A program made the position numbers and the translations under genes. A model generated the notes under the pieces. That model made no database searches. It had not been told where the DNA came from and saw only the letters and a program-made list of their open reading frames with translations. 34,349 nucleotides of DNA, from the NCBI GenBank assembly GCA_005790605.1, contig SXUI01000071.1, positions 1 through 34,349 on the forward strand, given 5' to 3'. The stretch is from Planctomycetia bacterium (GTDB lineage Bacteria; Planctomycetota; Phycisphaerae; Phycisphaerales; SM1A02). Of this stretch, positions 1 to 34,349 are shown one piece after another. Numbering within the stretch: position 1 is the first letter of the stretch; each line of letters starts with the position of its first letter.

Positions 1-604
<604 letters not shown>

Positions 605-607
605 CGC

Positions 608-1219
608 TTACTCTGCGAGTGCGAGATCTTCGGCGTGATTGATGTTCACGAGTTCTCGCGCATCGAGTGCAACGGTCGCGATATTGCTCGTTGCGAGCCC
701 TCGCTGTAGGGAGAACTGTCGCTGTTCGACCATCGCAGCAAGCGCTGGTCGAGCAGTGGCACGGTACAAGCCAACGCAGGGATGCAATCGCTGGGTGGTC
801 GCGAGTACAGCGATCGCGGCAGGTTCTTCTATGGCACGCGAGAGGATTTGCACAATCGACTGTGGTGAGATGTTGGGCATGTCTCCGGCAAGCACAAAGA
901 CATCTCCAGCGCAGACATCGAGTGCCGAGAGGATTCCGCCGAGTGGTCCGATGCTTGGGAACCGATCAAAAAAAGTTCCATCAGCCTTGTTGACGAGACT
1001 TTCGTGGCAAGCACCGACGAGTTTGACGCGAGAACCAAAGACGGCACGCAGCGCTGCGATCGGGCGTTGCACGAGGAGGTTGCCGTTGCCTTCATCGAGA
1101 GTAGGCGAAAGGTGTTCGCGCAATTTGTCTCGTCCGAACCGGCGGCTCTTCCCTCCAACGAGCACGATGGGTTGTGTGTGGGCCGTGCTGTGTTCGAGTG
1201 GAGCACCTCTACATGGCAT
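608..1219 (-). CDS. mobA: Molybdenum cofactor guanylyltransferase MobA
   Basis: MobA transfers GMP from GTP to Mo-molybdopterin, giving the MGD form needed by DMSO-reductase-family enzymes such as the NapA encoded in this window. The 203-residue product has the nucleotide-binding signature VGGKSRRFGRDK at residues 21-32 and a later FVLAGDMPNISP stretch, which matches the family's metal-binding 'v.gCDmP' motif, although the residue before GDMP is Ala. The ATG at 1219 overlaps the end of mogA by 11 bp, which implies translational coupling. It is the last gene of a moeA-moaC-mogA-mobA set. Length is normal for the family (about 190-210 residues). MobB, which is optional, is not seen here. Confidence 0.9.
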   Translation of the reverse strand: MPCRGAPLEHSTAHTQPIVLVGGKSRRFGRDKLREHLSPTLDEGNGNLLVQRPIAALRAVFGSRVKLVGACHESLVNKADGTFFDRFPSIGPLGGILSALDVCAGDVFVLAGDMPNISPQSIVQILSRAIEEPAAIAVLATTQRLHPCVGLYRATARPALAAMVEQRQFSLQRGLATSNIATVALDARELVNINHAEDLALAE

Positions 1220-1778
1220 GGTGGATCACCGATCCTGTCCTCGCGATTGCATCGGGGCGACCATCATCTTGCACATCGCCGCGTAAGGTCTCGATCGCAT
1301 GCGGCAGCATGTCAAGAATCGCCTCAAGGGTTTCGGTCGCGCCGCGTGGTGATCCTGGGAGCGTGAGGATCAGCGTGCGGTTGCGCGTGCCTGCGATCCC
1401 GCGAGAGAGAAATGTGCGTGGTGTTTTCACCATGCATCGAAAGCGTGCGAGTTCCATGAGTCCTGAATGCTCGCGATGCAAGATGCTCCGAGCGGCTTCT
1501 GGCGTGACATCGCGAGGAGCGAGTCCAGTTCCTCCGGTGCTCACGAGGAGATCAATCTCGCACGCCTTGTCTGACCACGCGGTGAAGCACTCCGCGAGCG
1601 CCTGTGCATCGTCCGGAAGGCAGCAGGTCCGAACGACTTGGGCATCGAGTTTCTCTTGAAGCAGTGCGACGAGCGCTGGACCGGATATATCGACGGTCTC
1701 GCCGCGAGAGCAACGATCGCTGACGGTGAGCACTGCTGCGCGAATCACACGCCCCATCGGCTTGGTCGTTGTCGTCAT
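1209..1778 (-). CDS. mogA: Molybdopterin adenylyltransferase (MogA/MoaB family)
   Basis: MogA/MoaB proteins adenylylate molybdopterin before MoeA inserts molybdate. The 189-residue product begins with AAVLTVSDRCSRGE, the usual start of the fold, and carries the substrate-binding signature STGGTGLAPRDVTPEA near residues 85-100. A second conserved stretch is LTLPGSPRGATETLEAIL, equivalent to the family's 'lPGsP.a..e.l'. The ATG at 1778 overlaps the moaC TGA in a 4-nt ATGA. Sequence alone does not cleanly separate MogA from MoaB-type paralogues; I use mogA because MoeA is encoded two genes upstream and no other adenylyltransferase is present. Confidence 0.88.
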   Translation of the reverse strand: MTTTTKPMGRVIRAAVLTVSDRCSRGETVDISGPALVALLQEKLDAQVVRTCCLPDDAQALAECFTAWSDKACEIDLLVSTGGTGLAPRDVTPEAARSILHREHSGLMELARFRCMVKTPRTFLSRGIAGTRNRTLILTLPGSPRGATETLEAILDMLPHAIETLRGDVQDDGRPDAIARTGSVIHHAM

Positions 1779-2284
1779 GCTTGCGCCTCCGGCGCGTCGG
1801 CACGGTAGGTTCCACTTCGCCCGCCGCGCTTTTCAAGCACGCGCACACCTTCGATGATCATGGATCGATCGACGGCCTTTCCCATGTCAATCACGGTCAG
1901 GCACGCGACCGTCACCGCCGTGAGTGCTTCCATTTCGACGCCAGTTCGTGTGTGGCAGTGCACCGAGGCCCGCACGCGCACTCGGCGCGCCTCGAGATCA
2001 ATCGCAATGTCGATGCCGTCAAGCGGAAGGGTGTGGCAGAGTGGAATCAGTTCGTCGGTTCGCTTGGCCGCAAGGACTCCTGCGACACGAGCAACTTCAA
2101 AGACAGATCCCTTCGCGAGGGAGTTTTCGCGAATGCGAGTTTCGAGCGCTTCGGAAATTCTCACGAAGCCCTCCGCTTGCGCGAAACGCTCCGTCACGGG
2201 CTTCGCCCCGACATCCACCATGCTCGCATCGCCAGCGCGATTGATATGGGAGAGCTCAGTGGGATGCTGTGGAGTACTTGACAT
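1775..2284 (-). CDS. moaC: Cyclic pyranopterin monophosphate synthase MoaC
   Basis: MoaC turns the MoaA product (3',8-cyclo-GTP) into cyclic pyranopterin monophosphate. The frame is open up to 2401, but I place the start at the ATG at 2284. It gives 169 residues, the usual size, beginning MSSTPQHPTELSHI and running into the family N-terminus SMVDVGAKPVTERFA. Conserved stretches are KGSVFEVARVAGVLAAKRT, PLCHTLPL (family PLCHPL), TGVEMEALTAV and IDMGKAVDRSM, the last holding the catalytic Asp-Lys pair, then RSGTY at the C-terminus. It lies 19 bp after moeA and shares an ATGA overlap with mogA. Confidence 0.93.
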   Translation of the reverse strand: MSSTPQHPTELSHINRAGDASMVDVGAKPVTERFAQAEGFVRISEALETRIRENSLAKGSVFEVARVAGVLAAKRTDELIPLCHTLPLDGIDIAIDLEARRVRVRASVHCHTRTGVEMEALTAVTVACLTVIDMGKAVDRSMIIEGVRVLEKRGGRSGTYRADAPEAQA

Positions 2285-2303
2285 AGGGTTTCTCTGAAAG
2301 CTG

Positions 2304-3644
2304 CTACGAAGGCCAAGCGTAGAAGGGCGCGTAAGAGAGTGGCGGGGCGGCCCGTGTGGTTTCGTGAGGCGGAATCTCGACGAACCCGTGTGAACGACCA
2401 ATGCTCTGCGTATCGCCCGATCCGCGAGAATCGATGAACCTTGCGCATCCAGAGCTGTCGAGCTCGACGAGTCGATACCACCACAGTCCCAAGCGCTGGC
2501 CGTCGTCGTGCGCGAGCGCGATGCGGGGCACTATAGAGTGTGAGCATGCGCCTGCGCATTGTTCGAGCACAGGCATGACGATGCGAAGCGCCGTAGCCAT
2601 CGTCGCGACGGGATTGCCTGGCAACCCAAACACAGGGGTTCGCATGCCGAGGCTGTTTCGAAGCACCGCTCCGAGCATCGGTTTTCCGGGTCGTTGTGGT
2701 AAGCCGTGGAACACGATTTCGGCACCCAACGACGAGATCGCGGCGGAGACGGCATCGCGGTGTCCCATCGAGACGCCGCCAGTCAGGATGATCGCATCGC
2801 TCGATGCGTGTGCGCGCGTCAATTTCTGCACGATGTCGGATTCGTCATCGCGTGCGTGTGTAACCTCCGCCAACTCGATCCATGGTTTGGCGATGCACAG
2901 CGCAGACAGGGCTGGGGCGCTTGCGTTTCGCACTTGAAATGCCCCGAGTTCCTCGCCTGGCCGCACGAGTTCATCGCCCGTCGTGATGATGGCAACCCGA
3001 AGTCGCTTGCACACGCGTGCTGCAGGCGCGCCCGCGCTAATCACTGCAGCGACCGACGCCGCGGTCAGCAGCGTGCCCGCAGGGACGGCGACTTCTCCTT
3101 TCGCGGCATTCTCTCCCGCTCGGCGAATGTGCGCCCCTCTTCGCGCTTGGGTTGCAGTGCTGCGGTCAATGACGATGTGGGTTGGAGCGCTCGAGGAGTC
3201 CTGGCCGAAACACTCCCGCACCAGTTCGCGCGGGAGCACGATGTCTGCAGAAGCAGGCAGCGGTGCTCCAGTCACGATGCGCGCTGCTTCGATTTGTTCG
3301 GCGCAAAGCGTTGGGGGCGTGCATCCGATCCATGCGTCGTGATGCACTGGGACGACGAGCTCCTCAGTAGTCGGATGCGCATCGCAGTACGCGCGCAAAG
3401 ATCTCCAATGCAGCGCGTAGCCGTCCATTGCTGAGTAATCAAACGCGGGGCTTGGATGGTCATGCAATTCGTCCTCCGCGAGAACACGACCTCGAGCCTC
3501 GCTCCATGGGCACACCTCTATGGGGTGACGACGCTCCGTTTGCTGTCGTTTCGAAACATCGAGTGCATCGAGCATTCCAAGAATGGCGGCGTCAGGTGTC
3601 TCAAATACAAACTTCAGCTCGGCTGGTGGTGTGCTGAGGATCAT
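2304..3644 (-). CDS. moeA: Molybdopterin molybdenumtransferase MoeA
   Basis: MoeA inserts molybdate into adenylylated molybdopterin. The product is 446 residues if it starts at the ATG at 3644. The FETPDAAILGMLDALD segment aligns with the MoeA N-terminal helix, so the later ATG at 3575 is probably too late; starts further upstream (to 3866) would run deep into divergent moaD. Family motifs include PAFDYSAMDGYAL (residues 67-79), TGAPLPASADIVLP, ITTGDELVRPGE, LTGGVSMGHRD and FGLPGNPVATM. The first gene of a moeA-moaC-mogA-mobA set, it has only 15 bp between its start codon and that of moaD. Any promoter must therefore lie inside moaD, or the two units share one very compact region. Confidence 0.92.
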   Translation of the reverse strand: MILSTPPAELKFVFETPDAAILGMLDALDVSKRQQTERRHPIEVCPWSEARGRVLAEDELHDHPSPAFDYSAMDGYALHWRSLRAYCDAHPTTEELVVPVHHDAWIGCTPPTLCAEQIEAARIVTGAPLPASADIVLPRELVRECFGQDSSSAPTHIVIDRSTATQARRGAHIRRAGENAAKGEVAVPAGTLLTAASVAAVISAGAPAARVCKRLRVAIITTGDELVRPGEELGAFQVRNASAPALSALCIAKPWIELAEVTHARDDESDIVQKLTRAHASSDAIILTGGVSMGHRDAVSAAISSLGAEIVFHGLPQRPGKPMLGAVLRNSLGMRTPVFGLPGNPVATMATALRIVMPVLEQCAGACSHSIVPRIALAHDDGQRLGLWWYRLVELDSSGCARFIDSRGSGDTQSIGRSHGFVEIPPHETTRAAPPLSYAPFYAWPS

Positions 3645-3659
3645 CGCTACAGTGCTTCC

Positions 3660-3905
3660 ATGAAAGTTGATGTACTCGTCTTTGGTCAAGCGCGAGAACG
3701 CGCAGGCGCGGACCGGGTTTCCGTTGAGGTGCCGGATGCGGCGTCGGTCGAGGAACTGCTCGTTGGTTTGCATACCCAGCATGACGCGCTCCGACCGCTC
3801 ATGACGGCCGCACGAATCGCCGTGAATGGCGCGTTCGTGCCGTCGAGACAAGTGGTCCGTGCACACGACGAACTCGCGCTCATTGCAATGGTAGGTGGCG
3901 GTTGA
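3660..3905 (+). CDS. moaD: Molybdopterin synthase sulfur-carrier subunit MoaD
   Basis: MoaD is the small ubiquitin-like sulfur carrier of molybdopterin synthase. The 81-residue product starts MKVDVLVFGQARERAGADRV, as in the family, and ends in MVGGG. The terminal Gly-Gly is adenylylated and converted to a thiocarboxylate by a MoeB-type enzyme, which is not encoded here. The start is the ATG at 3660; the frame is open further upstream, but that part is the shadow of moeA. The moaE TTG start overlaps its stop by 4 nt, which fits the 1:1 MoaD-MoaE complex. Confidence 0.92.
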   Translation: MKVDVLVFGQARERAGADRVSVEVPDAASVEELLVGLHTQHDALRPLMTAARIAVNGAFVPSRQVVRAHDELALIAMVGGG

Positions 3906-4357
3906 AAGTGATTGCGACGATCATCGACTGTCCCGTCACGCCCGAAATCGAGCGAGTGTTGCTCGCGTGTTCGGGCGCCTGCTCCGAGTGCGACTGTCGA
4001 GCGGGCGAAATTGGGTGCGCCATACGGTTCGATGGACTTGTGCGCAGGCTTGAGTCGACGGGCGAGATCGACCAACCGGAGGGGCGTGCGTTGCGACCTT
4101 TGGTTGGACTCGTGTACGAGGCGTACGAGCCAATGGCGAGCCGCGAGTTCGCGTCGCTCGCGCAATCGATCGCGAGAGAGTTCTCCCTCGCAGCCATCAG
4201 CGCGATCCATAGTCGAGGACTCGTGAAGGTCGGGGAAGTCAGTTTCGTCTTGATTGTCGAGGCTTCGCATCGTCGAGAGGGCATTGCCGCAGTGCAGGCG
4301 TTTATCGATCGATTGAAGTGTGATGTTCCGATCTGGAAAAATCCGGTTTGGGCGTGA
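3902..4357 (+). CDS. moaE: Molybdopterin synthase catalytic subunit MoaE, cysteine-rich N-terminus
   Basis: MoaE is the large subunit of molybdopterin synthase, which adds two sulfurs from MoaD to cyclic pyranopterin monophosphate. The 151-residue product has the family stretches LVYEAYEPMASREF, HSRGLVKVGEVSFVL, EASHRREGIAAVQ and FIDRLKCDVPIWKNP; the last contains the two catalytic lysines. Translation most likely starts at the TTG at 3902, which overlaps the moaD stop as TTGA. The N-terminal third is unusual: cysteines fall at residues 10, 23, 27, 30, 32 and 39 (CxxxCxxCxC then C), just before GCAIRFDGLVR, the counterpart of the family's 'GA.v.F.G.vR'. I know no such cluster in well-studied MoaE. 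Its stop converges on the TauE gene with 32 bp between. Confidence 0.88.
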   Translation: MKVIATIIDCPVTPEIERVLLACSGACSECDCRAGEIGCAIRFDGLVRRLESTGEIDQPEGRALRPLVGLVYEAYEPMASREFASLAQSIAREFSLAAISAIHSRGLVKVGEVSFVLIVEASHRREGIAAVQAFIDRLKCDVPIWKNPVWA

Positions 4358-4389
4358 CATTTGCGATGATGGATTGATGTGCATCATGG

Positions 4390-5139
4390 TCAACCAACCA
4401 GTGTCAGTTTCACGCCCGCAATCACGAGCACGCAGGCGAGGACGCCGCGGAGTGATGCGAAGTTGAGGCTTCGACTACCGATCGAAGCGCCGACGAGGCC
4501 GCCACAACCAGCAGCGACGACGAGCGGCGCAATGCCTTCCGGTATCTCCGCTCCATCGACGCACAATCCTGCGAGCCCTGCTGCAGAATTCACGAGAATG
4601 AAGCATGCGCTGCATGCCGCTGTCCGCTTCGGATCAGCCCACGCCAAGAGGAGCAGGACGGGGCTAAGAAGAATCCCGCCTCCGGTTCCCGTGAGACCAG
4701 AAAACAACCCGATCGCGGCTCCGATCGCAAGGCATGTGCGAACACTTGGCTGCACGGGTTGTTGAGCATCACGGAGTGTGCTGCGCGTTATCCACAGGAT
4801 GCGACCGGCGGCGCAGAGCAGTGCGATCCCAATCGCTCCTCGAAGCGCGGTGGCGGGCAGTTCGAGCGTGCCTCCAAGAAATGCGGCGGGCACCGATGTG
4901 GCGAGGAAGGGCCATGTAAGGCGCCATGAGAAGTGGCCTGCACGAGCAAACTGCACGAATGCGATAGTCGCGACGAGCACATTGATGGTGAGTGAGGTCG
5001 GACGCATCATTGCCGTGTTCACGCCCATCAGCGCCATGAGCGCGATGTATCCCGATGCTCCGGCGTGTCCGACGCTCGCGTACAGCGCGCCCACGAGGAC
5101 GAAGAGGAGTGCGAGGATGGAAATGGTTTCGTTCGGCAC
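4390..5139 (-). CDS. TauE/SafE-family membrane permease
   Basis: This predicted inner-membrane protein belongs to the TauE/SafE family, whose members are proposed to export sulfite, sulfonates or related anions. A GTG at 5139 gives 249 residues with about eight hydrophobic segments. The family repeats are visible as SVGHAGASGYIAL (residues 22-34) and GLTGTGGGILLSPVLLLL in the second half. The longer upstream frame overlaps moaA and looks like its shadow. The gene lies 13 bp after moaA, last in the nap-moa operon. TauE/SafE permeases next to Moco genes suggest handling of a sulfur anion or an oxyanion, but the substrate cannot be read from sequence. No strong Shine-Dalgarno precedes the GTG. 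Confidence 0.82.
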   Translation of the reverse strand: MPNETISILALLFVLVGALYASVGHAGASGYIALMALMGVNTAMMRPTSLTINVLVATIAFVQFARAGHFSWRLTWPFLATSVPAAFLGGTLELPATALRGAIGIALLCAAGRILWITRSTLRDAQQPVQPSVRTCLAIGAAIGLFSGLTGTGGGILLSPVLLLLAWADPKRTAACSACFILVNSAAGLAGLCVDGAEIPEGIAPLVVAAGCGGLVGASIGSRSLNFASLRGVLACVLVIAGVKLTLVG

Positions 5140-5152
5140 TGAGGTTCGTCTC

Positions 5153-6232
5153 TTACCCGCCGATGGCGGACATTCCGCGGCGAGGCTGAACAAAGTCTGT
5201 CCCAGAGATTCCGTGAGAGGATTGCTTATTCCAAGTCGCCTCGAGGAGTCGATCTGCGATCGATGCGTCGGACGCGTTCCATCGAAGCAGGTCGCGCACA
5301 TCCCACTCATCCGTACTGAACAAGCACGGGCGAAGCTTTCCATCTGCGGTCAGCCTCAGTCGACTACATGCGCCGCAGAATGGGCTGCTCACAGGTGCAA
5401 TGAATCCAATGCGTCCGGCTGCGCCGTCAGCGAAGGCAAACAGCGACGCCGTCGCAGACGGATCGCACGAGTCGAGTGCAAGCAGTGGATAGCTTGTCTC
5501 GATGTGTCGCCTCGTCTCAGCTGCAGACACGAACTTTGAAGCGTCCCACGCGTGCGCCGCGTCAAGCGGCATGTACTCGATGAATCGAACATCGATAGCG
5601 TAACGACGCGCGAGGTTGGCGAGTGCGAGCGTCTCACCATCATTGACGCCCCGAATGAGAACGGCGTTCACCTTTGTTTCCGAGAAGCCGAGCGAAATGC
5701 AGTCTTCAATCGCCGCAATCACGCGTTGTGGCGTCGTCGTCGATCGCGTGATGGTCGCAAACCGCTCCTCATCGAGCGCGTCAAGACTCATCGTCACGCG
5801 TGAGAGACCGGCCTCTTGCAACCTCGCGAGCGAGTCTCGTGTGAGCCGCGACCCATTCGTAATGAGCGCGATTTCAACAGTTGTCGCCTGTCGAATCTCT
5901 GCAATGATCTGCTCAAGTTGTGGATGCAGCGTTGGTTCGCCGCCCGTCAGCCTGATCTTTCGAATCCCGAGCGTTTCCGCGATGCGCGCCACGCGCACGA
6001 ACTCTCGGGGCGTGAGAAGTGTTGCAGTCTCCGCAAACTCGCAGTCCGTGCTCATGCAGTAGGTGCAACGAAAGTTACATCGGTCGGTGATGCTGATGCG
6101 GAGATCGCGGATCACGCGCCCGTGCGAATCGATGAGTCGGCGTTGCATCCCCCAAGGGCGAGACGACGCGCATGCGTGCGAAGTATCGGGTCGTTCGCGG
6201 GACAGTGTAGGAAGCGCGATCGTGCGGGTCAT
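5153..6232 (-). CDS. moaA: GTP 3',8-cyclase MoaA (radical SAM)
   Basis: MoaA is the radical-SAM enzyme that starts Moco synthesis by cyclising GTP. The ATG at 6232 gives 359 residues and overlaps the upstream decarboxylase stop as ATGA; a GGAGGG lies 10 nt upstream. The SAM [4Fe-4S] cluster ligands are C52, C56 and C59 (CNFRCTYC). LTGGEPTLHPQLEQII is the SAM-binding GGE region, and the GTP-binding second cluster is C286, C289 and C303 (FCGACSRLRLTADGKLRPC). The C-terminus ends GMSAIGG; the terminal Gly-Gly is needed for activity in known MoaA. After the SAM motif the usual 'CMP..G' reads CMSTDCEF, a minor deviation. It is separated from the other moa genes and sits within the nap operon. Confidence 0.95.
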   Translation of the reverse strand: MTRTIALPTLSRERPDTSHACASSRPWGMQRRLIDSHGRVIRDLRISITDRCNFRCTYCMSTDCEFAETATLLTPREFVRVARIAETLGIRKIRLTGGEPTLHPQLEQIIAEIRQATTVEIALITNGSRLTRDSLARLQEAGLSRVTMSLDALDEERFATITRSTTTPQRVIAAIEDCISLGFSETKVNAVLIRGVNDGETLALANLARRYAIDVRFIEYMPLDAAHAWDASKFVSAAETRRHIETSYPLLALDSCDPSATASLFAFADGAAGRIGFIAPVSSPFCGACSRLRLTADGKLRPCLFSTDEWDVRDLLRWNASDASIADRLLEATWNKQSSHGISGTDFVQPRRGMSAIGG

Positions 6233-8220
6233 GGAGTTGATGCCCTCCATGGCTGCGCGATCCAGAGATCGTCTGCCACAGCCGTGAGTTCGCTCGCGAG
6301 TTCGGAGATGTAGTAGCGGCCCTTCCGTTTCGCAGCCTCGTACCACGGATTCATGAGCACGGAACGCAGGACGAACACGCCCTCGCGCCGGTACTCCTCA
6401 TCGGACACGCCGAGCGACTCGAGGAACGCTCGAACACTGTCTGGCGCATAGCGGTGCGCTTTGAATTCCGTGCGGCTGACGAAGAAGGACTGGTTGTACA
6501 CGCGTTCGCCGGGGCGCAACGTGAATTGCGCGTGCACCGCCCGATTGAGCGCGTTGATTGACGCGAGTGAGGCGCCATGCTCCAGAGGTCGAAATGCAAA
6601 GCACACAATGTTGCTACTTGTGGCGCACGGAAATGCAGCGCGAACGACGCACGCTGACTTTCTTGCGGGGATGATTTTGAGGAGCGCGTGGAGTTCGCAC
6701 GCATTGCGAATCGTTTCTTTGAGTAGCCGTCCGTGACCGGCGTTGTCGAGCGGGATGAGTGTGTGGCTCAGCCACACCGCAGCGGCGGCTGCGCCCGGCT
6801 TACTGCCTTCGAGGATACTGACGCCGATCGAGTCAAGAAGGTCAGTTTGCGAACCATTCTCACATGGAGCGTCGAGATATGGAGCGTCCTGACGAGCCAG
6901 TAGTTTGACGGACGCGTGCTTGAAGCACACGGCGCCCGCTGGGTAGGGGATGTAGCCGAGTTTGTGCGGGTCCACGACGATGGAGTCGGCCTCGCTGATC
7001 TTCTCGAGGGCGCCGCACACGCTTCGGATTGGAAGTTCCAATGCAATCTGTTCTACGCGATGCTCTATCTGCACGCAGGTCGTTGAGTCGCCCAGACCCG
7101 TCCGATCTGGAATCGTGATAGAGCGAAGGTATCCCCCATACGCGGCATCGGCGTGCAACCAGAAGGAACTTGCGCCGCGAGACTCACGCGAAGTCCGAAG
7201 TGCCGCAATCTCGTCGATCGGATCGACGACGCCCTCCTCGGTTGTCCCCGCGATCGCGACGACGGCGATGACATGCTGCCCGGACTGTTCGAGTGCGTCG
7301 ATGTGTGCATCAAGCGCGTCGACGCGCATGCGCAGATCATGGTCAACTGGAATAGCGTGAAGTGCATTGCGACCAATGCCGAGAAGATCCGCCGCCTTGG
7401 AGAGAGAATAGTGATGCGTTTCTGGCGCAAGAATGACACCGCGCGAGCCTGTGCATCGCTCGATCGATGCAACGCCGTGGACGGCAATGTTGAACCGCGA
7501 GGTTCGAAGGTGTTCGAGGCACTCTTGTCGAGCGGGCGCGAACTCGAGCGCGGTCGCGAGCGCGCCGAGAATGTCCCGCGGCGCAAGTGATAGGAGTCGC
7601 GAGGAATCCGTGAGGCATGCGGCGCGGGGGAGGCGACTTGCATCGAACCACTCTGCGAGCGCGAATGGTAAGTACTTCACGCTTCGTGCAATCCAGAGCG
7701 CTTCGATGTTTGCGATCGTTCCGCCGCTCGTCAGGTGCGCCCAACTGCTGGCGTCATATCCGAGCATGCGCGCGATGAGCTGGGCCGCTTCGAGTTCCAA
7801 TCGAACGGTGACAGGAGCCGCGTCGGTCGAGACATTGTTCGGGTTGTAGAGCATCGCCGCGAAGTAGCCCGCAATGCTTGGAAGCGTTTGTTCCGAAAGC
7901 ATGTGCGCGGCGTATCGAGGGCTGTGAAACGGGAAATCTGATTTCAATCGCCCAAGCAGTTCCATCAAGCGATCTTGGAATTCGTCTTGAAACGCCTCCG
8001 CTCCTAGGCGAAGCGAACGGTCGACGACGGAACCGTCTTCTGGAAAATAGTTCCTCCGCCAAGAGTGATAGTCCTGGAGGATGCGATGTATCGACAAACT
8101 GAACCACTCGCCATTTTCTGCCTTTGGACCGGCAAACCACCCGCTCCACGCCACAGCATCCGTGCGCGGAGGGCGCGTCGGATCGGTCATGCGCGGGGCG
8201 AGTGTTGATCCGTCAGTCAT
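6229..8220 (-). CDS. PLP-dependent amino-acid decarboxylase, tyrosine-decarboxylase type
   Basis: A 663-residue group II PLP decarboxylase. PLP features are HADAAYGGYL (D358 binds the pyridine nitrogen), ETHHYSLSKAADLLGIG (H269/H270, ring stacking) and VDPHKLGYIPYPAGAV with Schiff-base Lys K420. The overall length and the stretches SPRYAAHMLSEQTLPSIAGYF, AAMLYNPNNVSTDAAP and GGTIANIEALWIAR match the large bacterial tyrosine decarboxylases (enterococcal TyrDC, about 620 residues) better than the 450-550 residue GadB or DDC types. The reaction would be amino acid to amine plus CO2; tyrosine is the best guess, but aspartate or glutamate are possible. The ATG at 8220 overlaps the CMD gene by 8 nt and the stop overlaps moaA by 4 nt. 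No antiporter gene, the usual partner in tyramine operons, is adjacent. Confidence 0.82.
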   Translation of the reverse strand: MTDGSTLAPRMTDPTRPPRTDAVAWSGWFAGPKAENGEWFSLSIHRILQDYHSWRRNYFPEDGSVVDRSLRLGAEAFQDEFQDRLMELLGRLKSDFPFHSPRYAAHMLSEQTLPSIAGYFAAMLYNPNNVSTDAAPVTVRLELEAAQLIARMLGYDASSWAHLTSGGTIANIEALWIARSVKYLPFALAEWFDASRLPRAACLTDSSRLLSLAPRDILGALATALEFAPARQECLEHLRTSRFNIAVHGVASIERCTGSRGVILAPETHHYSLSKAADLLGIGRNALHAIPVDHDLRMRVDALDAHIDALEQSGQHVIAVVAIAGTTEEGVVDPIDEIAALRTSRESRGASSFWLHADAAYGGYLRSITIPDRTGLGDSTTCVQIEHRVEQIALELPIRSVCGALEKISEADSIVVDPHKLGYIPYPAGAVCFKHASVKLLARQDAPYLDAPCENGSQTDLLDSIGVSILEGSKPGAAAAAVWLSHTLIPLDNAGHGRLLKETIRNACELHALLKIIPARKSACVVRAAFPCATSSNIVCFAFRPLEHGASLASINALNRAVHAQFTLRPGERVYNQSFFVSRTEFKAHRYAPDSVRAFLESLGVSDEEYRREGVFVLRSVLMNPWYEAAKRKGRYYISELASELTAVADDLWIAQPWRASTP

Positions 8221-8599
8221 GGCGTGAGAATTGCTCCTGAGCCCAACTCCAAGCAGAAACGGTGCGAGGAAAGCCGACCGTGTTCATGCCCAGCAGAATC
8301 GACTGCTCGACTTCCTCGGTGCTCGCGCCATGCTGAAGCGCGCGACGGACATGGCTGCGAAGCGCTGACTCGAGTCCAGCGCCAACACAGATCCCGATTT
8401 TGATCAGCGCGAGTGTTCTTGCGTCGAGCGGTCCAACGCTGTTGACGGACTGAGCGACACTCTCATGCGCGCGCCCAAGATCTGGATACTTCGCGATGAA
8501 CGCGCGAAATGTTGGCGGTGGAGCGGAGCTCGTCGTTGCGTCTTCGCGCAACTTCGAGGTTCGCTTGGTCGTTGCTTTCTGTGATGCAGTTCGCTTCAT
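8213..8599 (-). CDS. Carboxymuconolactone decarboxylase (CMD/AhpD-like) family protein lacking the CxxC
   Basis: A small all-helical protein of 128 residues with the CMD/AhpD core: LDARTLALIKIGICVGAGLESALRSHVRRALQHGAS, with no more than a few substitutions against family consensus. In redox-active members a CxxC precedes the conserved His; here those positions read L-E-S-A before LRSHV. A peroxidase-reductase role like AhpD is therefore unlikely, and the protein may be structural or act on a small ring substrate. I chose the ATG at 8599 (GAGAA lies upstream, and a Lys-rich start follows); a TTG at 8623 would overlap the napF-like gene. It lies 7 bp after that gene and overlaps the decarboxylase start by 8 nt. 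Confidence 0.75.
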   Translation of the reverse strand: MKRTASQKATTKRTSKLREDATTSSAPPPTFRAFIAKYPDLGRAHESVAQSVNSVGPLDARTLALIKIGICVGAGLESALRSHVRRALQHGASTEEVEQSILLGMNTVGFPRTVSAWSWAQEQFSRHD

Positions 8600-8606
8600 T
8601 GGTTTC

Positions 8607-9206
8607 TCATGCGGATCGAGCAAGGGTTGGGAGCAGCAGAACTCCGTTTTGAGGAGCGGGGCAAACGCTCAAGCAGACGCCACACCCCGTGCAGTGTTCG
8701 GCATGGATGGTCGGACGGCCCCGTTCAACCGTGATCGCGCCCTCGACCGGACATCGTTCACTACAGACCGTGCAGGTCGTGCGGGTGTGCGCGAGGCAAC
8801 TCTCGATTTGTATGCGCGCGGTCCCCATCCGTCGTGGGAGTTCCGCTCGAAGTACGCGTGGGATACAGACGGTGATGCAAGGGGCGTCCTTGCACATGAC
8901 GCACGGTTGCGTTGATGCATCGATGACTGGTGTTCCGGCAGCCTCCCGAAACCGAGTGCCCGCCCTCACAATCGCATGCACTGGACATGCTTCGACGCAT
9001 GCATCACAACGCGTGCATTCGCGGAGGAACGCGGCTTCTTCGACGGCGCCAGGTGGCCGATGGAGTACAGGCAGCGGCCGTGCTGACGAGGCCAATGAGC
9101 TCGTTCGGTCCGGTGAGACGGCATCCGCACCGCGACCGAATCGTCCTCGGAGCAAGTCGCGGCGTGAGATGTGAGGTTCACTAGACACGGGTAGCCATTT
9201 CCTCAC
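8607..9206 (-). CDS. napF: NapF-like polyferredoxin
   Basis: A 199-residue cytoplasmic-type ferredoxin. The N-terminus has SRRDLLRG, as in NapF, and is not followed by a hydrophobic segment, so it is not a working Tat signal. Four [4Fe-4S] cysteine sets follow: CTRCDACVEACP, CVMCKDAPCITVC, a set in CLAHTRTTCTVCSERCP and CTGCGVCLSVCP. NapF in enterobacteria interacts with NapA in the cytoplasm and is thought to help Fe-S loading or maturation. The GTG at 9206 overlaps the napB stop as GTGA, so the two are translationally coupled. NapG is less likely because a cleavable Tat signal is missing and no napH follows. Confidence 0.82.
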   Translation of the reverse strand: MRKWLPVSSEPHISRRDLLRGRFGRGADAVSPDRTSSLASSARPLPVLHRPPGAVEEAAFLRECTRCDACVEACPVHAIVRAGTRFREAAGTPVIDASTQPCVMCKDAPCITVCIPRVLRAELPRRMGTARIQIESCLAHTRTTCTVCSERCPVEGAITVERGRPTIHAEHCTGCGVCLSVCPAPQNGVLLLPTLARSA

Positions 9207-10003
9207 CGAGGTGTGGTTGGAACGGAGCCGTCGGCAACATCTGCGAGATCAAATCCAGGTGCTAGTTGCTCCAACTCCGCTGTAGGAGCGTGGCATTGTG
9301 CGCAGTTGGTTCGTGGAAGGTGATCCGGGCGCCACCCCTCATACCCAAAGTCGCCGTGGCAACTCACGCAATTCGTCCGCATGAAGATGGTGTGAGGAAT
9401 GCAAGGAGGTGCGCCTGCGCTCGCGCGACTTCCGCCGCACCCACTCGAGCGGAGACCGACGAATGTGTTGTGGGTGGATGCTTGATCGTGCGGTGATCGA
9501 GCGAACTCAAGTCCAATCTGTTCAACATGGCACTGTGTGCAATTCGTCAGTTCCGTGTGCGGCATCATGCGCGCGACCTGCGTGCCAGCGGTCAATCCGG
9601 TCGCATGGCAGGCACGGCAGGTCTGCACATGCAGGCCTGATGTTGGGTGAGGAATGACAGGCGGTGCACCTTCGAATGCACGAATCTCCGCTCTTTTCTC
9701 GATGGAAACTGCGCGAGCGAGAAACTTGTCGGTGGTCGTCGCGGGCAGGTTCCGATTTGCTGCAATCGTGATTGGAGCGGGGCTGTTGAGTCGCCACGCG
9801 ACCTCCGAGCTCTTCCCGGCATGGAGATCCGTTTCTGTCGTTCGTGGAGTCGAAGGCGACGGCGTGGCGGGGAGCGGTATGCCGCCGACGACGACCTGCG
9901 AAGTGGAGGCGAGTCCGGGCGCAAGCGTCGTGAGTGTGAGGGCTGTGAGCCCGAATGCGACCGACACCTGCATGCGATTGAGTCGTCGAAATGCGGTGAG
10001 CAT
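9203..10003 (-). CDS. napB: Nitrate reductase cytochrome subunit NapB, tetraheme with internal duplication
   Basis: NapB is the periplasmic cytochrome c that passes electrons to NapA. This version has 266 residues against about 150 in Escherichia coli, and four CxxCH haem sites instead of two: residues 129-133, 155-159, 212-216 and 234-238. The protein is a tandem repeat. The first unit reads AFEGAPPVIPHP then CRACH and NCTQCHVEQ; the second reads GAPPCIPHT then CVSCH and NCAQCHAPT. Both carry the NapB-type 'APPxIPH' before the first haem of the pair. A hydrophobic export signal spans residues 12-34. The start is the ATG at 10003, with AAAGGA 5 nt upstream, 9 bp after the napA stop. Confidence 0.88.
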   Translation of the reverse strand: MLTAFRRLNRMQVSVAFGLTALTLTTLAPGLASTSQVVVGGIPLPATPSPSTPRTTETDLHAGKSSEVAWRLNSPAPITIAANRNLPATTTDKFLARAVSIEKRAEIRAFEGAPPVIPHPTSGLHVQTCRACHATGLTAGTQVARMMPHTELTNCTQCHVEQIGLEFARSPHDQASTHNTFVGLRSSGCGGSRASAGAPPCIPHTIFMRTNCVSCHGDFGYEGWRPDHLPRTNCAQCHAPTAELEQLAPGFDLADVADGSVPTTPR

Positions 10004-10012
10004 GGTGTTCCT

Positions 10013-12430
10013 TTAGCCCTTCCGTGTGAGTTGGACCGCGCACTTCTTGTAGTCAGGCTGCTTCGAATACGGGTCATATGCATCGAGCGTCACGAGATTG
10101 ATGAGGACTTGTTCATCAAAGAACGGAACGAACACCTCGCCTTGTTTTGGGTTCCCGCGTCCGCCAATCCACGCGGGAAGATCGACGGCTCCTCGGCGAC
10201 TTCGGACTGTGATGATGTCTCCGCTTCGCACGCCCATCGTTTGTGCATCATCTCGATGCATCTCGACATACGCCTTTGGCATCGCTCGATGGAGCGGTGG
10301 GATTCGGCGAGTCATCGTCCCGCTGTGCCAGTGTTCAAGGACGCGTCCTGTGCAGAGCCAGAACGGGAATTCCGCGTCTGGCATCTCCGGCGGGTGTTCA
10401 TGCGGCCGAAACCAAATGAGCGCTTTGTCGTCCCTACTGACGGAGTGGTAGAACTGAAAATCACGGCCTTTTTCGACGAACGGGTCATCGAATCCGCTAA
10501 ACCGCCAACGCGTTTCACGCCACGAGCCATCGGGCTGTTCGACGACCGGCCATCGAAGCCCGCGCGCCTTCACATACTCCGCGTATGGAGCGAGGTTCTT
10601 GTGCTTGTGTGTGCTAAAGAGTCGGTACTCGTTGAAGAGTCGCTCATCGACATTGCGATCGTAGTAGTGCGCCCACTCCCAGACCGGGATCTCCTTTCCC
10701 TCTACGTCGGTCGTCTTGAAGATCCACACTCCATCCTTGTCGCGTTGCGATGTTGGATCGAGTTCAGCGAGTCGCTTAGAGACTGCGATCGTTTGCCAGC
10801 AATCATCTCGCGCCGCGCCTGGTGGTTCGACCATCTTGAACCACTGGTGCGTGCGGCGCTCGCTGTTGCCATACATGCCGTTTTTTTCAACCCACATCGC
10901 GCTCGGGAGGATGAGATCAGCAAGCTCGGTTGTCGCGGTTGGATACACATCGGAGACGATGAGAAACTTGTCCGCGAGCTTTGACTTTTCACGAAAGTTC
11001 CTTGTGAGGTTCGGCATCGTGTGGCCAGGATTGGTCACCTGCACCCAAATGGTCGTGACATCGCCGCCCTGATCCGTGGGCGTGTTGAATCGCTTAAACA
11101 GTTCCACCGCGTGGTAGCCAGGTTTGTCACTGATGCGACCCTGCGCAAGATTCCAATGCTCTTCCGCATGGGCTCGATGCTGTGGATTTGCGATGGCGAG
11201 TCCCCCGGGGAGGAGGTGGCAGAGCGTACCAACCTCGCGCGCGGTACCGCACGCAGACGGCTGTCCGGTCAGGCTTGTCGCAGCCTCGCCTGGTTTGCCA
11301 AAATGCCCTGAAAGTAAGTGAATTCCGTGCACGAGGCAGTTGATGGCCGTGCCCCGTGTGTGCTGGTTCATCCCCATGCACCAGAAGCTGTTGATCTTGA
11401 TGTCCTTGCGGGCGAAGAGTGCGCCGAGCATGCGAATGTGATCGGCGCTGACTCCCGAGAGCTTCTCGACAACCTCGGGCGTGTAGTCCTTCACTGCTTC
11501 GCGATACGCATCCATCGTCATGGGCACGCCGAGCATCTCCGGTGGACTCTTTTCGTCCTTTGGTGGGCCGAGCGTACGAAAGTTGCAGTGCTTCTCGACG
11601 AATGCGTGGTCGAACGCATTGTCCTTCATCAGCAGATGCGCAATGCCATTTGCAATCGCGAGGTCTCCATGCGGTTTGAAGAGCAGCACATGATCGGCAA
11701 GGTCGCTCGTGCGAGTTCGACGCGTGGTCATGTCAATGATTGTCACCTTCTCGCCGCGCGTTCGTCGATCGACGAGCCGGGAGAAGAGGACGGGGTGCAT
11801 CTCCGCCATATTGTTTCCCCACATAATGGCAACATCACACTTGTCGATGTCGTCGTAGACGCCGGGTGGTTCGTCGACGCCAAAGGTTGAAAGGAAACCA
11901 GTCACCGCCGATGCCATGCAGAGGCGAGGATTCGCGTCGATTTGGTTGTTCCCCATCCCGGCCTTCACAAATTTGTTGGCCGCGTACCCCTCGGGAATCG
12001 TCCACTGGCCAGATCCATAGAACGAAAAACCTGCTGGATTCCCGAGGATTCGCTTGGAAATCACATCAATCGCTTCATCCCATGTGATCGGTTTGAGTAC
12101 ACCGTTGGTGCGCAGCATCGGTGTCGTGAGGCGATCTTTCCCATAGAGCGCGAGTCCAACATGGTACCCCTTGACACACAAGAGGCCCTTGTTTACCTCG
12201 GCCTTTTGGTCACCCTGAATCGCGACCACGCGACCGTTCTCAGTTCCGACCATCACATGGCATCCTGTCCCGCAGAATCGACATGGAGCCTTTTCCCATC
12301 GGAGTCCGCTACCGCTCTGAGGCTCTTCCAAGATCGGGAGCGCCCATGTGCGAGCAGAACCAGCCGCCGCCGCCGTTGCAGCGGCGATGGCTGTTGACTT
12401 GACGAATGCACGGCGTTCAACGCTAAGCAT
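10013..12430 (-). CDS. napA: Periplasmic nitrate reductase catalytic subunit NapA
   Basis: NapA reduces nitrate to nitrite in the periplasm using a bis-MGD molybdenum cofactor and one [4Fe-4S] cluster. From the ATG at 12430 the product has 805 residues (family about 780-830). A Tat signal is at the N-terminus (ERRAFVKSTAIAAATAA). The cluster ligands are C50, C53, C57 and C85 (CRFCGTGC, then KGLLCVKG). The molybdenum-ligating cysteine is C171 in ANPRLCMASAVTGF, the NapA signature. Further family stretches are MWGNNMAEMHPVLFSR, MGMNQHTRGTAIN and WLCTGRVLEHWHSGTMTRR. The start is decided by AGGAG 6 nt upstream; the frame continues to 12562 but that part is napD in another frame. All ligands are intact. 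Confidence 0.97.
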   Translation of the reverse strand: MLSVERRAFVKSTAIAAATAAAAGSARTWALPILEEPQSGSGLRWEKAPCRFCGTGCHVMVGTENGRVVAIQGDQKAEVNKGLLCVKGYHVGLALYGKDRLTTPMLRTNGVLKPITWDEAIDVISKRILGNPAGFSFYGSGQWTIPEGYAANKFVKAGMGNNQIDANPRLCMASAVTGFLSTFGVDEPPGVYDDIDKCDVAIMWGNNMAEMHPVLFSRLVDRRTRGEKVTIIDMTTRRTRTSDLADHVLLFKPHGDLAIANGIAHLLMKDNAFDHAFVEKHCNFRTLGPPKDEKSPPEMLGVPMTMDAYREAVKDYTPEVVEKLSGVSADHIRMLGALFARKDIKINSFWCMGMNQHTRGTAINCLVHGIHLLSGHFGKPGEAATSLTGQPSACGTAREVGTLCHLLPGGLAIANPQHRAHAEEHWNLAQGRISDKPGYHAVELFKRFNTPTDQGGDVTTIWVQVTNPGHTMPNLTRNFREKSKLADKFLIVSDVYPTATTELADLILPSAMWVEKNGMYGNSERRTHQWFKMVEPPGAARDDCWQTIAVSKRLAELDPTSQRDKDGVWIFKTTDVEGKEIPVWEWAHYYDRNVDERLFNEYRLFSTHKHKNLAPYAEYVKARGLRWPVVEQPDGSWRETRWRFSGFDDPFVEKGRDFQFYHSVSRDDKALIWFRPHEHPPEMPDAEFPFWLCTGRVLEHWHSGTMTRRIPPLHRAMPKAYVEMHRDDAQTMGVRSGDIITVRSRRGAVDLPAWIGGRGNPKQGEVFVPFFDEQVLINLVTLDAYDPYSKQPDYKKCAVQLTRKG

Positions 12431-12731
12431 GAGATTCTCCTGAGCAGGTTGTGTCGCAGGCGCCCTGTGCGAGACAGGGTGAGGCGGCGATGTGTTGAAG
12501 GTTGTCGAGGTGCACGAATGCGAGCTCGACTTGGAGCACGCCTTCAATCGAGTGAAGTTCATCCCAAAGCGCTCGGTCTTCTCGAGGTGAGCCGGTCTCG
12601 GTGAGGATCGCGAGCCGGTGGCCGAACCGCTCGCCGACTTCGACGCGCGAGTCTGACGCGAGCGTGATCAACGCGCCTTGCGCGGCTGATGCATCCGCTT
12701 CGAGTGTGAGTACCAATCCACTGATCGCCAT
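12423..12731 (-). CDS. napD: NapD, NapA signal-peptide-binding chaperone
   Basis: NapD binds the NapA Tat signal and holds back export until the cofactor is loaded. The 102-residue protein shows the family pattern: ISGLVLTLEADASA at the start, VEVGERFGHRLAILTETGS in the middle and LWDELHSIEGVLQVELAFVHLD in the second half. The C-terminal tail has three cysteines (CLAQGACDTTC), which is not typical. It is the first gene of the nap operon and its stop overlaps the napA start by 8 nt. No clear ribosome binding site precedes the ATG at 12731. Confidence 0.9.
   Translation of the reverse strand: MAISGLVLTLEADASAAQGALITLASDSRVEVGERFGHRLAILTETGSPREDRALWDELHSIEGVLQVELAFVHLDNLQHIAASPCLAQGACDTTCSGESHA
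12437..12441 (-). promoter_or_regulatory. Shine-Dalgarno of napA
   Basis: On the minus strand AGGAG lies 6 nt before the ATG at 12430. It falls inside the end of napD, fixes the napA start and rules out the longer frame. Confidence 0.8.
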
Positions 12732-12750
12732 TGCAATTCGATTCTGTTTT

Positions 12751-12782
12751 GGAGGGGATGGGGCTGGAGGAGGGAGGGTGGG
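12751..12782 (+). promoter_or_regulatory. G-rich tract with G-quadruplex potential between the two nap-associated operons
   Basis: The plus strand has five G runs of three or more: 12754-12757, 12760-12763, 12772-12774, 12776-12778 and 12780-12782. The last three are separated by single bases, and the loop to the previous run is 8 nt. It lies 20-50 bp upstream of the napD start, on the non-coding strand for the plus operon. The composition is unlike the rest of the gap. A regulatory role is inference. Confidence 0.4.
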
Positions 12783-12800
12783 TGTGATTTTTTGGTGGAA

Positions 12801-12820
12801 ATTCGGCTATGGGATCGAAT
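12801..12820. promoter_or_regulatory. Inverted repeat ATTCG-N10-CGAAT in the nap divergent region
   Basis: A perfect 5-bp inverted repeat with 10-bp spacing lies midway between napD and the tetraheme cytochrome gene, the position expected for a shared regulator. It does not match FNR/NnrR boxes (TTGAT-N4-ATCAA) or NarL heptamers. The arms are short, so chance is possible. Confidence 0.25.
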
Positions 12821-12828
12821 AAGAGGGC

Positions 12829-12856
12829 TTCGACATCGAGATACAGATAAGATACT
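12829..12856 (+). promoter_or_regulatory. Possible sigma-70-like promoter for the cytochrome/Fe-S/NrfD operon
   Basis: TTCGAC (12829-12834) and GATACT (12851-12856) are spaced by 16 bp, ending 31 bp before the ATG at 12888. Both boxes match the consensus only partly. Confidence 0.3.
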
Positions 12857-12887
12857 CCGGATATCGACAAAAGTCAGGTCGCATCTC

Positions 12888-13640
12888 ATGAACCGATCAC
12901 AATTCGACCCTTCGCTCAAGAAAAGTCGCGTCCTCAATGCCGGAACGATGCTCGGGCTCGCGCTGCCGTTGGGGTTCGGCGCACTCTGCTTTGCCTTCCT
13001 GATGGCGCCATCTCGCGTCTCCATCCCGCTCGCCGCGCGAAGTCGCGTTCCCGCTGAGGCGATCGCGAATCGGCCGCGGCGTGTCGCACTCGCGGATCCG
13101 CCGCACATCGCCGTGGACGGCGTGGACCAGAACTGCAATGCGTGTCATCAGATCTTTGCTTCCGCGAGTCCCGCGCACACCGCGCTTGAGTTTCACAACA
13201 CCGTTGTGCTCGCGCATGGAATGAATGACCGGTGCGTGAACTGCCACGATCCAACGGATCGAGAGCGATTGGTGCTCCGCGATGAGAGCACGATTCCATT
13301 CGCTGAGACGCCACGCCTGTGTTCACAATGTCATGGCACTGTGTATCGCGACTGGCAGCGCGGGACGCACGGGAAGACGCTTGGATCTTGGATCACTTCC
13401 TCCCCGCAGCAGCGCCGCCTTGGGTGCAACGAATGCCACGACCCTCATGCACCGAAGTACACACCTTATGTCCCACTTCCGAGTCCGCACACACTCCGCA
13501 TGGGTGAGCAGGGTGGAGTGCACGAGATTGATGCGGCCAAAGTCAGCCCACTGCAGCGGCATCTTCAAGAGGCGCGCAGGTTGTCGGCTGCATCGAGAAA
13601 AAAGGCAGCGCATCAGCAGTCCGAAGGAGTGCATCCATGA
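12888..13640 (+). CDS. Membrane-anchored tetraheme cytochrome c
   Basis: The product has 250 residues from the ATG at 12888. One uncleaved-looking transmembrane anchor spans about residues 16-40, followed by a periplasmic domain with four CxxCH sites: 83-87 (CNACH), 116-120 (CVNCH), 145-149 (CSQCH) and 180-184 (CNECH). Other histidines suited to haem ligation include H97, H103, H110 and H161. The LCSQCHGTVYRDWQRGTHGK and CNECHDPHAPKY stretches resemble cytochromes encoded next to Fe-S/NrfD pairs, and are not like NapC/NirT. The likely role is electron transfer between the NrfD module and periplasmic acceptors such as NapB. It heads a four-gene operon whose junctions are all ATGA overlaps. Confidence 0.83.
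   Translation: MNRSQFDPSLKKSRVLNAGTMLGLALPLGFGALCFAFLMAPSRVSIPLAARSRVPAEAIANRPRRVALADPPHIAVDGVDQNCNACHQIFASASPAHTALEFHNTVVLAHGMNDRCVNCHDPTDRERLVLRDESTIPFAETPRLCSQCHGTVYRDWQRGTHGKTLGSWITSSPQQRRLGCNECHDPHAPKYTPYVPLPSPHTLRMGEQGGVHEIDAAKVSPLQRHLQEARRLSAASRKKAAHQQSEGVHP
13624..13629 (+). promoter_or_regulatory. Strong Shine-Dalgarno of the Fe-S subunit gene
   Basis: AAGGAG sits 7 nt before the ATG at 13637, within the end of the cytochrome gene. It supports that start, which overlaps the preceding stop. Confidence 0.75.
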
Positions 13641-14761
13641 AAGATGTTCGCATTTGGGACGGTCCATCCGCGGCGACAGACGAGGCTCAAACGGCGTCGA
13701 ACCCAACGCGTCGAAGTTTTCTGCGTATCGGCGCTGCCGCGGTCGGTGGGATGGCTGCACTCGCCGCAGCGCTCAGCCCTTTACGCGAACTCGATCCAGA
13801 GGACCTGCCTGATGTCGAAGAGTTCCTTCAAAAACACTACAAGGAGATGACTGCGGTCGAGATGGAGGCCGCGCTCGCGCGGATCCGCGCCAATGTCGCC
13901 GACCGATTTGGAGTTGAACCAACGATTCGCGACCCCAAACCACTTGATGGTGTGGAGTTTGTCTACGCGCTCAATCTCTCGCGCTGCATCGGGTGTCGGA
14001 AGTGTGTACACGCATGCGTTGCCGAGAACAATCAATCGAGAAGCCCAGAGATTCAGTACATCCGTGTGATCGAAATGCCTCGCGGGACGCTCGATGTCGA
14101 GAAGGGTGATCATCACTACGATCGACCGCAGGTTCCTGATACCGCGCATTTCTATATGCCGGTCCAGTGTCATCAGTGCGCGAATCCGCCGTGTGTGAAG
14201 GTCTGCCCGGTCGAAGCGACTTGGCAGGAACCAGATGGGATCACCGTGATCGACTACGACTGGTGTATTGGATGCCGCTACTGCGAAGCTGCATGTCCAT
14301 ATTGGGCGCGTCGATTCAACTTCGCGCAACCATCGCTGCCGGCCGATGAGTTGAATCCAGACATGAGTTACCTCTCGAACCGCCCTCGCGAGCGTGGTGT
14401 GATGGAGAAGTGTCACTTCTGTCTGCACCGGACCCGTGAGGGTCGGATGCCAGCCTGCCTTGAGGCATGTCCGACCGGCGCGCGCAAGTTCGGGAATGTG
14501 CTCGATTCGAAGTCAGAAGTCTCAGAGATCCTCAAGACAAAGCGTGTCTTCGTGCTGAAGGAGGAAGTCGGGACGCTTCCGCGGTTCTTCTACTACTTCG
14601 ATGAGCGATACCCGAACACGATCGATCCTGAGGCGCTCGTGATTGCGGAGCAGTTACGCGAGGAGGAGGGCGATGCGTTTGGCGCGATGGACGTTGGTGC
14701 CGCTGGGCGGCTCGTGATCGCGCGGGCTTCTGGCATGAGTACTGAGGAGACTTGCGCATGA
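13637..14761 (+). CDS. Tat-exported four-cluster Fe-S subunit (DsrO/HybA/NrfC-like)
   Basis: A 374-residue periplasmic Fe-S protein. The twin-arginine signal is TRRSFLRIGAAAVGG (R25, R26) with a hydrophobic stretch to about residue 47. Four [4Fe-4S] sets are visible: C117/C120/C123/C127; C178/C181/C186/C190; C210/C213/C216/C220; and C259/C262/C274/C278. An insert of about 50 residues between the first two sets, and the ending ACLEACPTGARKFGN and GTLPRFFYYFDERYP, resemble DsrO/HybA-type subunits that dock on NrfD-like membrane proteins. It probably relays electrons between the quinol site in the next gene product and the tetraheme cytochrome. Both ends overlap neighbours by 4 nt (ATGA). Confidence 0.88.
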   Translation: MKDVRIWDGPSAATDEAQTASNPTRRSFLRIGAAAVGGMAALAAALSPLRELDPEDLPDVEEFLQKHYKEMTAVEMEAALARIRANVADRFGVEPTIRDPKPLDGVEFVYALNLSRCIGCRKCVHACVAENNQSRSPEIQYIRVIEMPRGTLDVEKGDHHYDRPQVPDTAHFYMPVQCHQCANPPCVKVCPVEATWQEPDGITVIDYDWCIGCRYCEAACPYWARRFNFAQPSLPADELNPDMSYLSNRPRERGVMEKCHFCLHRTREGRMPACLEACPTGARKFGNVLDSKSEVSEILKTKRVFVLKEEVGTLPRFFYYFDERYPNTIDPEALVIAEQLREEEGDAFGAMDVGAAGRLVIARASGMSTEETCA

Positions 14762-15990
14762 AGATGTATCTCAAATTCCTTTCGCGTTGCTTCCGTCTCA
14801 GCTTTGTTGGTGATGCGCGCTATTACGCGTGGATGTTTGGGCTGACGATCGTCGTGCTTGTCGGCATCAATGCGTACTGCAAGCAGTTCGTCCAAGGGCT
14901 CGCCACGACCGGCATGACCGATCAAGTCTCGTGGGGCTTTTACATCGCGAACTTCACTTTCCTTGTCGGCATGGCTGCTGCAGCGGTGATGCTTGTGATT
15001 CCGGTGTACATCTATCGCAACCGTGAACTCCACGACCTTGTGATCTTTGGTGAGTTGTTCGCCATCGCGGCCATCGTCATGGCGATGCTCTTTGTGACGG
15101 TTGATCTTGGGCGCCCAGATCGAGGCATGCACCTCCTGATGCGATTCAATTTCCCGAGTTCGATGCTGACTTGGGATGTGCTCGTCCTGAATGGCTATCT
15201 CTTTCTCAATCTTCACATTTGTGGTTACCTCATTTACTGCGCCTATCGAAAACAGCGCCCGAGCGCGCTCTTCTATGTGCCGTTCGTCTTCATCGCGATC
15301 GCGTGGGCGATCAGCATTCACACGGTGACTGCATTTCTGTACAGCGGCCTCGGTGGACGGCCATTTTGGAACTCCGCGATCATCGCACCGCGATTCCTTG
15401 CGAGCGCATTTGCTGCAGGTCCTGCGTTTCTCATCCTGACGCTCTCTGTGCTGAAGGCTTGTACGAGCTATCAAGTGCCAGAGAAGGCACTCATGACGCT
15501 TCGCAGCATCGTGACCATTGCGCTTGCGATCAGCATGTTCCTCCTTATCTCCGAGGCGTTCACCGAGTTCTATACGCAGAGTGCGCACGGCGCCTCGGCA
15601 CACTACCTCTACCTCGGATTGCACGGCCGCACTGCGCTCGTCCCTTGGATCTGGTCCGCCATCGCACTCAATACAGTCGCGCTCGCGATTCTGTTCACTG
15701 GTTGGAGTCGCAAGCCGGTTGTGTTGCACACAGCGTGCATTATGCTCATCGTTGGGATCTGGATCGAGAAGGGGATGGGGCTCATCGTTCCAGCGTTCGT
15801 TCCGACACCGCTCGGAGAGATCGTTGAATATGTGCCAACCCTGAATGAGTTGTTCGTGACCCTCGGCATTTGGGCATTCGGCTTGTTGGTCTACACCATT
15901 CTCGTTCGCGTGACAGTCCCAGTTTTGGCTGGGCGTCTCACGCATGATCAGCGGTTCCGCCAGACATTGGAAGCGGAGTATGCAGCATGA
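14758..15990 (+). CDS. NrfD/DsrP-like integral membrane quinol oxidoreductase subunit
   Basis: A 410-residue protein with about ten transmembrane helices. Family stretches include VSWGFYIANFTFLVGMAAAA (residues 58-77), FVTVDLGRPDRG (112-123), SMLTWDVLVLNGYL and WIEKGMGLIVPAFVPTPLGE. NrfD-like proteins bind menaquinol without haem and hand electrons to a periplasmic Fe-S partner, here encoded just before. The WGFYIANFTFLVG pattern is closer to DsrP/Hmc-type than to PsrC-type members. ATG at 14758 overlaps the previous stop and GGAG lies about 10 nt upstream; a TTG at 14752 is less likely. The direction of electron flow cannot be read from sequence. Confidence 0.88.
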   Translation: MKMYLKFLSRCFRLSFVGDARYYAWMFGLTIVVLVGINAYCKQFVQGLATTGMTDQVSWGFYIANFTFLVGMAAAAVMLVIPVYIYRNRELHDLVIFGELFAIAAIVMAMLFVTVDLGRPDRGMHLLMRFNFPSSMLTWDVLVLNGYLFLNLHICGYLIYCAYRKQRPSALFYVPFVFIAIAWAISIHTVTAFLYSGLGGRPFWNSAIIAPRFLASAFAAGPAFLILTLSVLKACTSYQVPEKALMTLRSIVTIALAISMFLLISEAFTEFYTQSAHGASAHYLYLGLHGRTALVPWIWSAIALNTVALAILFTGWSRKPVVLHTACIMLIVGIWIEKGMGLIVPAFVPTPLGEIVEYVPTLNELFVTLGIWAFGLLVYTILVRVTVPVLAGRLTHDQRFRQTLEAEYAA

Positions 15991-16445
15991 AAACTTCCGT
16001 CGCCGACACTCGCTGCGCGATCGATGGCGTCGCTGCCTTGCATGACCACATCGTGACGAAAGCGCGAGCGGCGAGAGCGTCGTTCGCAGATCCAACGAGC
16101 AGCGATTGGATGGGACGATTCCTCTCCGATCGGACCATCGTGCGCTACCCGCTCGGCGTGCGGTACGACGCGCAGCCACTGCGGTGCGGCGAGTTCGCAT
16201 GCCTTGAGTCTCTCGGCGAAACGCCCTCTGACGGATTCGTGCTGTTCGTGCATCCGATGCTCGAAGGCCGCATGGCGCAGCTCCCACTTGTGGTCGCGTA
16301 CTTCGTGCCGAGTGTCAACTATGGCGCGGTGGCTTCTCGAGAAGAGGCCGAGCTTTTCGGAGCGACGCTCTTTGCGATGCCGCAGGACGCGTATTACGCC
16401 GGGCTCCGCGCGATCGCCGACGAGGTGCGGTGCAGGACCAGTTAG
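15987..16445 (+). CDS. Unrecognised 152-residue protein encoded last in the NrfD-module operon
   Basis: I do not recognise this family. The product is soluble-looking: no signal peptide and no transmembrane segment long enough to be convincing, although GFVLFVHPMLEGRMAQLPLVVAYF (about residues 83-106) is a hydrophobic core. The C-terminal half, with VNYGAVASREEAELFGATLF, is the most motif-like part. Six-plus acidic residues in SREEAELFG and a mixed helix/strand pattern suggest a compact globular fold. The ATG at 15987 overlaps the NrfD stop (ATGA), so it is made with the complex and could be an assembly factor, chaperone or small subunit. Its TAG overlaps the convergent purT stop by 3 nt. Confidence 0.7.
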   Translation: MKTSVADTRCAIDGVAALHDHIVTKARAARASFADPTSSDWMGRFLSDRTIVRYPLGVRYDAQPLRCGEFACLESLGETPSDGFVLFVHPMLEGRMAQLPLVVAYFVPSVNYGAVASREEAELFGATLFAMPQDAYYAGLRAIADEVRCRTS

Positions 16446-17647
16446 CGCGCAGGTCCTTCAACGACACGCACACATGCGGCGGCGCGCGTCGCCTTCTTTC
16501 GCGCATCGGATACGGACTTGCCCGTTGCGAGCGCGACGCCCATGCGTCGATAGGGACGCGCAGATGGTTTGCCGAAGATCCGGATTTCAACGCCGTCGAG
16601 TTTGAGCGCGCGCTCGATGCCCGTGTAGGCAGGTTCTTGTTTGATATCGCGGCTCGCGAGAATGACGGCGCTCGCGCTCGGTCCCCGGAGTGTGAGTTTG
16701 GGAATTGGGAGCCCAAGCACAGCGCGGAGATGAAGCTCGAATTCGCTGAGATCTTGCGAGATCATTGTCACCATGCCGGTGTCATGCGGTCGCGGTGAGA
16801 GCTCGCTAAAGATCACCTCTTTCCCGCGCACGAAGAACTCGACTCCAAACAGTCCAGCGCCTTCTGGGCCCGCAATCTCATCCGTGATCTTCTTCGCCAT
16901 CCGCTCCGCTTTCTTGATGAGACCTGGGTTCATGGCGCATGGCATCCACGATTCCTGATAGTCGCCCCGTTCTTGGCGATGCCCGATTGGCGGAACGAAG
17001 AATGTCTTGCGACCGGTCGAGGCGCGATGTTTCACCGTCAGCAACGTGATTTCGTAATCGAACCTGATGAACTCCTCAACGATGACGGTCTTCGTGTCCC
17101 CGCGCATGCCATCGATCGCGTACTTCCATGCCTTCGCGATGTCACTCGGCTTCCGCGCGATGGATTGACCCTTCCCGCTACTGCTCATCACGGGCTTCAC
17201 AACGCAAGGAAGCCCAATGCGGCCGACGGCGGCCACGAGCTCCCGTTCACTCGAGGCATACGCGAATTGCGCAGTCGGCAGTTTTAGATCCCGGGACGCG
17301 AGTGTGCGAATCGCATCGCGATGCATCGTGAGATGTGTGGCGCGCGCTGACGGAATGACCGTGACGCCGGATCGCTCAATCGCAAGCAGTGCTTCGGTGC
17401 GGATCGCTTCGATCTCAGGAACGACATATCGAGGTGCGTGTTTCTTGACGACAGCGCGGACCGCGGTTGCGTCGAGCATGTCAATGACCTCGAATGCATC
17501 CGCAACCTGCATGGCAGGAGCATTCGAATATCGATCGACGGCGATCACACGGCAGCCAAGGCGTTTGGCACAAATGACAAACTCCTTGCCAAGTTCACCT
17601 GAGCCAAGTAAAAGGATCGTGGGCTGACGAGGTGCGGTGCGTTGCAT
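16442..17647 (-). CDS. purT: Formate-dependent phosphoribosylglycinamide formyltransferase PurT
   Basis: PurT makes formyl-GAR from GAR, formate and ATP in purine synthesis and belongs to the ATP-grasp superfamily. From the ATG at 17647 the product has 401 residues. It opens with TILLLGSGELGKEF, the family N-terminal nucleotide fold, followed by VIAVDRYSNAPAMQVA. The ATP-grasp part shows PCVVKPVMSSSGKGQS, VIVEEFIRFDYEITLLT, GLFGVEFFV and FSELSPRPHDTGMVT, which carries the metal ligands. An in-frame ATG at 17683 would add 12 residues; neither start has a good Shine-Dalgarno, and I prefer the shorter because it matches the known N-terminal length. It lies downstream of tpl, with no functional link that I can see. 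Confidence 0.93.
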   Translation of the reverse strand: MQRTAPRQPTILLLGSGELGKEFVICAKRLGCRVIAVDRYSNAPAMQVADAFEVIDMLDATAVRAVVKKHAPRYVVPEIEAIRTEALLAIERSGVTVIPSARATHLTMHRDAIRTLASRDLKLPTAQFAYASSERELVAAVGRIGLPCVVKPVMSSSGKGQSIARKPSDIAKAWKYAIDGMRGDTKTVIVEEFIRFDYEITLLTVKHRASTGRKTFFVPPIGHRQERGDYQESWMPCAMNPGLIKKAERMAKKITDEIAGPEGAGLFGVEFFVRGKEVIFSELSPRPHDTGMVTMISQDLSEFELHLRAVLGLPIPKLTLRGPSASAVILASRDIKQEPAYTGIERALKLDGVEIRIFGKPSARPYRRMGVALATGKSVSDARKKATRAAACVRVVEGPAR

Positions 17648-17692
17648 GGCGCGACAGGGTAGCGCGTCAGGATCGTCGATCATCGAGCGGAA

Positions 17693-19072
17693 TCACGCGA
17701 CGATCGGTTCGAAGCGGGCCTGAAAAAAGCGCAAACGCTTCGGCTCATGCACCATGCGGAGTCCTTGAATCTCGGATCGATGTTCAAACACTTCGATGAT
17801 TGACTCCGCGGTCACATCCATGTGGGCCTGCGTGTACACGCGACGCGGGATGGTCAACCGCACAAGCTCAAGTTTTGGAAAAATCTCCGCACCATCCGGC
17901 GATCGGCCCGCAGAGACCGCTCCTCGTTCCATGGTTCGCACGCCTGAGTCGAGATAGATCGCGGCGGCGAGCGCCTGCGCGGGATACTCGCAGCGCGCGA
18001 GGTGGGGAAGGAATCTCGCGGCATCGAGGTAAATGCCGTGCCCGCCGAGTGGCCGGACGATGGGAACCCCTGCGTCGAGAAGCCGCTGGCCGAGGTAATG
18101 CACTTGACCGACTCGGGCTCGGATGTGCGGTTCCTCGATGGACTCACGGATCCCGACCGCCATCGCGGCCATGTCGCGGCCAGCCATCCCGCCGTAGGTC
18201 TGTAGGCCTTCATGGCACACGAGCAAATTACGCGCCTCTTCGGCAAGCGTGAGGTCGTTGAGCGCGAGGAATCCGCCGATGTTGACAAGGCTGTCTTTCT
18301 TACCCGACATCGTGCATCCGTCCGTCTGATCGCAAATCTCGCGGACGATCTGGGGAATGGTGTGTTGCTCGAACCCAGGCTCACGGCATTTGACGAAGAG
18401 CGCGTTTTCGACACATCGGGTCGCATCGAGATAGACCGGTATGCCATGGTGGTGGCAGAGTGCGCATGTCGCACGGATGTTCTCCATGCTGCATGGTTGG
18501 CCGCCCGCCATGTTGACATTCGTCTCGAGCGAGAGATATGCGATGCCCTTCCTTCCACTTGTGTCGATGAGCCGCTGGAGTTTCGCGAGGTCCACGTTTC
18601 CCTTGAATGGAAACTCGCTTTCGGAGTCGTGTGCTTCGTCGACGATGACATCGATGAAGCGTCCTCCAGCTAACTCTTGGTGATACCGCGTCGTGGTGAA
18701 GTACATGTTGCCGGGGACCCATTGACCAGGCTTGACTTGCAGCTGGCTCAGAATGAACTCGGCACCGCGTCCTTGATGCGTCGGAATGAACTCTCGATAT
18801 CCATACACTTCGTGCACGACGCTCTCGAGCTCGTAGTAGTTGCGTGAACCGGCGTACGCCTCGTCACCACGCATCAGTGCAGACCACTGTCGATCACTCA
18901 TTGCGCTCGTGCCCGAGTCCGTGAGCAGGTCGATGTACACATCTTCACTTCGAAGGAGAAAGGTGTTGAAGCCTGCCGCATCGAGTGCCACGCGTCTTTC
19001 GCGGGGGCTCGTCATCGTGAGCGGTTCCACCATCTTCACTTTCCACGGTTCGGCCCACGATCGCTGTTTCAT
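17693..19072 (-). CDS. tpl: Tyrosine phenol-lyase
   Basis: This PLP enzyme splits L-tyrosine into phenol, pyruvate and ammonia. From the ATG at 19072 (GGAG 8 nt upstream) it has 459 residues, as in Citrobacter TPL (456). Closely matching stretches are IDLLTDSGTSAMSDRQW, GDEAYAGSRNYY, GNMYFTTTRYHQE and GCTMSGKKDSLVNIGGF, with PLP lysine K259. Features that separate TPL from tryptophanase are present: R383 in TMERGAVSAG, which binds the phenol oxygen in TPL; the TTTRYHQE loop; and LRFFQARF near the C-terminus, where tryptophanase has LRHF. It follows the tryptophanase gene by 134 bp on the same strand, and probably arose by an old duplication. Confidence 0.93.
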   Translation of the reverse strand: MKQRSWAEPWKVKMVEPLTMTSPRERRVALDAAGFNTFLLRSEDVYIDLLTDSGTSAMSDRQWSALMRGDEAYAGSRNYYELESVVHEVYGYREFIPTHQGRGAEFILSQLQVKPGQWVPGNMYFTTTRYHQELAGGRFIDVIVDEAHDSESEFPFKGNVDLAKLQRLIDTSGRKGIAYLSLETNVNMAGGQPCSMENIRATCALCHHHGIPVYLDATRCVENALFVKCREPGFEQHTIPQIVREICDQTDGCTMSGKKDSLVNIGGFLALNDLTLAEEARNLLVCHEGLQTYGGMAGRDMAAMAVGIRESIEEPHIRARVGQVHYLGQRLLDAGVPIVRPLGGHGIYLDAARFLPHLARCEYPAQALAAAIYLDSGVRTMERGAVSAGRSPDGAEIFPKLELVRLTIPRRVYTQAHMDVTAESIIEVFEHRSEIQGLRMVHEPKRLRFFQARFEPIVA

Positions 19073-19137
19073 GCATGCACTCCAGATTGGCAGGACGGCG
19101 TCTTGCCCTCCATAGGGAAAGACTGATAAGAATATCC

Positions 19138-19143
19138 ATAATA
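19138..19143 (-). promoter_or_regulatory. Possible -10 box upstream of tpl
   Basis: TATTAT on the minus strand, in the most AT-rich part of the 134-bp tna-tpl gap, lies 66 bp before the tpl start. No convincing -35 box is found at the right spacing. It suggests tpl may have its own promoter. Confidence 0.3.
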
Positions 19144-19206
19144 CCACGCATTCCCTTCAAAAAGCGTGCGTTCTTGCGTCGAACCTCGGACATGACGCGG
19201 TGGGTG

Positions 19207-20634
19207 CTACCGAGTGGAGCACGCCATCACACGCGTTGCTTCGTAGAGTTCCGCGCCGCATGGTTCGAGTCTCGCGGAGAAGTGGCGCAACACGAGCGGA
19301 GCACGGACGATGTGCATGCCATTGATTTGTTCTCGCCGCGCGTGCACGCGCACGAGCACCTCGACGAGATAGTCAACATGACTCTGGGTGTAGACCCGTC
19401 TTGGAAACGCGAGGCGCACAAGTTCTTGCGCCGCGGGCCGCTCGGTTCCGTCCGGTTGTTGACCAAACATCATGCTCCCGATCTCACAGGCGCGGACGCC
19501 CCCCTCGAGGTAGATCGCCGCGGCAAGGCTGCAACCTGGATACTGGTTCCATGGAATGTGGGGAAGCATCGCGGCTGCGTCGAGATACAGCGCGTGGCCG
19601 CCCGGCGGTGTAAGCATCGGAATTCCAGCGTCTTCAAGCCGCTCGGCAAGATACGCAATGCTCCGGATGCGATACCGAAGATACTCCTCATCGAGCGCTT
19701 CGTAGAGTCCGACCGCAATCGCCTCAAGGTCGTACCCCGCGAGACCTCCATAGGTTGGAAATCCCTCCGTTAGAATGAGGTTTGCGCGACAAAGCTCGAC
19801 GACGGATGGATCGTTGATCGCAAGAAATCCGCCGATGTTCGCCATCCCGTCCTTTTTTGCGCTCATCGTGCAACCGTCGACGCACGCAAACATGTCGCGC
19901 GCGATGGCGAGAGGGGATCGTGTGGCTTGTCCATCCTCGCGCATGTGAATGAACCAGGCATTCTCCGCAAATCGGCACGCGTCGAGATAAAACGGGACGC
20001 CGTGGCGCGTGCACATCTCGCGCGTTGCTCGGATGTTCGCGAGGCTGACGGGCTGCCCGCCGCCGGAATTGTTCGTCACGGTAATCATGACGAACGGAAC
20101 TCGGCCTTTGTGCTCGATGAGCGTGGCTTCGAGTCTTGCGAGGTCGATGTTTCCCTTAAAGGGGGCGTTTCGTTCGGCGCGACTTTGCAGGCAGGGGAGA
20201 TCGATCGCAGTCGCGCCTCGGTGCTCGATGTTCGCGCGCGTCGTGTCGAAGTGCGTGTTGTTCGGGACGACATCACCAGGATGGACAAGCGCGCCCATGA
20301 GGATGCGCTCGGCGGCTCGGCCCTGGTGTGTGGGAATGACATGTGCGAGTCCGGTGATGTCGCGCACTGCAGATTCAAATCGATAGAACGAGTCTGCGCC
20401 TGCGTAGGTCTCGTCACCGCGCATCATCATGCTCCACTGTTGCGCAGAGAGCGCACCTGTGCCTGAGTCCGTCAGCAAATCGAGGAGCACATCTTGGCCG
20501 CGAAGCGCAAAGAGATTCCAACCTGCAGCACGAAGCGCGGCATCTCGTTGCGCACGTGTGGTGCGCCGAAGTGGTTCCACACTCTTGATGCGAAATGGCT
20601 CGATGATGGTTCGAAAGGGCTTTTCGGTTGGCAT
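19207..20634 (-). CDS. tnaA: Tryptophanase (L-tryptophan indole-lyase)
   Basis: TnaA splits L-tryptophan into indole, pyruvate and ammonia with PLP. The 475-residue product has the family N-terminus EPFRIKSVEPLRRTTRAQR, LDLLTDSGTGALSAQQW and PLP lysine K261 in GCTMSAKKDGMANIGGF. Residues that mark tryptophanase, not TPL, are seen: ACEIGSMMFG with I385 where TPL has Arg, FDTTRANIE in place of the TPL FTTTRYHQE, and LRHFSARL with H451 near the C-terminus. The monovalent-cation and PLP regions look complete. No tnaC-like leader peptide with a Trp codon is obvious in the 130 bp upstream, so regulation probably differs from that in E. coli. No tnaB permease gene is adjacent. Confidence 0.9.
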   Translation of the reverse strand: MPTEKPFRTIIEPFRIKSVEPLRRTTRAQRDAALRAAGWNLFALRGQDVLLDLLTDSGTGALSAQQWSMMMRGDETYAGADSFYRFESAVRDITGLAHVIPTHQGRAAERILMGALVHPGDVVPNNTHFDTTRANIEHRGATAIDLPCLQSRAERNAPFKGNIDLARLEATLIEHKGRVPFVMITVTNNSGGGQPVSLANIRATREMCTRHGVPFYLDACRFAENAWFIHMREDGQATRSPLAIARDMFACVDGCTMSAKKDGMANIGGFLAINDPSVVELCRANLILTEGFPTYGGLAGYDLEAIAVGLYEALDEEYLRYRIRSIAYLAERLEDAGIPMLTPPGGHALYLDAAAMLPHIPWNQYPGCSLAAAIYLEGGVRACEIGSMMFGQQPDGTERPAAQELVRLAFPRRVYTQSHVDYLVEVLVRVHARREQINGMHIVRAPLVLRHFSARLEPCGAELYEATRVMACSTR

Positions 20635-20715
20635 GGTGGAACTCGGCTGTGAGCGATCCTAACGCGCTGTTGCACATCCCATGGAGAAAAGAACCCACAC
20701 GCGACACGGACAATT

Positions 20716-20730
20716 TGGCAGGAATTGCCA
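20716..20730. promoter_or_regulatory. Inverted repeat TGGCA-N5-TGCCA in the tnaA/VOC divergent gap
   Basis: A perfect 5-bp inverted repeat with 5-bp spacing lies 35 bp before the VOC start and 82 bp before the tnaA start. Its place in a divergent promoter region suits an operator. The family of any binding protein is not clear. Confidence 0.3.
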
Positions 20731-20764
20731 CGCGAGATGGCGATTTTTCGTTACGGTGCACAGC

Positions 20765-21577
20765 ATGAGCAATCCAAGCACGACCACTGCTGATGCATCC
20801 GCCACCGCCCAACTCGGTGTCTTCTGTTGGATCGAACTTCACACCCGTACCCGCGCGCAGGCTCGCGCGTTTTTTACAAAGGTCGTCGGCTGGACGATCA
20901 AGTCATGCGAAGGGTCGGGGTGCCCTGATGGAAATGTGTATGAAGAGTGGATTGCGTCAGATGGCGCGACGATCGGAGGGATGATGGATATGCCTCCAGG
21001 TGTGCCGGCGTTCGTTCCGTCGAACTTTGCGACCTATGTCAATGTCGCAGATGTCGACGCCTCGGTCGCGCGCGTGCCAGGCCTAGGCGGCAAGGTCATC
21101 ATGCCGCCGATGGACATTCCGAGCGTCGGACGATTCGCCGTGGTCGCCGATCCCACCGGTGCGTGCGTCAACCTGTTCAAGGGCATTGCGATGCACGGAA
21201 CCACCGCGCCAGTATCACATCCTGGCCACTTCTGCTGGAACGAGTTGATGACGACGGACCCGAAGGCCGCGGGCGCGTTTTACACCGCACTACTCGGATA
21301 CTCCACGACATCGATGCCCATGCCGAGTGGTGAGTACACAATGTTTGTTCGCGAGGGCACCGCCGACTGCTTTGTTGGTGGCATGATGCAGTCCGAAGGA
21401 CACTCGTGTTGGCTTCCTTATGTCTGTGTGACGAATGTGGACGCGTGCGTCGCGATTGCGGCAGCGGAAGGCGGTCGTGTGTTGCACGCACCAAGCGATG
21501 TTCCTGGCTTCGGGAGATCCGCAGTCATCGCAGATCCATCGGGTGCAGCGCTCGGATTGTTTACGCCTGCGGCTTAA
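20765..21577 (+). CDS. Two-domain VOC (glyoxalase/extradiol dioxygenase-like) protein
   Basis: A 270-residue protein made of two tandem VOC modules. The first (about 15-135) runs from GVFCWIELHTRTRAQARAFF to GRFAVVADPTGACVNLFK; the second (about 145-268) from GHFCWNELMTTDPKAAGAFY to GRSAVIADPSGAALGLFTP. Each module has the 'GxFcWnEL' start and 'VADPxGA' end of the group often labelled 'VOC family / glyoxalase-like', such as hydroxylase partners in Streptomyces (CFP30B type). The catalytic metal ligands of true glyoxalase I cannot be confirmed, and no substrate can be named. I start at the ATG at 20765, since upstream sequence is Arg-rich and non-homologous. The next gene begins 2 bp after the stop. 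Confidence 0.82.
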   Translation: MSNPSTTTADASATAQLGVFCWIELHTRTRAQARAFFTKVVGWTIKSCEGSGCPDGNVYEEWIASDGATIGGMMDMPPGVPAFVPSNFATYVNVADVDASVARVPGLGGKVIMPPMDIPSVGRFAVVADPTGACVNLFKGIAMHGTTAPVSHPGHFCWNELMTTDPKAAGAFYTALLGYSTTSMPMPSGEYTMFVREGTADCFVGGMMQSEGHSCWLPYVCVTNVDACVAIAAAEGGRVLHAPSDVPGFGRSAVIADPSGAALGLFTPAA

Positions 21578-21579
21578 GG

Positions 21580-22401
21580 ATGCGGGCAGCGCATTTCATC
21601 CTTTATGTGCGAGAACAAACAGCGAGCGCGCGTTTCTACGCGAGCGCGCTCGGCATTGTTCCTCGGCTCGATGTTCCGGGGATGACAGAGTTCATGCTTC
21701 GTGACGGATGCGTGCTCGGTCTTATGCCGTGTGCGGGCGCGCGCAGATTGCTTCCGACGGCCTTTCGTCAAGGGGTCGAAGACGATCGTCTACCGCACTG
21801 CGAGTTGTATCTACTTGTGGCCGACGCGCAGGAGGCACACGCGCGTGCCCTCGCGGCGGGAGCGACGGAAGTCTCTGCGGTCATGCGGCGTGATTGGGGG
21901 GATGACGCTGGATACTGCTTCGATGTCGATGGACATGTGATTGCATTCGCGCAGCGGTCAAATGCGGTGTGCGACGCGAGTGATGTGTCCGAGATCGAAC
22001 GGCTCTGGGAGGCGTGGTGCCGATCTCTTGAGCAGAAAGACCTTGATGCGCTCATGCGTTCGTACGCAGCGGATGTGAAGTTCTTCGATGTGAAGCCGCC
22101 ACTCGAATCAATCGGTATCGAGCGGCTTCGATCGTGTTGGGCGCAGTGCTTCACCTACTTTCCAACCACGCTTCGAGCAGAGACACGCGACCTCGCCGTG
22201 CAAGTGAGTGGCGACCTTGCCTTCCTTGCCTGCCAGCTTCGGTTTGGACCCGCGCCGGACTTTCAGAAGAAACCTCCGCCGTGGTTTCGCGTAACGCGCT
22301 GTTACTCCCGGCAGTCACAGGAGTGGCGCATTGTGCACGAACATTGCTCGATGCCATTCGATCCGCACACTGGAGCGGTCGTGTTCAACTCGGAATGTTG
22401 A
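21580..22401 (+). CDS. VOC - NTF2-like (SnoaL/DUF4440) fusion protein
   Basis: A 273-residue two-domain protein. Residues 1-127 form a VOC module of the bleomycin-resistance type: HFILYVREQTASARFYASAL, then CELYLLVADAQEAHARALAAG and GYCFDVDGHVIAFAQ. Residues about 135-262 form an NTF2-like domain of the SnoaL/ketosteroid-isomerase-like type: IERLWEAWCRSLEQKDLDALM, SYAADVKFFDVKPPL and WRIVHEHCSMPF. The ATG at 21580 lies 2 bp after the preceding VOC gene, so they form an operon. Both parts are small-molecule-binding folds. The substrate is unknown; detoxification or tailoring of a small metabolite is a guess. The end overlaps the convergent membrane-protein gene by 17 bp. Confidence 0.8.
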   Translation: MRAAHFILYVREQTASARFYASALGIVPRLDVPGMTEFMLRDGCVLGLMPCAGARRLLPTAFRQGVEDDRLPHCELYLLVADAQEAHARALAAGATEVSAVMRRDWGDDAGYCFDVDGHVIAFAQRSNAVCDASDVSEIERLWEAWCRSLEQKDLDALMRSYAADVKFFDVKPPLESIGIERLRSCWAQCFTYFPTTLRAETRDLAVQVSGDLAFLACQLRFGPAPDFQKKPPPWFRVTRCYSRQSQEWRIVHEHCSMPFDPHTGAVVFNSEC

Positions 22402-23128
22402 TCGATCGGCGGCGAAACATCCACGCCAGCATGAGTCCCAAAGTAACGCCGAACACGAGGTGCGCCGCGAGCGTGACGATCACGAAGGTTGCCGTCGACT
22501 CGATCATGAAGAACTGTGTATATGGACTCAGGAGCAGTCCGCCTTCGATGCCAGCGGCGAAGAGCGCGCCTGCGACCGCACACTTCGCGTAGCTCCACTC
22601 GCGGTGCGCAGAGGCGTAAAGCGTTGCGAACATGATTCCAAAGGTCGCTCCGTTACTCAGGTGGTAGAGCCATCCCACGAGGTGGGCCCGCAGGGGATAG
22701 CCGGCGCCCCACGCATATCCGGGCTCGTTCACGGACACGCCTTGCTCGATCGTTTGACCGAGAAGCATCGCTCCGAAGCGTGGAAAGACTTTGAATAGAG
22801 GCATTTGCGGAACGCCGAGCGCTCGCAAGCTCCACGCGTCTGCGAACACGAACGGAAGTCGGAAACAGTCATACGCGAGCGCGCTCACAATTCCCGCAAT
22901 GGCCGCGACGGCAATGATCTTCGAGATCTCGGGATCGCTCGCTCGCCATGCGTACAGTGCCAGTGTCAGGAGTAGAGTCGTCGAAGGAACCACGAGCGCG
23001 AGGCACAGGGTTCGCATGTCGCCGATGCCATACATCTCGGCGAGTAAGCAGGCGAGAGATGTCGAGGCGAGCGCAAAGATGAGTGCGCGCAGCCGAAAAT
23101 CCCATCGCAGCGTGCGTGTCAAACTCAT
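22385..23128 (-). CDS. Six-helix integral membrane protein coupled to the RND pump
   Basis: I do not recognise a family. The 247-residue protein has hydrophobic segments at about 13-31, 38-60, 70-88, 151-172, 182-200 and 212-236, with a 60-residue polar loop (90-150) containing FPRFGAMLLGQTIEQG and NEPGYAWGAGYPLRAH. Polar residues inside the membrane part include WLYHLSNGATFG (H156, N159) and EGGLLLSPY (E195). The C-terminus is basic (MFRRRSINIPS). The ATG at 23128 overlaps the RND pump stop as ATGA, so production is coupled to the pump. It may be an accessory subunit or a separate lipid/small-molecule transporter; sequence alone does not decide. Confidence 0.72.
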   Translation of the reverse strand: MSLTRTLRWDFRLRALIFALASTSLACLLAEMYGIGDMRTLCLALVVPSTTLLLTLALYAWRASDPEISKIIAVAAIAGIVSALAYDCFRLPFVFADAWSLRALGVPQMPLFKVFPRFGAMLLGQTIEQGVSVNEPGYAWGAGYPLRAHLVGWLYHLSNGATFGIMFATLYASAHREWSYAKCAVAGALFAAGIEGGLLLSPYTQFFMIESTATFVIVTLAAHLVFGVTLGLMLAWMFRRRSINIPS

Positions 23129-26100
23129 GGAGTGTGCGGGGAAGAGTGAGGCGCAGCGTGGTTCGCACTGTCATTAATCCCCCAGAGATGTCGCAAGCAA
23201 CGGCGAGCGTCTTCAAGGATCAAGAGATTCGCTGGGAGGATGACGAGCGTGAGAATCGTCGCGCTCAAGAGGCCCGCAGAGATTGCAATACCCATCGGGA
23301 TTAAGAACCTTGCCTGGAACGACTGCTCGAGCAGCAACGGAAGAATTCCAAAGATTGTTGTTCCTGTCGTGAGCAGAATAGGTCTTAGACGCGAGGCGCC
23401 GGAGTTCACGAGGGAGTCAGCCAAGCCCTCTCCGCCGCGCCGCCGTTCATTGGCAAACTCGACGAGGATGAGTGAGTTGTTGACGACGATGCCGCTGAGC
23501 GCCACGGTTCCGATGAGAGAGAGGAAGGTGAGTGGGTATCCCATGCAGAGGTGCCCCCACACGACACCGATGAGCCCGAATGGAATCGCAATCATGACCG
23601 CGAGCGGTTGGGTGTAGGTGCCGAAGAGCCAAGCGAGGACGACATAGATCAGGAGGAGCGCGGCGAGAAATGCGTAGGGGAGTGACGCAAAGGCGTCGTT
23701 GAGATCCTTTTGACGACCCGCCTCTGCGATGTTGACGCCGGGAATGTCGTGTTGAATCGCGCTGAGATCAGCGGCGAGAGCGCGAGTGATGTCTTCAGGA
23801 ATCGTGGCCGCGGAACAATCCGCTGTCACAGTAATCGCTCGCTGTCGATCGACGCGTTTGATCGCGGCGTATGCGTTTGTCTCCGTGACATCTGCAATCT
23901 CTGCGAGTGGAACCCGCCCGCCTTGCGGCGTGCTGATCCAAAGATCAGTGATGGAATCAACTCTTGCCCGCGAGTCGTCATCGAGCCGAACTCGTACATC
24001 AATATCTTCGCGATCGGCAGAGTAGGTGTGCGCATCAAGCCCAAACAGGATGCCACGCACCTGGCGTGCCACGTCGGTCGTTGTGAACCCCATGGCGGCG
24101 GCGCCCTCGCGCAGTTTCACTTGCAGTTCTCGCTGCGTGCTGAGGTCGTCATCGGTGATGCCATACACGCCATCGAACTTGCCGAGCGCGAGCTTCAGTC
24201 GCGCCGCGGCTTCGCGCGCGAGACGCACATCCTGTGAGCGAATCTGGTAGGTGATGTCCGTGCCCGACGGTCCGCCTGCAATCTCGCGGTAGAGCACGCT
24301 TTCTGCTTCGTCGACGACGCCGACATGCGCTCGCACCTCGTCCATCACGGTGGTGGAGTCCCGTACGCGAGTTTCGACGGGGTAGAGCTCGACATAAATT
24401 TGGCCAACATGCGCCGCAGCTGCGTCCGGCTGTCCGGTCTCGAAGTTTGTGCTCTGCCCGAGGATGGAACTGAATCCACGAACTTCCTCGGGCATGGCGA
24501 GCGCTTCTTCGAATCGATGCACCACCGCGGAGGTTGCTGCTTGCGTTGAACCGATGGGAAGTCGAATGTCGATGATGATGGTTTCAGCGTCTTCGGTCGG
24601 GAGAAAGACGAAGGGGAGCCGACCCCCAGCAACCATGCCGAGGCTCGCGATGAGCACGCCGAGCGTCGCGCTCGTCGCCGCGTATCGATGCACGATGCAA
24701 TAGCGTGCAAACGACGAGTATTTCTGCTGCAGCATCGGGACGAACTGCGTCTCTCGCCAAGTTTCGAATCGGCGCCATTGCTGACCGAGCCAGCCGACCT
24801 TTCGCGTACGCATGCCGGCAATCGCGTGCGACATGTGCGAGGGAAGAATCACCATCGTCTCCACGACGCTTGACCCAAGCGCGACGGCTGCGACGATGGG
24901 AAGTGCGGAGAGCAAATCTCCCATTCGTCCCGCGATGTACGCAAGCGGAAGAAACGCCAGGATGATCGCCGCTCCATTGGTGACGATCGGCCAGAACACA
25001 CTCTTGGTTCCCTTGATGGCGGCGTCATCCGCATCTTCGCCATGCGCACTTCGTTGGATGATGATGTCGGCCACGACGATTGCGTCGTCGGCGAGCATGC
25101 CGACAACGATCAAGAGCCCAAACATCGTCACCATGTTGAGCGTGACATCGAGCGCCCACATCGTCAATGCAGTGCAGCCGATGGAGACAAAGATCCCGGA
25201 CATCACCCACCACGCCGCGCGTACATTCATAAAGAGGACCATCACGATGAGCACGAGCGCTGATCCCTGGAGTGCGTCATTCGTGAGAAGATCGAGTCGA
25301 CCTTCGATGATGCGCGCGAGATCGTTGTGCGCAGAGATGGCGCAAGGAATTGGTGTTCGGCGATTTGCGTCCTCTCCGAGCGCATATCCCGCGGAGCGAT
25401 CAGAGCCGTGCAGCAGTCCCGTGACGCGGTTCCACACGCTGCCGGGTTCAAGCGGAATGCCTTGTCGCCCCGCGACATATCCGCGAACCATTTCCGCGAT
25501 CCGCACAGCGTCTTCATCGCTCGTCTTGAAAATGACGAGGCTCATCGCAGGCTTTCCGTTGAATCGCCGACCAACTTGCAGGTCAGCAAAGCCATCGCTG
25601 ACCGTGGCCACATCGCCAACGGTGACGAGTTGCCCCGTCGGCGTGGCGCGAAGCGGAATGTGTCGTATCGCGTCGGCGCGCTCGGCAGTACCGAGCGTGC
25701 GAACGCCTATGTTTGCGCCTCCCGTGCGCATCGTGCCCGATGGGCTCTCGCGCATCCAGGCTTCGATCACATCGGCAACCTGCGAGAGTCGGAGTCCGTC
25801 GCGCGCGAGCGCAGCGCGATTGACATCGACGCGCAGTTGATAGGGCCGCGCGCCCGTCATCACGATCGCGCCCATGCCTTGCATCGAGCGCAAGTCGTCA
25901 CTCACACTTTGCGCCGCGCGTTTGAGCGAAGCCTCACCGCAATCGCCATAGAGCGAGAGCAGGATCACGGGGAAGTTCGGCTTCATTTCCGTCACACGCA
26001 CGCGCTCTGCGTCCGCCGGAAGATCTTGAAGTCCGTCGACCGCGATGCGAACATCGTCGATGGCCTGATCAAGATCCGTTCCATCGTCGAATTCAACGAG

Positions 26101-26373
26101 AACACCACCGCCGCCTTCCACGAGGTTTGTCGTGACGCGCTTCGCGCCTTCGACGTCAACGACGGCATCTTCAATCTTGCACGCCATGGACTCTTCCACT
26201 TCGGTCGGACTCGCGCCTGGATAGAGGATGGAAATGCGAGCCGCTTCTGGTTCAACAGCAGGGAAGAACTCGCGGCGCATCAACAGTAGCGCGGCGACGC
26301 CACCGAGCACGAGAAACCACATGAGCAGGCTGCCGAAAACTGGTCGCTTGACGCCGAAGGTGATGAAGTCCAT
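23125..26373 (-). CDS. RND-family efflux pump, inner-membrane subunit
   Basis: A 1,082-residue AcrB-type proton antiporter. N-terminal helix 1 is at about residues 13-32, followed by the porter domain, and the TM4 proton-relay pair D429-D430 is intact in GMLADDAIVVADII. Family stretches are FFPAVEPEAARISILYPGAS, ERVRVTEMKPNFPVILLSLYG, PFGLIGVVWGHLCMGYPLTFLS and LTTGTTIFGILPLLLEQ. About residues 317-347 hold an extra polar stretch in the periplasmic part. It is most like the less-studied RND subgroup near acriflavin/HAE types, not the heavy-metal CzcA type. The substrate is unknown. It lies 12 bp after its adaptor; no TolC-type outer-membrane gene is present. Confidence 0.92.
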   Translation of the reverse strand: MDFITFGVKRPVFGSLLMWFLVLGGVAALLLMRREFFPAVEPEAARISILYPGASPTEVEESMACKIEDAVVDVEGAKRVTTNLVEGGGGVLVEFDDGTDLDQAIDDVRIAVDGLQDLPADAERVRVTEMKPNFPVILLSLYGDCGEASLKRAAQSVSDDLRSMQGMGAIVMTGARPYQLRVDVNRAALARDGLRLSQVADVIEAWMRESPSGTMRTGGANIGVRTLGTAERADAIRHIPLRATPTGQLVTVGDVATVSDGFADLQVGRRFNGKPAMSLVIFKTSDEDAVRIAEMVRGYVAGRQGIPLEPGSVWNRVTGLLHGSDRSAGYALGEDANRRTPIPCAISAHNDLARIIEGRLDLLTNDALQGSALVLIVMVLFMNVRAAWWVMSGIFVSIGCTALTMWALDVTLNMVTMFGLLIVVGMLADDAIVVADIIIQRSAHGEDADDAAIKGTKSVFWPIVTNGAAIILAFLPLAYIAGRMGDLLSALPIVAAVALGSSVVETMVILPSHMSHAIAGMRTRKVGWLGQQWRRFETWRETQFVPMLQQKYSSFARYCIVHRYAATSATLGVLIASLGMVAGGRLPFVFLPTEDAETIIIDIRLPIGSTQAATSAVVHRFEEALAMPEEVRGFSSILGQSTNFETGQPDAAAAHVGQIYVELYPVETRVRDSTTVMDEVRAHVGVVDEAESVLYREIAGGPSGTDITYQIRSQDVRLAREAAARLKLALGKFDGVYGITDDDLSTQRELQVKLREGAAAMGFTTTDVARQVRGILFGLDAHTYSADREDIDVRVRLDDDSRARVDSITDLWISTPQGGRVPLAEIADVTETNAYAAIKRVDRQRAITVTADCSAATIPEDITRALAADLSAIQHDIPGVNIAEAGRQKDLNDAFASLPYAFLAALLLIYVVLAWLFGTYTQPLAVMIAIPFGLIGVVWGHLCMGYPLTFLSLIGTVALSGIVVNNSLILVEFANERRRGGEGLADSLVNSGASRLRPILLTTGTTIFGILPLLLEQSFQARFLIPMGIAISAGLLSATILTLVILPANLLILEDARRCLRHLWGINDSANHAAPHSSPHTP

Positions 26374-26385
26374 GCCATTCCCTCG

Positions 26386-27684
26386 TTACGGCGCGTCGGA
26401 ACTTTGTTTCGGAGCAATCGCTGTGACGGGCGTGCCCTCGGTGATGCGTCGCGAGGCGTCGAGAACGAGCACTGCGTTTGTGTCGAGTGGGCTCTTCAGG
26501 ACAACCCATTCAGTGTCGGGAAGTTGTTCAGACAGTGCGCCAGTGAGGGCGAACTCCACTTCGACCTCGACGAGGTGTGCGATGCCGTCAGTGACCACCA
26601 CGACGCGACCATCATTCACCGATCGGCGCGGAATCAAGGTCCTCGCATCGGTGCTCGACGCCGCAACCTCAGCTTCGACGAATGCACCGCTGACAAGATC
26701 ATCTGAACCAGCGGCTTCGGCGAACACGGTCATTGTTCTCGTCGCCGCATCGTCCTCGGGTGCAATTCGAGTGACCTTTGCATCCATCCACGCCGTGCCA
26801 GCCCGATCCACGCGAACTCGAACCGCATCACCCACGCGGATGAGTGGGCGCGCGAGGGCGGGAAGCATGATCGGAATCTCAATGCGAGATGGATCGACAA
26901 TTCGTGCAACAAGAATGCCCGGCGCAGCGCTCTCCCCAAGCTCGAGATTGGCAGTCTGTACAACGCCGCCGATTGGCGCTCGAATCACTGAGCGATCGAG
27001 CGCAAACTGGGCAAGTTCGCGAGCTGCGGTCTGGCGCAGTTGATCCGCACGGAGCGCTGTTTTGCGCAGCGGGAGTTTTTCGAGCGCGTCTCGTGCTGTA
27101 ATCAATTGGCGCTCAGCGGCGATCGCGCTGCTTCGCGCACGATCTACTTCTCGCGCTTGCGCAGCGCTTTGTGATTGTGCCACGCGGACTCGTTCGAGAT
27201 CCGCTGCGGCAAGGGCTGCTTCTTCGGAGGCCAAGCCAGCAGTTCGTTCGCTGGTTGCGGCATCGAGCGTGAGCATCGCGAGTTGCGCATCGATGCTCTT
27301 GAGCGCCTCGTCTGCCATCGTGACTTGTCGTCGAAAGTCACTGTCGTCGAGAGAGACGAGCGCTTCGCCTTGCAAAACCCTCGCGCCTTCGCGGTAGTTT
27401 GGATGAAGGGCGGTAACCGTTGCGCTCACTCGTGCCGGCACATCAGCGGTCACAACCGCGCGCGCCTGCCCGAATGCTCGGAAGCGGCGACCTGCTGCTT
27501 GCGAGAGCGGTTCCGTTACGAGGAGGCGAAGTCGCCCGGTGGTGGATGGGTCACTTGCGGGCGGTGTGGGGCGAGTTTCGTACAGCCAGAGGTAGATGCC
27601 AATGCCGGCGCCGATGCACATGACCGACACGGCTGCGCGAGTAAGAAAGGCGATTGGACGAAGGCTCGAACTTGGCTCGGACAT
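26386..27684 (-). CDS. RND periplasmic adaptor (HlyD/MFP family)
   Basis: The membrane-fusion partner of the pump encoded next. The ATG at 27684 gives 432 residues: N-terminal anchor at about 16-34 (AVSVMCIGAGIGIYLWLY), a split lipoyl/barrel-sandwich domain (RAVVTADVPARVSATVTALH with REGARVLQGEALVSLD, and later APIGGVVQTANLELGE), and a helical hairpin of about 110 residues between them, rich in Ala, Glu, Leu and Arg. Beta-barrel and membrane-proximal domains follow (RVDRAGTAWMDAKVTRI, LIPRRSVNDGRVVVV). The frame extends to 27918, but the earlier part is Arg-rich shadow of the divergent gene. It heads the adaptor-pump-membrane protein operon. Confidence 0.88.
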   Translation of the reverse strand: MSEPSSSLRPIAFLTRAAVSVMCIGAGIGIYLWLYETRPTPPASDPSTTGRLRLLVTEPLSQAAGRRFRAFGQARAVVTADVPARVSATVTALHPNYREGARVLQGEALVSLDDSDFRRQVTMADEALKSIDAQLAMLTLDAATSERTAGLASEEAALAAADLERVRVAQSQSAAQAREVDRARSSAIAAERQLITARDALEKLPLRKTALRADQLRQTAARELAQFALDRSVIRAPIGGVVQTANLELGESAAPGILVARIVDPSRIEIPIMLPALARPLIRVGDAVRVRVDRAGTAWMDAKVTRIAPEDDAATRTMTVFAEAAGSDDLVSGAFVEAEVAASSTDARTLIPRRSVNDGRVVVVTDGIAHLVEVEVEFALTGALSEQLPDTEWVVLKSPLDTNAVLVLDASRRITEGTPVTAIAPKQSSDAP

Positions 27685-27750
27685 CGGGGAGTCAAGTATA
27701 GGAGAGGAGTGCCGCGCGCGGCGCGTCGATGATGCGATACGCTCACTGTA

Positions 27751-28284
27751 ATGGCTGAAGCCGCATCTCCGTTTGGCAAGCGTCCCGCTGTTGCAACTCC
27801 ACTCTTTGCGGAGATTGGCGCGAAGCGTGACGAACTTGCGAGTGCAGTACCAGCGACGGCGGGGTCGCTTTGGGGCGGGCTGCACAAACTGCTTCTGAAG
27901 GCGAAGGTCGATCCGCACGCGATCATGAGGCTCATCGCGAGTCGTGACCTTGCAATGTTGGATTCGATGATCCGCTGGTTAGAGGGTGAGGAACCGAGCG
28001 TTGCCGCATGCGCTGACGAACCGAAGTCAGAGGTCGTGCCGCCAGAAGTCATGAAGTCGGCGATGAAGATGTTTCGGAAGCGATTGAAGTTCGCAAGGCT
28101 TGATGCGGAGTCACGGCTCGGAGTCGGTCCGATGTCGAGCGGGAAGAAGAGCGAGATCGATGCAATCGAATCGCCGCGGGAGTTCTCACCGGTCGTCTGG
28201 CAAGCGCTCGTTGCGGCCGGCAAACTCAAGCGCGAGGGTGCTCGTTTCTACTCGCTCGTCAACGACGACCTTCGGGACGACTGA
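27751..28284 (+). CDS. Conserved hypothetical protein of planctomycete type
   Basis: A 177-residue cytoplasmic-looking protein with no signal peptide or membrane segment. The N-terminal half is helical (LLLKAKVDPHAIMRLIASRDLAMLDSMIRWLEG). The C-terminal half carries the most recognisable stretch, RKRLKFARLDAESRLGVGPMSSGKKSEIDAIESPREFSPVVWQALVAAGKL, in which MKMFRKRLKFARLD and GPMSSGKKSEIDAI look strongly constrained. From memory, similar C-terminal blocks occur in other planctomycetes without assigned function. The basic stretch could bind nucleic acid, though no named fold is visible. It is divergent from the RND adaptor gene (66 bp apart) and converges on the thioredoxin-domain gene. Confidence 0.7.
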   Translation: MAEAASPFGKRPAVATPLFAEIGAKRDELASAVPATAGSLWGGLHKLLLKAKVDPHAIMRLIASRDLAMLDSMIRWLEGEEPSVAACADEPKSEVVPPEVMKSAMKMFRKRLKFARLDAESRLGVGPMSSGKKSEIDAIESPREFSPVVWQALVAAGKLKREGARFYSLVNDDLRDD

Positions 28285-28299
28285 CTTCTCATTCGCGAT

Positions 28300-29304
28300 T
28301 CACTGTCTGCGCTTGCCTGCTGCCCTCAGCGACTCGGTGAGTGCTGCAATGTCATCTTCACTCAGCTTCGCGTTTGATTTTCGAAGCATCTCAACGAACC
28401 AAGCAATCTCCTCTGCGGCAGCCGGATAACCGATGTTGCCTTGCGGACCGTTGGAGTTCACAAGGGCGTTTCCGTTGCAATCGAGCACCTCACTCCACGG
28501 AACGCCACCGTTTTCTCCTTTCGAATGTGCTTTGAGTAGCGCCTCTCCACCCGGCATGCGGTCCGTGTCGACTTTGAGATCGACGAACGCCTTAGAAAGT
28601 ATCGAAGAGACTTCAGGGGTTGCCAACCAATCCTCGAGGCGATGGCACCATCCGCACCACGGCGCACCGAAGTGGAGAAAGACGAGTTTTCCTTCGGACT
28701 TTGCGCGCGCCGAAGCAGCCTTGAGTGCTTCGTTCGCATCCACCTTTGGCGCCTCGTGCTGCTTCAAGAACGCGAGGATCTTCGCCGCGTCATGTCCCTT
28801 CGGTTCGGTGCCCGCCGGATTTTCCAGCGAAGAGGTTTCTTGGTTCGTGATCACCGCGCCTGTGCCGTCAAGCACGGTGAGGTATGGAATCCCGTCCGTC
28901 TTCGCACCCGCCTCGTACTTAGCCAAGAGCTCCTGATGCTTGTCGAATTGGCCTACATCAACGCGCACGACCTCGTACTCGGTACGCAACTCCGTTGCGA
29001 TATCACGGTCCGATCGGCACTTCTGGTGTAACCACTTGCACCAACCGCACCAGTTTGCGCCCCACACCACGAGGACGCGGGTGTTGTTGCGCTGTGCACG
29101 CGTCAATGCGGCTGCAATGTCGGCGCTGGCGTCGGCGGACTCGTCATAGACCGCCTTTTCGGCCGTGCGCTCCGCAGCAGCTGGTTGCACCAGAGCGGGA
29201 GCTGGAGGGGATTGTGGCGCGGCGGGTGGATCACCAGCGAAGGCGCTCACTGAGCAGAGCGACAGCATGAGTGCGAGCGGTTGAACGAAGTTGCAAGTGC
29301 GCAT
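28300..29304 (-). CDS. Secreted protein with two thioredoxin-like domains
   Basis: A 334-residue protein with an N-terminal signal peptide (residues 1-23, ending SAFAG) and a Pro/Ala-rich linker to about 47. Two thioredoxin folds follow. The first has VVWGANWCGWCKWLHQK (C86, C89) and cis-Pro region GIPYLTVLD (P140); the second has FLHFGAPWCGWCHRLEDW (C217, C220) and GVPWSEVLD (P269). Both active sites are WCGWC, as in DsbD-C-terminal/Thioredoxin_7-like proteins, so each can do dithiol-disulfide exchange in the periplasm. A good GAGGA lies 6 nt before the ATG at 29304. It is divergent from the DUF5993-dsbB operon, which supports a shared role in thiol redox. Confidence 0.85.
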   Translation of the reverse strand: MRTCNFVQPLALMLSLCSVSAFAGDPPAAPQSPPAPALVQPAAAERTAEKAVYDESADASADIAAALTRAQRNNTRVLVVWGANWCGWCKWLHQKCRSDRDIATELRTEYEVVRVDVGQFDKHQELLAKYEAGAKTDGIPYLTVLDGTGAVITNQETSSLENPAGTEPKGHDAAKILAFLKQHEAPKVDANEALKAASARAKSEGKLVFLHFGAPWCGWCHRLEDWLATPEVSSILSKAFVDLKVDTDRMPGGEALLKAHSKGENGGVPWSEVLDCNGNALVNSNGPQGNIGYPAAAEEIAWFVEMLRKSNAKLSEDDIAALTESLRAAGKRRQ

Positions 29305-29406
29305 AGGGCTTCCTCGCCGCTCATCGTAGCGAACGGCGAAGGATCTTTGTGAGGCAGTTGTTTCGGATACATTGGGAATCATGCGCCTGCCGAAAGCGTG
29401 CTCGCG

Positions 29407-29562
29407 ATGGATACTCTGATTTTTCTGCTCATCCTCTCGATGATTCTGGCGATGCTGAAGGGTCGGCAGCGGTTGGCGTGGTACCTGTTTGTCGCGTCGT
29501 TTCTCGCCACCGCGTTGCTTTTTTCGCACCACGCGACTGACGCATTGGGGATTTCTCTCTGA
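29407..29562 (+). CDS. DUF5993-like small membrane protein
   Basis: A 51-residue protein, easily missed because of its size. It has two hydrophobic helices (about residues 3-17 and 23-39) separated by KGRQR, and ends SHHATDALGISL. The ending HHATDxLxIS and the two-helix layout match, from memory, the DUF5993 family of small proteins encoded next to dsbB genes. The TGA at 29560-29562 overlaps the dsbB ATG by one base (TGATG), so the two are translationally coupled. A role as a DsbB partner is inference. No strong Shine-Dalgarno is visible before the ATG. Confidence 0.72.
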   Translation: MDTLIFLLILSMILAMLKGRQRLAWYLFVASFLATALLFSHHATDALGISL

Positions 29563-30164
29563 TGAGGCGGTTTCGAAGCGTACTTGCGCAGTTCTGTATC
29601 GTGGCGGTCTGCGGCGTCCTGCTCGGAGCATTCGCCATGCAGTTCATTGGCGCGGAGCTTCCTTGTCCGCTTTGCATCTTGCAGCGCATGGGGATGATGC
29701 TTTGCGCCGCAGGTCCAGCGTGGCTTCTCTGCCGAGCGATGCAAGGCGAGGTTGATGCGCGCGACTATGCACAGTGCTACGGATTGAGCATCCTCTCGGC
29801 GCTCCTCGGTGGGAGCGTCGCGCTGCGACAAGTCTGTCTGCATATTGCACCCGGCGATCCTGGCTTTGGGGAACCCGTCTTCGGACTCCACCTCTACACA
29901 TGGGCGTTCATCGTGTTTATCACGGTCGTGCTTGTCAGCGGCGTGCAGTTGTGCCTTCTGCCGTCTCGCGCGGAACGGTTGCCGATCGGTTGGACCGCGC
30001 GCGCCTCGGTCGGTTTGCTCATTCTCGTTGTCGCAGCAAACGCGGTTGCGGTTTTCTTCGAGGAGGGTTTCCACCTTTATCTCGTCGACAATCCGACGCA
30101 GTACCAACTTCTTGAAGATCTCAACCCAGCTCCTGACGCAACCAAGTCTCCTGATGCTCCATGA
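29562..30164 (+). CDS. dsbB: Disulfide bond formation protein B (DsbB-like), second cysteine pair incomplete
   Basis: DsbB proteins reoxidise DsbA-type dithiols and pass electrons to quinones. The 200-residue product has four or five membrane helices and the first active-site pair C35-C38 in ELPCPLCILQRMGMM. The second periplasmic loop, QVCLHIAPGDPGFGEPVFGLHLYTW, has only C92; the second cysteine of the E. coli C104-C130 pair is missing. The loop is conserved in a recognisable DsbB subgroup ('LHI.PG...G...FGLH.YTW'), so this is probably not decay. The mechanism must then differ or use a separate dithiol protein, such as the divergent double-thioredoxin. The stop overlaps the next gene as ATGA. 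Confidence 0.85.
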   Translation: MRRFRSVLAQFCIVAVCGVLLGAFAMQFIGAELPCPLCILQRMGMMLCAAGPAWLLCRAMQGEVDARDYAQCYGLSILSALLGGSVALRQVCLHIAPGDPGFGEPVFGLHLYTWAFIVFITVVLVSGVQLCLLPSRAERLPIGWTARASVGLLILVVAANAVAVFFEEGFHLYLVDNPTQYQLLEDLNPAPDATKSPDAP

Positions 30165-30688
30165 CGCCCGCACCAGTCAACACGAAGAAAGCCGCGCGCC
30201 GTTCGCTCTCGTTCCATTGCACGAAGTGTGTCCGAGAGGAACTTGCTCGATTACAAGCGGCACATGCAGCTGGGACGCTTTCTCACACGGGAAACTGGAC
30301 CGAGGGCGAGATCCTCGAGCATGTCGCGAAGATGTGGATGATGGCGTTTGATGGATTCCCCGAATCGGCTCGCCCACCACTCATCATCAAACTCATTGCG
30401 AGGCTTATGAAGGGGAAGTTTACGAGCGGGAAGACGCTTCCACCAGGTTTCAAGTTGCCCAAGCAGGCTCGTTTCATGCTTCCTGCGCCCGGGACATCAT
30501 TTGAAGTTGGCATGCAGAAGATGATTCGGGTGCTCGATCGTATCGATGCTGGCGAACGCATGACGATTCCCAGTCCTGCGTTTGGAAGGTTGACCCATGA
30601 CGAATGGATGCGATTGCATCTCAGTCACGCGCAACTGCACTTTGGATTTTTGTTCATCGGACGTGCGAGCGGGTCTTCTCTGATTTGA
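30161..30688 (+). CDS. DUF1569-family protein
   Basis: A 175-residue cytoplasmic protein. RRSLSFHCTKCVREELARL and GNWTEGEILEHVAKMWMMAFDGF match the start of DUF1569, a DinB-like four-helix family; later stretches are LPPGFKLPKQARFML and FGRLTHDEWMRLHLSHAQLHFGF, which hold the family's histidines (H156, H159 and H163 region) that could bind a metal. DinB-like proteins often act as metal-dependent thiol transferases (for example with mycothiol or bacillithiol), which would suit its place after dsbB, but this is only suggestive. The ATG at 30161 overlaps the dsbB stop. It converges on the 850-residue gene with 85 bp between. Confidence 0.75.
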   Translation: MTPAPVNTKKAARRSLSFHCTKCVREELARLQAAHAAGTLSHTGNWTEGEILEHVAKMWMMAFDGFPESARPPLIIKLIARLMKGKFTSGKTLPPGFKLPKQARFMLPAPGTSFEVGMQKMIRVLDRIDAGERMTIPSPAFGRLTHDEWMRLHLSHAQLHFGFLFIGRASGSSLI

Positions 30689-30773
30689 CTGTTACTACCC
30701 GACGAAGCCCGTCGCGTGACCGGAACTGCAATCGCGAGTCGCGGCGATATTGCATCCGTCAGGCTAAGCGCCG

Positions 30774-33326
30774 TCAGTTTGCGTTCGGCGAATCATCGCT
30801 TTGCGATGTTGAGCCTGTTGGCGAAACCGAAGTGACCTCGTCGAAGAGGGATCGAAATCGAGTCGTTGCGTCGTGAGAGAATTTTCCCCGTGTCGACGCG
30901 GGCAGCGCGCATTGCATCGCTGTGCAAGTGACCTGAAGCCGCGCCTGCAAGAGCGCGTGCACTCGCTCTGAAGTGTCGCGATCGAGTTCGGCTTTGAGCG
31001 CGATCGCGCCGAGGCGCTGATTGCAGTCGGAAAGTCTCGTCGTCAGTGCGTCGAACTCGGGTTGCAGACGCTCTTGGTCCGCAGGCGGCAGGAGTTTGAG
31101 TGCATCCTGTTGCGCGCGGAACACTTCGAGCATGTCCAAGTAGATTCCCGGATGGCGAATGGCAAGCATGAGATCACGCCACTGCTGCGAGTCGGCTACA
31201 GGAAGCGCGGCGGCGATCGCGTTCTCTATCAGCAGCGCGCGGTCTTTGCAAAGACGAGCAGTGACCACAGTCTTCGCCTTCGCGGCGCTTGCGGCCGATT
31301 TCGCGCGCGTGATGTGTGCTTCGCGGTCGTCACTGTTATCGAGATGCGATTGCTGCTGCTCAATGAGCGCCAACTCAGCATCGCGCGTTGCATCTGTCGC
31401 ACGGTCAACTGCATGAAGCCAGTCTGCCGTGAGGGGGAGCGCGGCGGACAGTGCGCGGGCATAGTGCGCACTCGAAAGCGACGCGCGGAGCGCGGTCGCG
31501 GCGATATCAAAGAACTCGCCTTCACCTTGACGGGAGAAGGTGGTGCCGTACCGCGAGATCGGAAACTCGCGGCATCTTCGTCCGAGCGAAGCGAACGCGA
31601 TGATGGGCGTGCGATCGTCGTTGCCGAGTGCGGCGGTGAGAGCGCTGAAGAAGTTCGCGTCCACTTGCCGCGCGAGCGACCATGCGCGCACATTTGTCGC
31701 GGCGAGTTCTCGCATTTGGCTGAGGTACTCGCCGAGCATCTTTGCATCCATGGCATTGTTGGGCAGCTCTCGAATGCGGAGGGACTCGCGCACGACCGGC
31801 GCTACCGACGATTCCCATTCTGTGCGCGCGTCCTCGACAAGTCCACGCAGCACTTCGCGCTCACTTCCATCGAGTCGGAGTTGTGAGGCGAGTGCTTCGC
31901 GTTCGGCATCAGCAATGCAGTGGGGAAGACCAATCCAGTCCATCTGTCGCCCGGCTTGGGACTCTCGTTCCTCGCGCTGTCGAACATCGGAAGGTTGCCC
32001 AAACTCAGCGATGTCTGATGCTGACAATGGCAGCGGCGCACCGCTTGGGACGAGAACCCGCCCGTTCTCAGCGGGCGTGAGCCACTCAAACCCGGGAAGA
32101 GCGGCGATCTCTGCACGCGCGCGCGCGGCTCGCTCATTGCGCGCCGTGTCAATCTCCAAGTGTTCGCGAGCGGTGAGCAATCGTTGAAATGCTTCGTCGA
32201 TCATGCTCGCGTCATCGTTGAGCCACGCTCGACAAATCTGCCGCACTTTCTCCTGCGTTGCGGCTGCAACTCCAGGCATGCGGAGGAGGTCACGGGTCAC
32301 ACCCGATGGGCCTGACCAAGGATCAGGCAACCCAGGAATTCGACCGATGTCACGCGAGATCCCCATGATGTCTGGTCTCCACCAACCGTCGACGAACTCG
32401 CGTTCCTTCTTTGAGAGTTGGTCGATCACAAGTCGATAGGCCTCGAGCTGCGCGTCGATGAACTTCTCCCACGCCTTGCTTCCGGGCACAAACGATGTCG
32501 AAAGGTTGTCGAGTTCGCCTCTGATGTCGAGCGGGAACTGTTCGGGTGCGATGCCTTTGTTTTCACTCTCGCTGTAGAGTCGCTCGAGTGTCTCGGCCTG
32601 CTCCTCGTCGAGTTGTCGGAGGGTCTTCCCTGACGCATGGAGTTTGTCCGCGAGTGCGCTTCGAGCAAGTTGATCAGCGAGGACCGCGTTTCGTGCATCG
32701 TCAAAACTTGAAGCGCGTTCCTGCGCGTGCGCTGCCCGAAGTAGGGCGCTTCGGCGGCACTCCTCCGCTGACTCCGCATCCGCTCGTGGGGTTGCGCGCA
32801 GGTACCCTCCTAGATCGTTGGGTAGAGCGACCTCATTGACTCGACAGATCTGTTGGAGTCGATTGAGTGACTGGCGAAGCAACGCAAGCTGCTTGCAGGT
32901 CGCGAGTGCCGCGCTCGTCGCCGGATCCGCGTGCGCTTCGAGTTCGGCAAAGAGCGCCCAGTGCAGGTCTTGCTCCACTCGGTGCGACTCCTCTTCAAGT
33001 TCGAGGTATTGCTTGGTATCGCGTTCGGTAAGCAGCACATGCTCGCCATCAATGATCGTTGGCGGAAGTCTCGAGCCATTCTCGATGGACTTCAGAAGTG
33101 CTTCCTCGTAGACATCGAGGGAGCGAGTAAAGGCTGCGAGGAGTGGCGCACCCGGCACGCGCACTCCGGTCGCAGAAAACTCATAGATCTGATACTGCGG
33201 CCCATCGAGGTTCGGTAGCGGTGGGGCGGCGATGGAGCTCGCCGCGCCAACGCGTCCAATCACCGAGAAGAGGAGTCCGATTGCCGCTTGACGAACTAAG
33301 ACTCGAATACGGTTGTTCTCTTGCAC
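30774..33326 (-). CDS. Large secreted protein of no recognised family
   Basis: An 850-residue protein. Residues 1-34 look like a signal peptide (basic RIRVLVRQ, then AAIGLLFSVIGRVGAASS). The rest is strongly helical and rich in Ala, Glu, Leu and Arg, with many 'LxxLxxE' stretches that suggest long coiled coils (about 75-260 and 480-760). A Pro/Gly-containing patch at about 325-360 (GRIPGLPDPWSGPSGVTRD) interrupts the helices. No catalytic motif or known domain is visible; scattered cysteines do not form CxxCH. The GTG start at 33326 is supported by GGAGGG 5 nt upstream. Orientation matches the next FG-GAP gene, from which 150 bp separate it. An envelope or scaffold role is a guess. Confidence 0.75.
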   Translation of the reverse strand: MQENNRIRVLVRQAAIGLLFSVIGRVGAASSIAAPPLPNLDGPQYQIYEFSATGVRVPGAPLLAAFTRSLDVYEEALLKSIENGSRLPPTIIDGEHVLLTERDTKQYLELEEESHRVEQDLHWALFAELEAHADPATSAALATCKQLALLRQSLNRLQQICRVNEVALPNDLGGYLRATPRADAESAEECRRSALLRAAHAQERASSFDDARNAVLADQLARSALADKLHASGKTLRQLDEEQAETLERLYSESENKGIAPEQFPLDIRGELDNLSTSFVPGSKAWEKFIDAQLEAYRLVIDQLSKKEREFVDGWWRPDIMGISRDIGRIPGLPDPWSGPSGVTRDLLRMPGVAAATQEKVRQICRAWLNDDASMIDEAFQRLLTAREHLEIDTARNERAARARAEIAALPGFEWLTPAENGRVLVPSGAPLPLSASDIAEFGQPSDVRQREERESQAGRQMDWIGLPHCIADAEREALASQLRLDGSEREVLRGLVEDARTEWESSVAPVVRESLRIRELPNNAMDAKMLGEYLSQMRELAATNVRAWSLARQVDANFFSALTAALGNDDRTPIIAFASLGRRCREFPISRYGTTFSRQGEGEFFDIAATALRASLSSAHYARALSAALPLTADWLHAVDRATDATRDAELALIEQQQSHLDNSDDREAHITRAKSAASAAKAKTVVTARLCKDRALLIENAIAAALPVADSQQWRDLMLAIRHPGIYLDMLEVFRAQQDALKLLPPADQERLQPEFDALTTRLSDCNQRLGAIALKAELDRDTSERVHALLQARLQVTCTAMQCALPASTRGKFSHDATTRFRSLFDEVTSVSPTGSTSQSDDSPNAN

Positions 33327-33331
33327 GCGAT

Positions 33332-33337
33332 CCCTCC
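33332..33337 (-). promoter_or_regulatory. Shine-Dalgarno fixing the GTG start of the 850-residue protein
   Basis: GGAGGG on the minus strand lies 5 nt before the GTG at 33326, the strongest ribosome binding site in this part of the window. Confidence 0.7.
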
Positions 33338-33443
33338 ACCTAAATGCTCAACATATCCGCCGCTGAAGGGTCGCATCGTAGCGAATCTCTCGCGGTGGCT
33401 TGCGCGCGACAAATGGTCCCCCGCGGCAGCGTGTCGGCTGTGG

Positions 33444-33455
33444 TGAGGTACCTCA
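33444..33455. repeat. 12-bp perfect palindrome TGAGGTACCTCA
   Basis: It lies in the 150-bp gap between the FG-GAP gene and the 850-residue protein gene, 22 bp beyond the FG-GAP stop. It could be an operator or part of a weak stem; no T run follows. Chance cannot be ruled out. Confidence 0.3.
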
Positions 33456-33476
33456 GCGACTACCGTCCACGGAGCG

Positions 33477-34349
33477 CTAACTCGACCATTCGCTCAGTAG
33501 CCAGGAGAGATCTGCAGCGTTCACGATCCCGTCGCTGTTGACATCTGCGGTCGAATCGTCGGTCATCCAAGCGGCGAGCATGATCGTGAGATCGATGCCT
33601 GTGACCAAACCGTCACCATTGAAGTCCGACCGCGGAGCGCAGTCATTCGGAATTCCATCGCCGTTGCTATCGGGGTCACACGGATCCGGAACCTGATTCC
33701 CGTTGCAATCCTCGCTCGCTGGCGGTCGGTTGAGGTAGATGTATTTGTCCCACGAGTTCTCTGGCTCGATGACCACATCGGTACGGCCATCGTTGTTTAA
33801 GTCCCCGAGCAGCATCCACCGCGCATTCGAATCGTACATGTGCGCGAATGAGCGTTTGGGGAAATTGCCCGTTCCGTCATTGAAGAGCGCGATGGCGGTT
33901 CCTGCGCGGGCGAGGATGTCGATGTCGCCGTCGAGATCGAAGTCGTCGGCGCGGTAGATACTCCCGGAAACGCTGTTGACGACGATCGGGTCGACAGGTA
34001 GTGCGCCGTCACCCGGATTTCGAAAGAGTCGCGTCCCGAGCGCCGAGATGACGACGTCGTTGTCTTTGTCGCCATCGAAGTCGGCACATACGATTGCGCC
34101 GACGGCCGGGCTCAGCGGTTTGGCGACGATGTAGCGATCTTCACGCGGACCGAATGCTCCACCCCCAATGTTGGGATACACGCAGAAGATGCCGCCTGGT
34201 TGCGTGAGCCCTTGCGCATGACCGGTGAACACTTCCGGAAGCCCATCACCCGTGATATCCCCGAACGCAATCTCTTCATCCTCTGCCGGAACGACAGCGA
34301 CCGTGACGGCGGCATCGAATGTTCCGTCGCCGTTGCCAAGCGCTCGCAA
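33477..34349 (-). CDS. Secreted FG-GAP/VCBS-repeat protein with dockerin-like C-terminus, 5' end missing
   Basis: The gene enters from the right edge, so the N-terminus, including any signal peptide, is outside; 290 residues are visible. Repeated calcium-binding motifs of the FG-GAP/VCBS beta-propeller type are GDITGDGLPEVFTG, ADFDGDKDNDVVIS, DDFDLDGDIDILARAG and GDLNNDGRTDVVIEP. Then comes a linker with DCNGNQVPDPCDPDSNGDGIPNDC (thrombospondin-3-like). Last is a dockerin/EF-hand-like pair, DFNGDGLVTGIDLTIMLAAW and DVNSDGIVNAADLSWLLSEW. Such endings are common in Phycisphaerae secreted proteins and may be cell-surface or sorting elements. It stops at the TAG at 33477-33479. The function is unknown, but probably extracellular. 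Confidence 0.85.
   Translation of the reverse strand: MRALGNGDGTFDAAVTVAVVPAEDEEIAFGDITGDGLPEVFTGHAQGLTQPGGIFCVYPNIGGGAFGPREDRYIVAKPLSPAVGAIVCADFDGDKDNDVVISALGTRLFRNPGDGALPVDPIVVNSVSGSIYRADDFDLDGDIDILARAGTAIALFNDGTGNFPKRSFAHMYDSNARWMLLGDLNNDGRTDVVIEPENSWDKYIYLNRPPASEDCNGNQVPDPCDPDSNGDGIPNDCAPRSDFNGDGLVTGIDLTIMLAAWMTDDSTADVNSDGIVNAADLSWLLSEWSS

Follow-up and report, generated by a model that had tools for sequence, protein, structure and literature searches.

Many, though not all, periplasmic nitrate reductase (Nap) systems have NapC or NapGH. For nitrate respirers that bear NrfH, the replacement of NapC is called 'less understood' in the relevant section of a 2025 review, where a different protein encoded in the nap operon is supposed to take over (PMC12285233); as that section describes Escherichia coli NrfBCD, NrfD oxidizes quinol, and the electrons travel through an Fe/S protein with four clusters and then a multihaem cytochrome to the periplasmic reductase NrfA. 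Similar clusters have already been published as putative. One of them, near nap, comprises an HaoA-like multihaem cytochrome, an NrfD-family protein, an Fe/S protein and a transmembrane cytochrome c, and was proposed either to reduce nitrite or to be coupled to the reduction of nitrate.

The locus analyzed here is a variant among these clusters. It lies in a 34,349-nucleotide stretch from a planctomycete, apparently one of the Phycisphaerae (contig SXUI01000071.1, referred to hereafter as the window), where a nap operon diverges from a module of three genes, J, O and P, followed by orf152 (the labels J, O, P, N-type, chimera and octahaem-linked module were coined in this analysis). Compared by description, the published nap-near cluster has NapGH, lacks NapB and keeps an octahaem-type gene, whereas the window locus carries a duplicated NapB and orf152, without an octahaem gene and without a NapH match that reaches the cut-off. 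A locus that we recovered on a contig of OFTM33 (L246), with the divergent napFBAD / J-O-P layout, is probably the NrfD-type cluster of Planctomycetota MAGs of Suarez et al. (2023; PMC10732223); in the passages of that paper that concern it, the cluster is not named a Nap quinol dehydrogenase, its spread and exchange are not treated and, by the wording, it would keep an actD gene.

The nap operon and the divergent module

The genes, strands, coordinates and divergent gap described in an earlier sequence-only reading were all recovered (Table 1). NapA is genuine, with full-length homology to known NapA: it matches the E. coli NapA structure 2nya (E 4.4e-212, residues 86–846), and its NCBIfam NapA score of 896.8 bits is slightly below the cut-off of 904 (the start was set at 12430, not at 12562 of the longer open frame). 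The assignment of napD draws also on its place ahead of napA and on same-place homologues in relatives (e.g. L152, L154, L158).

Table 1. Features of the nap locus and its surroundings, in window positions.
Feature	Position	Strand	Evidence or remark
Molybdenum-cofactor genes (MoCF_biosynth protein, moaC, moeA, moaE, moaA)	1209..6346		Pfam matches
AhpD/carboxymuconolactone-decarboxylase-like protein	8213..8623	-	Pfam CMD 45.7 bits; next in nap direction
napF-like ferredoxin (NapF/NapG family)	8607..9206	-	NCBIfam matches below cut-off
napB-like tetrahaem cytochrome	9203..10003	-	4 CxxCH; Pfam NapB 33.9 bits, cut-off 25.1
napA, periplasmic nitrate reductase catalytic subunit	10013..12430	-	2nya and NCBIfam NapA
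napD, NapA chaperone	12423..12731	-	weak Pfam NapD match: 20.4 bits (cut-off 28), E 5.4e-4
Divergent intergenic region, common to both operons	12732..12887		156 bp
J, membrane-anchored tetrahaem cytochrome c	12888..13640	+	4 CxxCH, one N-terminal hydrophobic helix
O, Fe/S protein	13637..14761	+	Pfam Fer4_11 68.9 bits; NCBIfam DsrO 178.8 bits (cut-off 200)
P, NrfD-family membrane protein	14758..15990	+	Pfam NrfD (PF03916) 131.2 bits, cut-off 25.8
orf152, conserved, without known family	15987..16445	+	no Pfam or NCBIfam family

The canonical form of NapB carries two haems. The window protein has four haem motifs, overlooked in the sequence-only reading, and divides into a tandem pair of NapB units, each with two haems; the halves are 42% identical (hhalign probability 99.4), and none of 2000 haem-keeping shuffles aligned equally well. 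Judged by its sequence, it is a tandemly duplicated four-haem variant of NapB, a duplication argued from sequence because the AlphaFold2 model is poor (mean pLDDT 43.6); comparison with PDB sequences returned nothing useful. For the ferredoxin gene next to napB, the best NCBIfam match is NapG (103.7 bits, cut-off 269), followed by MauM/NapG and then NapF (69.5 bits, cut-off 102.2), and its homologues adjoin napB in relatives. NapF is cytoplasmic. By eye, the window protein has a twin-arginine motif without a hydrophobic stretch after it, and a hydropathy scan (which missed the NapA signal as well) found none either; the label 'NapF-like' is therefore fair, if not proven. Among the surveyed loci of the phylum, L155 and L157 are the only ones with a homologue of the AhpD-like protein close by; the molybdenum-cofactor genes are context outside the module.

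The three rightward junctions, P/orf152 included, are all ATGA overlaps. The sequence-only reading had extended this to every junction, and on the leftward side it does not hold: napB and the napF-like gene overlap by GTGA, napA and napB lie 9 bp apart, and napD and napA share 8 bases. A scan with the FNR consensus found no FNR-like palindrome inside the divergent gap, and 8 against 11.6 expected across the whole window at up to two mismatches. A sigma-70-like promoter was likewise not found in 12600–13000.

Motif and hydropathy scans, together with inspection of the sequence, bore out a membrane cytochrome with four CxxCH, a twin-arginine Fe/S protein with four clusters and a ten-helix NrfD protein. 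An alignment of 51 J sequences contains four further invariant histidines; the AlphaFold2 model of J (mean pLDDT 82.2) matched no PDB fold at E ≤ 0.001. O combines a twin-arginine motif with four [4Fe-4S]-type cysteine sets (three by pattern, the fourth by eye). P, with ten hydrophobic segments, is of NrfD type (PF03916 over cut-off; 8–10 membrane helices expected) and is likely a quinol-binding protein. Its invariant residues Y62, D116, S135, D140 and K338 are the counterparts, at matching spacing, of the quinone site and gate residues of DsrP1 given in the relevant part of a review. Homologues of orf152 in relatives follow the octahaem gene or napB, or come directly after P, and the search for a Pfam family of orf152 and its L160 and L219 relatives found none.

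The order cytochrome–Fe/S–NrfD is that of DsrJOP in DsrMKJOP, P exceeds the NCBIfam DsrP cut-off (416.7 bits against 350) and O approaches that of DsrO. J, however, has four haem motifs where DsrJ has three, and the neighbours here are nitrogen genes. The DsrP model is not specific because N-type loci (L154, L248) and an octahaem-linked one (L160) also pass it. Annotation stands to benefit as well: a curated model would give P the name 'DsrP' of sulfate reduction. O falls below the DsrO cut-off. Membership of DsrMKJOP was rejected because a genome search at E ≤ 1e-3 detected neither DsrK nor DsrA (none of 14 control genomes passed either cut-off, hence the search is without a true positive control). 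With E. coli NrfBCD the module shares the working scheme of NrfD, four-cluster Fe/S protein and multihaem cytochrome; in contrast, the target here would be NapAB, and the cytochrome has a membrane anchor and four haems, where that of E. coli is soluble and has five. Nor is this an NrfABCD system, with NrfD at 18.7 of 347.6 bits, NrfC at 104.7 of 377.6 bits and NrfA on another contig.

Candidate electron donors to NapAB

In a profile search of the genome, the sole NapC/NirT-family match is NrfH (153.6 bits, over its own cut-off of 134.2), which adjoins NrfA on a contig apart from the nap locus. No NapH exceeds its cut-off in the genome (best 59.2 bits against 213.05). Three sub-threshold NapH-like matches, all on contigs other than that of nap, were set aside: one is of the CtaG family and two have a weak NapH match alone (one also TPR). 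The role proposed for the module and its position next to nap are those of NapC and NapGH, neither of which is over cut-off here; it differs from them in protein family.

On balance we think it probable that an NrfD-type quinol dehydrogenase feeds Nap and has been replaced in place by its homologue. The quinol oxidation, electron route, any proton translocation and order of events that we infer would be as follows. P would oxidize quinol in the membrane, O would pass the electrons along its four [4Fe-4S] clusters, and membrane-anchored J would hand them to tetrahaem NapB and then NapA for reduction of nitrate, with NrfHA, encoded elsewhere in the genome, taking nitrite on to ammonium. By the trees (see below), the module that accompanies nap in its nearest relatives has in this lineage been exchanged in place for an octahaem-linked homologue, the octahaem gene being lost and orf152 kept. 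The sequence-only proposal, in which an NrfD module takes over from NapC/NapGH as electron donor to NapB, is partly supported. It passed two of its own checks: the genome search found no NapC and no NapH over cut-off, and the module is conserved beside nap. Electron transfer to NapB stays a prediction.

Besides NrfH, the genome encodes a bc-type cytochrome b and alternative complex III (ACIII), and any of the three could in principle reduce NapB. J-O-P-orf152 might be left over from a nitrite-reductase system of the octahaem kind and now supply NrfA or another cytochrome; it would then sit beside nap only through shared nitrate ammonification, with Nap fed by ACIII or a cytochrome bc-type complex via a soluble cytochrome. 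In Campylobacter jejuni, Nap respiration is reported to be coupled to Qcr (PMC6195509); in one relative (L249) NrfHA directly follows the module, and among the matches listed an octahaem HAO-family gene comes next in most relatives of the window module type. We consider this unlikely, however: NrfA in this genome already has its adjoining NrfH, and the gene neighbourhoods of the phylum also speak against it.

Nap loci across Planctomycetota

Among 392 Planctomycetota genomes searched, 104 had a NapA match at E ≤ 1e-60, and 52 of these reached at least 44% identity; NapC and NapH were sought in these 52. The module, or the part of it held by the contig, stands beside napA in 33 of the 52 (whole J-O-P visible in 28), a cytochrome b and octahaem cytochrome take its place in 11, none has both, and eight have neither, four of these because the contig ends. 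Conservation beside napA was thus as the sequence-only reading had anticipated; its suggestion that such a quinol:nitrate layout 'may be unusual' failed, this being the commonest layout in the survey. The divergent arrangement is more than chance, because it recurs in 28 other survey genomes (in G236, G254, G264 and G164 the contig stops inside the module).

Against a leftover of an octahaem system stand 30 survey genomes (both chimeras included) with the module beside nap and no octahaem gene in view, the whole module being visible in 26, and one-strand runs of module and nap genes, namely J-O-P-NapA-NapB-NapF in L241 and L248 and NapA-NapB-J-O-P in L166. A PF03264 match at E ≤ 1e-3 is absent from 13 of the 33 genomes with the module beside nap, four of which (G009, G152, G319, G365) also have no NapH match; absence is weaker evidence for many survey genomes because they are fragmented MAGs, and G152 is a single contig, 99% complete. 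Sub-threshold NapH-like proteins lie beside nap in addition to the module in G271 and G279, while in G079 a pair of them (97.4 and 93.9 bits) is found some 6–8 kb from napA. The pairing of nap and module also occurs in Myxococcota and others; the search for related loci kept the best 80 of at least 510 confirmed, so that its loci are not usable as frequencies. J-O-P is thereby a concrete, conserved candidate for the NapC replacement, also in genomes without a NapC/NrfH-family or NapH-like match.

Trees and the exchange of modules

The nearest kin of the window module are modules beside an HAO-family octahaem cytochrome, in the order J-O-P-octahaem-orf152, and not DsrJOP, which the sequence-only reading had found it to resemble more than any known Nap partner. 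That octahaem cytochrome is probably a nitrite reductase. In the window genome it has no match (four positive-control genomes match at E ≤ 1e-239), and the gene is absent between P and orf152. The window napA groups with nap loci that have a module of their own, here called N-type. J, O and P of the window fall outside the N-type groups, with the clade of the octahaem-linked module, and orf152, the mark of that module form, is present. The window locus is thus, on the trees, a chimera of N-type-like napA and octahaem-linked J, O and P, one of six loci with this arrangement.

In a NapA tree (70 rows of at least 550 aa, simpler model) the six chimeras form one clade (support 100) inside a nine-row set with three N-type loci (99). 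The NrfD tree drew on 161 loci with an NrfD match of at least 330 aa, 135 of which were used (all 129 at 50% identity or above and six of 32 below; L158/L239, L156/L189 and L129/L180 are identical rows shared between two collections); here the octahaem-linked clade (53 rows, support 98) takes in the chimeras, and the N-type clade (40 rows, 99) stands apart. A more careful tree kept 56 of the 135 rows, with a limited number per group, leaving out L166, L229, L239, L235, L189 and L180 and the 'none' rows except two outgroup rows; in it the N-type modules are one clade (100/100), and the AU test rejects a grouping of chimeras with that clade (p 0.013; this group was chosen with the tree already in view). 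Trees of O and of J, both built on 57 rows (limited per group, without the 'none' rows, L166, L239, L235, L189 and L180), again give one N-type clade (98 each) with the chimeras outside. Both module types occur together in G337 and in 'new MAG-51' (L172, L175), and L239 is an N-type locus on the complete chromosome of 'Planctomycetes bacterium syqfu'.

Two module lineages thus occupy the same place beside nap, which suggests that the place has a function; as a natural experiment, the in-place exchange of homologous modules points to the module itself as being of importance for Nap. The sequence-only reading had counted service to another acceptor as evidence against its proposal, and in part that is what we see: elsewhere the lineage does seem to serve one, because its nearest kin adjoin the octahaem cytochrome, and, being mostly found there, it may serve something else here too.

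The usual place of the module in relatives, beside another multihaem enzyme, suggests module swapping between respiratory enzymes. More tentatively, J-O-P may be a plug-in, possibly ion-translocating quinol dehydrogenase family, exchanged as a whole block among acceptors in the periplasm such as nap, octahaem nitrite reductases and porin-cytochrome conduits; in Planctomycetota and Myxococcota, Nap respiration would then conserve energy at the quinol step, which would set it apart from Nap driven by NapC. Ion movement by NrfD subunits is proposed for the family in the relevant part of PMC8076601; if they do move ions, these bacteria could gain energy at that step when they respire nitrate through Nap.

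A general periplasmic electron hub serving several acceptors (nitrate via NapB, nitrite via NrfA, perhaps metal oxides), like CymA in Shewanella, would be in keeping with homologous modules that adjoin octahaem cytochromes or nap or, in two Opitutae loci (L211, L219), lie near a heptahaem cytochrome and a large protein of no assigned family, and with the similar cluster that Suarez et al., in the passages concerned, place by a porin-cytochrome complex (PMC10732223). We rate this the least probable account: the module clades largely follow the neighbouring gene (as with the single N-type clade of the reduced NrfD tree), which suggests dedicated partners. L166, where nap and module also stand together (genome G025), forms a long branch outside the N-type clade in the NrfD tree.

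Layout and conservation of the module beside napA

Contig C62, which makes up the window, belongs to a 3.03 Mb genome in 80 contigs (99% complete). Leftward run napD, napA (E. coli NapA matched at E 4.4e-212), napB, a ferredoxin gene resembling napF and one resembling AhpD, with molybdenum-cofactor genes further along; rightward, after a 156-bp gap, run J (tetrahaem cytochrome c), O (Fe/S protein with a twin-arginine motif), P (ten-helix NrfD protein) and orf152. The two divergent operons described in the sequence-only reading are thus correct. Two further features flank these operons (see table).

Of 392 Planctomycetota genomes surveyed, 52 encode NapA at 44% identity or more. Of these, 33 have the module, or as much of it as the contig holds, adjoining napA, so the pairing is conserved in relatives; 28 of the 33 show J-O-P complete. 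In 29 the arrangement is divergent and no octahaem gene is seen (among them the window's genome, G000, and G337, both chimeric as defined below), in one it is co-directional (G025), and in three a single run includes an octahaem gene (G057, G040, G079). In 11/52 the site next to napA has an octahaem cytochrome with a cytochrome b rather than the module, and no genome has both (0/52); neither type was seen in four genomes (G081, G123, G003, G007), and contig ends cut the locus in four (G391, G383, G090, G269).

Loci named from outside the survey come from the best 80 of at least 510. Among these, records in which module and nap occur side by side bear the labels Myxococcales (L245, L248, L251), Deltaproteobacteria (L204, L244), Proteobacteria (L241) and Verrucomicrobiota groups (L232, L233, L237, L243, L250), with L241 and L248 forming a single run, J-O-P-NapA-NapB-NapF. 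The records of the 80 whose NrfD is most similar (L172-L174, L177) carry the names Phycisphaerae, Phycisphaerales or Phycisphaeraceae (Planctomycetota), which makes Phycisphaerae the probable class of the source organism. Another arrangement of nap, in which NapA and NapB follow a cytochrome b and an octahaem cytochrome and J-O-P is missing, was seen in Planctomycetota loci L145, L146, L147, L252-L255, L257, L258, L260 and L261, and is alike in idea to Caldithrix abyssi, where Rieske/cytochrome b genes are reported to adjoin nap (PMC5317091).

Features located by coordinates
Locus	Positions	Feature	Remark
Window	6229-8220	Pyridoxal-dependent, tyrosine-decarboxylase-like gene	Between nap and molybdenum-cofactor genes
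Window	14758-15990	NrfD protein	Above DsrP cut-off
Window	15987-16445	orf152	
Window	17693-20634	Two neighbouring beta-eliminating lyases (Pfam Beta_elim_lyase)	Tandem
L154	8083-9270	NrfD protein	Above DsrP cut-off
L160	9049-10317	NrfD protein	Above DsrP cut-off
L248	8001-9188	NrfD protein	Above DsrP cut-off
L170 (G048)	about 6582-7202	J cytochrome	Weak NapC/NirT-family match, 21.6 bits (cut-off 24.1)

Quinol partners and the proposed electron route

The central proposal of the sequence-only reading, that the NrfD module feeds NapB in place of NapC or NapGH, is likely, given the conservation beside napA and a genome-wide search for the usual partners that yielded no NapC: the single NapC/NirT-family match is a 157-aa protein above the NrfH cut-off, adjoining NrfA, and no NapH passes its cut-off, the three sub-threshold matches all lying on other contigs. 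Further quinol oxidizers are present, namely alternative complex III, marked on contig C71 by another NrfD match together with an ActD, and, on C19, a cytochrome b that carries a cytochrome c domain. Among the 33 genomes with the module beside napA, 13 have no NapC/NrfH-family match (E<=1e-3), and four of these (G009, G152, G319, G365) no NapH match either; NapH over cut-off occurs in 0/52 genomes with NapA. Counting against this reading, sub-threshold NapH-like proteins lie beside nap together with the module in G271 and G279, and two lie ~6-8 kb from napA in G079.

On the proposed route, P would oxidize quinol and electrons would pass via O (four [4Fe-4S]), J (four haems) and NapB (four haems) to NapA, the nitrite then going to NrfHA. 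J has four further invariant His, possible second haem ligands judging from the sequences. Invariant counterparts of the DsrP1 quinone-site and gate residues, as listed in the available part of a review (PMC8076601), occur in P at matching spacing (Y62, D116, S135, D140, K338), positions having been compared without alignment to DsrP1. The J of L170 itself matches the NapC/NirT family weakly (21.6 bits, or 29.7 when scored with its neighbours in frame; cut-off 24.1), which perhaps reflects distant J-NapC kinship or perhaps just common haem motifs.

The window's NapB is unusual: it carries four CxxCH, each half containing the unit RA...APP.IPH..CxxCH..H..C.QCH. When the halves are compared as profiles, they match with probability 99.4 at 42% identity, a similarity score reached by 0/2000 shuffles that preserved the haem motifs. 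Four CxxCH recur in 36/37 NapB-matching open frames at the loci compared; the remaining frame has two, but meets a contig end. The titles and abstract openings found by literature search name no four-haem duplicated NapB.

Probable exchange of the module in the window

The NrfD tree separates an N-type clade (40 rows, support 99; 35 beside nap, five without nap in view) from 88 further rows (support 94) of octahaem-linked modules (elsewhere preceding an HAO-family octahaem cytochrome) or kin, often including orf152; L166 (G025, beside nap) is a long branch outside both. The octahaem protein of L160 scores above cut-off for Pfam Multi-haem_cyto; hydrazine dehydrogenase, the NCBIfam model it fits best, reaches 73.1 bits, far under the cut-off of 900. 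In the window and L152, L172, L173, L176 and L177 the nap genes follow the N-type divergent layout, yet the module beside them is J-O-P-orf152 and an octahaem gene is missing; we call these loci chimeras. In the NapA tree the six form one clade (100) inside a nine-row set (99) with N-type loci L154, L157 and L249. The NrfD tree places the chimeras in a 53-row clade (98), 40 rows of which are octahaem-linked; five of the six form a clade (99) with L174, whose contig is too short to show nap, and L177 stands slightly apart. A careful 56-row NrfD tree gathers the 19 N-type rows in one clade (100/100), and forcing chimeras and N-type together worsens the fit by 57 log units (AU p 0.013, for a group named after a tree had been seen). 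The O and J trees agree on chimera placement. No match to the octahaem gene was found in G000 or G337, four control genomes carrying it giving E<=1e-239. Tree placements and this absence together indicate that an octahaem-linked module without its octahaem gene sits beside nap where near relatives have N-type. On this fuller reading, Nap probably has a conserved quinol dehydrogenase of NrfD type, replaced in place in the window by an octahaem-linked homologue. At a distance of about 38 kb from the chimeric locus, G337 also has the N-type module L153, accompanied by a NapB-like gene but by no visible NapA, and the assembly of L172 has an octahaem-linked copy on a separate contig (L175).

Published clusters, annotation and related loci

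Such NrfD clusters beside nap are already in print, as putative: T. dismutans TDIS_0606-0609, of similar kind, adjoins napMADGH (PMC5276818, PMC4911364), and MAGs OFTM8 and OFTM33 have NrfD clusters by Nap (PMC10732223), L246 from OFTM33 sharing the N-type layout described here. The term Nap is absent from the available part of the NrfD review (PMC8076601), and the literature covered, mostly outside subscription journals and in part, yielded no account of J-O-P as Nap quinol dehydrogenase or of its exchange. The four nitrogen-linked NrfD proteins of the table (window, L154, L160, L248) score 412.9-430.7 bits against the NCBIfam DsrP equivalog model (cut-off 350), so that model-based annotation would label them sulfate-reduction proteins.

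The orf152 family, which has no known domain, accompanies the octahaem-linked module even without the octahaem gene and is perhaps an assembly factor. Eight loci (L083, L092, L098, L101, L107, L112, L179, L195) place octahaem-linked modules beside a molybdoenzyme 37-39% identical to NapA, in a separate clade (100). In Opitutae/Verrucomicrobia, L210, L211 and L219 have J-O-P-orf152 in which P is not followed by an octahaem gene, nap is not in view, and most of L208-L225 have a similar J-O-P-orf152; at the three loci looked at, a small one-haem cytochrome precedes it. L211 and L219 also have, close by, a heptahaem cytochrome and a large protein of no family that may be a porin, an arrangement suggestive of extracellular electron transfer.
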